Shown: positions 1-42,961 of the stretch, piece after piece
Numbering within the stretch: position 1 is the stretch's first letter
How the letters are laid out: every line of letters starts with the position of its first letter
Virus record (IMG/VR): IMGVR_UViG_3300032245_000325
Coordinates: 1 to 42,961 of that record
Reading direction: 5' to 3' (one strand)
Source: a virus
DNA: 42,961 nt
Notes under the pieces: generated by a model
Database searches by the model: none
The model's input: only the letters and a program-made list of their open reading frames with translations
What the model was told of the DNA's origin: nothing
Position numbers and translations under genes: made by a program

Positions 1-132
1 CTTGCACAAGTGGAGACACTATTGCTAGAAGCAACTTGCGAAGGCGAGCAAATAGCGGGCACACGATGGGGTGACGAGATGTTTAACACACATGCGGAAC
101 TAGTGCAAATGGTTGACTACTACTTGGATTAA
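1..132 (+). CDS. C-terminal end of an unidentified small early protein (partial)
   Basis: The frame is open from the first base of the window to a TAA at 130-132, giving 43 visible residues. The stretch is acidic and probably helical at its start (LAQVETLLLEA), with no domain I recognise. The start lies outside the window. The promoter of the next gene begins 32 bases after the stop, the same compact layout as the rest of this arm, which supports it being a real gene. Confidence 0.6.
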   Translation, partial: LAQVETLLLEATCEGEQIAGTRWGDEMFNTHAELVQMVDYYLD

Positions 133-164
133 CACTACACACAACAGGGTTATTAGCACAGCAC

Positions 165-193
165 TTGACATTTGGTAAAAACTGTGCTATAGT
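165..193 (+). promoter_or_regulatory. Early sigma70-type promoter cassette 1
   Basis: TTGACA (165-170), 17-base spacer, TATAGT (188-193). The spacer contains TTTGGTAAAAA. A larger dyad, TAGCACAG (154-161) with CTGTGCTA (182-189), brackets the -35 box. It drives the gene at 221. Confidence 0.85.
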
Positions 194-220
194 ACACACT
201 TAAACACTAAAGGAGCGAAT

Positions 221-604
221 ATGCAAGCAACGACATTTAACGTAAGCGACAAATTAACTTTTGTAAGCAAAGAAGTAGAGGACGACACTACTAACACAGA
301 GTACAAGTGCAACGTAGAAGTGCAACTAGCAGGTGACAGCATATGGGACTGCGAGTTAGAGACAGTTACAGTTACAAGCATACACATTAGCGAAACAGAC
401 TACGGCGATGGCAGTGGCGACACTAGCATACACATTGCAGTTTGCTATGACGTAGACGGTGTAGACGGTGCTGAGGTAGAGGGCAGTTGGAGACTGTATA
501 CAGACAGCGGTTTTAGCGATGCGATTAGTGTGTTGCTGGGGACAGACGTTAACTTTACGGAACAAGGTATGCAAGACGACGGCTACGCAAGCATGGAATT
601 GTAA
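221..604 (+). CDS. Unknown acidic early protein, 127 aa
   Basis: The ATG has AAAGGAGC a few bases upstream and follows early promoter cassette 1. The protein is acidic and rich in Asp, Glu, Thr and Val, with alternating polar and hydrophobic residues that suggest a beta-rich fold. I see no signal peptide, membrane segment or catalytic motif and do not recognise the family. It has its own promoter and a terminator directly behind it (614-650), so it is probably monocistronic. It could be a host-takeover protein, but nothing in the sequence shows this. Confidence 0.8.
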   Translation: MQATTFNVSDKLTFVSKEVEDDTTNTEYKCNVEVQLAGDSIWDCELETVTVTSIHISETDYGDGSGDTSIHIAVCYDVDGVDGAEVEGSWRLYTDSGFSDAISVLLGTDVNFTEQGMQDDGYASMEL

Positions 605-613
605 TAACATTAC

Positions 614-650
614 AAGCGCAAGGGTCTTTGGTTGACACTTGCGCTTTTTT
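614..650 (+). terminator. Intrinsic terminator overlapping promoter cassette 2
   Basis: AGCGCAAG (615-622) pairs with CTTGCGCT (638-645), extended by A614/T646, and a run of T follows to 650. The loop contains the TTGACA -35 box of the next promoter, and the T run lies inside that promoter's spacer. Confidence 0.75.
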
Positions 651-660
651 GCGTTATAAT
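632..660 (+). promoter_or_regulatory. Early sigma70-type promoter cassette 2
   Basis: TTGACA (632-637), 17-base spacer, TATAAT (655-660): a full consensus promoter for the gene at 688. It is superimposed on the terminator of the preceding gene. Confidence 0.9.
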
Positions 661-687
661 ACACACTTACACTAAACAGGAGCCTAT

Positions 688-990
688 ATGCGTAAATTAA
701 CTAGTGCCCACATTGCACAAATCAACAAACTAATGTTTAAAACAACTAATAGTTATATAGACATTTTTTGCTTAACTGCCCCTATACGTACGGAAAACTT
801 TAGTATGTATGCAACAGACGTACAGCACAACATTAATGCACTTGTAAACTTTAATGCTACAAAAGACGTACAAGCGTTACACGATAGTATTATGTTGCAG
901 GACACACTAGTACGCGAGTATTACATTGACGTGCTCCGTTACATAGAAAATACTAAGTTAATCCCTGCAGACAACTACTGTTGCATTTAA
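688..990 (+). CDS. Unknown early protein, 100 aa
   Basis: The ATG is preceded by CAGGAGCC and promoter cassette 2. The protein has a mixed, probably helical composition with many Asn, Asp and Tyr residues and scattered Cys, including a CC pair near the end. No family is recognised. It is flanked by its own promoter and a terminator hairpin (1002-1030), so it is an independent transcription unit. Its short isolated layout is typical of phage early genes acting on the host, which is inference only. Confidence 0.75.
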   Translation: MRKLTSAHIAQINKLMFKTTNSYIDIFCLTAPIRTENFSMYATDVQHNINALVNFNATKDVQALHDSIMLQDTLVREYYIDVLRYIENTKLIPADNYCCI

Positions 991-1001
991 GCCACACAAA
1001 T

Positions 1002-1030
1002 GACCCGCCGGTTGTGCGGGTCTTTGTTTT
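1002..1030 (+). terminator. Intrinsic terminator overlapping promoter cassette 3
   Basis: GACCCGC (1002-1008) pairs with GCGGGTC (1016-1022), followed by TTTGTTTT. The -35 region of the next promoter lies in the loop and right arm. Confidence 0.75.
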
Positions 1031-1040
1031 ATGTTATAAT
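1012..1040 (+). promoter_or_regulatory. Early promoter cassette 3 (weak -35)
   Basis: TTGTGC (1012-1017), 17-base spacer, perfect TATAAT (1035-1040), followed by the usual ACACACTTAG leader. The -35 is degraded, apparently because it is shared with the terminator arm. Confidence 0.7.
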
Positions 1041-1067
1041 ACACACTTAGCAACAAAGGAGCAAAAA

Positions 1068-1316
1068 ATGGGTCAGTACGCAAACACAGTTAACGCATTC
1101 GCAATGTCAGCCGCTCGTGCTAAAGTTTACAATATGCAAAACACTTTGCAAAGTTACGGACAAACGTCTTATATGCTTAATGTAACAACTAACAAGTTTC
1201 GCAAAGACATAGAAGCAAAAAAAGTAAAGTTTATTGCTAAACTAGAAAAAGAAAAAATTGCACAAATGCAAAAAGAGATAGCACACTTACAAACAAAACA
1301 TAACCTTACAGCCTAA
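1068..1316 (+). CDS. Small basic coiled-coil early protein, 82 aa
   Basis: I chose the ATG at 1068 because CAAAGGAGCA lies just upstream and an in-frame ATG further back precedes the -10 box. The last 40 or so residues are Lys/Glu-rich with regularly spaced Ile and Leu (KFIAKLEKEKIAQMQKEI), a probable coiled coil. No enzymatic motif is visible. It may multimerise or bind a host protein through the helix. The family is not recognised. Confidence 0.75.
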   Translation: MGQYANTVNAFAMSAARAKVYNMQNTLQSYGQTSYMLNVTTNKFRKDIEAKKVKFIAKLEKEKIAQMQKEIAHLQTKHNLTA

Positions 1317-1336
1317 AGGGTTATTGTGTAGCACAG

Positions 1337-1365
1337 TTGACTTTTGGACTGTGCTATGCTATAAT
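1337..1365 (+). promoter_or_regulatory. Early promoter cassette 4
   Basis: TTGACT (1337-1342), 17-base spacer, TATAAT (1360-1365). A perfect 8-base dyad, AGCACAGT (1330-1337) and ACTGTGCT (1348-1355), spans the -35 and spacer, echoing the dyad at cassette 1. Confidence 0.85.
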
Positions 1366-1390
1366 ACACTTACACTAAACAGGAGCACCT

Positions 1391-1570
1391 ATGCTAACAA
1401 AACAGGAAAAATTGGAGCGCCTACAAATGGCGATTGCGTTGTTAATGGACGCAGACGCAGGCATACAAACAGCACTGGGAGACACAGAGGCTTGCTACGA
1501 CATACATTGTGCTATAGAAAGCGTGATAGACGATGTGCAAGACGCAATTAACGCAAAGGAGCAGGCATGA
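1391..1570 (+). CDS. Small acidic helical early protein, 59 aa
   Basis: The ATG follows ACAGGAGCACCT and promoter cassette 4. The protein starts MLTKQEKLERLQ and is acidic and probably all helical, with two Cys. Its TGA at 1568-1570 overlaps the ATG of the next gene (ATGA), so the two genes are translationally coupled. No family is recognised. The promoter, ribosome binding site and coupling make it convincing despite its size. Confidence 0.8.
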   Translation: MLTKQEKLERLQMAIALLMDADAGIQTALGDTEACYDIHCAIESVIDDVQDAINAKEQA

Positions 1571-1803
1571 TTACAGACTACAAGATTAAAAAGTGTATGT
1601 ACCTAACGACCTCTCAACTAGAGAAGGCTCTCAACTTCATGCATCCTAGGGATCGCATTAAAGATTCTAAGTTCCTGGGCATTACTAACGGCAAGCAGTT
1701 TTGCTACGAGATCCTCTACTTTGACGATAACATAGGCGAGGATGCCTACACTAAGATCTTTGTAGACTTAGAGGCTAACGAAGAGCCCTACGCGGACTAT
1801 TAA
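1567..1803 (+). CDS. Conserved-type small phage protein, 78 aa
   Basis: The ATG overlaps the upstream stop (ATGA), with AAAGGAGCAGGC as ribosome binding site inside the preceding gene. The N-terminus (MITDYKIKKCMYLTT), the central FLGITNGKQF and the ADY terminus resemble a small family I associate with T4-like phages, of unknown function. It is acidic towards the end. It is the second gene of a two-gene unit from cassette 4 and is followed by a hairpin at 1802-1822. Confidence 0.8.
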   Translation: MITDYKIKKCMYLTTSQLEKALNFMHPRDRIKDSKFLGITNGKQFCYEILYFDDNIGEDAYTKIFVDLEANEEPYADY

Positions 1804-1822
1804 CCCTATAGGCTGTAGGGTT
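1802..1822 (+). terminator. Hairpin after gene 1567, possible weak terminator
   Basis: AACCCTA (1802-1808) pairs with TAGGGTT (1816-1822). There is no T run after it, so termination would be weak. The next -35 box begins three bases later. Confidence 0.4.
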
Positions 1823-1824
1823 GG

Positions 1825-1853
1825 TTGACAAGTTGGTAAAACCATGCTATAAT
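1825..1853 (+). promoter_or_regulatory. Early promoter cassette 5
   Basis: TTGACA (1825-1830), 17-base spacer AGTTGGTAAAACCATGC, TATAAT (1848-1853). The spacer holds GTT-GGTAA-AAC, a small dyad around the recurring GGTAA loop. Confidence 0.9.
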
Positions 1854-1880
1854 TAGCACATACACTAACAAGGAACAGAC

Positions 1881-2156
1881 ATGATAGACATCACTAAAAT
1901 TGTAAAAACATACAGCGGTAAAATTGGCTGTATGTGTGGGTGCCTGGGCAAGTACAGTTACACACAAGACGGCGCTACAAACCACGGGCCCGGCTACAAT
2001 GTACAAGACAGCGTTAACGAACGCAGTGTGCGTATCATTGCAAAGAAGATACTTGCACATCCCAACGTAGAATGGCAAGACAATATTGCGTTTGTAGAAG
2101 ACCGCGTGGCAAATCGTATGCAGGCAATTTACTTTAAGGAGCAGACATGCAAGTAA
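1881..2156 (+). CDS. Unknown early protein, 91 aa
   Basis: The ATG follows ACAAGGAACAGAC and promoter cassette 5. An N-terminal CMCGC cluster (residues 17-21) could bind metal, and the middle part (NERSVRIIAKKIL) looks helical. The last ten bases overlap the start of the next gene, suggesting coupled translation. The family is similar in flavour to small conserved phage proteins, but no function can be assigned. Confidence 0.8.
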   Translation: MIDITKIVKTYSGKIGCMCGCLGKYSYTQDGATNHGPGYNVQDSVNERSVRIIAKKILAHPNVEWQDNIAFVEDRVANRMQAIYFKEQTCK

Positions 2157-2392
2157 AAGATCTAATTGAGCAGTTACAGGGCATGAACCCTGAGGCTGAA
2201 GTGCATTACGCCTACAACTATGGCGACCACTGGCGCACTGAAGTTGCCCCTAAGGTTGACCGTGTTGACGAGGGCGTTGTAGAGTTTAGCGAGTACCACC
2301 GTATGGACAAGATGGTGGACTATGAGGACTGCTACGACGAAGAAACGGGCGACTATCGCACAGACGTTCGCCGGGTTGTTGTACTCGGTTGA
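2147..2392 (+). CDS. Small conserved phage protein, 81 aa
   Basis: The ATG lies in the end of the preceding gene, with TAAGGAGCAGAC upstream. The sequence starts MQVKDLIEQLQGMNPEAEV and has a central GDHWRT motif. This N-terminal pattern (VxxLIxxLQ, then Pro and an acidic EV) is also seen in the product at 5331, so the two may belong to one family. The protein is very acidic. Its TGA (2390-2392) lies inside the TTGACA box of cassette 6. Function unknown. Confidence 0.85.
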   Translation: MQVKDLIEQLQGMNPEAEVHYAYNYGDHWRTEVAPKVDRVDEGVVEFSEYHRMDKMVDYEDCYDEETGDYRTDVRRVVVLG

Positions 2393-2417
2393 CAAGTTGG
2401 TAAAACCGTGTTATAAT
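2389..2417 (+). promoter_or_regulatory. Early promoter cassette 6, -35 contains a stop codon
   Basis: TTGACA (2389-2394), 17-base spacer AGTTGGTAAAACCGTGT, TATAAT (2412-2417). The TGA within the -35 is the stop codon of the gene at 2147. Confidence 0.9.
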
Positions 2418-2444
2418 ACACACTTAGCAACAAAGGAGCACATC

Positions 2445-2561
2445 ATGGGACCAGATGACAATTATGATTGGGAATTGGATGCAGGTGAGGACTTTGCCGC
2501 CGGCTATGACGGTCAGCCCGACGAAGCCCAAGAGTGGCACGATTTTGACCCTGATTGCTAA
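2445..2561 (+). CDS. Tiny acidic early protein, 38 aa
   Basis: The ATG follows CAAAGGAGCACATC and promoter cassette 6. The peptide is extremely acidic (about one third Asp and Glu), with Trp and Tyr residues and a C-terminal Cys. Such acidic mini-proteins can mimic DNA, but this is only a composition-based guess. A dedicated consensus promoter and ribosome binding site argue that it is translated. Confidence 0.7.
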   Translation: MGPDDNYDWELDAGEDFAAGYDGQPDEAQEWHDFDPDC

Positions 2562-2570
2562 AGGGTTTTT
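2548..2570 (+). terminator. Weak intrinsic terminator
   Basis: ACCCT (2548-2552) pairs with AGGGT (2562-2566), followed by five T residues. It overlaps the end of the 38-residue gene and sits just before promoter cassette 7. Confidence 0.4.
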
Positions 2571-2572
2571 GG

Positions 2573-2601
2573 TTGACAGCGTACCAAAAACGCTGTATAA
2601 T
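2573..2601 (+). promoter_or_regulatory. Early promoter cassette 7, spacer hairpin
   Basis: TTGACA (2573-2578), 17-base spacer, TATAAT (2596-2601). CAGCGT (2577-2582) and ACGCTG (2590-2595) form a perfect stem around the loop ACCAAAA. Confidence 0.9.
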
Positions 2602-2632
2602 TAAGGCTTACACACACTAAGGAGCATTTGAA

Positions 2633-3127
2633 ATGGGTACACGAAGCACTATCGCACTCGAGTTTGCAGACGGTACAGTTGAGCAGGTCTACTGCCACTG
2701 GGACGGTTACTTGGCACACAACGGCGAGATTCTTGCAGAACATTACAGCGATCCCTTTAAACTGCAGAAACTGATTGACTTGGGCGACTTGTCTAGTCTG
2801 AAGCCAGAGATCGGTGAAGCGCATCCCTTTAGCAAGTTTGGCTTGAAAGAAGAAGACCTAGACTTCAATGAGATGATGGCCCTGTACGAAAAGGCAGAGG
2901 CATTGGGTTGGTGTACATTTTACACACGCGATCGCGGCGAAGACTGCCCTGCTCGCAAGTACAAGAACGCAGACGAGTATTTTGACTGCTCACAGCAAGA
3001 AGAATACGACTACATTCTCCGAAATGTAGAGGGCACATCAACTTGGTTCGTGCGTTGCTATACTACAGACGGCAAGTGGCTTACACTGGCTGAGGCCAAA
3101 GCAACTCAAGCGGAGTTCACAGAATGA
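2633..3127 (+). CDS. Conserved phage protein of the MGTRSTIA type, 164 aa
   Basis: The ATG is preceded by TAAGGAGCATTTGAA and cassette 7. The N-terminus MGTRSTIALEF, then VYCHWDGYLAHNG and HYSDPFKLQKLIDLGDLS, matches a family I know as widespread in phage genomes and without assigned function. Several Cys, Trp and Asp residues are spread through the chain, but no catalytic motif is clear. It is the first gene of a unit of three overlapping genes (2633, 3124, 3389). Confidence 0.9.
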   Translation: MGTRSTIALEFADGTVEQVYCHWDGYLAHNGEILAEHYSDPFKLQKLIDLGDLSSLKPEIGEAHPFSKFGLKEEDLDFNEMMALYEKAEALGWCTFYTRDRGEDCPARKYKNADEYFDCSQQEEYDYILRNVEGTSTWFVRCYTTDGKWLTLAEAKATQAEFTE

Positions 3128-3396
3128 CAGGTTTTGAAAGCAAGCGGGCTTCGGCCCGTGACAAACTCAAGGAGCAGGGTATGAAGAAAGTTATCGTACG
3201 CACCGAATTGTATCAAGAACTTGAAGTGCCAGAATCGTGGGATCGATATGATGTCTACGACTTTTTGGCAGAGCATGAGTCGTTCCGTGAGGCCTTCCAA
3301 GGCGTCAGCAATGCAGATCAAACAGCCCGAATCGTTGACTTGGGCATCACAACCGAAACAGTAACCGAAATGGGTGAGGAGACCTTTGATGAGTAA
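3124..3396 (+). CDS. Conserved phage protein starting MTGFESKRA, 90 aa
   Basis: The ATG overlaps the stop of the previous gene (ATGA). MTGFESKRASARDKL is an N-terminus found in many phage hypothetical proteins, so I keep this start. An in-frame ATG at 3181 also has a very good AAGGAGCAGGGT site and could give a shorter form, MKKVIVRTELYQELEVP. The middle is an acidic helical region. Function unknown. Its end overlaps the next gene by eight bases. Confidence 0.85.
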   Translation: MTGFESKRASARDKLKEQGMKKVIVRTELYQELEVPESWDRYDVYDFLAEHESFREAFQGVSNADQTARIVDLGITTETVTEMGEETFDE

Positions 3397-3580
3397 GATG
3401 GCAGAATTGGACATGATGTCCTACGATATTGAGCAACTCTACATTGAGGGTGCCAATCCTGGAAGGATCGCTGAGATTTTGGACATCCAAATCGAAATGG
3501 TCTATGCATGGATGGAGATCAACGGTGTGGCAGAAGCGCCACAGGAGGTCTATGACCCGTTTGAAACAATCAATTCTTAA
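3389..3580 (+). CDS. Small HTH-like protein, 63 aa
   Basis: I chose the ATG at 3389 over the GTG at 3374 because TGAGGAGA lies at good spacing upstream. The segment YDIEQLYIEGANPGRIAEIL followed by DIQIEMVYAWM has the layout of a helix-turn-helix (residues about 11-45), like small phage HTH proteins. It may bind DNA and regulate the early arm. It is the last gene of the 2633 unit and overlaps the previous gene by eight bases. Confidence 0.8.
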   Translation: MSKMAELDMMSYDIEQLYIEGANPGRIAEILDIQIEMVYAWMEINGVAEAPQEVYDPFETINS

Positions 3581-3592
3581 TCCAAAAAATGG

Positions 3593-3621
3593 TTGACAAC
3601 GGACCAAAATCGTTGTACAAT
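3593..3621 (+). promoter_or_regulatory. Early promoter cassette 8, spacer hairpin
   Basis: TTGACA (3593-3598), 17-base spacer, TACAAT (3616-3621). CAACG (3597-3601) and CGTTG (3611-3615) form a stem around GACCAAAAT. The leader to the next ATG is unusually long, 61 bases. Confidence 0.85.
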
Positions 3622-3682
3622 TAGATATGGACGGTAAGGTGCTGTTCATATTTTACACAGACATTCACTCAAGGAGATTTTT

Positions 3683-4078
3683 ATGTCTACATTTAAAGTT
3701 GCAGGTGTTTCTAAGTTGGACGGTAAGTTCAAAGTTCGTTTTGCCAATGACATGCTTCGTGTCAAAGTTCTCGAGAAGAACAACCACACGCGGGTTGACT
3801 TGGTTGAGTTCGTTACCCCTCTTACCAAAGAGCAAGCAGTTGCTAAACTGATTGAGATGGACTTTGCCAAAGGCGATGCCGCTATCCAGGCTGCTCTCGA
3901 TGAGGCTTCTGAGAAGCGTACGGTTGCTCCTAAGGTTGCTAAGGCACCTAAGGCCAAAGCCGCTCCCAAGGCCAAGTCTAAGCCTTCATTGGATGCTATC
4001 GCCGCTCGTGCTAAGGCTACCAAGCCAGCAGTGACTAAGGCAGACGTTACCAAGCAATTGGAAGACGCACCTTATTGA
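3683..4078 (+). CDS. Basic protein with histone-H1-like tail, 131 aa
   Basis: The ATG follows AAGGAGATTTTT. Residues 1-75 form a folded-looking domain (MSTFKVAGVSKLDGKFKVRF...). Residues about 80-115 are almost only Lys, Ala, Pro and Val, with repeated KAPKAKAAPKAKSKP units like histone H1 or AlgP tails. Such tails bind DNA or RNA non-specifically, so a nucleoid-associated or DNA-compacting role is likely but inferred. The end is acidic. It has its own promoter (cassette 8). Confidence 0.85.
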   Translation: MSTFKVAGVSKLDGKFKVRFANDMLRVKVLEKNNHTRVDLVEFVTPLTKEQAVAKLIEMDFAKGDAAIQAALDEASEKRTVAPKVAKAPKAKAAPKAKSKPSLDAIAARAKATKPAVTKADVTKQLEDAPY

Positions 4079-4162
4079 TTAACCCCCTGCAGTGTGCGTA
4101 GGGGCAGTGCCAATAAGTCCTCTTCGATAACACCTAGCGGGGTATTCACTTCAAGGAGCGGT

Positions 4163-4381
4163 ATGAGCAGATTACAATTACATGGCAGACCTTATGTGGT
4201 GTTCAGTGCTAAGAACAAGGAACATCGTCGTTGGTTTGCAGATTTTAACAGGACGGGTGCGTGGGGCCGTTGCCCAGTTCGATTCGTAATTCCAGATGAT
4301 CACGGTGATTTGATTACCATGATCCAGCGAGAACTGATTCGGTTTTACGTGGAAAAAGAATTTGGCAAGATTGACAGTTGA
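4163..4381 (+). CDS. Conserved phage protein of the MSRLQLHGRPY type, 72 aa
   Basis: The ATG at 4163 follows TCAAGGAGCGGT; longer in-frame starts upstream have no ribosome binding site. The sequence (HGRPYVVFSAKNKEHRRWF, CPVRFVIPDDHGDLI) belongs to a small family I have seen in many phages, function unknown. No promoter cassette precedes it, so it is probably read from cassette 8. Its TGA lies inside the next -35 box. Confidence 0.85.
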   Translation: MSRLQLHGRPYVVFSAKNKEHRRWFADFNRTGAWGRCPVRFVIPDDHGDLITMIQRELIRFYVEKEFGKIDS

Positions 4382-4406
4382 CCTTTTGTACACAATACTG
4401 TAATAT
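4378..4406 (+). promoter_or_regulatory. Early promoter cassette 9 (divergent copy)
   Basis: TTGACC (4378-4383) with TAATAT 17 bases on (4401-4406). The -10 is weak and TATAGT at 4404 is an alternative at longer spacing. The -35 contains the stop codon of the previous gene. The odd palindrome ACTGCATTGCAGT (4414-4426) lies just downstream. Confidence 0.6.
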
Positions 4407-4447
4407 AGTATCAACTGCATTGCAGTATAAAACAAAAGGAAATGAAA

Positions 4448-4717
4448 ATGTTGAAAATCAATAAAGGCACAAAGACTCACAAGTTGTTCACCGCGTTGCA
4501 AAACGGTGAGAAGTTGACTGCATCACAGGCTGAAAAGCGTTTCGGTATCAAGAATATCGCCGCTGAAGCAAGCCGTATCCGTCAAGCAGGTTACGCTGTT
4601 TATGCCAACAGCCATGTTGCTGGTAACCATGTAAACGTTACCCAATATGAGATCGGAATGCCATCACGTCGCGTTGTTGCGGCTGGCTACAAAGCCATCC
4701 AATTAGGCCTAGTCTAA
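4448..4717 (+). CDS. Winged-helix-like conserved phage protein, 89 aa
   Basis: Two in-frame ATGs lie at 4442 and 4448. The second has the better distance from AAAGGA. The pattern LTASQAEKRFGIKNIAAEASRIRQAGYAV (split here in reading, about residues 25-53) resembles a winged helix-turn-helix in small phage proteins often called putative regulators. The C-terminal half holds a beta-rich stretch and IGMPSRRVVAAGYKA. A 13-base palindrome (4414-4426) in the leader could be its own operator. It is followed by a structured region ending in a strong terminator. Confidence 0.85.
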   Translation: MLKINKGTKTHKLFTALQNGEKLTASQAEKRFGIKNIAAEASRIRQAGYAVYANSHVAGNHVNVTQYEIGMPSRRVVAAGYKAIQLGLV

Positions 4718-4785
4718 TTGGTTGCTCCAAGTCCGGGGGTAGTGTCCCGGCCGGTTGAGTTGCTCCCTCAATCGTGTTAGTGTTG
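4718..4785 (+). other. Structured non-coding stretch with two hairpins
   Basis: Between the end of gene 4448 and the terminator at 4786 there are two further potential hairpins: CCGGG with CCCGG (about 4733-4750) and TTGAG with CTCAA (about 4755-4771). Together with the terminator they make a three-hairpin RNA of about 100 bases, a possible small RNA or 3' protective structure. No internal promoter is obvious. Confidence 0.4.
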
Positions 4786-4820
4786 GAAAGGGCCGCTCGG
4801 GAGAGCCGCCCTTTCTTTTT
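4786..4820 (+). terminator. Strong intrinsic terminator
   Basis: GAAAGGGC (4786-4793) pairs with GCCCTTTC (4808-4815), with an inner GCTC/GAGC stem and a short loop, followed by five more T residues. It separates gene 4448 from promoter cassette 10. Confidence 0.85.
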
Positions 4821-4822
4821 GG

Positions 4823-4851
4823 TTGACCATTCTGGTAAAAGACAGTATAAT
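4823..4851 (+). promoter_or_regulatory. Early promoter cassette 10
   Basis: TTGACC (4823-4828), 17-base spacer ATTCTGGTAAAAGACAG, TATAAT (4846-4851). The spacer has TCT and AGA flanking GGTAAA. Confidence 0.85.
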
Positions 4852-4873
4852 ATACACATACAGAAAGCACATC

Positions 4874-5272
4874 ATGCAATACTACATCGACGCAACACCA
4901 TTCGTAACCAAATACATCGATTCGCTCTTGCCCAGCATGTTCAAGCAATTGGGCTTGACCCGTAGCCGCAAGTTCCTGCAGATCAAGGTAGACTCCGAAC
5001 TGGAAGACAGCGGAACCTGTGTGCCATTAGAGGGTATTGACACCTACTTGATTGTGCTCAAGCCCAACAGAGACCTGCATGAGTTCGGTATCGCCCTAGC
5101 ACATGAGTTGACGCACGTGGCTCAGTTCGCTAAGGGCATCTTAAAGTTGACTCCCAAGGGCAAGAAGTGGTGCGGTAAGTTCTACGGAAAGAATGTGGCT
5201 TATTTGCAACAACCTTGGGAAGTGCAGGCCTTTAGTCGTCAGGAACTTATTTTCCGTAGGGCTATTGACTAA
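4874..5272 (+). CDS. SprT-like zinc metallopeptidase, 132 aa
   Basis: The ATG at 4874 is the first after promoter cassette 10; an upstream TTG start would lie inside the promoter. The protein has a HExxH zincin motif (HELTH, residues 77-81) and a PWE at 114-116 whose Glu is a likely third zinc ligand. This arrangement resembles small SprT-like phage metallopeptidases. The substrate is unknown; host or protein-DNA adducts are possible. No signal peptide, so it should be cytoplasmic. The ribosome binding site is weak (CAGAAAG). Its stop overlaps the next -35 box. Confidence 0.85.
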   Translation: MQYYIDATPFVTKYIDSLLPSMFKQLGLTRSRKFLQIKVDSELEDSGTCVPLEGIDTYLIVLKPNRDLHEFGIALAHELTHVAQFAKGILKLTPKGKKWCGKFYGKNVAYLQQPWEVQAFSRQELIFRRAID

Positions 5273-5293
5273 TTGGTAAAAAGACGTTACAAT
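5265..5293 (+). promoter_or_regulatory. Early promoter cassette 11
   Basis: TTGACT (5265-5270), 17-base spacer AATTGGTAAAAAGACGT, TACAAT (5288-5293). The TAA of the peptidase gene overlaps the end of the -35 box. Confidence 0.85.
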
Positions 5294-5330
5294 ACACACA
5301 TACAGAAACAAAACAGAAAGAGAGCAAGAT

Positions 5331-5519
5331 ATGACAATTACCGTAGCACAAATGATCGCAAAGTTACAGACCCTTCCACAGAACTTGGAAGTGGAAGTCA
5401 CTATGAACATGGAGTATCAACGCCCAATGGACCTAGATGACTTTGAAGTATGGACCGACAAGGACGAAGCGGGCGTGGTCCGCAAGATCCTAATGATTGG
5501 TGACGTTAACTATTCCTAA
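5331..5519 (+). CDS. Small conserved phage protein, 62 aa
   Basis: The ATG is preceded by a purine-rich AGAAAGAGAGCAAGAT leader from cassette 11. MTITVAQMIAKLQTLPQNLEVEV resembles the N-terminus of the product at 2147 (VKDLIEQLQ...PEAEV), which suggests paralogues. The rest is acidic. Function unknown. It is the first of a run of five close or overlapping genes reaching 6235. Confidence 0.8.
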   Translation: MTITVAQMIAKLQTLPQNLEVEVTMNMEYQRPMDLDDFEVWTDKDEAGVVRKILMIGDVNYS

Positions 5520-5529
5520 GGAGCAGACT

Positions 5530-5643
5530 ATGTTGAAATTGATAGGTTGGTGTACTGTAGTTTGGGCCATGTTCCACTTTGGTATTGCCCAACTGATTGC
5601 AATTTACTTCATGGTAATCCTTTCTTTCATCGCAGGAGTTTGA
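5530..5643 (+). CDS. Tiny membrane protein, 37 aa
   Basis: The ATG follows TAAGGAGCAGACT at ideal spacing. The peptide is almost entirely hydrophobic, with aromatic residues and a single Lys near the N-terminus (MLKLIGWCTVVWAMF...), enough for one long or two short membrane spans. It lies one base before the next ATG. It could be an inner-membrane exclusion peptide or a regulator of a membrane enzyme, with no direct evidence for either. Confidence 0.7.
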   Translation: MLKLIGWCTVVWAMFHFGIAQLIAIYFMVILSFIAGV

Positions 5644-5644
5644 C

Positions 5645-5857
5645 ATGGGATATCGAGTACTAGACACTGGAGACCGTATGCGTGACAACTACGGTCCACG
5701 CAAGGGCCTAGAAGGTCCATTTAACTTCTCAGGTAGGATCCTGTACTACGATCCTAAAGAGGGCTCCTACTATGATCCTACTACGGACTTCTATGTGGAA
5801 CGCACAGAGATGGACTTCTTGAACAACGAACTGATGAGGAAGTTAGACCGTGCCTAA
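5645..5857 (+). CDS. Conserved phage protein with a YYDPKEGSYYDP motif, 70 aa
   Basis: The ATG follows GCAGGAGTTTGAC directly after the membrane peptide. The block GRILYYDPKEGSYYDPTTDF (residues about 30-49) is a short motif I know from many unrelated phage hypothetical proteins. The chain is charged and soluble. Its end overlaps the next gene by eight bases. Function unknown. Confidence 0.8.
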   Translation: MGYRVLDTGDRMRDNYGPRKGLEGPFNFSGRILYYDPKEGSYYDPTTDFYVERTEMDFLNNELMRKLDRA

Positions 5858-6053
5858 GTTCCACATCTATACCGAAACAACCAAGTGGCCCGAGGGTGAA
5901 GGTGGTAACCATGTCTATGTATTCCTAGACAAACCAACAGGCCGTACAGCCAAAGCCATGGGATATGTTCCTCTAGGCAAAACCAAAGTGTTCCGATTTA
6001 AGGAACCACTGACACTTGACCTACGCGGTCGTACATTTGAAGCATTGCAATGA
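5850..6053 (+). CDS. Unknown small early protein with GTG start, 67 aa
   Basis: The frame opens with a GTG at 5850 inside the end of the previous gene (MPKFHIYTETTKW...). A basic, beta-rich composition is visible, with a Gly/Glu loop near residue 17. The stop TGA overlaps the ATG of the next gene. The double overlap supports translation by coupling. The family is not recognised. Confidence 0.75.
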   Translation: MPKFHIYTETTKWPEGEGGNHVYVFLDKPTGRTAKAMGYVPLGKTKVFRFKEPLTLDLRGRTFEALQ

Positions 6054-6235
6054 TACACATCCATCCTGACCTAAACGAATTCGAAGTCCTGGTTGTAGCC
6101 GATCACCTCAAGTCCAAGGGCATAGAGTCCTACACTCTAAGCAAGGGCAATGGTTGCATCTGGGCCTACTACGGTGTAATAAATGAGTATTACATTTTTG
6201 AGGCGGGTCATTTGGTTGACATCCAGATAGATTGA
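6050..6235 (+). CDS. Unknown small early protein, 61 aa
   Basis: The ATG overlaps the preceding TGA (ATGA). The sequence MIHIHPDLNEFEVLVVADHL suggests an alpha/beta fold. Its last codons carry the TTGACA -35 box of promoter cassette 12 (6216-6221), so coding and promoter functions share the same bases. Function unknown. Confidence 0.75.
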   Translation: MIHIHPDLNEFEVLVVADHLKSKGIESYTLSKGNGCIWAYYGVINEYYIFEAGHLVDIQID

Positions 6236-6244
6236 CACTATAAT
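6216..6244 (+). promoter_or_regulatory. Early promoter cassette 12, inside the upstream gene
   Basis: TTGACA (6216-6221), 17-base spacer, TATAAT (6239-6244). The -35 and most of the spacer are coding for the gene at 6050. The GGTAA element is absent here. Confidence 0.9.
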
Positions 6245-6274
6245 ACACACATCAACAGCAAAAAAGGAGTTGAT

Positions 6275-6586
6275 ATGAAAAAGGTTTTAATTGCAGGTTT
6301 GATCGCAATGAGTGCAGTGGGTTCTGCCCAAGCATGGGGCGAGCGTGAACAAGGCGCATTGGCAGGCATGGTTGGCCTGTGGGCATATCAACGCCTTAGC
6401 CAACCCAATGTGGTTGTGCAAAGCCAGCCACAAGTGATCTATCAACAGACGCAGACCTTGCCCGCTCCTGTTTACCAAACAGAGATTCGCACCCTGCCAC
6501 AGTATAGCCCTACCTATCCTGGCCCTAACGGTTGCTTCCCAGTCTACACCCAGCAGGGTCAATTTGCAGGCCAAATATGCCGTTAA
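6275..6586 (+). CDS. Exported protein with Gln/Pro-rich tail, 103 aa
   Basis: The ATG follows AAAAAGGAGTTGAT. Residues 1-20 form a clear Sec signal peptide: KK, then a hydrophobic core, then AQA as cleavage site before WGEREQG. The mature part has a short hydrophobic Gly-rich stretch and then a Gln, Pro and Tyr-rich region with two Cys near the end (CFPVY...ICR) that could form a disulfide in the periplasm. A role at the envelope, such as superinfection exclusion, is inferred from export only. Confidence 0.85.
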   Translation: MKKVLIAGLIAMSAVGSAQAWGEREQGALAGMVGLWAYQRLSQPNVVVQSQPQVIYQQTQTLPAPVYQTEIRTLPQYSPTYPGPNGCFPVYTQQGQFAGQICR

Positions 6587-6597
6587 AAGGAAACACA

Positions 6598-6810
6598 ATG
6601 AAACACCTAATCCTAATCCTAGCCCTTGCGGCTACCCAGGCATTCGCAGGCCCCTTCGATGAGAAGATTGCCCAAGTCGAAGCAGAGATTGCCCAACGAG
6701 AAGTAGCAATCAAGCAGATGCAGGCCGAGGGCAAACCAACCGGACGCTTTGAGTTTGTGGTGTGGCGTTTACGCAACGAACTACAGAAACTGAAAGATCT
6801 CAACGGTTGA
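6598..6810 (+). CDS. Exported small coiled-coil protein, 70 aa
   Basis: I chose the ATG at 6598, preceded by AAAAGGAAACACA, instead of a longer frame that lacks a ribosome binding site. Residues 1-17 are a signal peptide ending AFA before GPFDEK. The mature part is about 53 residues of heptad-like helix (EKIAQVEAEIAQREVAIKQM). It is 11 bases behind another exported protein, so the two probably act together in the periplasm. Its TGA lies within the next -35 box. Confidence 0.85.
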   Translation: MKHLILILALAATQAFAGPFDEKIAQVEAEIAQREVAIKQMQAEGKPTGRFEFVVWRLRNELQKLKDLNG

Positions 6811-6835
6811 CACATTGGTAAATCTGCGTTATAAT
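6807..6835 (+). promoter_or_regulatory. Early promoter cassette 13, -35 contains a stop codon
   Basis: TTGACA (6807-6812), 17-base spacer CATTGGTAAATCTGCGT, TATAAT (6830-6835). ATT and AAT flank GGTA in the spacer. Confidence 0.9.
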
Positions 6836-6863
6836 ACACGCATACACTAACAAGGAGCAGACA

Positions 6864-7250
6864 ATGGAAGCATTTAAGACCTGGGAAGAGATGAGCACTC
6901 TGGAACAGTATGCCTGCCAGTTCTGGGACATGTATAAGGATGCCTACGGCTTCCGCCCACGTCATGTTGACACCGCCGCTTGGACCCTAGCAGACTTCGA
7001 GCGTGAGTTTGAACAATTGGGTGCAGTGATCGAGCAGGAAGAGATCATGCGTAAAGAAGCAGAAGCCAAGTCCATGCACGAGTTTGAAATGCGTATGCTG
7101 AACCTTATGCGTTCTGGTGCTAAGGATCGTGAGATGGCCATGCGTTGGGTTCACGAGGCAGAAGGAAGCAACGGTGATGAGGACTACCTCTGCTATCTAA
7201 TTGGCCTGCCCTACGGTTATTTCCGTAAGGTTGACGGGTTTCCAGTTTGA
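6864..7250 (+). CDS. Conserved phage protein with YGFRPRHVD motif, 128 aa
   Basis: The ATG follows ACAAGGAGCAGACA and cassette 13. The pattern WDMYKDAYGFRPRHVDTAAW, then a long acidic helix, then GAKDREMAMRWVHEAEG and a C-terminal LIGLPYGYF is a widespread phage hypothetical family. No enzyme motif is evident. The protein is acidic and mostly helical. Its last codons hold the -35 of the next promoter. Confidence 0.9.
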   Translation: MEAFKTWEEMSTLEQYACQFWDMYKDAYGFRPRHVDTAAWTLADFEREFEQLGAVIEQEEIMRKEAEAKSMHEFEMRMLNLMRSGAKDREMAMRWVHEAEGSNGDEDYLCYLIGLPYGYFRKVDGFPV

Positions 7251-7259
7251 CAGTATAAT
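7231..7259 (+). promoter_or_regulatory. Early promoter cassette 14, inside the upstream gene
   Basis: TTGACG (7231-7236), 17-base spacer, TATAAT (7254-7259). A second TTGACA at 7247 is too close to the -10 to serve as -35. Confidence 0.85.
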
Positions 7260-7286
7260 ACACACATACACACTAAGGAGCACACA

Positions 7287-7478
7287 ATGGGAAAAAATTC
7301 AGCAATGTTTCTAATCATATCAGGCTTGATCATCACAATGGGCGGCCTGGGCGGCATTGAAACCAGCATCAATGATGAGCAGATGTTATCCAGTGGCATA
7401 TTTGCCATCCTAGGACTTTTAACCATGTATGCGGGCACCTTGGGTCTCCGCAATGCAGACTTTTACGATAGAGGCTAA
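7287..7478 (+). CDS. Small two-span membrane protein, 63 aa
   Basis: The ATG follows CTAAGGAGCACACA. Two hydrophobic segments are visible, at about residues 7-24 and 36-54, joined by a polar loop (ETSINDEQM), with a charged C-terminus. This resembles small inner-membrane proteins found in other phages, of unknown role. It is followed one base later by the ATG of the next gene. It lacks the features needed to call it a holin with confidence. Confidence 0.85.
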   Translation: MGKNSAMFLIISGLIITMGGLGGIETSINDEQMLSSGIFAILGLLTMYAGTLGLRNADFYDRG

Positions 7479-7479
7479 T

Positions 7480-7710
7480 ATGAGTAATACCTTTCAACCG
7501 GGCGTTCAAATCAGTTTGAACAAGATCAACGGCATGGAGATTTCTACTGTCTTGTTGCCCATGTTTAGCAATGGACCTAAGGTTTGGGAAACCTGTATTT
7601 TCTACGCCAAAGGTAACAGCAACGTGGTGGGTCGTTACACTACAGAAATTGATGCCATCAACGGTCACAATCGTTTGATGCAACACGAGTTGATGCAGGA
7701 AACTGTTTAA
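7480..7710 (+). CDS. Small conserved phage protein, 76 aa
   Basis: The ATG at 7480 directly follows the previous stop, with GAGG a few bases upstream; longer in-frame starts lie inside the membrane-protein gene. The sequence ISTVLLPMF..., then WETCIFY, then RYTTEIDAINGHNRLM follows a pattern I associate with phage hypothetical proteins. A beta-hairpin region is followed by a C-terminal helix. Function unknown. Confidence 0.8.
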   Translation: MSNTFQPGVQISLNKINGMEISTVLLPMFSNGPKVWETCIFYAKGNSNVVGRYTTEIDAINGHNRLMQHELMQETV

Positions 7711-7720
7711 AGGAACTGTG

Positions 7721-7975
7721 ATGATTGAGTTTACACTAGAAGGGCTCAATGCCCGTCAACAAGTCCTAGCCGACATCATGTGGGCATTGGAAGAATATGA
7801 TGATGTTGAGCGGTTCATTAACACCTTGCCCGACCGCGAAGCCTGCGAGTGCCACACCATTATCGAAATGATGAAGATGGCTCTTGTGGAGCAGGTTGCA
7901 CCTGAGATTCGTGAGCAAGAATCCCTAGCAGAAGCCCAACAGGTGTTGCGGAAATACAACACCAAAAAAGGTTGA
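7721..7975 (+). CDS. Acidic helical phage protein, 84 aa
   Basis: The ATG at 7721 follows AAAGGAACTGTG; a GTG at 7718 is less likely. MIEFTLEGLNARQQVLADIMW is followed by acidic helices and a CECHTIIEMM segment with two Cys and one His. Probably all helical and soluble. Function unknown. It is the last gene of the cassette 14 unit, and its TGA is inside the -35 of cassette 15. Confidence 0.85.
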   Translation: MIEFTLEGLNARQQVLADIMWALEEYDDVERFINTLPDREACECHTIIEMMKMALVEQVAPEIREQESLAEAQQVLRKYNTKKG

Positions 7976-8000
7976 CAGGTTGGTAAAACCTTGCTATAAT
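7972..8000 (+). promoter_or_regulatory. Early promoter cassette 15, -35 contains a stop codon
   Basis: TTGACA (7972-7977), 17-base spacer GGTTGGTAAAACCTTGC, TATAAT (7995-8000). AGGTT (7977-7981) and AACCT (7987-7991) flank GGTAA, the longest stem of this class. Confidence 0.9.
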
Positions 8001-8028
8001 ACACACATACACTAACAAGGAGCACACT

Positions 8029-8268
8029 ATGAAACTCAACGAAATTCAACTGTACAAGACTATTGGCACCATTCAGCGTTCACGTGACGAGGATGGCAAG
8101 ACACTCTACTTCTACACTCACAATTTCTTTGGTGTTGAACACGATTCAGACACTATCAAAGACGCCAAAGAGATGCTGGACTGGTATGAAGAAGACGCCC
8201 AAAAGATCCGTCAAGCCCTCCGTGTACTCCAGGGCAAAGGCTACAAAGTATTCAAAGAAATGGCTTGA
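8029..8268 (+). CDS. Unknown small early protein, 79 aa
   Basis: The ATG follows ACAAGGAGCACACT and cassette 15. A beta-rich N-terminal half (IQLYKTIGTIQRSRDEDGKTLYFY) is followed by a charged helix (AKEMLDWYEEDAQKIRQAL). It is single and independent, with its own promoter, and its TGA lies in the next -35 box. The family is not recognised. Confidence 0.8.
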   Translation: MKLNEIQLYKTIGTIQRSRDEDGKTLYFYTHNFFGVEHDSDTIKDAKEMLDWYEEDAQKIRQALRVLQGKGYKVFKEMA

Positions 8269-8293
8269 CAGCCTGGTAAAAAGACAGTATAAT
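8265..8293 (+). promoter_or_regulatory. Early promoter cassette 16, -35 contains a stop codon
   Basis: TTGACA (8265-8270), 17-base spacer GCCTGGTAAAAAGACAG, TATAAT (8288-8293). Confidence 0.9.
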
Positions 8294-8325
8294 ACACACT
8301 TCAACAACGCACTTAGGAGCAGACT

Positions 8326-8646
8326 ATGATTACAGCAGAGCAGATCCGAGCAGGCAAGGCCCTTGCAGAAACAGCAGGACGTGAGATGTACGCCCAAATT
8401 GGTGAGCGTGATGCTTGCGGTTTTGGTTGGGTTGACGTGTTTGTCGATCGCACCAACTCCAAGCAGGCACAGGAGTTGATCAAGGCAGGCTTCCGCAAGG
8501 ACTACAAACCCAAATGCCTGAGCATGTGGGATCCGGCAGGCATTCCTACACAGAGCATTTCAGTCAAAGAAGCAGGCGCACATGCTTACGCAGAATTCCT
8601 ACGCCAATTGGGTCTTAAAGCCTACGCTGGCAGTAGAATGGACTAA
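8326..8646 (+). CDS. Conserved phage protein with ACGFGWV motif, 106 aa
   Basis: The ATG follows CTTAGGAGCAGACT. The layout MITAEQIRAGKALAETA, DACGFGWVDVFVDRT, MWDPAGIPTQSISVKEAGAHAYAEFLR and a final SRMD matches a family I have often seen in phages of several kinds, always without function. The conserved Cys-Gly-Phe-Gly-Trp and the C-terminal helix are its hallmarks. It forms a single-gene unit under cassette 16. Confidence 0.9.
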   Translation: MITAEQIRAGKALAETAGREMYAQIGERDACGFGWVDVFVDRTNSKQAQELIKAGFRKDYKPKCLSMWDPAGIPTQSISVKEAGAHAYAEFLRQLGLKAYAGSRMD

Positions 8647-8652
8647 CTATGA

Positions 8653-8681
8653 TTGACAGGGGACCAGTTCCCCTGTATAAT
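8653..8681 (+). promoter_or_regulatory. Early promoter cassette 17, spacer hairpin
   Basis: TTGACA (8653-8658), 17-base spacer, TATAAT (8676-8681). CAGGGG (8657-8662) and CCCCTG (8670-8675) form a perfect stem around ACCAGTT, so the whole spacer is a hairpin. Confidence 0.9.
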
Positions 8682-8715
8682 ACACTACTTCAACAACACA
8701 CTAAAGGAAACACCA

Positions 8716-9588
8716 ATGGCTACCAAAGCATCCCGTAAACCTTCCGCTGTTACCAGCACCGTAATTGAGTTTGATACAGATGCTATCAAGCGCAAAGAAG
8801 CCGCTATAGCCAAAGAAAGCGATGAGAACATTCTCACTCGCTTGACTGAGCGATTTGATATTCTTACTGAGATGACTAAAGCGGTCAAGCGTGGTGACAT
8901 TCGTGCTATGATTGTATCGGGTCCTCCAGGAGTTGGTAAAAGCCACAATGTAGAAGCAGTATTGCAAAAGGACGGCCTGTTTGACACACTGGGCGAACGC
9001 AAGCCTCGCTTCGAAGTGGTCAAGGGTGCCATGTCCAGCATTGGACTCTACTCAAAACTCTACGAGTTCTCAGACTCAAAGAACGTACTAGTATTCGATG
9101 ACTGTGACGACATTCTGCAGGAAGAACTCAGCCTCAACATTCTCAAGGGTGCATTGGACTCAAGCCAACGTCGTTTCATCAGTTGGAATACAGACAGTCG
9201 CATCCTACGCTCAGAAGGCATTCCAGATCGCTTTGAGTTCAAAGGCTCAGCAATCTTTATTACCAACATCAAGTTTGAGCATGTACGCTCTAAGAAACTG
9301 CGTAGCCACTTGGATGCCTTGGAAAGCCGTTGCCACTACATGGATTTGGAAATGGACACCAACAGAGAGAAACTGCTTTGGATCCGCCAGATCACCAATG
9401 CAGGCATGTTGGATCACTTTGAGTTTGAGCCTGTAGTACGAGAAGAACTGTTGAACTTCATTATGGACAATCAGGATCGACTCCGTGAACTGAGTCTGCG
9501 TATGGTCTTGAAAGTAGCCCAATTGCGTAAGGCCATGCCTTTGCAGTGGCAAGCCTATGCACGTCAGACCTGTATGAAGCGCGGCTAA
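8716..9588 (+). CDS. AAA+ ATPase, 290 aa
   Basis: The ATG at 8716 follows AAAGGAAACACCA and promoter cassette 17; earlier TTG starts lie in the promoter. The Walker A is GPPGVGKS (residues 69-76), the Walker B VLVFDDCD (124-131), and a sensor-like ITNIKF follows at about residue 180. It resembles phage AAA+ proteins without assigned role in T4-like genomes. It may remodel a DNA or protein complex during early infection. It is the largest gene of the early arm and its stop overlaps the next ATG by one base. Confidence 0.9.
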   Translation: MATKASRKPSAVTSTVIEFDTDAIKRKEAAIAKESDENILTRLTERFDILTEMTKAVKRGDIRAMIVSGPPGVGKSHNVEAVLQKDGLFDTLGERKPRFEVVKGAMSSIGLYSKLYEFSDSKNVLVFDDCDDILQEELSLNILKGALDSSQRRFISWNTDSRILRSEGIPDRFEFKGSAIFITNIKFEHVRSKKLRSHLDALESRCHYMDLEMDTNREKLLWIRQITNAGMLDHFEFEPVVREELLNFIMDNQDRLRELSLRMVLKVAQLRKAMPLQWQAYARQTCMKRG

Positions 9589-9809
9589 TGCTACGCCGCT
9601 TGTTCCTATACTCCACCCTAGGGTTTGTGCTAGATGCCCTAGGGTGCCATGTCCAGGACCTAGGGTTCTGGCTTGTGGTAGCACTATTCTGGGCCGCAGA
9701 GCATAACACACGAGCAGAAGTCGTAGACCAATTGGACGCTGAACTAGAAGAGATGCGTAGGATTGCAGGACTAATAGAACAACGTAAGAAAGAACAACAC
9801 AATGACTGA
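9588..9809 (+). CDS. Membrane-anchored coiled-coil protein, 73 aa
   Basis: The ATG overlaps the AAA+ stop codon. The N-terminal half (residues about 4-35) is hydrophobic, with LG pairs every seven residues (TLGFVLDALGCHVQDLGFW). The C-terminal half is a charged helix (VDQLDAELEEMRRIAGLIEQ). One membrane anchor plus a cytoplasmic or periplasmic coiled coil is likely. The seven-residue period is mirrored in DNA as three CCTAGGGT words 21 bases apart. A spanin or holin role is conceivable but unsupported. It overlaps the next gene by eight bases. Confidence 0.75.
   Translation: MLRRLFLYSTLGFVLDALGCHVQDLGFWLVVALFWAAEHNTRAEVVDQLDAELEEMRRIAGLIEQRKKEQHND
9617..9666. repeat. Three CCTAGGGT words at exact 21-base intervals
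   Basis: CCTAGGGT occurs at 9617-9624, 9638-9645 and 9659-9666. The first is part of the palindrome ACCCTAGGGT (9615-9624). The spacing equals two helical turns and also seven codons, so it may reflect either a protein-binding array or a heptad in the encoded helix. Confidence 0.6.
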
Positions 9810-10044
9810 TCACAATGAATACCTAGTTGATGGATGTACCTACTTGGGTAACACGCTCAAGCCCTGCGGCTGTGCAGTAGTCAAGGGTAGATCCTACTGT
9901 GAAGAACACTTGTGGATGGTCTACAAGCAGGGTAGCAACCTTACTACCCGCAAGAAAGACATACGTGTGGCCGCTGATGTGCGCCTATGGGAAAGCCTGT
10001 TTAACGAGGCAGTAGAAGAACTGATAGAAGAAGGTTTCTTGTAA
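9802..10044 (+). CDS. Conserved phage protein with CGC...YCEEHLW zinc-knuckle-like motif, 80 aa
   Basis: The ATG overlaps the previous gene by eight bases. Residues about 12-37 hold C, CGC and C-x2-H residues (TLKPCGCAVVKGRSYCEEHL) that could bind zinc. The C-terminal part is a helix ending EELIEEGFL. This family recurs in T4-like and other phages with no known function. It is the last gene of the early arm, directly before a strong terminator. Confidence 0.9.
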   Translation: MTDHNEYLVDGCTYLGNTLKPCGCAVVKGRSYCEEHLWMVYKQGSNLTTRKKDIRVAADVRLWESLFNEAVEELIEEGFL

Positions 10045-10054
10045 GGCGGTTGAC

Positions 10055-10094
10055 AGCACCTGGTGGCACCGTGGGGGTGGCCAGGTGCTTTTTT
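10055..10094 (+). terminator. Strong intrinsic terminator closing the early arm
   Basis: AGCACCTGG (10055-10063) pairs with CCAGGTGCT (10081-10089), with further pairing inside, and six T residues follow. Confidence 0.9.
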
Positions 10095-10270
10095 AAAATG
10101 TAATGCTAAAGTGCTACACAAGCATGCCGTAAAATTCATGGTGTTAGAGTAAAACCTGGTCTGGAAAGATCTTGAAAACACACAAAATTTGCGCGGCAAT
10201 TTTTTGCCCACTATATAGACCGGGCTCCAAACGGCTCTATTAAATATCTCACTATATAAGGATTCACACC
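10095..10270. other. Non-coding stretch without an assignable gene
   Basis: No convincing reading frame lies here. Late-promoter-like words are present: ATTAAATA at 10239-10246 and ACTATATAAG at 10251-10260, the latter close to an earlier CTATATAG (10211-10218). These could drive the tiny frame at 10271. Confidence 0.4.
10239..10246 (+). promoter_or_regulatory. Possible T4-late-type promoter core
   Basis: ATTAAATA resembles the T4 late consensus TATAAATA. A leader of 24 bases with AAGGAT leads to the GTG at 10271. Confidence 0.35.
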
Positions 10271-10336
10271 GTGTTTGACGATCTACTACTAGAATACTAC
10301 TGCCCCATGTCGTTACCAGAAACTGCTTGGGCTTGA
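10271..10336 (+). CDS. Possible leader peptide, 21 aa
   Basis: A GTG at 10271 is preceded by AAGGATTCACACC and a late-promoter-like core, giving an acidic peptide MFDDLLLEYYCPMSLPETAW plus one residue. It is followed by a bidirectional terminator. The ribosome binding site is the only strong argument, so this may be chance. No homology is claimed. Confidence 0.3.
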   Translation: MFDDLLLEYYCPMSLPETAWA

Positions 10337-10362
10337 TCACATAGACTAATCCTCACCCGTAA

Positions 10363-10393
10363 AAAATCCCAGAGTCATTAATTCTGGGATTTT
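10363..10393. terminator. Bidirectional terminator
   Basis: AAAATCCCAGA (10363-10373) pairs with TCTGGGATTTT (10383-10393), flanked by A and T runs on both sides. It sits between the rightward early arm and the leftward gene at 10684. Confidence 0.85.
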
Positions 10394-10426
10394 AAAATTT
10401 TTTTGCAGTATTTTTTTGGCTGTATA

Positions 10427-10684
10427 TTAGACCGGTTGGGCAGACTGATCTTTACGTAGTCCGCATATGCTGGCCCAAGGCCATGAGTTTATGCACACAC
10501 CCGAATCATTGTCCCAAAGACCATAACCAAACTCATGTCCTGCTACGGGTGTTGCTGAACCATCTGTAGGCAAGGGTGCTGGTTGTGCCCATAGTGTAGT
10601 GTAGGCTTGATCAATAGTTTCATAGTCTGCATCTGTATATGCTGTTAGATCTGCGTTAGTGTATATTCTTACTGTATAGGTCAT
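10427..10684 (-). CDS. Unknown late protein, 85 aa
   Basis: The ATG at 10684 is preceded on the minus strand by GGGAG and, 22 bases upstream, by a perfect TATAAATA late box (10707-10714). The protein is acidic, beginning MTYTVRIYTNADLTAY, with many Thr, Tyr and Ala and two Trp near the C-terminus. No signal peptide or membrane span. No family recognised. The late promoter suggests a virion or assembly protein. Confidence 0.7.
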   Translation of the reverse strand: MTYTVRIYTNADLTAYTDADYETIDQAYTTLWAQPAPLPTDGSATPVAGHEFGYGLWDNDSGVCINSWPWASICGLRKDQSAQPV

Positions 10685-10706
10685 AGTAGTTTGCTCCCTG
10701 ATACAG

Positions 10707-10714
10707 TATTTATA
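10707..10714 (-). promoter_or_regulatory. T4-type late promoter (TATAAATA)
   Basis: The minus strand reads exactly TATAAATA, the T4 gp55-dependent consensus, 22 bases before the ATG at 10684. Confidence 0.75.
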
Positions 10715-10724
10715 CTGCTCCTGT

Positions 10725-10731
10725 GTAAATA
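10725..10731 (+). promoter_or_regulatory. Late-type promoter core GTAAATA
   Basis: The core TAAATA (10726-10731) lies five bases before a GTG (10737) and eleven before an ATG (10743) of the downstream gene. Confidence 0.45.
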
Positions 10732-10736
10732 CTTCT

Positions 10737-10991
10737 GTGAGAATGTTAAATGATCATCCACTGACTCTACCCTATTCAGCGGTAGTGCCTTGGCCTTTGA
10801 TTCTACGTAACGGACAGCCAGATTGGATAGAAAGCGTTGTGCGTATAGAAGACTGGCTTGATCACTCAGTAGGACCACACTATGTAGCATGGGTTTGGAG
10901 CATGTGGACTCTGCATCAAAGTCATTTGTGTTCAGTGAGTTTTCTACGTGAGCGTGACACTACTCTATTTTTACTGCGTTGGAATGGTTAA
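10737..10991 (+). CDS. Unknown small protein ending in a DxxxFLLRW motif, 84 aa
   Basis: The start is a GTG at 10737 or an ATG at 10743; neither has a ribosome binding site, and the GTG lies where a late transcript would begin. The protein is rich in Trp and hydrophobic residues. Its end (SFLRERDTTLFLLRWNG) resembles the end of the next gene product (VVLYRTCDAVNFMLRYSH). Such F-x-L-R-W endings occur in small T4-like phage proteins. Function unknown. Confidence 0.6.
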   Translation: MRMLNDHPLTLPYSAVVPWPLILRNGQPDWIESVVRIEDWLDHSVGPHYVAWVWSMWTLHQSHLCSVSFLRERDTTLFLLRWNG

Positions 10992-10995
10992 TTAT

Positions 10996-11193
10996 ATGAT
11001 TACAGCCTATAGACAAATCACTGATGATTTTCATCATTTTACTCTCAAGCCCCTGGATTCCGAAGCCATTGCTTGGCTGGCACTACATTGTAGGGGCCAG
11101 TGTAGTATCATACCTAGACCACCACTCATGGCCTTTGTTGTCTTGTATAGAACCTGTGATGCTGTCAACTTCATGCTGAGATACAGTCATTGA
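10996..11193 (+). CDS. Unknown small protein, possible paralogue of its neighbour, 65 aa
   Basis: The ATG at 10996 lies four bases after the previous stop, so the two are co-transcribed. It starts MITAYRQITDDFHHFTL and has a central AIAWLALHCRG segment. Its C-terminal CDAVNFMLRYSH parallels the upstream protein's end, suggesting tandem duplication and divergence. A partial echo of its LKPLDSE codons is found downstream at about 11254-11272. Function unknown. Confidence 0.6.
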   Translation: MITAYRQITDDFHHFTLKPLDSEAIAWLALHCRGQCSIIPRPPLMAFVVLYRTCDAVNFMLRYSH

Positions 11194-11328
11194 TTCATTA
11201 AGTTAGTAGATTATATCTGTGTAAAAATTTTTACCGCTTGAGCACTTCGTGCTAGGGCCCTGGGTTCCGAAACTTGACCCTAAATTTTCATGAATGGATA
11301 AGTAAGCATATTACACACAGGAAGTGCC

Positions 11329-11802
11329 ATGCCCTTATACACGATCACCAGTTTACAAGACCCCTTGATCAATCTACTTGCCGATGACCCCGTCAGAGTA
11401 GAAATTCCTGCGGACTTTAGAATTGGCGTGGACTGTGAAGTTCTGGTTCTGCAGAATGAGGACACACTGGAACCTGAGGCTGTGGTCTGCGTGGCCTATA
11501 GGGATTCAACACCCGCTGACATTCTAGAATTGGCACGTGAACCCCTGGGTGACATCACCACAGCAGTATTCTATACCATATGGAGTTATCGTTCAGGTGC
11601 TGGCCGTCGCATGATACGCACGGCTGTCAACTATATCAAACGCACACGCCCCTCAGTTAGGGAGTTTGTTACGCTGAGTCCGCAGACTGACATGGCCAGA
11701 CGTTTTCATTTGAGCAACGGTGCCGCTGAGTGGCGTGTCAATGGAGATACTGTCAACTACCTATACTCAGATCATGTTGATAGTCATAAGACTTTGGAAT
11801 AG
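11329..11802 (+). CDS. GNAT-like N-acetyltransferase family protein, 157 aa
   Basis: The ATG follows ACAGGAAGTGCC. The sequence has DDPVRVEIPADFRIG near the N-terminus, a central strand EAVVCVAYRD, then YRSGAGRRMIRTAVNYIK, which resembles the acetyl-CoA-binding loop and helix of GNAT enzymes, and FVTLSPQTDMARRFHLSNGA towards the end. I recall this family from aquatic T4-like phages. The substrate is unknown. It runs head-on into the next gene, overlapping it by 36 bases. Confidence 0.75.
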   Translation: MPLYTITSLQDPLINLLADDPVRVEIPADFRIGVDCEVLVLQNEDTLEPEAVVCVAYRDSTPADILELAREPLGDITTAVFYTIWSYRSGAGRRMIRTAVNYIKRTRPSVREFVTLSPQTDMARRFHLSNGAAEWRVNGDTVNYLYSDHVDSHKTLE

Positions 11803-12318
11803 TTCTTCCAATTCGTCTAGGGCCTGTTGATACTGGGCCTCACGTACCTGTACTGCTGTACCTCCTGCCAGTCGCCACTCACGGCAATTGCTGGTACGAT
11901 CATCTACTAAGATATCATCAATGCTGGTACAGTGGCCCTGCTTGTCCTCACTGTAGGGTCCAAAGTGTACACGGAACCCGTGTTCACCGTAGTGCTCGTT
12001 GATCCAATCTACCTTGTCGTGAAATGCTCCGTGCATGTCATTGTTGTGCGGTATGGCAGTTAATATCTTAACATCATAGTCTAGATTATCGCGGAACTTT
12101 AGAGCCAGGGCTACCAACTCATCTGCCTGGGGCATCTTGGGTAGAATTCTGTAAAAATTCTGTTGATCAGCAATCTGACGCCATTGATGTGCGGGCCAAC
12201 GTCCTGTTTGTTCGGCGGCCTGTTGCTCTTCTTTAGTAGCCCGTATTAGTTGTCGGGCCGCCGTGTTGAAGTCTGCTAGGACCCCATCCATGTCCAAATA
12301 TATTGTGGGTTTTTTCAT
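11767..12318 (-). CDS. HAD-superfamily phosphatase, 5'-nucleotidase-like, 183 aa
   Basis: YLDMDGVLADF (residues 7-17) is HAD motif I with the nucleophilic Asp. A later DILVDDRTSN segment fits motif IV. The region between is a helical cap. The layout resembles 5'(3')-deoxyribonucleotidase-like phage proteins, so it may trim nucleotides, but sugar phosphates are also possible. It does not look like GmhB of heptose synthesis. It follows the nucleotidyltransferase gene by three bases and overlaps the GNAT gene at its 3' end. Confidence 0.85.
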   Translation of the reverse strand: MKKPTIYLDMDGVLADFNTAARQLIRATKEEQQAAEQTGRWPAHQWRQIADQQNFYRILPKMPQADELVALALKFRDNLDYDVKILTAIPHNNDMHGAFHDKVDWINEHYGEHGFRVHFGPYSEDKQGHCTSIDDILVDDRTSNCREWRLAGGTAVQVREAQYQQALDELEELFQSLMTINMI

Positions 12319-12321
12319 AGT

Positions 12322-13014
12322 TTATATACTGAGTTCTTGATCGTGAAGCCTGTCAATCAGACGAGTCATACCATCTATCACGTGATCATTACGCAGACTT
12401 TTATAGACCAAGTTTGGTATACTGAATTCACCTGCAGGTGTGGCAAGACCCTGTTTACGATATTTGCGTAGTAATTTTAGCGCCTTTCTACAGACTTGTA
12501 AAGAGCCTGTCATCGTGGCCCGTTGCAGTATTTTTGTCCAGAGTGCCACCTTGTGCTCTAGATCTTGTTGATCATACTGGGGCTGTACTCGTTGTGGTTT
12601 GCGTAGCCAACGATCGTCTGATACACTGAACAGGCCAGCGGTAACTCCTGGTGAGCGATGATCTTCTATGTAGAGTTCTACAGGTATACCGTGGATTTCT
12701 AATTGGTGTTGACGCTTGTAGAGCAAGCGTTTGCTGTCAAACAGTTCGGCAACTTCACGGTCACACCTAACACTGTCAAAGTTTGCAATGATGTGTAGAT
12801 CAATGTCACTGGCTGCGGTATAGGTATAGTTGACATTACCGCCTGTGATCACAACGTCGTTGACATCAACGGGCACATCTACAAATTCTAGGAAGTCTTC
12901 TGCCATGCGTAGTAGGGCACCTCGAACTTCGGATTTGAGGCGATCGTGGTCCCAAATCTTGGGATTTAATGTAGGGTTACGGCCTACGGGTTCTGCAAAC
13001 TCATTTTGAATCAT
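12322..13014 (-). CDS. Nucleotidyltransferase-superfamily protein, 230 aa
   Basis: The core GGNVNYTYTAASDIDLHII (residues about 58-76) has the Pol-beta-type GG/GS...DxDxH signature, with a further acidic strand VELYIED downstream. This is a minimal nucleotidyltransferase domain followed by a helical C-terminal domain rich in Arg and Lys (RKALKLLRKYRKQG) that could bind nucleic acid. Similar proteins occur in aquatic T4-like phages, with unknown substrates. The late core CATAAATA is only six bases before its ATG. Confidence 0.8.
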   Translation of the reverse strand: MIQNEFAEPVGRNPTLNPKIWDHDRLKSEVRGALLRMAEDFLEFVDVPVDVNDVVITGGNVNYTYTAASDIDLHIIANFDSVRCDREVAELFDSKRLLYKRQHQLEIHGIPVELYIEDHRSPGVTAGLFSVSDDRWLRKPQRVQPQYDQQDLEHKVALWTKILQRATMTGSLQVCRKALKLLRKYRKQGLATPAGEFSIPNLVYKSLRNDHVIDGMTRLIDRLHDQELSI

Positions 13015-13020
13015 ATAGAA

Positions 13021-13028
13021 TATTTATG
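13021..13028 (-). promoter_or_regulatory. Late-type promoter CATAAATA, minus strand
   Basis: The minus-strand CATAAATA leaves only six bases before the ATG at 13014. No ribosome binding site fits between. Confidence 0.6.
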
Positions 13029-13030
13029 CG

Positions 13031-13038
13031 GTAAATAT
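13031..13038 (+). promoter_or_regulatory. Late-type promoter GTAAATAT, plus strand
   Basis: The core TAAATA (13032-13037) lies eight bases before the ATG at 13046. It forms a divergent pair with the minus-strand box at 13021. Confidence 0.5.
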
Positions 13039-13045
13039 GCTTTGT

Positions 13046-13600
13046 ATGATAAAGAAAAAATATCCAGGTTACCTACTGGTCGCTAATCCTAATAATCCCA
13101 GAGATGAACTCAGTAAAGCCGTGCTTCTCTGTGTAAACCATGCGGGAAACCTAGCCATAGGCCTACAAATTAACAATCCCCTAGAAGACATTGATCTACA
13201 ACATGTAGCAGATAATCTAGGCATGGAATCCTCAGTCAACGCACCATTATGGTTTGGGGGCAACATATCACAGAACAAAATACATGTAGTTCACAGCAAC
13301 GATTGGCGGGGATTGAGTACAGTAAAAATGAATGACGAAATATCAGTCACTAACGACATCAGTGTGTTAGCCGCTATAGCCAGGGGTGAAGGTCCTAGAT
13401 ATTTTAGAGCCTGTGCAGGCTATTGGTTATGGGATGACGGGCGTATGGATCGAATGTTAAATCCCAGAGCCAAAGATGAGCCCATTAAATGGGAAATCGC
13501 TCCCGCTACAATGGACAGCATATTTGATGGTGAAGGACCTGATCAATGGCGGGCAGTGTTAGACAAAGCCGCCAAGTATCAAGTTGACGCTTGGTTTTAA
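13046..13600 (+). CDS. AlgH/UPF0301-like protein, 184 aa
   Basis: I chose the ATG at 13046 because the one at 13037 overlaps the promoter core. GYLLVANPN near the N-terminus, then LSKAVLLCVNHAGNLAIGLQINNPL, matches the start of the bacterial AlgH/YqgE family (UPF0301). LWFGGNISQNKIHVVHSN and a later GYWLWDDGRMD also fit. The family's biochemical role is unclear. No ribosome binding site is present. Its stop overlaps the convergent gp41 gene by four bases. Confidence 0.85.
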   Translation: MIKKKYPGYLLVANPNNPRDELSKAVLLCVNHAGNLAIGLQINNPLEDIDLQHVADNLGMESSVNAPLWFGGNISQNKIHVVHSNDWRGLSTVKMNDEISVTNDISVLAAIARGEGPRYFRACAGYWLWDDGRMDRMLNPRAKDEPIKWEIAPATMDSIFDGEGPDQWRAVLDKAAKYQVDAWF

Positions 13601-15048
13601 TCCTTTTCTGGATTTAGACTGTTTAGCATAGAGCGCATCAAAGGTGCGCTGTTGGGTTTGATGTTCATTGATTTAATACTCATGCCCTGTTTAGGATCTA
13701 CCTCAATGATCTCCCCAGTCTCGGGATCTGTAGTGGTACTAACTGTACTGGTACGTTTTAAGTTGGCATACTGATTGCCTACAGGACTTTGTGGTTTATT
13801 GTAACCGCCCTGATCTTCTTCATCACCTAGATCACTGATGCGTAGGGTATCCAAATTAAATTCTAGATCAACTTTCTGCCCAACACCACTTGAACTACGA
13901 GTCTTCATAAATTGAATTTGATAGCGTCCACGTTCCTTCATAGCACGACTAGTAAAGATACCAATCACATTATCCGCCGTCATAATCTTACTCAAACCGC
14001 CCGAGATATGACTGTGATCAAACTCAATTTCTTCAACAGCACTACGATTCAACTGTGACGCTGTAACCGTGATACATTGTGTTTCCATTGCCAAATTTCG
14101 AATCTCTTCTGACACATATTTGTCTTTAACAAATAGATCACTAGGACTAACCTTCACACTTAAAGGCATCATTAAATCGAGGTAATCTATTAACAAAACG
14201 TCTGGTTTGTGACCGGTTTTGACCTGATATTCTTTCAAATAGGCTCGAATATCGTTACAATTTTTGCCTGAGGGCATATACTTAATCTGTAGATGTCCTG
14301 ACTTCTTTTCCAGCATTTTAACTTTGAGTTCAACATCATCGATATTTCGGAAAATGTCTCTAGTACCAATCCCTGTGGTCATACTATCCAAACGCATAGA
14401 CACTAAACCCTCTGAAAGTTCAAATGTTAGATAAATCACATTTAATCCAGCCATTGCCCAATTAACACCTAAGTTAGCAAGGAATAATGATTTACCACCA
14501 CCCGATCCTGCACAGAAAATATTCAACTCTCCTCGATTAAATCCACCATACAACTTCTTATCAATACTAGGCCATCCTGTACTAATTTGTCCATTACCGT
14601 CTTTTAACTTAGTTAATCGAGCCCTGGGGTCATCAAAATAGTCTGTGCCCATGTCTTTGTTCAAACTAATCTGTATAGCATCTTTAATTAATTTTTCCAC
14701 AGGACCATAGTCACCTGCTTCTAATAAATCACTGCTCTTAATGATAGCACGTTCTAGCCCTTTGTGACGACTAAAGTTTTCAAACTCGTCCATAAGCCAA
14801 TCATAATTTTCTTTGGGCAATGCCACAGGATTAAATTGACTCTTTGTTGATGCGTTGACGATATTTGCCTCGGGCATCACCTTGTATTCATCAACATACT
14901 TGTTGATAAATTCTGCGCTATCCTGTAGTCGTTGATCAAAGTTTTCAGGGTCAAAAATGTTTTGACAGCGGATAAAAGTTTCTGCATCCGAAAGGAACAT
15001 CTCTAGATACAGTTTCTGCATTTCATAATCGTAATTTGTTTTATTCAT
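13597..15048 (-). CDS. 41: Replicative DNA helicase gp41 (DnaB-like), 483 aa
   Basis: This is the T4 gp41-type hexameric 5'-3' helicase of the replication fork. The Walker A GSGGGKS is at residues 181-187, the Walker B VLLIDYLDLM at about 284-293, and a helical N-terminal domain of about 150 residues precedes them, followed by a RecA fold with QLNRSA and the C-terminal HISGGLSKIMTADNVIGI. Length is near T4 gp41 (475). It overlaps the primase gene by eight bases, which fits translational coupling of the primosome partners. Confidence 0.95.
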   Translation of the reverse strand: MNKTNYDYEMQKLYLEMFLSDAETFIRCQNIFDPENFDQRLQDSAEFINKYVDEYKVMPEANIVNASTKSQFNPVALPKENYDWLMDEFENFSRHKGLERAIIKSSDLLEAGDYGPVEKLIKDAIQISLNKDMGTDYFDDPRARLTKLKDGNGQISTGWPSIDKKLYGGFNRGELNIFCAGSGGGKSLFLANLGVNWAMAGLNVIYLTFELSEGLVSMRLDSMTTGIGTRDIFRNIDDVELKVKMLEKKSGHLQIKYMPSGKNCNDIRAYLKEYQVKTGHKPDVLLIDYLDLMMPLSVKVSPSDLFVKDKYVSEEIRNLAMETQCITVTASQLNRSAVEEIEFDHSHISGGLSKIMTADNVIGIFTSRAMKERGRYQIQFMKTRSSSGVGQKVDLEFNLDTLRISDLGDEEDQGGYNKPQSPVGNQYANLKRTSTVSTTTDPETGEIIEVDPKQGMSIKSMNIKPNSAPLMRSMLNSLNPEKD

Positions 15049-16024
15049 TTATACTCTCTAATTTTTTCTTCAGTAGATTTATTTTTATCTCTCCTGCAAC
15101 CCTGTAGTGTAAGATTGTGGTTAGTACATACAAGCGTCCATATTTCTTTACAGCATCTGCCACGTCTTTTACATCATCACCCCATGGAGGTAGACTAACT
15201 GTCCAATTATTTTTTACAGCATGTTTGAGCATCTTAGCACCCGGGCGATCTCGATCAGGTACACATATGATTTCTCTGCCTAATGCTTGTAATCTCGCCA
15301 CTTGAGTATCATTGGGCTCATTAGTCATAATGGCAACTCCGTCTATAGCAATGGCGTCAAACTGCCCTTCTGTAACTACGACATACTGCCTATCACGACC
15401 TTGTCTATCCATATTGAATACGTATCCACTTTGACTATCTGTAAGGTATTTAGGTTTACCTTCTGTTATTTTTCTTCCAGTATATCCAACAACCTTACCA
15501 TCTTGATAAAAAGGTATCAATATTCTGTCTACATATCCCGGTGCAGGTGACCACATCCAGTTGTACCAGTCTATGTTCATTCCCCTGCCTAATAGGTATT
15601 CTATAATAGAAGTTACATCTTCGCCTTCAGCAATCCACGATGTTAATGTTTTGCTGTCTTCGGGTAACTGTATTTCATTAAGTGTGAAATTTAATGCCTT
15701 GGCCATTGAGGGCATATTTTCTTGATACTTGAGTGCAACAATACCCAACTTACCTACATCATTATCACCAAGACCTAACCATTTGAACAGTTGCTTAGTG
15801 TTACCGCTTAATAGTTTACCAGGTGACCATCCCGCTTTGAATCCACAGTTAAAACAATGATATGTCCAAGCGTCACCTTCTGATTTTATACCACCGCGCT
15901 TGCGTGTGTCTGGTTTTTCACCTTTATGGTGGCAACAGACTGCATTAAAACTTACCCAACCACCTGATGTATTTTTACGATTCGGTGGGAGTAGTGTTAA
16001 GAGTGTAGACAGTATTTCATTCAC
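15041..16024 (-). CDS. 61: DNA primase gp61, 327 aa
   Basis: A zinc-binding domain is visible, with Cys30, Cys31, His32 and His33 followed by CFNC at 57-60. A TOPRIM core follows, with VTEGQFDA (217-224) carrying the catalytic Glu and PDRDRPGA (256-263) carrying the DxD acids. This matches the T4 gp61 type, which makes RNA primers on the lagging strand with gp41. It lies directly upstream of gp41 and ten bases after the virion-like gene at 16034. Confidence 0.95.
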   Translation of the reverse strand: MNEILSTLLTLLPPNRKNTSGGWVSFNAVCCHHKGEKPDTRKRGGIKSEGDAWTYHCFNCGFKAGWSPGKLLSGNTKQLFKWLGLGDNDVGKLGIVALKYQENMPSMAKALNFTLNEIQLPEDSKTLTSWIAEGEDVTSIIEYLLGRGMNIDWYNWMWSPAPGYVDRILIPFYQDGKVVGYTGRKITEGKPKYLTDSQSGYVFNMDRQGRDRQYVVVTEGQFDAIAIDGVAIMTNEPNDTQVARLQALGREIICVPDRDRPGAKMLKHAVKNNWTVSLPPWGDDVKDVADAVKKYGRLYVLTTILHYRVAGEIKINLLKKKLESINE

Positions 16025-16033
16025 TATGCTAGT

Positions 16034-16873
16034 TTAGCATCTGTAAAGAACTTTGTCAAATGATCCGTAGTAGTTTGGATTATTATTGTTAGATTCGCCG
16101 GGCGCAGTTGCTGGAATATAAGTGAATCGAACATAACTGAAAATACCATTAAAGTTAAAATAATCAATACCAGAAAACCCATTATAAGTTTGAGTTGCGA
16201 TGGTAACATAACGATTAAAACTCGAAGGACTATTATACAATGTTCCTTCTATTTTGAGTGTACCTTTGAAGTTGGTCATGTAGACCGCGGCTGTGTGTAA
16301 TGCAGAGTTACTATTGTATTCTGGATATGCGTAGATGTTACCACTGCGATGTTGATACTTGTGAATCGAATCATCAAACACTCTTTCAAATGCAACCACT
16401 TCTTGGCTGGGTTGTAGCACTGGATAAACGTCTTGTGCCACAGTTAAAAATCCAGGAACACCGTAATATGTATTGCTGTATGCTGGTAAGTAAGTGCCGT
16501 CTGAGTCTTGATATTTTACGCTGAATTGATAGTTACTAACATCTAAGTCCATAGTATCACTTTCAGATAATACAAGTTCTGCTAGTCCTCGAGTTGTCAA
16601 TGTTGTGCCGTCATCTAATATTGTCAATTGTTTTTCTAGTAGCAGGCGTTGTGAAGTTGCATCAAATAACGAAAATACATAAACATCGTTTTGATTGATA
16701 GGAATACGTTTTTGATCGCTATTCTTAAATTGAATACGAACTTTGTTTTTAATACCTTTTTGTATTTTTAGATCGCGTTGATACATAACTCGATTGACTC
16801 CTTTGATTATTGGGTCCAAATCTAATATAACGTCGAGTGTATTAGAATATAAATAGACTGGTAAACTTTGCAT
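16034..16873 (-). CDS. Probable virion protein with baseplate/fibre-like N-terminal domain, 279 aa
   Basis: The N-terminal half has YQRDLKIQKGIKNKVRIQF, then KNSDQKRIPI and a DxxSQR-like stretch, a pattern of BppU-like N-terminal domains found in phage baseplate and fibre proteins. The C-terminal half is beta-rich with Tyr, Ser and Asn, typical of surface-exposed virion proteins. A late core GATAAATA lies six bases before the ATG. It sits oddly between replication genes. Its exact position in the virion is unknown. Confidence 0.6.
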   Translation of the reverse strand: MQSLPVYLYSNTLDVILDLDPIIKGVNRVMYQRDLKIQKGIKNKVRIQFKNSDQKRIPINQNDVYVFSLFDATSQRLLLEKQLTILDDGTTLTTRGLAELVLSESDTMDLDVSNYQFSVKYQDSDGTYLPAYSNTYYGVPGFLTVAQDVYPVLQPSQEVVAFERVFDDSIHKYQHRSGNIYAYPEYNSNSALHTAAVYMTNFKGTLKIEGTLYNSPSSFNRYVTIATQTYNGFSGIDYFNFNGIFSYVRFTYIPATAPGESNNNNPNYYGSFDKVLYRC

Positions 16874-16879
16874 ATTAAG

Positions 16880-16887
16880 TATTTATC
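16880..16887 (-). promoter_or_regulatory. Late-type promoter GATAAATA
   Basis: Minus strand GATAAATA, six bases before the ATG at 16873. No ribosome binding site lies between them. Confidence 0.55.
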
Positions 16888-16892
16888 GAACA

Positions 16893-17276
16893 ATGATTTC
16901 ACCCGGGGCTTTCCAAACTAACTATCCTTTTGTTTCTTGCGTAAAAAGCAATGATATCGAATACGTAGGAATTATTATCAACCTAGATAGTTTTGTCACC
17001 AGCATTTATGACATATCTAAAATACAGGCAGAAGATGACCGTAAATTGTTTTTAGAAATGGGAGAAATATGGTGGTGGGAAAGTAATAGAAAGATACCTA
17101 TCAATATTTTTCTAAAGAAAGAAATGCAGGTATTTAAGTATGCAATAAAAACATTCAACAGCAAAGATATAGAACTAATCTTTGGCCCCGCTGTTAATCT
17201 TAGCGAGATTGCTGAAAAACGCATCAAACGAAAGTTGATACAACTAGTGAGAAATCCTAGGAGTATTCGTAACTAA
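16893..17276 (+). CDS. Conserved T4-like phage protein MISPGAFQ, 127 aa
   Basis: The start MISPGAFQTNYPFVSCVKSN, then EMGEIWWWESNRKIPINIFL and FNSKDIELIFGPAVNLSEI, is a pattern I recall from T4-like phage hypothetical proteins. The C-terminus is basic (KRIKRKLIQLVRNPRSIRN), suggesting nucleic-acid contact. No clear ribosome binding site. It runs head-on into the DnaE-like gene, with 20 bases of overlap. Confidence 0.75.
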   Translation: MISPGAFQTNYPFVSCVKSNDIEYVGIIINLDSFVTSIYDISKIQAEDDRKLFLEMGEIWWWESNRKIPINIFLKKEMQVFKYAIKTFNSKDIELIFGPAVNLSEIAEKRIKRKLIQLVRNPRSIRN

Positions 17277-17835
17277 TACTTTCACATATTAGATTCATTT
17301 GCACAACGATAGCGGCCGCATAGGCTATGGCGTGTGCCTTTTTAAAATAATATTCATCTCCGACGGGTTTCTGCCAAACTTCGTTCTTCACGACGGACCA
17401 GTCTTTTCCAATCAAGTATCGTTTCGCTGGGCGGATTATTGCCAACACAGCGGCTAACTCCTCGATACTCTTTGGCTTCATCTTTCTCAGAATCTGTCCA
17501 TGTCCATTCACATGGAATAGCAAATTGCTGAAGTCGTCTTGTTCCAATAAATCCCATAATGGTTCCTGATTAAGTAGTCGGATTAGATGTTCTTCACTTT
17601 GGACATCTTTGTAAATGCCCACGTTCAAAAAATCTATCTTAAAGTATCCTCGTTCTTCCGCTTCCTTGTAATCCAAACTTGCACTACCTGTTAGAGGATT
17701 TACTGGGATACTACTACTATAAACGCCTGTGTTGTGTTTACGGTTGACACCTTTTTCAAAAATAGTTGCAGGAACATGTTTTATGATGTCCAAAATCTTA
17801 TTTCTGTCAGCAAAGTCAATATCAATATCCGGCAC
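17257..17835 (-). CDS. Minimal DnaE-like (PolIII alpha palm-derived) protein, 192 aa
   Basis: Four blocks align in order with bacterial DNA polymerase III alpha. PDIDIDFADR (residues 2-11) matches PDFDxDF with its catalytic acids. KHNTGVYSS (33-41) matches the HAxGV region, FKIDFL (65-70) the third catalytic Asp strand, and MKPKSIEELAAVLAIIRPA (119-137) the PxxFEDxxAxxALFRPGP block. A C-terminal YYFKKAHAIAYAAAIVVQM matches the FNKSHxxAY helix. PHP, most of the fingers and all C-terminal domains are missing. The GTG start lies inside the kinase gene (14-base overlap). Polymerase activity is not proven; a structural or regulatory replication role is possible. Confidence 0.75.
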   Translation of the reverse strand: MPDIDIDFADRNKILDIIKHVPATIFEKGVNRKHNTGVYSSSIPVNPLTGSASLDYKEAEERGYFKIDFLNVGIYKDVQSEEHLIRLLNQEPLWDLLEQDDFSNLLFHVNGHGQILRKMKPKSIEELAAVLAIIRPAKRYLIGKDWSVVKNEVWQKPVGDEYYFKKAHAIAYAAAIVVQMNLICESISYEYS

Positions 17836-18598
17836 GTCTAATCTCGTCGTATGTTGGGGCGTAGTTACCGCGATGCTGTACTGTTATTCCAGCCGCGACG
17901 TTAGCAAATATTATACTTTTTTCTATGTCTTTTGTATATAGATATTGGAAAGCCAAAGCCGCCAAAAACGTATCGCCACAACCACAAACATCGTTGACTT
18001 CAACTAATTTGGTTGGACAATAGATGTCGTGATGAGGAACTTTTGCGCCGTGTTCGCCCATTGTGACAATCAGCCCAGTACATTCACTTTTGACCCTACT
18101 GTATTCTAATTCATTGATCTTTACCCACGCACCTTGAAAACGTTCCAGGTCAGTTTTCTTCGTATCAATAAACACAGAAATAGAGTGCTCTATAATGCTT
18201 TCAATATTTTCGTAAGTAAGAAAACCTTTATCGTAATCGGAAATTACAACAGCATCGTATGTGTCTATGGGAAATGGAGTACGACCACTCCATGACACAA
18301 TTTCTGGTTCAGTATCAACACGTAGCATGTGTTGGCCAGATCGTTTATCTATGTATCTAGTTTTAATGATGTCTTCTTCGTTGGAGACAAAGTCTACATA
18401 TATTCCTAGATTTTCAAAATTCTTTTTGACGTTTGCGGCCATACCTGGCACATTTTTTGTTTCAGCAATTTTGATCACAGGCACAGGTGCTTCGGGACTT
18501 AGACGATCTATAGTTCCGATTTTATACTCATCAATACAACGATCACCGATTAGTAATACGTTGAATGAGTCCTGTTGTTGAATGTTCTGTTCTGTCAT
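17822..18598 (-). CDS. hldA: PfkB-family kinase, heptose-7-phosphate kinase-like (HldE domain I), 258 aa
   Basis: GDRCIDEYKIGTIDRLSPEAPVPVI (read from residue 18) has the typical HldE/RfaE N-terminal signature with SPEAPVP. GMAANV (52-57) and SDYDKG (120-125) follow, and DVCGCGDT (203-210) is the ribokinase-family active site, with Cys where Thr or Ala is usual. It would phosphorylate D-glycero-beta-D-manno-heptose 7-phosphate. It is shorter than the usual domain, about 300-320 residues. Its first 56 bases overlap the adenylyltransferase gene in another frame. Confidence 0.8.
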   Translation of the reverse strand: MTEQNIQQQDSFNVLLIGDRCIDEYKIGTIDRLSPEAPVPVIKIAETKNVPGMAANVKKNFENLGIYVDFVSNEEDIIKTRYIDKRSGQHMLRVDTEPEIVSWSGRTPFPIDTYDAVVISDYDKGFLTYENIESIIEHSISVFIDTKKTDLERFQGAWVKINELEYSRVKSECTGLIVTMGEHGAKVPHHDIYCPTKLVEVNDVCGCGDTFLAALAFQYLYTKDIEKSIIFANVAAGITVQHRGNYAPTYDEIRRAGY

Positions 18599-18935
18599 AA
18601 AATTTTATTTCTTTACAAAGGTGTGAACCTAATATAGGTTTGTCTTTGTAATCGCTACCCTTGATCATAATGTCAGGCCGATATGTTTCTAGAATATATT
18701 CTAATTCTTCGTCACTGTTAAAGAACCAAACATCATCAACTGATTTTAAATTCTTTAACACGTATTGTCTATCAAATTGATTATTGATAGGTCTATCTGG
18801 TCCTTTTAATTCTTGTACTCTACTATCTGTGTCAATGGCAACTAACAGATAATTTCCTTGACTTTTGGCATATTCTAACATTTCAATATGCCCTCTGTGT
18901 AAAATATCAAAAGTTCCGTTGACAAATATTTTCAT
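18543..18935 (-). CDS. hldC: Heptose-1-phosphate adenylyltransferase-like (HldE domain II), 130 aa
   Basis: GTFDILHRGH (residues 7-16) is the nucleotidyltransferase HxGH signature. IKGSDYKDKPILG (about 91-103) and EHSTTGLIQRI at the end match HldE C-terminal domains (KGGDY and STT motifs). It would transfer AMP from ATP to heptose 1-phosphate. A glycerol-3-phosphate cytidylyltransferase is the main alternative, made less likely by the neighbouring kinase and epimerase. In E. coli both activities are in one HldE chain, kinase first. Here they are separate and in reverse order. Confidence 0.8.
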   Translation of the reverse strand: MKIFVNGTFDILHRGHIEMLEYAKSQGNYLLVAIDTDSRVQELKGPDRPINNQFDRQYVLKNLKSVDDVWFFNSDEELEYILETYRPDIMIKGSDYKDKPILGSHLCKEIKFYDRTEHSTTGLIQRITNR

Positions 18936-19705
18936 ATATTATAGTAAGTTCTTAATAGTCCTACATCTGCACAGGTATATTCCTGATATTGATGTTTTAG
19001 ATTTTCCGGCATAGGTATATATTCTATACGTGCATTGTATTTGTCGGCAATTGTTTTTGCCACAGTTTCAAATGATGTTGCCTTACCTGTACCAACATTC
19101 CAAATTCCCGTGTCTGGTACACTTAAAAAATGTTTATGTATTTTGCAAACAGTTTCAACCGGAACAAAGTCCCTGGCAAATTTGTCACTGCCTTCAAATA
19201 GTTTTATTACGCCAGTTTCCCTGGCCTGTTTTTCAAACTTGTAATAGGGGCTTGCTTGATCGCCTTTGTGGTCTTCATGCGGTCCGTAGACATTGAAATA
19301 TCGAAACCCTTGGACCTTAATAGGCCAAGTACCTGCTAGAAATGTTATATACCTATCAAACAAATACTTACTCCATGCATATGGACTTTGTGGATTTACA
19401 GGCGCACTTTCATTAAAATTTTTACCTTGACCATAGACGCTTGCGGAACTAGAGTATTGAAAGTTTACATTATGTTTTAGACATTCGCTAACTAACCATC
19501 TACTGAAATCATAGTTATGTTCGAGTACTAATCCTACATTTGTTTCAGTGGTAGATGTTAATGCACCTAGGTGAATTACCCAATCTAATCCATTTACTGA
19601 GGGGAGATTGTCACCAGGTTCATAAAAAGATAACTCGTGATCTTTTAGATGTTTTACCAGATTTTGTCCAATAAAACCTTTATGTCCTGTAATTAAAATT
19701 TTCAT
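18932..19705 (-). CDS. hldD: ADP-L-glycero-D-manno-heptose 6-epimerase-like SDR, 257 aa
   Basis: GHKGFIG (residues 7-13) is the Rossmann NAD(P) motif. The Y109-x3-K113 pair (YAWSK) is the short-chain dehydrogenase active site, with SSSASVYG before it. GFRYFNVYGPHEDHKGDQAS closely follows the HldD consensus. It would epimerise ADP-heptose for lipopolysaccharide. It is shorter than the E. coli enzyme (about 310). It overlaps its neighbours by four bases on both sides, in one operon with the kinase and adenylyltransferase. No GmhA or GmhB is seen in the window. Confidence 0.85.
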   Translation of the reverse strand: MKILITGHKGFIGQNLVKHLKDHELSFYEPGDNLPSVNGLDWVIHLGALTSTTETNVGLVLEHNYDFSRWLVSECLKHNVNFQYSSSASVYGQGKNFNESAPVNPQSPYAWSKYLFDRYITFLAGTWPIKVQGFRYFNVYGPHEDHKGDQASPYYKFEKQARETGVIKLFEGSDKFARDFVPVETVCKIHKHFLSVPDTGIWNVGTGKATSFETVAKTIADKYNARIEYIPMPENLKHQYQEYTCADVGLLRTYYNI

Positions 19706-20061
19706 TTTTGACTATCTCCTTTACCGACTCTGTAATTATCTTCAACGCTGTCGGGTGTACTAACCTCAATGAGAACCCCTTCTTCTAGACAAATTACCTG
19801 ATGAGGGAACATAGGGGGATTGTGCCAAGTGTCGTTTACTTTAAGTTCTATTTCATTAACATCGGCAGTTGTAGTATCAATCCATTTAACTAAAAATTTT
19901 CCACTAATCACAAACCATGTTTCATCTTTTTCAGCATGAAAGTGCATACTGAACTTTGCACCTGTGTTGAACTTTAATAGTTTACCGCAGTACTTGTCAT
20001 TAGTAGCAAATATAAATTCATTGCCCCAACCCTTTTCAACAAATCCATTAAGTCGTGTCAT
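19702..20061 (-). CDS. Cupin protein, sugar-isomerase-like, 119 aa
   Basis: A single cupin barrel is indicated by GAKFSMHFHAEKDETWFVISG (residues about 34-54), with His-x-His and Glu metal ligands, and by a second strand WHNPPMFPHQV. The start VEKGWGNEFIFA resembles mannose-6-phosphate isomerase type II or related nucleotide-sugar cupins. It is the first gene of the sugar cassette, overlapping hldD by four bases. It probably acts on a phosphosugar. The exact substrate is unknown. Confidence 0.8.
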   Translation of the reverse strand: MTRLNGFVEKGWGNEFIFATNDKYCGKLLKFNTGAKFSMHFHAEKDETWFVISGKFLVKWIDTTTADVNEIELKVNDTWHNPPMFPHQVICLEEGVLIEVSTPDSVEDNYRVGKGDSQK

Positions 20062-20261
20062 TCTGGTAATTCCCTAAATCTTTCCAAGAAACTTTCTAGG
20101 TAACAACTATACTCTCTAGTTTCGGTTTCTTTGGCGTTTTCTTTTATGTAGTGTATCCACATTTTACCTTCTAACTCAATGGTGTGTAATACGTGAAATT
20201 TATCGCCGACGTTGCCAGTCCACTTACTTCCGTCTTTTGGTACTTTTATTTCTGTCTTCAT
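20058..20261 (-). CDS. Small conserved T4-like protein, 67 aa
   Basis: The start MKTEIKVPKDGSKWTGNVGDKF is followed by WIHYIKENAKETETREYSCYLESFLERF, a pattern of a small family in T4-like phages (WxHY...EYSC..EaFlxRF) of unknown function. The fold looks SH3-like, beta-rich with a C-terminal helix. It overlaps both neighbours by four bases, so it belongs to the replication and sugar operon. Confidence 0.75.
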   Translation of the reverse strand: MKTEIKVPKDGSKWTGNVGDKFHVLHTIELEGKMWIHYIKENAKETETREYSCYLESFLERFRELPE

Positions 20262-20953
20262 TTTATACCGACCTCTTTACATATTTCTTTTACAAGCATA
20301 ACATCTGCAGGTACTTCTTTAAATTTTCGAAGCCAAAATGGAACTTCGAAATGTGTTGAAATCATGTTCAACTGTTCGTCAGTCATTTTTTGAACCATAT
20401 CTTTACCTGACACAGTATTTAAAATAATCCAGGGGCTAATCATACCATTCCTGATATCATGCACTGCTCTATTAAGACTAACATAGTTAAAATAGTGCTC
20501 GTAATTTGCATTATGATCTTCGGCCCATTCCATCATAGTTTGTAGAGAACGTTGTACTGCACTTTCTACAGGCTCAACTTTTAGAATTTCTATTAGATAC
20601 TGATCATACAATTCGTCCTTGCACCAGTGGTCTAATTTGACTCCACTTTTAATAACATAGTCTATAAATTTTTCAGGATAGATAGGATTAACGTTATTAA
20701 GAAAACTACCAAACTTAACAAAAGCATTATAGTAAGACGTGTCACAGAATTCCTCATAGGTTTTTAATTTTTTAGCATTTTGTGCCAGTTGCCACCAACG
20801 ATTAAATGCCATGTACCCGGCTTGAACACGTTTTTCATCTTTTTGTAAGGCACGACGTTTCCTCTCACACATATGAGCAACTAAAGTCTTATCCTGCATA
20901 AAACTCTTGTTACAATGTACACATTTAAAAGGTTGATCCACTAATGCTATCAC
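20258..20953 (-). CDS. Zinc-finger protein of unknown function, 231 aa
   Basis: Residues about 9-31 contain CVHCNKSFMQDKTLVAHMC, a C2H2- or C2HC-like finger followed by a basic ERKRRALQKDEKRV stretch. The rest is a long helical domain with many aromatic residues (MAFNRWW..., YYNAFVKFGSFL). I recall homologues next to replication genes in aquatic T4-like phages without assigned role. DNA binding is likely from the finger and basic patch. It overlaps both adjacent genes by four bases. Confidence 0.75.
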   Translation of the reverse strand: MIALVDQPFKCVHCNKSFMQDKTLVAHMCERKRRALQKDEKRVQAGYMAFNRWWQLAQNAKKLKTYEEFCDTSYYNAFVKFGSFLNNVNPIYPEKFIDYVIKSGVKLDHWCKDELYDQYLIEILKVEPVESAVQRSLQTMMEWAEDHNANYEHYFNYVSLNRAVHDIRNGMISPWIILNTVSGKDMVQKMTDEQLNMISTHFEVPFWLRKFKEVPADVMLVKEICKEVGIK

Positions 20954-21435
20954 TCGTATTCTTTCCGTTGTTTCTTATCAAAACCCATCTTATCAAACAA
21001 TTCTTCTTTATCTGCTTTGTCCATCATGGATGCCATTAATTTAACGTCTTCCATTTTCATTGCAGGATACAACTCTGCTAATAATTTTTCTATCTTATTT
21101 GCTTTTTCTTTAGAGCCTGCTTTAAGGAATTGATATTTAACATCAAACCCAACACCACAACTGGCAAACAATTGCCAAAGTAATGCTTTGTCTTTTTTAC
21201 TTAGTGTCCAGTGATCTTTGTTTACTAGTTCATTTACTCTGTCAAGTATCCACTCGTAGGTGTCCTTGTCAGTTTGAGGATTGCCAATATATCTCATTAG
21301 AATGTAAGGGCTGAACACTTTCTTTTCATCATCCGTGAGATTTTTGTAAAAGTCGTGATTTCTAAAATTTACCGCCGCAAGTTCTCGTTTAATATCTAGT
21401 ACAGGCGCAGTTTTTTCTTTAGGTTTTGTTGCCAT
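20950..21435 (-). CDS. Unknown replication-operon protein, perhaps clamp-loader gp62-like, 161 aa
   Basis: The first 15 residues are Lys/Pro-rich and flexible. Then DIKRELAAVNFRNHDFYKNL leads into helices with FSPYILMRYIGN and YEWILDRVNELVNKDHWTLS. Both ends are highly charged. The size and helical layout recall T4 gp62 (187 aa), but no diagnostic motif is present and gp44 is not nearby, so this is weak. Co-transcription with uvsW and recombination genes supports a DNA-related role. Confidence 0.65.
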   Translation of the reverse strand: MATKPKEKTAPVLDIKRELAAVNFRNHDFYKNLTDDEKKVFSPYILMRYIGNPQTDKDTYEWILDRVNELVNKDHWTLSKKDKALLWQLFASCGVGFDVKYQFLKAGSKEKANKIEKLLAELYPAMKMEDVKLMASMMDKADKEELFDKMGFDKKQRKEYE

Positions 21436-21709
21436 TTTCTTTGCTGAGATAATATACTATTTTAGCACGTTCTAAAGCATCATGCAATGCGGGATTAGTC
21501 CGTGCCGCCCGACGTATTTGTCCCCAAAGTTGATCTTCCATTATATGATCATGCAACGGTCTTCCGTCTTCAGTTCTTGGATCTACTTCGTTTTGATATT
21601 GATATCCAATTAATTTTCTAGATTGTACAGGAGCACCAACTTCGCGAGCATATATTTCCTCGCCGTTGCGTTCGTATATGAGATTTGCACCCGGAGTTAA
21701 AGATCCCAT
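21419..21709 (-). CDS. Unknown small protein, 96 aa
   Basis: It starts MGSLTPGANLIYERNGEEIYARE, with a central DGRPLHDHIMEDQLWGQIRRAARTNP segment and a basic helical end. This pattern reminds me of T4-like phage hypothetical proteins near uvsW. There is no catalytic motif. It overlaps the next gene by 17 bases and lies one base after the gene at 22214. Function unknown. Confidence 0.7.
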   Translation of the reverse strand: MGSLTPGANLIYERNGEEIYAREVGAPVQSRKLIGYQYQNEVDPRTEDGRPLHDHIMEDQLWGQIRRAARTNPALHDALERAKIVYYLSKENGNKT

Positions 21710-21710
21710 A

Positions 21711-22214
21711 TTACCAACACTTGGTGTAATCTACTAGTTCACTTTGGCGGCTTACTTCTTTTACAAAATATGCACACAGAGGTTTTTCACCACTGTGGAG
21801 TGGTGTACAAAGTAATTGACCCGGTTTCATTTTAGGAAAATACCATTTGACGTCCTGGTAGACATCTACGATGTCAATGTCTAAAAATTCCGGCCTAAAA
21901 CCACTGACAGGATTAAAACAAAATGTTCTAAATCCACGTCCATTAAGGCTTGTTAGCGGTAGTATCTCCATGTCTGGACCTTCTGGATCTCCTACTATTG
22001 TACACCAATCTAACGGCATAGTGACTTCATGCGGTCCAATTTTCAATACCACCGCTGGTCCTGTGAACGACTCTAAGAAGATTAAGGGAATAAAGAAATG
22101 ATCGGGATTACCACTGTCACTATTATCTAGTACAGAGAATCTTAAATCTTCCTCTATCTCGTCAGGTAAATCATTTAGATAAAATGTTTTGTTTTCTAAG
22201 GTTAATATTTGCAT
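21711..22214 (-). CDS. Unknown T4-like protein, 167 aa
   Basis: It starts MQILTLENKTFYLNDLPDEI and is beta-rich with many Pro, Asp and Phe. Notable blocks are PHEVTMPLDWCTIVGDPEGP and EILPLTSLNGRGFRTFCFNP, which look like a conserved enzyme-like or adaptor domain. I recall similar hypothetical proteins next to uvsW in aquatic T4-like phages but no function. Its start overlaps the uvsW stop by one base. Confidence 0.75.
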   Translation of the reverse strand: MQILTLENKTFYLNDLPDEIEEDLRFSVLDNSDSGNPDHFFIPLIFLESFTGPAVVLKIGPHEVTMPLDWCTIVGDPEGPDMEILPLTSLNGRGFRTFCFNPVSGFRPEFLDIDIVDVYQDVKWYFPKMKPGQLLCTPLHSGEKPLCAYFVKEVSRQSELVDYTKCW

Positions 22215-23674
22215 TATATGTATTTTACTTTCTCAATCGTAAACGGATACTTGGCTTCTTTATAAAACTTCTTCCTCTCTGTAAGATGCCTCTTCGCGTA
22301 TTTTGTAGAGGCCGTGATGTCCCAGATCTGTACAAAGTCTTTGTCTTCTGCTTTTCTAATGCCTCGCCCAATGCTTTGTATAACCCGTGTAAAACTCTTT
22401 CCGGGCTCAACCATAACAAGATTAAAAATACGGGGCACATTAATACCCACAGCGGCCACACCATAAGTCGCCACAATAATCTTGTTGTCAGCAGTTTTAA
22501 CTTCGTCATATTCACTCTTTCTATCTTTGGTTTTTACAGATCCTGAAATGAATACAGAGTCTGTTAATTGTGTTTGTAAAAATTGTCCACATTCAATTCT
22601 ATCAACTAGCACCAGTGTATTACCTGATTCAGCAATAGTATTGATCAAATTAGACACATAGGTCATTCTATCTTTATCGGTAACCAAGAATTTTAGTTCT
22701 TCCGGATACCCACTGAATTCTTTCCATTCGGCAGTTTGAATAACGTTAACATGGCAATCACTGAGGATACCTTTTTCTTGCAATTCGTGTGCTTTCACAC
22801 GATGTACAACCTCTCCTAGGCTTGCACGAATACTTTGAAATTCATGATCCGCCTTGGGTACAGTACCAGTTAGGCCCCATCGAATAGGAGCACTGGCTAA
22901 ATTTCTTGTCAACAGGTTTTTTAACACTTCCGCCTTGGCCATGTGAACCTCATCAACCATAACACACTGAACACCTTCTAGTAATTCTGCCAATGTTAGT
23001 AGTTCTTCTTCTGTAATATCCTTGGATTTTTTATCCAGAATATTCAAACTTTGCCAAGTGCAGATAGTATGTGTCTTATCAAGATTTTTTCTATCTCCGT
23101 AGTAAACTCCGACATCAAGGCCGCAGTTAATAAAATCTTCTTCTGTCTGTTCGACAAGGCTTTTGTTCGGGACAATAGTGACTGTTCTTCCATATTTTTC
23201 ACAAATTTTTGCCAGTGTTGCTGTTGTAATTGTTTTACCAAAGCCTGTGGCAATTTCTTGAATACACTGGGGATTTTCTAAAAACTTATTAATGACTTCA
23301 ACTTGATCTTCGCGAAGTCTAATCTTTTCGCCAGCAAATCGGTGACCTAGAGGCCATGTTTTTTCACCCCAAAAATCCTCAGAAATTTCGTCAAATTTTA
23401 GGGCAACAGGAGTACGAAGATCTTCAAGTTCGATATAGAAATTTTTCATTTCAAGAAATTCTAATACCTGTGGTAACATACTTAGGTACGTAGTTCCGCC
23501 CAGACCAAAAAAACTTACAGTACCGTCCCAACGACCTAATTTATAGGCGGGACGATACCGAGCAGTTGGGTCTTCGTATTTGAATTTTTTCACCAAGGCT
23601 TTACGTGTATCAAGATCTAAATTTTCAATCTTGATATTGACCTCGTCTTTGATGATAATTTTACAGGAACTCAA
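22214..23674 (-). CDS. uvsW: UvsW-type superfamily 2 helicase, 486 aa
   Basis: Walker A ATGFGKT (142-148), DEVH box (241-244) and the motif LTGTVPK define an SF2 helicase. SIGRGIRK towards the end is motif VI. The N-terminal 120 residues with YRPAYKLGRWDGTVSFF match the UvsW nucleic-acid-binding domain. In T4 it unwinds R-loops and branched DNA, switching origin-dependent to recombination-dependent replication. Its start overlaps the HARP-like gene by 14 bases. Confidence 0.95.
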   Translation of the reverse strand: MSSCKIIIKDEVNIKIENLDLDTRKALVKKFKYEDPTARYRPAYKLGRWDGTVSFFGLGGTTYLSMLPQVLEFLEMKNFYIELEDLRTPVALKFDEISEDFWGEKTWPLGHRFAGEKIRLREDQVEVINKFLENPQCIQEIATGFGKTITTATLAKICEKYGRTVTIVPNKSLVEQTEEDFINCGLDVGVYYGDRKNLDKTHTICTWQSLNILDKKSKDITEEELLTLAELLEGVQCVMVDEVHMAKAEVLKNLLTRNLASAPIRWGLTGTVPKADHEFQSIRASLGEVVHRVKAHELQEKGILSDCHVNVIQTAEWKEFSGYPEELKFLVTDKDRMTYVSNLINTIAESGNTLVLVDRIECGQFLQTQLTDSVFISGSVKTKDRKSEYDEVKTADNKIIVATYGVAAVGINVPRIFNLVMVEPGKSFTRVIQSIGRGIRKAEDKDFVQIWDITASTKYAKRHLTERKKFYKEAKYPFTIEKVKYI

Positions 23675-24833
23675 ATTTCATATTCCTTATTTCTTTCTCT
23701 TTACTATAAACAATGGTATTTTCATGATTTTTAATAAAATCTCTTAGTGTATAGTGTACATTATTATAACCTAAATTCAAAACACTATGGAACTTAATTC
23801 CAGATTTAAAAATTGGTTTAGGTATCTTACCACTTACAAAAATTATCTTTGTATCTTCGTTGATAGGAGAATTCAGTTCATTAATTTTGACAAAATTATT
23901 GAAATTTTCATGAGTATTTGACGGTAACCTAAACAGCACACTCATTTCTTTATTTGCAATACCCAATTCTTTGAAAAATTCATAAGACACGGTCATTGTA
24001 TCTAACTCATTGCTTCCTGGTATGACCACCATTAGGGGGAATAGGTGAGACACAATAGGTGCAAGATCGGAAATTTTGTAAATTTCGCTGTTGATTGCAA
24101 ATTTTTCACCAGGATCGCTTTTTAAGAAAGTTCTAGTCAATGGATCCACTTGATCGCTTTCTATGAGATTACTGATAGTTTCGTCCCATGTATACACGCC
24201 TTTTTTTCTGGCTTCAAAAATTGCCGAAATGATATCGTTTGACGTCAAATTAGGCATATTTTTGTCACAATTTTTAAGTTTTGGCTTCAAATCTTCAACA
24301 ATTAACATAGGGACATATTTTTCAATACTACTATGTATGATATTGATTTGATCTACATATTTTTGAAACGTCTCGTCCATTTCAAAGGTATCAAGATTTG
24401 TTAAAAATTGGATACTTTGCTCATTTATAGAAAAGAACCAACATTTTTCCTCTTTGTCCCACAATGCCTGGCCTACAGTATCTCTGTTCTTTCGAATGTC
24501 ACCGACAGTTTTTTCATTATAGGGAAAAATTGCCTTTATGACCTTGCCGTGGTTTTGATGTTCTACAACTGTAAGTTTTTTCTCACTGGAAATTCTACGA
24601 ATTGGTAATCTGAATTTAGGATTTTGAACATATTCAGATATATTCTTATTTAGAAAAGAGGAGAGAGCAGGTTCGTGCTTGCGTACAATACGAATAGCGT
24701 GAACACTTTGCTTTTCTGATAGTCCGCTTCCAGATGCTATTTGATTATGGAAACTGTGTACCAGGCTTTGGTCCCAAGAATTAAGCAAAATCCTGCCATA
24801 TACCAGTTCAATGATGAGATCTTCAATGTTCAT
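23661..24833 (-). CDS. Helicase-associated protein with HARP-like domain, 390 aa
   Basis: I prefer the ATG at 24833 (MNIEDLIIELVYG) over a GTG at 24848; neither has a good ribosome binding site. Residues about 96-145 (GKVIKAIFPYNEKT...LWDKEEKCWFFSINEQSIQFL) resemble the HARP domain of SMARCAL1-type annealing helicases: FPYN, then a strand of W and F residues. The C-terminal 150 residues have an alpha/beta look but no Walker motifs. It sits between uvsY and uvsW, so a partner of UvsW in annealing or fork regression is plausible, as inference. Confidence 0.65.
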   Translation of the reverse strand: MNIEDLIIELVYGRILLNSWDQSLVHSFHNQIASGSGLSEKQSVHAIRIVRKHEPALSSFLNKNISEYVQNPKFRLPIRRISSEKKLTVVEHQNHGKVIKAIFPYNEKTVGDIRKNRDTVGQALWDKEEKCWFFSINEQSIQFLTNLDTFEMDETFQKYVDQINIIHSSIEKYVPMLIVEDLKPKLKNCDKNMPNLTSNDIISAIFEARKKGVYTWDETISNLIESDQVDPLTRTFLKSDPGEKFAINSEIYKISDLAPIVSHLFPLMVVIPGSNELDTMTVSYEFFKELGIANKEMSVLFRLPSNTHENFNNFVKINELNSPINEDTKIIFVSGKIPKPIFKSGIKFHSVLNLGYNNVHYTLRDFIKNHENTIVYSKEKEIRNMKFEFL

Positions 24834-24848
24834 AAGAATATTATACAC

Positions 24849-25304
24849 TCATAGAGAAATATCTTCAAGCCCTGCGGCACGTAATTTAATAATATTGCTT
24901 AATTGCCATTGTTTGATGTCAAGTGCTTTGACAATGCCTAACCACTGGTTACGCAACATGGCAAATTCATTGATAATTTTTTCCATATCAACAACGTCTG
25001 CTTCGCCCTCGACATATTTTTCACAATCTCGACTACTGAGAGCACGTTGATAGTTTTCCAAGTACTTTTTAAAGGCTTTGGATTTAATTCTTCTTAACTC
25101 AATGTTAAGATATTCTAAAATAGCCTCAATTTCCTGCAATTGATTAAATCTATGTTCAACAATGCCAGGAAGCGAGGCAGAAGCCTTCTCTACGTTTCCG
25201 TAGATTTTGACTTCTGATCTTGCTTGCTCTAGTTCTGAATAAAAATGATCTAAACAACCCGGAAGGTGTGCTATGTCTTTTGAGACTTTAGCATACCATG
25301 CCAT
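24849..25304 (-). CDS. uvsY: UvsY-type recombination mediator, 151 aa
   Basis: Small, mostly helical and basic: ELRRIKSKAFKKYLENYQRA is followed by an acidic middle and INEFAMLRNQWLGIVKALDIKQWQL, in the T4 UvsY pattern (137 aa). UvsY loads UvsX on gp32-covered single strands. Its position two genes downstream of uvsX and directly before the HARP-like and uvsW genes supports the call. Confidence 0.85.
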   Translation of the reverse strand: MAWYAKVSKDIAHLPGCLDHFYSELEQARSEVKIYGNVEKASASLPGIVEHRFNQLQEIEAILEYLNIELRRIKSKAFKKYLENYQRALSSRDCEKYVEGEADVVDMEKIINEFAMLRNQWLGIVKALDIKQWQLSNIIKLRAAGLEDISL

Positions 25305-25306
25305 TG

Positions 25307-25558
25307 TTAGTCCTCACTTTCGTTGTAATCCCAACCATCTTCGTCGTAGTCCTCTTCTTCTTCAAAATCATCCTGGAGAGCCAGATTAATAGCATCGTCA
25401 AGATGAGTATCGTAGCCTTGCAGGGCTTTAAGAACGCCGGGTTCTACGTCATTTCCAATTAGCATATCAACAAAATGATTTGCCGCCACTTCTTTATTTT
25501 TATCGGGGATATATTCTTTGAACACATCCCAAATTTCAATAATTAGATCTTCTTCCAT
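25307..25558 (-). CDS. Small acidic protein between uvsX and uvsY, 83 aa
   Basis: An N-terminal helical half (MEEDLIIEIWDVFKEYIPDKNK) is followed by a C-terminal tail made largely of Asp, Glu and Tyr (FEEEEDYDEDGWDYNES). Similar acidic proteins lie at this place in aquatic T4-like phages. The tail could mimic DNA or bind a basic partner such as UvsY. It overlaps the uvsX stop by one base. Function unknown. Confidence 0.8.
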   Translation of the reverse strand: MEEDLIIEIWDVFKEYIPDKNKEVAANHFVDMLIGNDVEPGVLKALQGYDTHLDDAINLALQDDFEEEEDYDEDGWDYNESED

Positions 25559-26616
25559 TATTCTTCCTCAATAGTTTCCTGTGCAGGTGAAATTGTAATA
25601 CTATTATCCCATTCGGACATTATAATAGTTAGTCCATCTTTTTCATTCTTTTCCCAGGCCTTGCGAAATTGTTTAATAATTTCACCTTCCTTGGTAGTAT
25701 AAACAAGACTATTGCCTTCTTTCTTTAAAGCACCTTTGGCTTCAAATAAATCAACCAATCCACTATGAGGACTCATGCCTGTTGTGTATGGAATTTCTAC
25801 CTGAACACTTTCAAATGGCTTGGCATAACGTGTTTTCATGATTTTACATGCTGAACGAATACCATGCACTTCGGAAGTTTTATTACCATCGGCATCTGTT
25901 TTTAATTTTAACTTACGCATAGCAACTACAATAGAACTTGCATAGATAAAACCTTGTCCACCGCTGATCTTGTCATCAGGATCAAACATATCTTGACTAG
26001 CGTAGGTGTGATTTGTACAAACCATACCAACATTCCAAGAACCAAACATGTTTACACAGTTACGAACTAAAGATGTCAGTGCTTTGGGCTTACGACCCAT
26101 ATCGCCCTTCATTTCGCCTGCTTCGAACTGATTAACGTCTGTAGGAGTTAACAACATACCCAAAGAGTCAATTACAAACAATACCTTTGGACGAGTTTCC
26201 TCGGGCATAACTTTGTACTCTTTCATGAATTCAGAAATGGTTTTAGCCACATCATCAATCATTGCCATGTTAAGTTTTAACAACTTATCATCGCTTGTGT
26301 CGACGCCTAGATCTTTTAACCATTTTTCGTCGAGAGCGTTTTCGGAGTCAACAAGAATAACATAAATGCCTTGTTCCTGTGCCGCTTTAATAATGTTTCC
26401 AGAGCAGATATATGATTTACCTGCACCGGATTCACCAGCAAACACAGTTACCTTACCAAGTGGGACTCCTTTGAAGAAGTCACCACTGATAAGATAGTTA
26501 AGGGCATAGTTACCTGTTGAAATCCAATCTGTAGGATCGTTAAATCCAATACCTAGGCCGTCGATAGACTTGGTGATAGATTTACGAAACTTTGAAATAT
26601 CAAAGGATTTTGCCAT
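25558..26616 (-). CDS. uvsX: UvsX recombinase (RecA-like), 352 aa
   Basis: GESGAGKS (61-68) is the Walker A, KVLFVIDSLGML at about 144-155 is the Walker B strand, and KISGGQGFIYASSIVV the L2-like region. Length is near T4 UvsX (391). It forms filaments on single-stranded DNA and drives strand exchange with UvsY and gp32. The ribosome binding site GGAGACGATA precedes the ATG, which lies 13 bases behind the gp32 stop. Confidence 0.95.
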   Translation of the reverse strand: MAKSFDISKFRKSITKSIDGLGIGFNDPTDWISTGNYALNYLISGDFFKGVPLGKVTVFAGESGAGKSYICSGNIIKAAQEQGIYVILVDSENALDEKWLKDLGVDTSDDKLLKLNMAMIDDVAKTISEFMKEYKVMPEETRPKVLFVIDSLGMLLTPTDVNQFEAGEMKGDMGRKPKALTSLVRNCVNMFGSWNVGMVCTNHTYASQDMFDPDDKISGGQGFIYASSIVVAMRKLKLKTDADGNKTSEVHGIRSACKIMKTRYAKPFESVQVEIPYTTGMSPHSGLVDLFEAKGALKKEGNSLVYTTKEGEIIKQFRKAWEKNEKDGLTIIMSEWDNSITISPAQETIEEE

Positions 26617-26629
26617 TATCGTCTCCTAC

Positions 26630-27616
26630 TTATTGCTTTTGACGATTACGAATCATTGCGATGATGTCTGCGGCACGTGATCCTGCGTCACCAGATGCGG
26701 CAGGAGCCGATGCGGGTGTTGCGGCAGGAGCCGCCGACTCAAAAGGGACGTCATCTTCCTCTACAGGAGTAGGTGCTGGTGTCGCTTTTGCCGGTGGAGC
26801 ACTAGTAGTACCAGTAGTTTGTCCACTGCCACCGTAGCCTGCTGGTTTGAAGTATTGACCCCAACGTTCTGCATCATATGCTTCACCGTCTACTGACGCT
26901 TCAAACATTTCTTTGATAACTTTGAGTTCGACTTCAGTTGGCTTCTTGGGTAAGAAGTCGCTTAGATTGAACAGTCCATGTTGTGCAATAGCCGCATTTT
27001 CTGCTTCGCTTAGAGCACGTTCACGACGAGCCCAAGTAGAAGTAGAATAGTCAGCATAACCACCTTTACTAGTTTTAGCAATCTTGAAGTCCAAGCCACG
27101 GACATAGTCTGTTGGCAATTCTTCAATTTCACTATCCATCAGTGCATTCTTAACAATGTTAAAAATCTGGCTACCGATAATGAATCGACGAATTGGATTC
27201 TCAGGAGTCTTATCTTCCTGTAGTTTGCTTTCGCCTACAAAGCCTTGGAACAAGTAACTCTTCTTTTTCCAGTACTTACGACCCATATCTTCCAAAGATT
27301 TGTCTTTGAACCAGGGACGTACTTCTTGTAGAATTGGGCAAGCCTCTCCATACATTTCCATACAAGGAACTTGTACAGTAACTGGTTTTGAATTTGTTTC
27401 ACCCTTAATTCCGGCAAATGGCAATTTAATCATTGCTCGTTCAATCCAGAAAAAAGTGTTATCTGGGTTGCCGTCTGGAAGGAAGCGTACTGTTGTAGTA
27501 GTACCTTCTGGCATGTTCCAATGGGGGTAAATTGCGTTGTCTCCACCGCCTGCGCTACCGGTGTTTTGTTGAGATGATGCTTGAAGTTTTGCGCGAATTT
27601 CTGCTAAAGTTGCCAT
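26630..27616 (-). CDS. 32: Single-stranded DNA-binding protein gp32, 328 aa
   Basis: The core (residues about 30-215) has MPEGTTTTVRFLPDG, VQVPCMEMYGEACPIL and RPWFKDKSLEDMGRKYWKK, with NLSDFLPKKP later, in the pattern of T4-like gp32. T4 uses one His and three Cys for zinc, but here I find only Cys85 and Cys93 in the core, so zinc binding looks lost or altered. The C-terminal tail is Ala/Pro-rich with one acidic patch (EEDDVPFE) instead of the strongly acidic T4 tail. It is the first gene of the replication operon. Confidence 0.9.
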   Translation of the reverse strand: MATLAEIRAKLQASSQQNTGSAGGGDNAIYPHWNMPEGTTTTVRFLPDGNPDNTFFWIERAMIKLPFAGIKGETNSKPVTVQVPCMEMYGEACPILQEVRPWFKDKSLEDMGRKYWKKKSYLFQGFVGESKLQEDKTPENPIRRFIIGSQIFNIVKNALMDSEIEELPTDYVRGLDFKIAKTSKGGYADYSTSTWARRERALSEAENAAIAQHGLFNLSDFLPKKPTEVELKVIKEMFEASVDGEAYDAERWGQYFKPAGYGGSGQTTGTTSAPPAKATPAPTPVEEDDVPFESAAPAATPASAPAASGDAGSRAADIIAMIRNRQKQ

Positions 27617-27670
27617 AATGTTTTTCCTTAATAAATGTTTATATTATGCCTCTTCTTTAAAGCCAACTGA

Positions 27671-27710
27671 CTAAAAAGAAAAACTGTGCATAGAGTTAAC
27701 TATACACAGT
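27671..27710 (-). terminator. Terminator between late gene and gp32
   Basis: ACTGTG (27683-27688) pairs with CACAGT (27705-27710), with a further ATAG/CTAT stem inside. On the minus strand a T-rich run (TTTTCTTTTTAG) follows. It ends the 686-residue gene upstream of gp32. A T-rich run also follows on the plus strand. Confidence 0.75.
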
Positions 27711-27751
27711 TTTATTTATCATTGCAAGCGTTAACCTGCTAGATTTTGATT

Positions 27752-29812
27752 TTATTTTGCCAAACCTGCTAATTTCAAAATACTTTCCATTTCGGTACTT
27801 TCCGATTTAGGAACGCCACCTTTGGTTAGGTAGTCAGCACGGTCCCTGTAACTGCCGCGCTGTACATCTTTATCATGGGGTGCTAATTCTTTTTTCTTTT
27901 GTGGATCAGTGACATGTTTGGATGGATGCCAATCATCTTTTTCTTCACCTGCCATAACATTATTGTTGAAATCTGTACCGCCATTGCCGCGATCACCAAT
28001 TCCTTCTACTTTGGTTTTGATATTACCAACAAGTTCTTTCAAACGTGCTAGGCCGTCATCACCGTGGCCGTTAGCCACATGACCGTGTTTTTGTTGCCAC
28101 TCGTTGGTTAATTTTTCAATAAACTTTCCTGCAATTCCTTCAGCAAACTCGCCGGCTTTATCACCAAACTTTTCTGCAACTTGTTTCTTGCAGTCAAGTG
28201 CGATATTTTCACTGCCGCGGAAAGGTCCAACATTGGGGTTGTCTGCGTTGTAAAAACTTTTAACAATCTTAGCCACTTCTTTAACAATGCCTTCGCGAGT
28301 TGGCATCATTTGTTCACGGCCTTTCATTTCTTCATTTTCTGCTGTAGGTTGTTCTGCAGGTGCTGGAGCAGGCGCAGCCGCTGGTTCTGCAGGTGCAGGT
28401 GTTCCTTCACCACTAATACCTAATGATACTAGTAATTCTGGATAATTTTCTTTAGCCCATAAGGTCATAACCTCAACTGAATCTGTTTCTGGATCTAGTT
28501 CAGCCGCGGCCTCTAATTTCTTTTCTAGGTCAGGATCATCTAGACCTAGACCGCTAAAGAATTGCCATGCCGTTTGACCATTAGGACCTAATTCTAATTC
28601 TGGTCCATTTGTACCTTGAGGTAATTCTGCTAATGCCTGTTTTAATGCCTCTAGTTCGTCGTCAGTTAATTTGCCTTGTTCTACTGCTTCTGCCCATTGT
28701 TCAAATTCTTCAAATGCGCTTTCTTTTTTTACATGAGTGTCACATACACAAGGATCTTCTTTGCAGTCTGGACAAATATCACTTTCTTCTTTTACATATG
28801 ATTCAAGGTCTACTTTATTGGCCTCACTCATAATGCTGTGCAATAGCGGGAAGTAACCTGCCAATTCTTCTTGGAAACTTGTCTGGGTAAATGCCTGCTT
28901 GTATTGTTCCATTGTCACTGCATCTAATTCCATTAGACCGGGACTGTCTTGATCGTTAAACTCAGACACCCAAGATTCATAATGGTGACGTTTTCCTAAT
29001 GCATCTACTCTTGCTTTTAGTTCTTGTAATCGGCCTATGGCACGCTCTGTAATTCCTGTAGCATCATCGTGAAGAGTAGATCTGTGTATTTTTCTTTGAA
29101 ATTCTTGTAATTGAGCAATTTGCTCACTCATGCTGATAATTGCTTTGCCTGCTGGATCGTGAGGAATGCCACCATGATCAACGTGTTGTGCCATTGCAAA
29201 TGCACCTGCTGGATGAATGAATGGATACTTAAATCTTTCACCGTCTGCATTTTGAATAAAAATTGCCTTGATGTTTTTACGTTGACTACGTGCGCCTGGA
29301 TACATTTCATCAACTGCGGTAGTGTGGCGCACAATTACTTCTGTTTGTCCTTTTACAGCACGACTAGTTTTTTTGGTGCTTTTTTGATTCCATTTAGATT
29401 CGTTCATTGTATTCATTTCTGGTTCTTCCTTAGTGCCCTGCGTTGTAGCAAGGTGCTGAAAATCGTGTTTGTCAAGATTTGTTTTAGCAATATCGCGTGT
29501 ATCAAAACGTAGAAGCCTACGCATGGCAAAGAAACGCATCTCTCTCAAAAAACTGTACCAGGTTTTCTTTGCAGGATCATCTTGATTTTCTGTGATACCT
29601 TGACTATAATAAACTTTTAAACTGCCTAGTTCGTTTAAACTGATACTTACGCGACCTAAATTATGTCCTTCGGCTACAAAGTCAAAATCAAAGAAACGTG
29701 CTTCTGCAGGGTCAATTGTGACTGCGCCTGTTGCATTGCCCATTTCTAAATTGCTGAAACGGCTACGAACTTTGTCGAATAAGTCTTGGCTGATTATTTG
29801 AATTGCTTTCAT
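27752..29812 (-). CDS. Large late protein of unknown function, 686 aa
   Basis: The N-terminal 300 residues look folded (QDLFDKVRSRFSNLEMG..., RFFDFDFVAEGHNLGRVSIS). Around residue 350 a CPDCKEDPCVCD cluster could bind zinc. Acidic and Ala/Pro-rich linkers follow (about 380-500), then a C-terminal domain. It ends in ESILKLAGLAK, shared with the protein at 32659. The late core CTAAATA is five bases before the ATG, so it is probably a virion or scaffold protein, by inference. The gene ends at a terminator. Confidence 0.75.
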   Translation of the reverse strand: MKAIQIISQDLFDKVRSRFSNLEMGNATGAVTIDPAEARFFDFDFVAEGHNLGRVSISLNELGSLKVYYSQGITENQDDPAKKTWYSFLREMRFFAMRRLLRFDTRDIAKTNLDKHDFQHLATTQGTKEEPEMNTMNESKWNQKSTKKTSRAVKGQTEVIVRHTTAVDEMYPGARSQRKNIKAIFIQNADGERFKYPFIHPAGAFAMAQHVDHGGIPHDPAGKAIISMSEQIAQLQEFQRKIHRSTLHDDATGITERAIGRLQELKARVDALGKRHHYESWVSEFNDQDSPGLMELDAVTMEQYKQAFTQTSFQEELAGYFPLLHSIMSEANKVDLESYVKEESDICPDCKEDPCVCDTHVKKESAFEEFEQWAEAVEQGKLTDDELEALKQALAELPQGTNGPELELGPNGQTAWQFFSGLGLDDPDLEKKLEAAAELDPETDSVEVMTLWAKENYPELLVSLGISGEGTPAPAEPAAAPAPAPAEQPTAENEEMKGREQMMPTREGIVKEVAKIVKSFYNADNPNVGPFRGSENIALDCKKQVAEKFGDKAGEFAEGIAGKFIEKLTNEWQQKHGHVANGHGDDGLARLKELVGNIKTKVEGIGDRGNGGTDFNNNVMAGEEKDDWHPSKHVTDPQKKKELAPHDKDVQRGSYRDRADYLTKGGVPKSESTEMESILKLAGLAK

Positions 29813-29816
29813 AGTG

Positions 29817-29824
29817 TTATTTAG
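29817..29824 (-). promoter_or_regulatory. Late-type promoter CTAAATAA
   Basis: The core TAAATA (minus strand, 29818-29823) lies five bases before the ATG at 29812. Confidence 0.5.
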
Positions 29825-31013
29825 TTAAAACGGGCTCTTCATTTATCAATGCTTGTATTCGATCTTTTAACTTGTAATAGTATTGAGGCATCTCGTTAAC
29901 AGGAGTAAGTTTTTCATAACGATCCAATCTTGCAATAAAATTCTTTAACTGCTCTTTATTTGGCCCTGTTGTACCTTCTGCTTGATTTCCTATGAACTCT
30001 TCAAAATAACCTCGATTTTTATCTGACAACCATTTTTTGGGTATAAAATCACCAATCCGATTTCCTAGTGCATAAATGTTTAAATCTTGTGGTACACTGA
30101 TCTTGTTTAAGTTTAAAGGTATATCACCTAGGCCGTTATCGTTTAACCATTGATAAATTTCAGGATATATTTCTACATTTAAAATACTGATGCTGGCTTG
30201 TACACGCATGTTTATTCCTGTTGCCCACATGGTTTTAACATTTTTTAACCACCGATCTAAATCTAACCCACCGCGTATGAATTCACCTTCTTTGCCGGCG
30301 GCATCAATACTGTAGGTCAACTTCACAGTATTTTTCTCTTGTAGGCGAGTAATAGTCTTTTCAAATCGTGTACGGAAGTTGTCGCTATAATTACCATTTG
30401 TAGTAATTGATATCACACAAGATTTAGGTAGTATATTCATATCTAAAAGATCATCTGCAAAACGATAAAACATAGGATCGACGCTAGGTTCGCCACCGTA
30501 AAGATTGATTACTTGTAATGTTTCTGCATTTTCTCTAATCTTTTTATTCAATGTATCTAAACTTTCTTGAACTAGGGCCGGCTCAAGTTTGCCTAGATTA
30601 GGAAATATCTGAGTCATCTGTTGCCAAGTAGTACTGGCGTTTGGACCACAACTCATACAATGTAGATTGCAGGTATCTCCAAACTCTAGTTCTATAATTT
30701 CTACTATTGCCTGATTATTTTTTCGACGAGTATCTAGCCAATGCATTCGATTGATATGATTGGCTGAGTTTGATATGTTTTCTAACATTCTAAAACTTTT
30801 GCCGCCTGCGTGTTCGTCGTCCCAACAAGCATGGCACGCAACTGCTTCTTTTCCTTCTAGGAATTCTTTTTGTGTTTGTGCTACACGGGCGTCTGCATCA
30901 TCGGGTGCCATGCCAGGTACCTTACAACAGAACCGTTGCCAATTACAATATAATTTAACGCCCCATATAGTCCATGGACTATTACAATATTTTTGAGGTA
31001 CAAAATTCTGCAT
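29817..31013 (-). CDS. Radical SAM protein of the twitch/SPASM type, 398 aa
   Basis: C115-x3-C119-x2-C122 (CNLHCMSC) is the radical SAM iron-sulfur motif and YGGEP at about 168-172 is the GGEP motif. The first 65 residues hold many Cys in a CNSPW...YC...CC...CHAC pattern, like a SPASM/twitch auxiliary cluster placed before the catalytic barrel. Such phage enzymes are known next to terminase genes in aquatic T4-like phages; the substrate is unknown. A peptide or virion-protein modification is likely but inferred. Confidence 0.9.
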   Translation of the reverse strand: MQNFVPQKYCNSPWTIWGVKLYCNWQRFCCKVPGMAPDDADARVAQTQKEFLEGKEAVACHACWDDEHAGGKSFRMLENISNSANHINRMHWLDTRRKNNQAIVEIIELEFGDTCNLHCMSCGPNASTTWQQMTQIFPNLGKLEPALVQESLDTLNKKIRENAETLQVINLYGGEPSVDPMFYRFADDLLDMNILPKSCVISITTNGNYSDNFRTRFEKTITRLQEKNTVKLTYSIDAAGKEGEFIRGGLDLDRWLKNVKTMWATGINMRVQASISILNVEIYPEIYQWLNDNGLGDIPLNLNKISVPQDLNIYALGNRIGDFIPKKWLSDKNRGYFEEFIGNQAEGTTGPNKEQLKNFIARLDRYEKLTPVNEMPQYYYKLKDRIQALINEEPVLTK

Positions 31014-31023
31014 TTTTAATTTC

Positions 31024-32601
31024 CTAAAAAGAACTTACATAAACTGGCATAGGCATTACCCATTCATCTTCTCGTTCTTCACGCATTTTATCGTAGACAG
31101 CAGGATCCCAATCCTGTAGCACCATGGCCATGCGTACTGCTAATAACATAGAACTAACTAAGTCATCGTGCTGTCCTGTTTTTGCTTCAAATCCTAGCCC
31201 TTTGGCAATATAGGCTTTGAGTTCCGAAATTAATGCTTTAGAATTAATTTCTAATCTATTGCTTTCTATAAGATGTTTTAACTTAGCACAGGCAGATATC
31301 TTAGCGGCATGTGTAGTGTAAAATCCTTTTCTGTAACGTCTTACATGACCTTTACGTATGGGTTCACTTAAAAACAAACCGGGAATACTTTCTTCACCTA
31401 GTTCATTAATAGACACTAGAGCCGCTTCACCTACTGTATTATTTTCTACGCTGTAATATATGCTCGGAGTTGCATTTTTCTTAGTACATTCGTCGGAAAT
31501 ATATTGACAAATATCTCGCAATATTCTTGCCTGCCCTTGCACCTGTGTTAGATTGTGGTGCCATTCGCCTACCTGACTAAAACTGGGTAGTTCAAGTATT
31601 TGAATACCTGCAGGGTCTCCTCCTGTACCCAGGCTAGGATCCAATGCTATGAGATATGTGTGTTTAGGATTGATCTTTTTGTACCAACGGCATTGTCCCA
31701 TTTTAATAATGGGTTCTTTGCCTTCCATATTTGCTAATCTAATACTACTGATTAATGTTTCGTCAAAAACTAAGAATTCACATTCGTGTTCACGACGGAA
31801 ACGTTCTTCCCCAACACGACTGCGTTCTTCGTTAGCCCATACTTCGTCGCGATCCGGGTGCTGACTCCAAACAGCCATATAAGGGTAAAAACCATTTTTA
31901 CCTAGTTCTGTTGTATTACCAAAATCGTCAAGACGCTTGTTGGCTTCTTTCCAAATCATAGCAAACTGATCTTCATCACTATTAGGGGTTGACGTAATAA
32001 TTGCCTTACCACCTGTAGCCAGTGTAGGTGAAATAGATGTCCAGAATTCCGTAGCAATGTTAGGTTCAACAAATGCAAACTCGTCACAGTATAGTAAAGA
32101 TACAGACATACCACGACCTGTTGTTTCTGTAGTTGTTTGCGCTACAATGCGCGATCCATTGTCAAATTCTATACTTTGTTTGTTATAACTGGTAACACCT
32201 GCACGTATCCAGTCGGGACAGGTTTCATAGGCATAGCGCAGACGTTGCATAATTTCCTGAGCACCTGTGTACTTGTGTGCAGAAATTAAGATAGTGCTGT
32301 CAGGTACAAACATAGCATACCACAACAAATATCCCACGGCTGTTGTGGTCTTTCCCATCTGTCGCCCCAGCATGTTTACACTAAAACGATGTCCATTATA
32401 ACTTTTTAATAATTCACGTTGATATTCAAACGCCCGATATTGTATCTTACCCTGCGTAGGATGTTGAATAAAGAAATAGTTGTCAAGAAAAAACTCTGCC
32501 CCAGTATCCGGGTCTTGACACTTTAGCAAGTTTGCAATATCTTCCTCAGTGAATTTTTGAGTAGTATGTGCTGTCTTGATTAGTTTGGTATCTGCTGCCA
32601 T
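31024..32601 (-). CDS. 17: Large terminase subunit gp17, 525 aa
   Basis: The packaging ATPase has Walker A GRQMGKTT (79-86) and Walker B LLYCDEF (169-175). The nuclease domain starts with DPSLGTGGD (321-329) carrying the first catalytic Asp, and HDDLVSSML near the end carries the last. It cuts and pumps DNA into proheads with gp16. Somewhat shorter than T4 gp17 (610). The late core AGTAAATA is five bases before its ATG and a strong terminator lies just upstream. Confidence 0.95.
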   Translation of the reverse strand: MAADTKLIKTAHTTQKFTEEDIANLLKCQDPDTGAEFFLDNYFFIQHPTQGKIQYRAFEYQRELLKSYNGHRFSVNMLGRQMGKTTTAVGYLLWYAMFVPDSTILISAHKYTGAQEIMQRLRYAYETCPDWIRAGVTSYNKQSIEFDNGSRIVAQTTTETTGRGMSVSLLYCDEFAFVEPNIATEFWTSISPTLATGGKAIITSTPNSDEDQFAMIWKEANKRLDDFGNTTELGKNGFYPYMAVWSQHPDRDEVWANEERSRVGEERFRREHECEFLVFDETLISSIRLANMEGKEPIIKMGQCRWYKKINPKHTYLIALDPSLGTGGDPAGIQILELPSFSQVGEWHHNLTQVQGQARILRDICQYISDECTKKNATPSIYYSVENNTVGEAALVSINELGEESIPGLFLSEPIRKGHVRRYRKGFYTTHAAKISACAKLKHLIESNRLEINSKALISELKAYIAKGLGFEAKTGQHDDLVSSMLLAVRMAMVLQDWDPAVYDKMREEREDEWVMPMPVYVSSF

Positions 32602-32606
32602 ACCTT

Positions 32607-32614
32607 TATTTACT
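32607..32614 (-). promoter_or_regulatory. Late-type promoter AGTAAATA for gp17
   Basis: The core TAAATA lies five bases before the gp17 ATG. An AAAGG directly after the core would be too close to the ATG to act as ribosome binding site. Confidence 0.6.
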
Positions 32615-32615
32615 G

Positions 32616-32642
32616 AAAAAAATAGCCCCCGAAGGGGCTATT
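32616..32642 (-). terminator. Terminator upstream of gp17
   Basis: On the minus strand AATAGCCCC, a TTCG tetraloop, GGGGCTATT and a T run follow each other. It ends the transcript of the gene at 32659. Confidence 0.9.
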
Positions 32643-32658
32643 CTGGTTGTAGATTAAA

Positions 32659-33645
32659 TTACTTTAATCCTGCTAATTTTAAAATATCAGCAGTTTCGAT
32701 ACTTTCTTTAGTGTTTTTTGCGGCACTAGCGGAATCACCACTTGCGGCCTTACGTTGATATGCAGGAACATTAACTGGATTCTTTGGATCTAGATCTTTC
32801 AAACGATCTTCAATGCCTTCTTCCATATCTTCATCCTCTTCTTCATCTTCACCGATGAATTGTTTGTATTCTTTCATCAATGACTCAAAAGTTGCAGTTG
32901 GTAAATTGCTTTGACGTTTTTCGCCATTGCTGGTCTCACCTGCCCCACCTTGATTTTCGTGGTTGGCAAATTCTTCAGAATTAAAAGGATTTGTCTTGTT
33001 AGGATCTGCAGGAGTATTATCATATGCTTCGTCTGTTTCTTTGTCAGACATTCTATCACGGAATAGTTTTCCCAATTCGCCTGGCTTTGACGGCTTGGAT
33101 TTGCTGTCATAAGGTTCTTCGCGATCACCGTCATATCCAGATCCGTAATCGGCATCATCTTCATCATCTGACTCATCAGTTTCTTCTCTGTCATCTTCCT
33201 GATCGCTGTCATGTTGGAATGGACCAATGTCTCCGTCTTCTTCTCCTGGCTCTTCGCCAGCAGGTTCTGGATTTAATTTATCTAATACACTACGCATATC
33301 GTCAGTGCTACTCATTGGCTCTGCTACCATAGGACCTACTGCGGCACCAGGCTCGGCAGTAACTAATGCACCTTGTGGTTCTGCGCCCAAGTCATCAGCG
33401 CCAACTTGTTTTAAACCTGCTAGTGTTAAAATTTGTGACATCATGCTAGCGACTTCGTCACCACTACCAGCAGATGCATTGATGCTAAAGTTAGCAGGAA
33501 CAGATGGTTTGTCAAGCCCCATAGCAGGCATACTGTTCATTATTCCCATAGGGCCGCATTCTGCAACACCTTGGCTTTCTTTAATCATTTTTGGGTTTGT
33601 AGCATCTAGTTCTGCTAGGCGCTTGATTACATCGATCATTTGCAT
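32659..33645 (-). CDS. Acidic late protein, probable head-internal or scaffold type, 328 aa
   Basis: The protein is strongly acidic and low in complexity in the middle (EEPGEEDGDIGPFQHDS, DESDDEDDADYG), with Pro-rich linkers. An internal MMSQILTLAGLKQVG and the C-terminal ETADILKLAGLK repeat one short motif, also found at the end of the protein at 27752. Flexible acidic proteins between gp16 and gp17 would fit a prohead core or internal head role, which is inference. It starts behind AAGGAAATAATT. Confidence 0.7.
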   Translation of the reverse strand: MQMIDVIKRLAELDATNPKMIKESQGVAECGPMGIMNSMPAMGLDKPSVPANFSINASAGSGDEVASMMSQILTLAGLKQVGADDLGAEPQGALVTAEPGAAVGPMVAEPMSSTDDMRSVLDKLNPEPAGEEPGEEDGDIGPFQHDSDQEDDREETDESDDEDDADYGSGYDGDREEPYDSKSKPSKPGELGKLFRDRMSDKETDEAYDNTPADPNKTNPFNSEEFANHENQGGAGETSNGEKRQSNLPTATFESLMKEYKQFIGEDEEEDEDMEEGIEDRLKDLDPKNPVNVPAYQRKAASGDSASAAKNTKESIETADILKLAGLK

Positions 33646-33647
33646 AA

Positions 33648-34244
33648 TTATTTCCTTAGGTCCTGTGCCTGAAACTTCAATATACTTTCTTGTTTATCTG
33701 TAGTATCAGTATTATAAACAGCGGCAGTAGTTTCTGGAATAACTTCTCCACGCTCTTTACGTTGTAATTTTAAGATATCGTTTAATTCTTTTACAAATCC
33801 GCTGTTATATTTGTCGCCGTAAAAATCTTCAAATTGAGGATCACCTGCTTCTTTATAATCTGGATCATTTAGTAAAGCACCTTCACGCTTTGGTTCTTCG
33901 TGTTGATATTCTTCACTGGGTTCTCCTGGTCGGCGAACAACAAGACGTTGCTTGCTGACTTCTAGACCAGATGATAGATATTCTGTAAGTTCCTGTTGTG
34001 TAGTGGGGTAATCAAGTGTTACTTCATAGATATTAACTTCACAATTTTTAACTTGTGGGAAATCTAACGGAAGTGCTTGAATTGGGGTAACGCCCACTTT
34101 CTTAAATGCGTTAACAGTAAAACGCTCAAGCATAGCCTTTAATTTAGTCTCTTGCTCGTTGGTGAAGTCTCCGGCAACTTTAACACGAAACTCGTATTTC
34201 TTTGCTTGTGTGCCTTCAGATAGGTATTCTTTGAATGATTTCAT
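33648..34244 (-). CDS. Probable internal head protein with capsid-targeting-like N-terminus, 198 aa
   Basis: The start MKSFKEYLSEG resembles the capsid-targeting peptide of T4 internal proteins (MKTYQEFIxE), which is cut after packing into the prohead. An alpha/beta domain follows (KYEFRVKVAGDFTNEQETKL), then a charged linker and two short helical motifs, ELNDILKLQRKERG and KQESILKFQAQDL, related to the ILKLAGL motif of its neighbours. It lies between gp16 and the acidic protein. The role is inferred. Confidence 0.7.
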   Translation of the reverse strand: MKSFKEYLSEGTQAKKYEFRVKVAGDFTNEQETKLKAMLERFTVNAFKKVGVTPIQALPLDFPQVKNCEVNIYEVTLDYPTTQQELTEYLSSGLEVSKQRLVVRRPGEPSEEYQHEEPKREGALLNDPDYKEAGDPQFEDFYGDKYNSGFVKELNDILKLQRKERGEVIPETTAAVYNTDTTDKQESILKFQAQDLRK

Positions 34245-34250
34245 AGTATA

Positions 34251-34733
34251 TTATTTATTCAAATTCTTAAGTTTTTCTAGGATGGAATTACGGTCTGTTA
34301 GGATATAACCTTCACCTTCAACGGTTTCTCCGCTTTCATTTCCATGCTTTTTGTCGATTGCCAGTTTCTTTAACTGTAGATCAACCATCTTTAATTTCTT
34401 ATCAATTTTGTTAGTTTTAGCAACAATAGCGGCATTCATCATCTGTGCGGCCACTTCAAACATTCTTGCACCGTAGCGAGGTTCTACATTCATGCCTAAA
34501 TCCATAAGATCATCGTATGCCTGTTCTGCTTTAATTGCCAGTGCATCTAACTCTACATCAGCCATATCTCCTAGCCCTTTTACTCTAGGGAGTGCAGATG
34601 CAATCTTGTCAAATTCTTCTAACTTTTCCTGCAGATTTATCACTGGTTGTTCTGTAACAGTTTCCTGTTCTGCAGGTTCAACAACAGATTCAGTTTGTGG
34701 TAGATTAAAAACTTCTTCTAACTTTTTTGTCAT
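34251..34733 (-). CDS. 16: Small terminase subunit gp16, 160 aa
   Basis: Acidic flexible N-terminus (residues 1-35), then helical segments with LAIKAEQAYDDLMDLGMNVE, EVAAQMMNAAIVAKTNKIDKK and KMVDLQLKKLAID. This matches the coiled-coil oligomerisation pattern of T4 gp16 (164 aa), which regulates the gp17 motor. The position near gp17 supports it. A TAAGTA word five bases before the ATG is a weak late core. Confidence 0.85.
   Translation of the reverse strand: MTKKLEEVFNLPQTESVVEPAEQETVTEQPVINLQEKLEEFDKIASALPRVKGLGDMADVELDALAIKAEQAYDDLMDLGMNVEPRYGARMFEVAAQMMNAAIVAKTNKIDKKLKMVDLQLKKLAIDKKHGNESGETVEGEGYILTDRNSILEKLKNLNK
34252..34259 (-). promoter_or_regulatory. Late-type promoter AATAAATA
   Basis: The core TAAATA (minus strand, 34252-34257) lies seven bases before the ATG at 34244. 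Confidence 0.55.
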
Positions 34734-34741
34734 AATACTAC

Positions 34742-35185
34742 TTATCGCTTTTTACCGGCATTATGGAAAATATCAGTTTCGTTAATTACACGAAACTTTA
34801 TTCCCCTGGTCCTACACCAAGCGGTTGCTGATTCCCATTTGGCCATGTTTTTAACAAACTGTGCTTGATCATAGGGATTTTTACCAACTTTTTCTAGCAG
34901 TTGTTGTTTAGCAGGTTTTATTTCTACAATTTCAACGTGTGCTTTTTGATTACGATCTAGGTACTTGATTAAAAAGTCAGGAACATAAACTGTCTGTTTA
35001 CCAGTTAACGGATCTCTATACGGGATTTGTACTGGCTCACTGGCCCACTCTTGTATTGCCGGATTGTTATCGCAGAACAACATGAACGTATGTTCCCACC
35101 CGCTTCTATATATAGGCTTTTTTGTTCCTACGTATTTTTCAGGGTTCTTTACCGTATAGGCACCTTTGGCGTATTTTAAACTCAT
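34742..35185 (-). CDS. 4: Head completion protein gp4, 147 aa
   Basis: KNPEKYVGTKKPIYRSGWEH, then FMLFCDNNPAIQEWASEPVQIPY and YVPDFLIKYL...IVEIKPAKQQ follow the T4 gp4 family. The PDF and EIKP residues form a type of nuclease-like active site (E...PD...ExK). gp4 helps finish filled heads before tail joining. Length agrees with T4 gp4 (about 150). It overlaps the next gene by four bases. Confidence 0.85.
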   Translation of the reverse strand: MSLKYAKGAYTVKNPEKYVGTKKPIYRSGWEHTFMLFCDNNPAIQEWASEPVQIPYRDPLTGKQTVYVPDFLIKYLDRNQKAHVEIVEIKPAKQQLLEKVGKNPYDQAQFVKNMAKWESATAWCRTRGIKFRVINETDIFHNAGKKR

Positions 35186-36420
35186 GCGTATGTAGTAGTA
35201 TCGGTAGAATTAACTGAGCCAGCACCTGTTAACACATTATAACTAATAGTTGCTATGCGATCTCCAATTGATGCAGAGTTCTGCGAGAAAAGTGTAACAT
35301 TTTTTAATGTGAGATCTAATACAGTGCTTGACGTTGCTGTAGGATTTTCAAATCCATACCCAACTGCCTGTATTGCGCCACCTTGATATAACGTAATTTT
35401 TAATCCAACAGGTGTTGTTCCTACTATACCGTACCATTGTGCTCTGCAGTCAATTATTATATCATGTGCAGAAGGATACAAACTTTTAAAGTAGTTAACG
35501 TCAAATACAGCCGACTCTCTGCCTGTACCTGTATTATCTCCGCCCCACCTTAATATATTAGGAGTCGCAGTATTATTAGTTGGTACCCTGTTTGCTTGTC
35601 CCCAACCTACATATAACTTTCCGTTACTAGAGCCAACAGCCGGTACTGCCAACCGAGTTCTTGTGTCTAAGTCTTCACCTGTGTCAAATGTATATTCTAC
35701 TACTATGTAATCTGCAATAGTAGAAAAAGAAACATCATTGACGGTAATACTAGACGATGCTACAACAGGTCCAAAGAAAGATAACTTTTTCAGTTTGAAA
35801 ACTAAAGTTTCGTTGCCTTCAGTTAATGAATCTAGAGTTAGGCCAACAGTAACAGATGCCGTTGAATTAGAAATAACAACTGTTCCATTTACCTGTCCGC
35901 CCGTAATATCTCCTGATGTAATATTTTCACCTGATAGTGTCCAGTAAAAAACTGTTCCATCTTTTACATACTCTGTGTTTATTAAAAATGTTACTTGCTG
36001 TCCTTCGTCAACTATTTGTTTAGACTTAGTAATCGTATATGTTGGTACTGGTGTTTTTGTTTTTCCGTCTACTATATTTCTTGCTACAGGATCAAATGCT
36101 TTTATACCAGAACTGTTACCTAGATAACTTGTTTTGTATCTATTATAATTTAAAATTTCTGTTACTACAGAATTTAATTTAGGAGCCGCAAAACTTTTTA
36201 GTGTATCAAGTACTTGTAGGGGATTATAACCATCTGCACTTGCTTGTCTTATAAAAGTAACTGCAATAGTTTCAGCAGATAATTTATCAAACCCCTTGGC
36301 TTCAAAAAACCCCTTCATTAGATTGAATGTATTAGTTTCTAATTCTAATGGTTTCTCGTATGCATTTGAGTATGCAGTTGCGGCAACAGATTTACCGGTA
36401 CTTGGAAGATTATTATACAT
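35182..36420 (-). CDS. Virion protein with Calx-beta-like domain, 412 aa
   Basis: The N-terminal 100 residues are helical (FFEAKGFDKLSAETIAVTFI...), like a small module of T4-like virion proteins. Residues about 125-230 (YTITKSKQIVDEGQQVTFLINT..., TEGNETLVFKL) resemble a Calx-beta domain, a beta-sandwich found in surface proteins. The C-terminal 180 residues are beta-rich with Gly, Thr and Asn and could bind a host glycan or fibre. Location between tail and head genes supports a virion part. Function unknown. Confidence 0.7.
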   Translation of the reverse strand: MYNNLPSTGKSVAATAYSNAYEKPLELETNTFNLMKGFFEAKGFDKLSAETIAVTFIRQASADGYNPLQVLDTLKSFAAPKLNSVVTEILNYNRYKTSYLGNSSGIKAFDPVARNIVDGKTKTPVPTYTITKSKQIVDEGQQVTFLINTEYVKDGTVFYWTLSGENITSGDITGGQVNGTVVISNSTASVTVGLTLDSLTEGNETLVFKLKKLSFFGPVVASSSITVNDVSFSTIADYIVVEYTFDTGEDLDTRTRLAVPAVGSSNGKLYVGWGQANRVPTNNTATPNILRWGGDNTGTGRESAVFDVNYFKSLYPSAHDIIIDCRAQWYGIVGTTPVGLKITLYQGGAIQAVGYGFENPTATSSTVLDLTLKNVTLFSQNSASIGDRIATISYNVLTGAGSVNSTDTTTYA

Positions 36421-36421
36421 A

Positions 36422-37444
36422 TTATTTCTTTAGAACAAGTCGAACTGGTCCTGCATTTACAATGCCCACTCCATGCAGACCGCCGTATCCGTACCAAACA
36501 TTTACACCGGATAGTCCAAAACTAGGTGGACGATATGATGATAATCCAAAGGTCCCTGCGCCTATTGGGCGAGGCATTCTATATGCAGGTATGCGGGCCG
36601 CGGCGGCCTTGTCTAATTGACTCAAACTTAATCCAGGGGGTGCGGGATATTGTGGAACTGCTGTAGGTATTTTTACATTTGCAGGCGGCGCATATCCATT
36701 TGGTAAGTTTGAATCCTTATCGTACCATGTGGCACTGAACGCAGATTCTGCCAATGGGTCTTCGTTGATAACTCCTTGATAATAGGCTACACTGTCATAG
36801 GCAAAACTTATTTTATTTTGTAGTAGTTTATTACCGCTGGTTTGATCTAACTGATCATGATCCCATTGTGTGACCATGGGATTAGAAATACTATATTGTG
36901 AAAAGTTTCCTTGATGTAAAACAAATATGTCTATTGATTGAAAGAAGGGTTTTTGTTGTGCTGGATCGGGTTTGTATCCATAGGCAAAACTATCTTTAAA
37001 TTTTGTGTCTCCTTTAAACGCTTCACCAAACAGACCGTTTTGATTTCGACCGTCTGCATAATAATATTCATAATATAGTCTCCAAAGCAAACTGGTTATC
37101 TCGCTATTGTCATCATGGAAATCAATAGTAATAGGTTCGTAGGTTAACTTTGTTTGTACGTTTACTTTTCTGTTGTATTGATTAACAGTCTGTGTTCCTA
37201 TTTTAAATTTAGGAAGATCAATTTTCTTGGCTAGGAATCCTAGATCATCTCGCCATTCTCTAGATACTAGTTGATTTACATCATTGTTTAATCTAAACTG
37301 TATAAAATACAAGAACCCAAATTTAGGCAATCTAGGCATTCTATTGCCGTTGACATATAGCCCAGTTGCATGAGCATAACTTTTATATGTTCTGTTACTG
37401 TTGGCCGATGATCCGGATAGAAAATTTGTAAATGGTGTAGACAT
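36422..37444 (-). CDS. Tail-tube-fold protein, gp19 paralogue with Gly/Pro tail, 340 aa
   Basis: Residues 30-250 follow the tail-tube fold of the gp19/gp48/gp54 family: FLYFIQFRLNNDV..., KIDLPKFKIGTQTVNQYNRK, VNVQTKLTYEPITIDFHDD, and later WDHDQLDQTSG. The last 90 residues form a Pro/Gly/Tyr-rich, low-complexity tail. It may be the baseplate-tube initiator or another tube-end protein. Position directly after gp19 fits. The late core CATAAATA lies five bases before its ATG. Confidence 0.75.
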   Translation of the reverse strand: MSTPFTNFLSGSSANSNRTYKSYAHATGLYVNGNRMPRLPKFGFLYFIQFRLNNDVNQLVSREWRDDLGFLAKKIDLPKFKIGTQTVNQYNRKVNVQTKLTYEPITIDFHDDNSEITSLLWRLYYEYYYADGRNQNGLFGEAFKGDTKFKDSFAYGYKPDPAQQKPFFQSIDIFVLHQGNFSQYSISNPMVTQWDHDQLDQTSGNKLLQNKISFAYDSVAYYQGVINEDPLAESAFSATWYDKDSNLPNGYAPPANVKIPTAVPQYPAPPGLSLSQLDKAAAARIPAYRMPRPIGAGTFGLSSYRPPSFGLSGVNVWYGYGGLHGVGIVNAGPVRLVLKK

Positions 37445-37449
37445 ATCAT

Positions 37450-37457
37450 TATTTATG
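37450..37457 (-). promoter_or_regulatory. Late-type promoter CATAAATA
   Basis: The core TAAATA (37450-37455) lies five bases before the ATG at 37444, right after a terminator. Confidence 0.6.
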
Positions 37458-37461
37458 CCAT

Positions 37462-37488
37462 AAAAAAGCCCGGTATAAAACCGGGCTT
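37462..37488 (-). terminator. Terminator after the tail tube gene
   Basis: On the minus strand AAGCCCGG, a TTTTATA loop and CCGGGCTT are followed by TTTTT. It ends the gp18-gp19 transcript. Confidence 0.9.
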
Positions 37489-37505
37489 AATCGTGCTAGT
37501 GTATG

Positions 37506-38144
37506 TTAACTACCGATTGCCGTTGTACCAACAGTTCTACCAACTGGGGAACCGATACCAATTAGTCCACCGTTAATACCAATTGTTTGTATAGCGTTAT
37601 CGTAACAAATTGTTAGTTCAACGTTCATAGTTTCGTTACTCTTAGAATAGTCACCACCGTCGTAGGCAATAGACTTGATCCAGCAACCTTGAATTTCAAA
37701 TGTTTCTAACGGAACAGGGTCATATCCACCGTTACCACCATCTAACAATTCAATGTATGAAGTAAATTTATAGTCTAGACCAGATGCGGCACTTGCTTGT
37801 TCAAAGAAGTCAAACTGTTTCTGCATCTGTTCACCGATTTTATTAGTGACTAGGTTAGTCATATCGTCACGGAATTTAAATTTAATATCTTCCCATTTAG
37901 GTTTGCCCGCCAACTTAACAATACTGTTATATACATGTAGATCAACTTGTTCAAAACTTGGTTTTGGTCGATCAATAGAAACAACTTGTTTTGTTAATTC
38001 AGTTGCAGGAGCACCGCCGACACCAAAGTCGACTAGCGTAAGCCTAAAGCGATACGGTAACTTTGGCATTAACAATCCTTGGTTACTTGCGCTTTGGTCT
38101 GTGGCTAATGGCACAGAAAATCTTGATAAACTTGCGATTGGCAT
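37506..38144 (-). CDS. 19: Tail tube protein gp19, 212 aa
   Basis: YRFRLTLVDFGVGGAP, VVSIDRPKPSFEQVDLHVYNS, KWEDIKFKFRDDMTNLV and IQGCWIKSIAYDGGDYSKSNET form the tail-tube fold of T4 gp19 (163 aa). The tube is the inner channel of the contractile tail. It lies directly behind gp18 with a ribosome binding site AAGGAGCATTAA, ten bases after the sheath stop. Confidence 0.9.
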   Translation of the reverse strand: MPIASLSRFSVPLATDQSASNQGLLMPKLPYRFRLTLVDFGVGGAPATELTKQVVSIDRPKPSFEQVDLHVYNSIVKLAGKPKWEDIKFKFRDDMTNLVTNKIGEQMQKQFDFFEQASAASGLDYKFTSYIELLDGGNGGYDPVPLETFEIQGCWIKSIAYDGGDYSKSNETMNVELTICYDNAIQTIGINGGLIGIGSPVGRTVGTTAIGS

Positions 38145-38154
38145 TTAATGCTCC

Positions 38155-41142
38155 TTATTTTATGTTGGCGATACCGCCGGTATTCAATATACGTAATGGA
38201 ATATAGATAAACTCTACAGCCTTTACTGGCTCGATAGCAATATCAACCCATAACTCACTGCGATCAATTCTTGCAGGTGTGTTGTTTGTCCCATCACACA
38301 CAACCAAGAAGTCGTACAATGCACGTTGGCTTACTAATTCAGAAAGCATTGCATCAATTGAGTTTTTAACTTCGTGACGTGTCTGGCTGTCATTTGGCTC
38401 AAACAAGTATGGCTTAACCATCACTGAAAGTTGATAACGTAGATACGAGATTAAACGACTTACATTGATTCTATCTAGCGCACTGGTACCATGTGCTCGT
38501 GTCTTTTGACCCATGTTAACAATACCTACACCGGGAAGTGTAGCAATTGGGTTAATGTTGATGCCAGGTGTTTGAAGTACATCACGTAGTCCTTGATATA
38601 GACTTGCTGATTTAAACTGGCCTGTTTGTGCATCAATGTAACCAACACTACTTACATTGTCAACTACACCACGACGTGTACCTGCTGGCGCAAACCACGG
38701 GTAACTTACGTTGTCGCTGTTGATTATTGTTCTTAACATAATGTGGCTAGGTGGAACAACAATGTTGTTTCCTAAATTGTCGTTTGTGTAACCACTTGGA
38801 TAGAACATTGCTAGGCTTGAATCATATGTAACAGCGGCGCTGTCATTATTGTCAAGTGCCTGTGCTGTATTAAATCCATAGTTATTAAGCGTAGTTCCAC
38901 TAGCAGGTAAGCGGAACGGTGTGTCACCAATAACAAAACCTGTTAACCCTCGGTCAATGTTAAACGAAACCATATCTTGAATTAATTCAGGATAGCCCGG
39001 GCATGTAATCAAGTTGAATACAAGTGTATCTGTATCACGTATTGTTGTATTACCTGCCACCGTTGCTGTTAATGCTTTTACAATAACTGAGCGTTGTGCC
39101 ATGCGTCCAAACTGACCAACATGTTGTTCATCGTTAGGACTTGCTGTTACCCAACGACTAGGGAAGTAGTTAATCATACTTTCGTTACGGCGTGTATTCT
39201 CTACATTAATATCAATATAACCATGGTGATATTTCTTAATGTTATTTCCGCTACGACGTGTATTAAACAAGCGTGTACCACGTGGATACAAGCGAGGATC
39301 AGGACAATCTGGGTCTACATAATCGCTTGATAATAAATCTTCAATACTTGCGGCTATGTAATCAGTAGATGTACTGTTGCCACCGGTTGTTGCCCAACGT
39401 GCATCAGCAAACACCCAACCGTTAGGAGTAACATGATCAGTAACATCTGATAAATTCCATTTAGTACCGTCGTAAACATAAATGTTATGACCGTATTCAT
39501 CTGGCATTGATGTGTCAATCCATAGATCGCCACTGACTAGTGCAGTGCCGTCTTGTTGTTTAGTAGGTTTTGTTGCACTAATTGTAGGACCCATTGGATC
39601 TGAATTAGGAAACGCATTTGCTGTCCTGTAACCAACCCAGTGTAGACCATCATTATACATAATGTCTGCTTCTAGATTGCTATCAAACCATAGTTGACCA
39701 TCATCTGGTTCTGTAGTAGGTGCAATTTCTAGAGATTCATATACTAATGGTTTCCAGTTTGTTGCTACGTAATCCCAATCAGTACCTGACGGTGCGTTAT
39801 ATATTCCATCAGGAGGAGAAGATTGAAAACTTAGTTGTTCAAGTGGTCCGTTTAAGCCGCCTAGACCAGCACTGTTAGAAAATTCAATGTTTCCACCTAA
39901 TGCGTGTGTTATTGACAATACAGAACCATCCCAAGTTGCTGAAACATTTTCTAAATAAGGATCATTATTAATTCCCTCAGCAACTAAAAATCCTAATGCA
40001 GTTCCAGTGGAAGCACTAGCATGGATAGTTGAAGTGGTAGCCCATTTACCGCCGGTGTCTGTTGACCTAATACCAAATGACCAATCTAAGTTGTATGCGG
40101 ATGAACCATGTGTTACTCTGATAGTTGTAGGACCAGAACTATAACGAATCCACAGTTTGAAATCTGCAGTATCTGTTTTATTTGGATCGTATTCTACAAA
40201 TACAGATCCTGGTGTAATTGCTAAACCGCCAGTTGCTCCATCTAATTCAGAAATTGCCTCTTGTGTATCTGCATATAAAGGAGCACTTACTGTAGTCCAA
40301 GTTGCAGAACTTGCACTATAAACTCTTACATCCCAGTTAGCACCAAGACCTGGAGTTGTTGTTTTAACCCATACACTACCGGTAGTGGCGCTTATAGCAC
40401 CTGTACCTGTGTTTGTAAAGTTAGGATAGTCATAGTGTGGGCTTAGGCGTACTTTTTTACCGCTATCAAAACCATCTTTTACTAGTACCCAACCGCTGGC
40501 TGCTTTGTAGTATAATCCCTGGATATGTGTTGAGTCATTATCGCTGGTTATAACCATTGCATACGTACCTTTTGGTGCGCTAAGAGTAGGCTTACCTTTG
40601 CCGCTATCTGCTGCCGGATCAAACTCTGCATCTACATTGCTGTTGTCAATGATAATTGGAGTTTTATTTGTAAATTGCTCTGTGCTTGAGTCCCACTCTT
40701 GTACACCAAACTTTGTATCTGCAGACACTAGCCAGTATGTACCGTTAACTGGTGTGCCGCCCGGTACTGATGTATCGGGCATTAGTGACATTGTATCTAC
40801 ATCTGCTCTAACAATGTATGCTTTTGAACTTACTCCAAGTGCGCTATAAGCGGCTTGAAGACCGTATTCGTTTAATTCACCGCCATGAACAGGATTGCCT
40901 TCTGCATCTGTTTCAAAGTAAGGTGTACCAAATGTATCTGATAAATCTCTTTGGCTAGTAATAACCCAAACCTTACCAGCGTTTGCCGCGGTAGTACCTT
41001 GTGCTGTTCCTGTGCCTGATCCGTTTGCTTTATCCTGGCCTGTTGCCACGAATATCATCGGAACTGTTCCCGGTGCCGCTGGGGCGTAAAAACTCTCGTC
41101 AATAACTGATACGCTTACGCCGGGTGATTGTAATGTTGCCAT
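38155..41142 (-). CDS. 18: Tail sheath protein gp18 with large inserted region, 995 aa
   Basis: The start MATLQSPGVSVSVIDESFYAPA and the C-terminal 350 residues (LYPRGTRLFNTRRSG..., NPIATLPGVGIVNMGQKTRA, ELVSQRALYDFLVVCDGTNN) match contractile sheath proteins of the T4 type (659 aa). The extra residues, about 140-600, contain several modules of the form GxLWxDT...YDGxxW, which look like short beta-sandwich or carbohydrate-binding repeats, probably on the sheath surface. A 32-base leader with TTAAGGAGTTTTAAAT precedes the ATG. Confidence 0.92.
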   Translation of the reverse strand: MATLQSPGVSVSVIDESFYAPAAPGTVPMIFVATGQDKANGSGTGTAQGTTAANAGKVWVITSQRDLSDTFGTPYFETDAEGNPVHGGELNEYGLQAAYSALGVSSKAYIVRADVDTMSLMPDTSVPGGTPVNGTYWLVSADTKFGVQEWDSSTEQFTNKTPIIIDNSNVDAEFDPAADSGKGKPTLSAPKGTYAMVITSDNDSTHIQGLYYKAASGWVLVKDGFDSGKKVRLSPHYDYPNFTNTGTGAISATTGSVWVKTTTPGLGANWDVRVYSASSATWTTVSAPLYADTQEAISELDGATGGLAITPGSVFVEYDPNKTDTADFKLWIRYSSGPTTIRVTHGSSAYNLDWSFGIRSTDTGGKWATTSTIHASASTGTALGFLVAEGINNDPYLENVSATWDGSVLSITHALGGNIEFSNSAGLGGLNGPLEQLSFQSSPPDGIYNAPSGTDWDYVATNWKPLVYESLEIAPTTEPDDGQLWFDSNLEADIMYNDGLHWVGYRTANAFPNSDPMGPTISATKPTKQQDGTALVSGDLWIDTSMPDEYGHNIYVYDGTKWNLSDVTDHVTPNGWVFADARWATTGGNSTSTDYIAASIEDLLSSDYVDPDCPDPRLYPRGTRLFNTRRSGNNIKKYHHGYIDINVENTRRNESMINYFPSRWVTASPNDEQHVGQFGRMAQRSVIVKALTATVAGNTTIRDTDTLVFNLITCPGYPELIQDMVSFNIDRGLTGFVIGDTPFRLPASGTTLNNYGFNTAQALDNNDSAAVTYDSSLAMFYPSGYTNDNLGNNIVVPPSHIMLRTIINSDNVSYPWFAPAGTRRGVVDNVSSVGYIDAQTGQFKSASLYQGLRDVLQTPGININPIATLPGVGIVNMGQKTRAHGTSALDRINVSRLISYLRYQLSVMVKPYLFEPNDSQTRHEVKNSIDAMLSELVSQRALYDFLVVCDGTNNTPARIDRSELWVDIAIEPVKAVEFIYIPLRILNTGGIANIK

Positions 41143-41174
41143 ATTTAAAACTCCTTAAAGGATTCACTTTGATA

Positions 41175-41182
41175 TATTTAGC
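41175..41182 (-). promoter_or_regulatory. Late-type promoter GCTAAATA for gp18
   Basis: The core TAAATA (minus strand, 41175-41180) lies 32 bases before the gp18 ATG and is one half of a divergent pair. Confidence 0.6.
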
Positions 41183-41183
41183 C

Positions 41184-41206
41184 AACCATGGTAAAAAACT
41201 ATGGTT
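41184..41206. repeat. Inverted repeat between divergent late promoters
   Basis: AACCAT (41184-41189) and ATGGTT (41201-41206) flank GGTAAAAAACT. The loop carries the GGTAA word found in the early promoter spacers. It is placed symmetrically between the late cores for gp18 and the gene at 41244. Confidence 0.65.
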
Positions 41207-41211
41207 AAATA
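41204..41211 (+). promoter_or_regulatory. Late-type promoter GTTAAATA for the gene at 41244
   Basis: The core TAAATA (41206-41211) lies 32 bases before the ATG, the same distance as on the other strand for gp18. Confidence 0.55.
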
Positions 41212-41243
41212 CAATGTGAAAAGGGCAAAAAAAGGGCGGGTTA

Positions 41244-41579
41244 ATGCGTAAACTATGTAAAAAGTGTCAAAAAAGACCTGTGGCTGTTAATTACTATAAA
41301 GAAGGTAAGGCTTTTTATAGATCAGTTTGCGATCATTGCTCACGTGGCAGAGCAGATGGAAGTCCCCTATGGGCATTAAGAGGCTATGTTAAAAAACAAA
41401 TCTGTGACAAATGCGGTCTCAAATCTCCTCACCAAGAGGTGTTTAATGTATTTTTTGTTGATGGAGATTTAACAAATTGTAGATATACAAATCTTAAAAC
41501 AGTATGTGCTAACTGTCAACGTACCCTACAGAAAGAAGGTGTTAAGTGGAAGCAGGGAGATTTGCGGCCAGATTTTTAA
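41244..41579 (+). CDS. HNH-like zinc protein with altered catalytic site, 111 aa
   Basis: Four CxxC pairs lie at Cys5/8, 29/32, 54/57 and 88/91, enough for two zinc sites. FFVDGDLTNCRYTNLKTVCANC (from residue 70) has the layout of an HNH nuclease (HHxDGxxxN...NL..LC..CH), but the first His positions are Phe and the last His is Gln. It may therefore be a structural zinc protein, not a nuclease. I recall homologues beside gp18 in aquatic T4-like phages. It overlaps the gp1 stop by four bases. Confidence 0.8.
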   Translation: MRKLCKKCQKRPVAVNYYKEGKAFYRSVCDHCSRGRADGSPLWALRGYVKKQICDKCGLKSPHQEVFNVFFVDGDLTNCRYTNLKTVCANCQRTLQKEGVKWKQGDLRPDF

Positions 41580-42250
41580 ATTAAATCTAGTGCTATCTTA
41601 GCATCCAGTGATAACTCTCCACGAATAATCTGTTGTATCTGTGCAAACAAATCATCAATAGAGGTATCGTTAGATATTGTGTAATCAATATCGCCGCCGA
41701 CCCAAGCAGTTTCACTGGCATGTATTTTAAGTTTTTCTAGTTTCTGTCTACTTAGTGCCCAACTTGAATTGCCATTGGGTCCTCGATTAAAACTGACTGC
41801 GGCGTCATACCATTCAGGATCGTCGCCCCGTTTGATACGAACAACGACTCCACCTGCATTATGAATTGCACGAATTTCGTTAGGAAAACGCACATCGCTA
41901 ATAACAATATTATCAGCAGTTTTACGCATTTTGTTTTCTACACTAGCAATCCAGATGTCATCATGAAATCCATGACGGCAAACTTCTGTGCCCCAATATT
42001 GTAACACCCAACGCGGAGTTAATGTTGGCATACCTAATCTGTTAGCCCACCAAGGATCTACCTGTTCACGCCACTCGCGGGCTTCTTTAGTGCGACCTTC
42101 TAACAGTGTACGATCCCAACCAAATACTGCGGCTACTGCATCTTTAAGAGTATTAGCAAATGAGTCTCGTCTAAATCCGTGAAAGTTAACCAAATAATCT
42201 GCGGCAGTATCTTTGCCTGAACCGATGAATCCAACAAAACCAATAATCAT
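41576..42250 (-). CDS. 1: Deoxynucleoside monophosphate kinase gp1, 224 aa
   Basis: GFIGSGKDT (7-15) is the P-loop. RDSFANTLKDAVAAVFGWDR and a LQYWGTEVCR segment follow, then IVISDVRFPNEIRAI. This is the T4 gp1 type (241 aa), which makes dNDPs from dGMP, dTMP and modified dCMP. The minus-strand TAGGAGATGCT gives a good ribosome binding site. Confidence 0.92.
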   Translation of the reverse strand: MIIGFVGFIGSGKDTAADYLVNFHGFRRDSFANTLKDAVAAVFGWDRTLLEGRTKEAREWREQVDPWWANRLGMPTLTPRWVLQYWGTEVCRHGFHDDIWIASVENKMRKTADNIVISDVRFPNEIRAIHNAGGVVVRIKRGDDPEWYDAAVSFNRGPNGNSSWALSRQKLEKLKIHASETAWVGGDIDYTISNDTSIDDLFAQIQQIIRGELSLDAKIALDLI

Positions 42251-42309
42251 AGCATCTCCTAGCGTGATACTATAATTTATTACATTTAGATTATCTTGTC
42301 AATATTTTT

Positions 42310-42961
42310 TTAGCCGATTACAAAAGTAAGTGGCGATCCGCCATCTTTGTAATTTACCAAGTCTTGCTCTAGCATTTCAATTTCTGCTTTACCTTCACCT
42401 TTAAGGGCTTGGCCATTAAGACTAGTACTGCCTTGAGGGCTGGCAATGCTGTTGAATTTTTCACGTGCCTCACCCAGCATGATTTTACAGGTTGCAAGAC
42501 TATAATCACGTAACCATTGACTAGCCTGCGGGTCCTGTATCAGGTTAAAGTCAGGACGATAGTTGTACATCCACATGCATAGTTCTTCTTCTGCCCGGGG
42601 ACGTTGCATGATGGTTAAAAGTTTTGTAGTTCTATTAAATGTAAAATTAATATCGCTACCAAACATTTTACCTACTTGCTTTTGATAACTGGCAAACGCA
42701 TAGTATGTGGCTAAACCGCCCATGTTAGAACTTGCTAACAAATAAGTATTGGAATAGGCTAAATTGAACGGTTCAAATAACGTTCCGCCTTCGCCCCCAC
42801 CACTACGTGATCCGATACTTCTGCGGAATAGTTGACGCACATCCATAACTTCTTTAGGAAGTATGTATTCATTTACGTCAACTTGTAGGGTTAAAAACCC
42901 AAAACTTTCCTCAACACTGTTACTGCTACGCTGTCTAAATTTGTTTAGAGCACGATCAATA
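42310..42961 (-). CDS. Neck/head-completion-like virion protein (5' end missing)
   Basis: The frame is open to the window edge; 216 residues are visible, and the Met at 42846 is internal. The visible part begins IDRALNKFRQRSSNSVEESF and includes FLTLQVDVNEYILPKEVMDV, a pattern of head-tail connector (gp6/gp13-like) proteins: Y-x-LP-x-x-V after a helix. MQRPRAEEELCMWMYNYRP and a C-terminal helix follow. I think it is a neck protein, possibly gp13, but the identification is by layout only. Its stop lies 60 bases before gp1. Confidence 0.6.
   Translation of the reverse strand, partial: IDRALNKFRQRSSNSVEESFGFLTLQVDVNEYILPKEVMDVRQLFRRSIGSRSGGGEGGTLFEPFNLAYSNTYLLASSNMGGLATYYAFASYQKQVGKMFGSDINFTFNRTTKLLTIMQRPRAEEELCMWMYNYRPDFNLIQDPQASQWLRDYSLATCKIMLGEAREKFNSIASPQGSTSLNGQALKGEGKAEIEMLEQDLVNYKDGGSPLTFVIG

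Follow-up and report, generated by a model that had tools for sequence, protein, structure and literature searches.

Several promoters of a large uncultured phage carry palindromes between their -35 and -10 boxes, which raises the question of whether these form hairpins in the DNA, are bound by a protein, or belong to an RNA. The DNA analysed, called the window here, is a 43-kb fragment of 42,961 nucleotides (positions 1-42,961 of IMG/VR record IMGVR_UViG_3300032245_000325), and the region studied comprised positions 165-8681. It contains 16 promoters of the TTGAC..TATAAT type, all on the plus strand and presumably early. The spacer was 17 nt long in 15 of the 16; the promoter at 4378 is weak. 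A 17th promoter has a weak -35 box and overlaps a terminator (Table 1). The hairpins were assigned by their place to type I (upstream of -35), type II (around -35) or type III (in the spacer), and the distance from the upstream stop codon to the -35 box is denoted the gap, with upstream ORFs called automatically. Most probably, these hairpins form in the RNA, as stem-loops with which the upstream mRNA ends and which were compressed into the promoter of the next gene.

Table 1. Hairpins and associated features in the window. The z column gives the fold z and, in brackets, the number of shuffles that were equally stable.
Feature	Positions	Strand	Sequence (arm / loop / arm)	Gap (nt)	z (shuffles)	Remarks
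Hairpin around -35, type II	154..189	+	TAGCACAG / 20-nt loop with -35 / CTGTGCTA		-1.5 (14/200)	Sequence and fold; extends into -10 (188-193)
Intrinsic-terminator-like hairpin around -35, type II	614..650	+	AAGCGCAAG / TTGACA-containing loop / CTTGCGCTT	27	-3.4 (2/200)	T-run in spacer after stem
Terminator	1002..1030	+	GACCCGC..GCGGGTC + T-rich tail	21	-3.1, approximate (computed with -35 placed at 1007)	Overlaps 17th promoter: weak -35 TTGTGC 1012-1017, TATAAT 1035-1040
Hairpin around -35, type II	1328..1357	+	GTAGCACAG / TTGACTTTTGGA / CTGTGCTAT	20	-5.3 (0/200)	Fold
Hairpin upstream of -35, type I	1802..1822	+	AACCCTA..TAGGGTT		-2.9 (1/200)	Fold; precedes promoter 1825-1853, overlaps stop codon 1801-1803
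'Class A' promoter	2389..2417	+				TGA stop of upstream ORF inside TTGACA
Spacer hairpin, type III	2576..2596	+	ACAGCGT / ACCAAAA / ACGCTGT	11	-2.9 (0/200)	Sequence and fold; between -35 (2573-2578) and -10 (2596-2601)
Spacer hairpin, type III	3596..3616	+	ACAACG(G) / ACCAAAA / (T)CGTTGT	12	-2.0 (8/200)	One G.U pair; in promoter of ORF 3683-4078
Terminator-like hairpin, type I	4786..4820	+	GAAAGGGC-c-GCTC / GGGA / GAGC-c-GCCCTTTC + TTTTT		+1.0 for the promoter (hairpin partly beyond fixed z window)	Fold; adjoins -35 at 4823; not flagged by terminator scan
Spacer hairpin, type III	8656..8676	+	ACAGGGGA / CCAGT / TCCCCTGT	6	-1.6 (14/200)	In promoter of AAA-ATPase gene
AAA-ATPase gene	8716..9588	+				Weak Pfam matches AAA_16 and AAA, below curated cut-offs

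The original prediction had distinguished two groups of spacer hairpins, class B with an ACCA loop and class A with a GGTAA loop. The class B hairpins proved genuine, and their positions (2577-2595, 3597-3615 and 8657-8675) were exact. When the window sequence is folded, each stem comprises 7-8 pairs, because ACA from the -35 box and the initial T from the -10 box contribute to it. Orthologous promoters were gathered via the AAA-ATPase gene, using the best 80 of at least 594 stretches encoding relatives, and the stems showed compensatory changes at these sites. Set A1, nine of the 57 distinct spacers of ORF 3683, chosen by loop sequence, had all 63 of 63 stem cells paired with compensatory changes present, and its covariation score was 0.365 versus 0.150 in shuffles (reached by 0/500); double changes in three pairs were matched by 14/500 shuffles. 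The score of set A2 was also reached by 0/500 shuffles. The support from set A3 (7 of the 65 distinct AAA-ATPase spacers, the one-register members of the 12 starting with GGG) was weak: 96.4% of the cells were paired, the score was reached by 7/500 shuffles and the number of double-change pairs by 52/500. Pairing at the AAA-ATPase promoter was retained in several orthologues with the loops GCGA, GCAA, GAGA, TACG and others. The ACCA loop had been called conserved; it was indeed found in 15% of hairpin spacers versus 6% of the others (CCAAA: 25% versus 11%), but loops vary widely across the lineage.

Covariation had been taken to indicate a hairpin rather than a conserved protein operator, and for class B this was upheld, as the arms covary at orthologous promoters with no conserved arm sequence. 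A phage or host regulator, such as a MerR-like protein or a repressor, that binds palindromes between -35 and -10 would explain why arms repeat within some phages (GGGGATC..GATCCCC in RB49, GGG..CCC in L132). However, the arms differ among promoters of one genome, e.g., CAGCGT, CAACG and CAGGGG in the window, the register shifts along with the stop codon, and RNA tetraloops are favored on one strand, which makes an operator highly unlikely.

Class A did not hold up as a hairpin class. Its stems have 3 bp, with the exception of AGGTT/AACCT (7977-7991), and two of its items were displaced by one base (GTTGGTAAAAC is at 1832-1842 and ATTGGTAAAT at 6814-6823). The promoters at 2389, 6807, 7972 and 8265, whose TTGACA box contains the TGA stop of the upstream ORF, had no convincing hairpin (z of -1.2, +0.7, -1.0 and -1.3, respectively). 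Among related contigs, GGTAAA was present at 22% of promoters with the stop codon in the -35 box, where there is little structure, versus 13-15% at gaps of 0-24 nt, and was rare (3%) where the upstream gene overlaps further. It was not enriched with hairpins (11% of hairpin spacers versus 15% of the others), and an A-rich center is a general preference of spacers. Class A thus mostly reflects a sequence preference and is not evidence for hairpins.

Chance pairing combined with such base preferences would be compatible with the 3-bp stems and with GGTAAA being common without structure, and for class A this explanation stands. For class B it is contradicted, because hairpin counts exceed shuffles that keep column or local composition, and as a general explanation it is extremely improbable. 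Stems of at least 5 bp were found in 74 of 1310 distinct spacers from related contigs versus 14.4 expected (sd 3.9, maximum 28, 100 column shuffles), and in 30 of 584 spacers more than four mismatches apart versus 7.0 (maximum 16). Arm permutation with 574 non-redundant promoters gave 29 versus 9.8 for 5-mer arms in the spacer and 42 versus 11.7 for arms around -35, with the complement control for type II also raised (37 versus 21.3). In a bacterial control of 119 spacers the hairpin rate did not differ from that of the phages: five 5-bp stems were within the shuffles (mean 2.2, maximum 7), and two 6-bp stems equaled the shuffle maximum (mean 0.3). By the criteria used, 23-65% of promoters at gaps of 0-44 nt had no hairpin.

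The position of the hairpins followed the upstream stop codon. At gaps of 0-14, 15-24 and 25-44 nt, spacer hairpins were found at 58/291, 3/87 and 0/82 promoters (3.0, 0.3 and 0.8 in shuffles), hairpins around -35 at 46/291, 46/87 and 30/82 (21.6, 7.5 and 7.2), and upstream hairpins at 32, 28 and 33 (14.1, 3.6 and 4.9); at gaps of 45-150 nt, 50/154 promoters had upstream hairpins versus 7.8 in shuffles. The typical distance between stop codon and stem was about 9 nt. Among 212 strong helices in a fixed region, 70.3% began 3-15 nt past it, compared with 25.7% after permutation of the gaps (maximum 35.4%; 0/2000 reached 70.3%). The sd of the helix position was 5.1 nt measured from the stop codon versus 9.9 nt from -10, but this proves little alone, because the few shuffled helices (n=7) match it (2.6 and 7.6). 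The fold z was -1.9 at gaps of 10-44 nt versus -0.1 to -0.4 with overlap or without an upstream ORF, and in the window the promoters behind a stop codon (n=9) were more structured than the overlapped ones (n=8, p=0.0055). Residual excesses were seen for spacer hairpins without an upstream ORF (4/169, 1.0 expected) and with overlap (16/412, 4.0 expected), and for upstream hairpins in the no-ORF and overlap classes (27, 22 and 41 versus about 10 each); the no-ORF and long-overlap classes may include chance promoter matches, lowering their counts.

The promoters of the phage N4 virion RNA polymerase contain a small hairpin near the start site, which is fixed relative to it and needed for recognition. 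A DNA hairpin or cruciform at the present promoters, read by an RNA polymerase as in N4 or tuning opening by sigma-70, would account for covarying stems between -35 and -10 close to the start site, and for the small excess without an upstream ORF. It is nevertheless very unlikely, since an N4-type hairpin should be independent of the upstream gene, and here the position tracks its stop codon. The boxes are those of standard sigma-70 promoters (the hexamers were required by the search), the spacer measured 17 nt in 1491 of 1572 promoters, and only 87 of 1195 had a spacer hairpin with 6 bp or more.

The loops had a strand bias. Where the stem had four or more base pairs, 29 of 75 four-base loops were GNRA or UNCG versus about two expected (GNRA 23 versus 1.5, UNCG 6 versus 0.3, others 46 versus 26.3), and the reverse-complement classes were absent on such stems (0.6 each expected). 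On 3-bp stems they were present below expectation (2 versus 4.1 and 1 versus 2.2). UNCG loops are special in RNA, which also argues against a DNA hairpin. A strand test of G.T versus A.C gave 14 versus 3 for type III and is suggestive for that type only. Supercoiled DNA, single-stranded DNA and read-through RNA had been proposed; the sense-strand loop bias and the placement tied to the stop codon favor the RNA and not the N4-like DNA hairpin.

The overlap would follow from the layout of this presumably early region. Many of its small genes are each served by a separate sigma-70 promoter, and intergenic space is nearly absent, so that the stem-loop of one gene would overlap the promoter of the next. 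Its stem would start just clear of the terminating ribosome, and the distance from the stop codon to -35 would determine whether it lies upstream, around -35 (with the box as the loop) or in the spacer; an upstream gene running into the promoter would leave little excess structure. Selection would act on pairing and in many cases on a stable RNA loop (GNRA, UNCG) rather than on the stem sequence, and this would account for the covariation. Hundreds of natural cases illustrate this simple layout rule, in which the distance from stop codon to hairpin is maintained and a shorter gap moves the hairpin further into the promoter. Palindromes in phage promoter spacers are explained without a new polymerase or regulator, and covariation in a promoter spacer may, as a caution, reflect the RNA of the upstream gene rather than the promoter.

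The stem-loop may terminate or cap the upstream transcript. A T-run after the stem would allow intrinsic termination; otherwise it could act as a non-canonical terminator or block 3'-exonucleases. The 8 nt following the stem included at least five T for 14 of 184 strong hairpins (type I 8/53, type II 2/29, type III 0/55, mixed 4/47). The terminator scan found 13 sites in 9.6 kb versus 8.8 in shuffles, including 1002-1030; it missed 614-650 (scan loops were at most 8 nt). GC-rich hairpins with a T-run were present at a few sites in the window (614-650, 1002-1030 and 4786-4820). A hairpin without termination, which protects trimmed upstream 3' ends or marks a site for RNase E cleavage in the AU-rich region of the -10 box, is a possible, though not the favored, function: the U-tract is mostly absent, stable tetraloops are many, and the stem, at about 9 nt from the stop codon, is followed by UAUAAU. 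The good T-runs at 614-650 and 4786-4820 speak against it, as do the PeSL stem-loops of T4-like phages, which the abstract of a PeSL paper reportedly describes as terminators. This alternative overlaps with the RNA stem-loop explanation, being one branch of it.

It is also conceivable, but rather improbable, that these are relay promoters, with the host RNA polymerase already positioned on the next promoter when the stem-loop terminates the upstream transcript. After hairpin-dependent termination, bacterial RNA polymerase can remain bound to DNA and start again at the closest promoter (PMC11347151). If true, a terminator in a promoter would hand the polymerase directly to the next gene, and one polymerase would transcribe successive single-gene units in a row. 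The hairpins offer natural parts for tests of terminator-promoter overlap and polymerase handover.

The system functions in a similar way to the PeSL composite of promoter and stem-loop, and probably represents a variant of it. PeSLs (promoter-early stem-loops; cited in PMC4503421 and PMC3950731) are cassettes of the T4-like phages RB49/phi1, and they reportedly mediate modular gene shuffling through recombination. In both systems a stem-loop is merged with a strong sigma-70 promoter, presumably early in the window too, and lies between small co-directional genes. RB49 had 10 GC-rich hairpins in the 17-nt spacer among 53 promoter-like sites (the criterion gave 14, the other four AT-rich or mixed), nine of them at a gap of 5-13 nt and one at 118, a geometry like that of the window. 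Most RB49 spacer hairpins are near one sequence (GGGGATC..GATCCCC), as expected for homologous cassettes, whereas the window stems all differ with pairing kept, and the hairpin there slides through three positions. PeSLs were reportedly described by Arbiol 2010 (doi 10.1093/gbe/evq006) and Comeau 2014 (doi 10.1093/gbe/evu129), with RB49 as the type phage. An uncultured lineage is thereby added to the cultured T4-like phages as a carrier of promoter-stem-loop units; in it, hairpins that appear to mark gene ends overlap the promoter of the next gene, an extreme form of the space saving known from T4 relatives. Intrinsic terminators share the GC-rich hairpin soon after the stop codon and, at some window sites, the T-run; in contrast, most hairpins of the lineage lack a U-tract and many overlap the next promoter. 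The haloarchaeal virus HGTV-1, according to PMC3950731, has a TATA-like promoter motif and an inverted repeat before many ORFs, which its authors likened to PeSLs. The conserved promoter motif with an inverted repeat is common to both systems, but the HGTV-1 promoters are archaeal and TATA-like.

The 42,961-base virus record encodes a terminase with 53% identity to that of Pseudomonas phage PA5oct and proteins matching RecA, DnaB_C and a helicase, which would place the virus among the large T4-superfamily phages; a UvsW_N match fell below the cut-off. On the + strand of region 165-8681, 16 sigma-70-type promoters precede small ORFs, and one extra promoter with a weak -35 was found at 1012. One small ORF between two promoters (4442-4717) has a winged helix-turn-helix match above the curated cut-off (HTH_39), and its product is possibly an early regulator. 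Relatives were collected with two protein queries, ORF-3683 (3683-4078) and the AAA-ATPase gene (8716-9588), as the best 80 of 95 and the best 80 of at least 594 matches, respectively, yielding 159 loci (L054-L212). Together with the window these contained 1572 distinct promoter contexts, part of which will be chance matches, and 1491 had a 17-nt spacer. Removal of near-duplicates led to sets of 1195 and 574 (non-redundant) promoters.

The original prediction had proposed two classes of hairpins in the promoter spacers. Class B (2577-2595, 3597-3615 and 8657-8675) was confirmed with exact coordinates, and on folding, the three stems reach 7-8 pairs, since they recruit ACA from the -35 and the leading T of the -10. 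The GGTAA-centred class A did not hold as a hairpin class: its stems have 3 bp except at 7977-7991, and because GGTAAA is just as common where promoters show little structure, the hairpin reading was rejected in favour of a sequence preference. Perfect spacer stems of at least 5 bp were found in 74 of 1310 distinct spacers, compared with 14.4 expected from column shuffles, and in 30 of 584 (7.0 expected) after similar spacers had been removed. A position profile was based on 1464 contexts, leaving out 16- and 18-nt spacers and promoters lacking full flanks. For stems of 6 bp or more, hairpins were also overrepresented in the roughly 40 bases preceding the -35 and in the ten bases that begin at the -10 (56 versus 16); from +10 on they were at or below expectation, the edge bin excepted. 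Hairpins around the -10 (type IV) showed no excess in the lineage of the window (78 versus 62.8; 20 versus 18.0). The pattern TTGACAGGGGN4-9CCCCT had at least 123 matches; among those listed, 52 had a -10 at 17 nt, 71 had none there, and none had it at 15, 16, 18 or 19 nt. The bacterial control, 119 spacers among the matches listed, was too small to separate. Class-specific promoter patterns matched 32 and 15 stretches of viral contigs, apparently unrelated single sites. An Rfam search of window 1-12000 gave no relevant match, and the one sub-threshold match lay outside the promoter region.

The claim that class B stems covary was borne out at ORF-3683, where, in 9 of 57 distinct spacers chosen by loop sequence, 63 of 63 cells were paired and three pairs carried changes in both partners; none of 500 shuffles reached the covariation score. 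A second set, 10 of 65 distinct AAA-ATPase spacers chosen for starting with ACAG, forms a different hairpin with the -35 within the loop; 87.5% of its cells were paired, and 7 of 8 pairs showed double changes (0 of 500 shuffles). The weakest set was the third, 7 of 12 GGG-starting AAA-ATPase spacers that share one register and were partly chosen by it (96.4% paired; 7 of 500 shuffles). Arm permutation was restricted to the 574 non-redundant promoters, because complement controls exceeded shuffles in the redundant set. For 5-mers it gave 29 versus 9.8 in the spacer and 42 versus 11.7 around the -35, and for 4-mers 90 versus 56.0 and 71 versus 32.7, respectively. The 4-mer controls of the spacer type were near expectation (complement 64 versus 54.9, reverse 69 versus 57.3); around the -35 the complement control was raised (37 versus 21.3) and the reverse control was at expectation (26 versus 26.4). 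A column-pair analysis pooled over all spacers gave a weak signal, because registers differ.

The position of the hairpins was then compared with the gap, i.e., the distance from the upstream stop codon to the -35 (negative for overlap). The 169 promoters without a called upstream ORF were dropped from gap tests, leaving 1026 of 1195.

Hairpins by type and gap among 1195 promoters, as promoters with hairpin/promoters in class (expected from shuffling); one promoter can enter several types
Hairpin type	Gap 0-14	Gap 15-24	Gap 25-44	Gap 45-150	Overlapping genes	No upstream ORF found
Spacer	58/291 (3.0)	3/87 (0.3)	0/82 (0.8)	6/154 (1.0)	16/412 (4.0)	4/169 (1.0)
Around -35	46/291 (21.6)	46/87 (7.5)	30/82 (7.2)	19/154 (12.8)		
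Upstream of -35	32/291 (14.1)	28/87 (3.6)	33/82 (4.9)	50/154 (7.8)		

Upstream hairpins also exceeded shuffles in the overlapping and no-ORF classes combined (90/581, 30.7 expected). A fixed region before promoters with gaps of 0-60 yielded 212 strong helices, of which 70.3% started 3-15 nt past the stop codon; permuting the gaps among promoters gave a mean of 25.7% and, over 2000 permutations, a maximum of 35.4%. When the search started at the stop codon, a strong helix was found in 184 of 486 promoters versus 12 in shuffles, and the median start was 9 nt past the stop (gaps up to 35, n=152). The standard deviation contrast of helix starts was not counted as evidence, as 7 shuffled helices show an equal one. 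Among the shortest gaps, stems continue to start later as the gap grows (medians 6, 10 and 12), because the fixed hexamers restrict their position. Fold z-scores were -1.9 at gaps 10-44, -0.8 at 0-9 and -0.1 to -0.4 otherwise, and in the window the 9 promoters behind a stop codon were more structured than the 8 overlapped by an ORF (p=0.0055). At 2389, 4378, 6807, 7972 and 8265 the TGA of the -35 (TTGACA or TTGACC) is itself the upstream stop (gap -4), and among related promoters, 199 of the 1026 that have an upstream ORF show a stop at gaps -5 to -1. By Fisher tests, spacer hairpins and upstream hairpins did not exclude each other (p 0.39 and 0.44); their dependence emerged only after sorting by gap. 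A direct comparison of gaps between spacer-hairpin and remaining promoters was null (p 0.66), because the latter mix overlapping and distant genes. The hairpin position thus follows the upstream stop codon, which speaks against the suggested hairpin promoters like those of phage N4.

The loops revealed the strand. Among four-base loops on stems of at least 4 bp, GNRA occurred 23 times (1.5 expected), UNCG 6 times (0.3) and others 46 times (26.3); neither GNRA nor UNCG appeared as its reverse complement (0.6 each expected). The 184 strong helices, at any position, had 23 GNRA, 6 UNCG and 1 reverse-complement GNRA loops. In viral contigs, a scan that partly overlaps the 159 loci found at least 40 distinct promoters with TTGACAGGGG..CCCC and a 17-nt spacing to the -10, whose loops, among the matches listed, include TATA (6), GAAA (4), TTCG (4), GCAA (4) and GCGA (1). 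This sense-strand bias points to RNA in the reading direction of the promoter, i.e., the upstream transcript. The asymmetry of G.T versus A.C mismatches was suggestive in spacer hairpins only. Folds were more stable in sense than in antisense (173 versus 55), which was not counted because the sense sequences are G+T-rich. As a side observation, ACCAAAA and TTTTGGT before the -35 were associated (odds ratio 2.3-4.1, non-redundant set), and their pairing is a possible pseudoknot. In contigs L256, L296, L302, L307, L315 and L343, the perfect palindrome TTGACAGGGGTATACCCC (loop TATA) stands before a weak TATATT/TATACT; this is probably another element.

The element is real and conserved in structure. 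The hairpins would belong to the upstream gene's message, at its 3' end, and be pressed into the promoter that follows. T-runs make termination plausible at 614-650, 1002-1030 and 4786-4820, of which a terminator scan flagged only 1002-1030. In 170 of the 184 strong hairpins, however, the next 8 bases contain fewer than 5 T, so that 3'-end protection or a non-canonical form of termination is a serious alternative to T-run termination. In T4-like phages RB49 and phi1, PeSL cassettes reportedly combine an early promoter with a stem-loop said to terminate transcription. Of 53 promoter-like sites in RB49, 10 have a GC-rich hairpin in the spacer, which in 9 cases lies 5-13 nt past the upstream stop codon; RB49 is thus like the lineage of the window in spacer-hairpin geometry and stop-codon rule. 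Judged from sequence, the uncultured lineage would carry a composite of the PeSL kind whose layout follows an explicit rule. Four RB49 promoter-like sites (L219-L221) show a further overlap geometry, with all or part of the -10 in a hairpin loop, e.g., AAGGGAGATTCTC-TATAAT-GGGAGTCTCCCTT, followed by TTC. PeSL cassettes of T4-like phages are cited in PMC4503421 and PMC3950731. A 2006 survey of T4-like genomes, RB49 included, covers early promoters and terminators (PMC1524935), and a search of its text found none of the terms hairpin, palindrome, stem and inverted repeat. The sliding of the hairpin with the stop codon is absent from the titles and abstract openings listed for hairpins or terminators overlapping phage promoters, a scope mostly of papers outside subscription.

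Directly after the -10 of ORF-3683, the leader contains a further hairpin (3623-3653) of 14 pairs, 4 of them G.U, which resembles a stem-loop at the 5' end of this gene's own transcript. Many of the 40 orthologous leaders inspected, out of 57, also have a hairpin with varying stems, as seen without a shuffle control, and the middle is often such as GCGAAATAGTTCGC or GGGAAATGGTTCCC.

Follow-up and report, generated by a model that had tools for sequence, protein, structure and literature searches.

Split minimal forms of PolIII alpha, the C-family DNA polymerase, were described by comparative genomics in the 'group 2.2' jumbo phages by Iyer et al. 2021 (PMC7824862), who suggested that the split enzyme might contribute to the synthesis of one strand or to repair, and who put it forward as a model of what PolIII alpha was like in its ancestral form. 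A single truncated PolIII alpha has been noted in phage CBB (CBB_328) and a PolIII alpha in Atu_ph07 (gp316), and the passages on these two proteins make no mention of a second half (PMC5259590, PMC6102473). These are the same phages and the same split system as the one considered here, and the gene order indicates that CBB_328 and gp316, as those passages present them, are most likely the N-terminal unit. Searches of the open papers found no later functional or laboratory work on split PolIII alpha. The PHROGs database holds the two parts of the system as phrog_11127 (N unit) and phrog_11778 (C unit).

We analysed a 42,961-base stretch of viral DNA, referred to below as the window. Its genes for UvsX, UvsY, SSB, a UvsW-type helicase, terminase and tail sheath indicate that it is a fragment of a T4-like jumbo phage. 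The protein encoded at 17257..17835 on the minus strand is a further member of the published split minimal PolIII alpha; specifically, it falls in phrog_11778 and is about 34-54% identical to the C units of cultured phages. It has the same C-unit and the same break as the system of Iyer et al., together with, in its relatives, a distant N-unit and the company of a family B polymerase, but unlike the published pair the window fragment shows the C unit only. Like E. coli DnaE, the protein has the motifs in the same order, with equivalents of D401/D403/D555, K553, RPG, FNKSHxxxY and the steric-gate H760; unlike DnaE, its chain lacks the PHP, GS palm half, HHH, OB and tau-binding regions, and its thumb and fingers are cut down. 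Because the idea of a split enzyme is already published, the value of the present analysis lies in confirmation and in sharper predictions. What it adds is residue-level conservation, co-occurrence examined from both sides, the occurrence of the system in a phage of 141 kb, and a full-size Cbastvirus DnaE that is split at the same loop.

The C-terminal unit and its conserved residues

The open reading frame at 17257..17835 is real; it encodes 192 amino acids from a GTG start and overlaps the stop of the gene upstream by 14 nt. Residues 3-186 match phrog_11778, annotated as 'DNA polymerase', with an E-value of 4e-67. The match to Pfam family PF17657 (DNA_pol3_finger) is weak, at 18.6 bits against a cut-off of 22 bits, and a phmmer search of the PDB returned PolIII alpha only, with marginal E-values of 0.007-0.9. 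Full-length homologues are present in about 60 sequenced phages, and relatives are encoded at 581 of 598 candidate places in viral contigs, which shows that the reading frame is not due to chance.

Motifs were mapped with a MAFFT alignment of the protein and E. coli DnaE. This agrees with an earlier reading made from the sequence only, which had recognised PolIII alpha blocks in their usual order within 192 residues. PDIDIDF aligns to PDFDVDF of DnaE (400-406), so that D3 and D5 of the catalytic strand DIDID (D3, D5, D7; 17815..17829, minus strand) correspond to D401 and D403. KHNTGVY aligns to the HAGGV block and YFKIDFL to LVKFDFL (553/555); within the latter, KID (17632..17640, minus strand) holds K66 and the third catalytic aspartate D68, equivalent to K553 and D555. 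IIRPA aligns to LFRPG (639), with R135 and P136 (17428..17433, minus strand) as the RP of the fingers RPG(P) motif (639-640 in E. coli). Finally, FKKAHAIAY (F164-Y172; 17320..17346, minus strand) aligns to FNKSHSAAY (756-764), where K166 corresponds to K758 and H168 to H760, the proposed steric gate of E. coli DnaE (PMC8485763).

The residues D3, D5, D7, K66, D68, R135, P136, K165, H168 and Y172 are invariant in 36 close relatives. In a wider set reaching down to 34% identity, D3, D5, D7, K66, D68, R135, P136, K165, H168 and Y172 are invariant; F164 is invariant in both alignments, and K166 is nearly so in the wider one. The alignment of the 36 C-half sequences has more than 50 invariant columns, and pN/pS measured against six relatives is 0.15-0.19. 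The protein is therefore conserved and under purifying selection. Conservation of Asp3, Asp5 and Asp68 had been named as a check by the sequence-only reading, which held that the catalytic acids are kept and the protein is not decaying; both alignments and the pN/pS values bear this out.

The AlphaFold2 model of the C-half, computed from the 36 sequences, has a mean pLDDT of 83.9, lowest at both ends, and predicts a long C-terminal helix at 166-191. A Foldseek search of the PDB with this model answers the other proposed check, that of a DnaE palm fold: the first ten matches are all PolIII alpha (chains of 4iqj, 2hnh, 5fku, 5fkw, 2hqa, 4jom and 5fkv), followed by noise. The match is partial, with a TM-score by query of about 0.37 and no E-value below 1e-3, as would be expected for half of a palm with trimmed fingers. 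When a narrow profile of the C-half was aligned by hhalign to one E. coli DnaE sequence, it matched 528-642 with a weak score and a probability of just 11%, so the identity of the C-half rests instead on the motif alignment, PHROGs and the fold search.

The single-chain architecture of bacterial DnaE and PolC is absent from this protein. What is present is the second half of the palm with a reduced thumb and fingers: the chain starts at PDID and carries the DxD and then the KxD palm strands, followed by reduced fingers. Nor does it have the GS motif that a single-chain member of the Pol beta superfamily would show before DIDID, which begins at residue 3. The protein is almost certainly the C-terminal unit of a split, two-gene C-family polymerase.

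The separate N-terminal half

About 40 residues separate PDFDVDF of E. coli DnaE from the nucleotide-binding GS motif that precedes it, GRGSG (361-365). The window protein starts at PDIDIDF and thus contains the second palm half only; it has neither the GS (GRGS) motif nor the rest of the palm's N-terminal half, which makes it unlikely to be an enzyme alone. The sequence-only reading correctly counted PHP, the C-terminal domains and most of the fingers as lost, but its list of losses has to be extended to this half of the palm.

We searched the whole genomes of relatives with Pfam model PF07733. The window protein matches model positions 96-113, and a second match, to positions 19-97, lies at 97516-97743 in Phosso, 59089-59316 in Paride and 149134-149364 in RaK2. 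In the relatives the N-half is a separate gene of about 170 codons, as a rule tens to hundreds of kb from the C-half, and its products end in '...WGVGRGSSVASYVLFLIGVHRINS...DLDIxEFLK' followed by the stop. A profile of the N-half aligns to residues 322-395 of E. coli DnaE, while the C-half aligns from D401. In other words, the two halves abut, with just a few DnaE residues between them, and the break falls in the DnaE loop between '...FERFLN' and 'PDFDVDF'. GRGSSV is invariant in the N-half sequences. The AlphaFold model of the N-half has a pLDDT of 91.0, and each of its first 15 matches in a PDB fold search is either PolIII alpha or an entry that bears the plain name 'DNA polymerase'. A profile search of the rest of the 42,961-base window found no match to the N-half; since the window is a fragment, the N-half of its own phage is not visible there.

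Both halves were present in all eight complete phage genomes tested. Among the listed phage records, 57 of the 61 with the C-half are also among those listed for the N-half, and a profile search found the N-half in three of the remaining four (Vibrio phage 2.275.O, Alishewanella phage Slicko01 and fENko-Kae01); the fourth record, 109 kb long, belongs to a phage type of about 345 kb. Checked from the N-half side, RAS14 has both halves, and the two remaining N-half phage records carry larger DnaE proteins. Two metagenomic contigs of 270 and 364 kb, close relatives of the window whose proteins are 72% and 67% identical to that of the window, contain both halves about 180 kb apart. For metagenomic contigs chosen for the N-half, the C-half was also found in 10 of 15 (12 of 17 counting two phage records). 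We rejected the other five as one-half counterexamples, because they are also without the neighbouring replicative helicase and so probably miss that region of the genome. Among the phage records and contigs compared, no genome clearly has one half only.

Several apparent cases of minimal or unpaired halves were discarded. The 47 matches in Streptomyces phages were not accepted as minimal forms, the one that we opened being an ordinary DnaE of 1,160 aa. Tenacibaculum phage Larrie, a candidate for a lone N-half, has a two-gene, full-size DnaE, and the record named 'Staphylococcus phage SA 1306 Kay', another such candidate, has an open frame of 1,073 aa.

The split of Larrie extends to a second Cbastvirus, Cellulophaga phage phiST: in both, a full-size DnaE is encoded in two adjacent genes (Larrie 3146-6726; phiST 2998-6598). 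The enzyme is broken at the same palm loop as the minimal pair (FERFLN / PDID). Unlike the minimal pair, its genes are adjacent, it is of full size with PHP, fingers and HHH, and its first product has an extra tail of about 55 aa; the split is apparently independent of that in the minimal pair. The palm loop may be a place at which phage C-family polymerases have broken more than once, and further N-terminal pieces may be found in phrog_13169 and phrog_7513. The tail, '...ENLEEGDTIIKY', has a faint likeness to an intein remnant; the 74-residue junction stretch of Larrie, where an intein might have caused the split, gave no intein or Hint match in Pfam.

Genomic surroundings

The C-half gene stands in a conserved order: polymerase half, convergent small gene, structural-type protein, primase and DnaB-like helicase. 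In the window the convergent gene (16893..17276, plus strand; phrog_11637) shares 20 nt with the polymerase gene at the 3' end of the latter. It is followed by a member of phrog_14467, a virion structural protein by PHROGs (16034..16873, minus strand), which has the same place in relatives, by a DNA primase (15041..16024, minus strand; phrog_47, E=3e-40), and by a DnaB-like replicative helicase (13597..15048, minus strand; PF03796, E=8e-17; phrog_19, E=1e-71). This order is common to the window, Phosso, Paride, RaK2, Vibrio phage 2.275.O, fENko-Kae01, Atu_ph07 and PBECO4, and is kept with small changes in Slicko01. All relatives examined have an opposite-strand gene at the position of phrog_11637, within a replication cluster that is otherwise co-directional, and in most of them, though not in Vibrio phage 2.275.O, its 3' end overlaps that of the polymerase half. 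The N-half lies near a clamp-loader gene in RaK2 and Paride.

A family B polymerase was found in every complete relative tested, in keeping with the earlier suggestion that the C-family fragment exists alongside one; a search of the whole window record with PF00136 gave no match. The split pair also accompanies a family B polymerase in Slicko01, which at 141 kb is below jumbo size. In this phage (OQ508956.1) the two halves are about 11 kb apart, and the family B matches fall in two separate frames of 578 and 322 aa, so that this polymerase may be split too.

Other genes of the window deserve mention. Adjoining the polymerase half, inside the replication cluster, is a sugar-nucleotide cassette (17822-20061, minus strand) consisting of a PfkB-type kinase, a heptose-1-phosphate adenylyltransferase-like protein, a short NAD-dependent epimerase and a cupin. 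Its kinase and adenylyltransferase are separate overlapping genes and not one bifunctional HldE, and the cassette is not at the same place in the annotated relatives that we opened. A 230-aa protein at 12322-13014 (minus strand; phrog_36119) has a Pol beta-type nucleotidyltransferase signature, GGNVNYTYTAASDIDLHI, and scores 18.4 bits against PF01909, below the cut-off of 21. A radical SAM protein (29817-31013, minus strand; PF04055, E=1e-9) is flanked by the gene for the terminase large subunit on one side and a virion structural-type gene on the other.

Possible activity and role of the pair

The best overall explanation, which we hold with high confidence, is a two-gene minimal C-family polymerase in which the window protein is the C-unit. 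In the mechanism that we propose, the C-unit would supply the Mg2+-binding half of the palm with its reduced thumb and fingers, and the partner, a protein of about 170 aa encoded outside the window, would supply the palm half with the NTP-binding GRGS motif. The two proteins would bind each other and rebuild one palm of the Pol-beta fold, with the GS/NTP-binding part from the N-unit and the metal-binding aspartates and steric gate from the C-unit. The complex would use dNTPs; retention of the steric-gate histidine, H168, predicts such selectivity. The Cbastvirus enzymes, if both of their genes are expressed and work together, suggest that a replicative polymerase can bear a split at this loop, and so speak for reconstitution. 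Against assuming direct association is the distance between the genes of the two halves, and DNA binding could be weak given the much reduced thumb and fingers. On balance, we think that the two halves are probably active as a heterodimer.

Three alternatives have very little probability. That the 192-aa protein is a self-contained minimal nucleotidyl transferase, as the sequence-only reading had proposed, agrees with the presence and invariance of the three catalytic aspartates, K66 and the steric-gate histidine. Yet the protein has no GS motif and is short of half the palm sheet, the window holds no N-half, and the genomes that carry the C-half have a matching, co-occurring gene for exactly this GS/NTP-binding part, so we consider a lone transferase very improbable. 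Still less credible is a decoy role, in which the protein would bind the clamp or the polymerase subunits of the host. All that could be cited for it is a C-terminal QMNLI string with a faint likeness to a clamp-binding motif; its Q falls in the DnaE helix region after FNKSH (YQTLWLK), inside the predicted helix 166-191, and thus reads as inherited core structure, while a decoy would have no need of invariant catalytic residues. The decoy, clamp-binder and template-switch ideas of the same reading found nothing positive in their favour. Least probable of all, to the point of being negligible, is a horizontally acquired dnaE of which a decaying fragment is left. Its one attraction is length (192 aa against about 1,100 aa for DnaE), and it is contradicted by the pN/pS of 0.15-0.19, a near-constant length, the conserved gene order and the many invariant columns among the 36 sequences.

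More weight is due to a two-protein complex without polymerase activity, a structural or regulatory part of the replisome that might, for example, link primase and helicase to the clamp loader. The strong reduction of thumb and fingers is what such a complex would lead one to expect, as is the placement of the C-half near primase and helicase genes and of the N-half near clamp-loader genes, and the family B polymerase can replicate the genome. However, the catalytic triad, K66 and the steric-gate histidine do not vary even among sequences as little as 34% identical, nor does GRGSSV in the N-half, and both are as retained catalysis predicts. We regard an inactive complex as unlikely.

With so little thumb and fingers, and with the PHP, clamp-binding and OB regions missing, an active heterodimer would be expected to be a short-range polymerase. 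The primase, helicase and clamp-loader genes nearby suggest that it extends primers or fills gaps alongside the family B replicase; this role is the least certain step of the proposal, and we offer it tentatively. It is conceivable, at somewhat less than an even chance, that two proteins of about 170-190 aa form a working heterodimeric C-family core that hands primers to the family B replicase or shares a strand with it. We know of no smaller C-family polymerase core than this one would be.

If the pair is active, it would show how little of PolIII alpha suffices for templated synthesis, and that two genes can share the encoding of one catalytic palm. A single phage fork would then use a C-family polymerase together with one of family B, the former of the bacterial and the latter of the archaeo-eukaryotic type.
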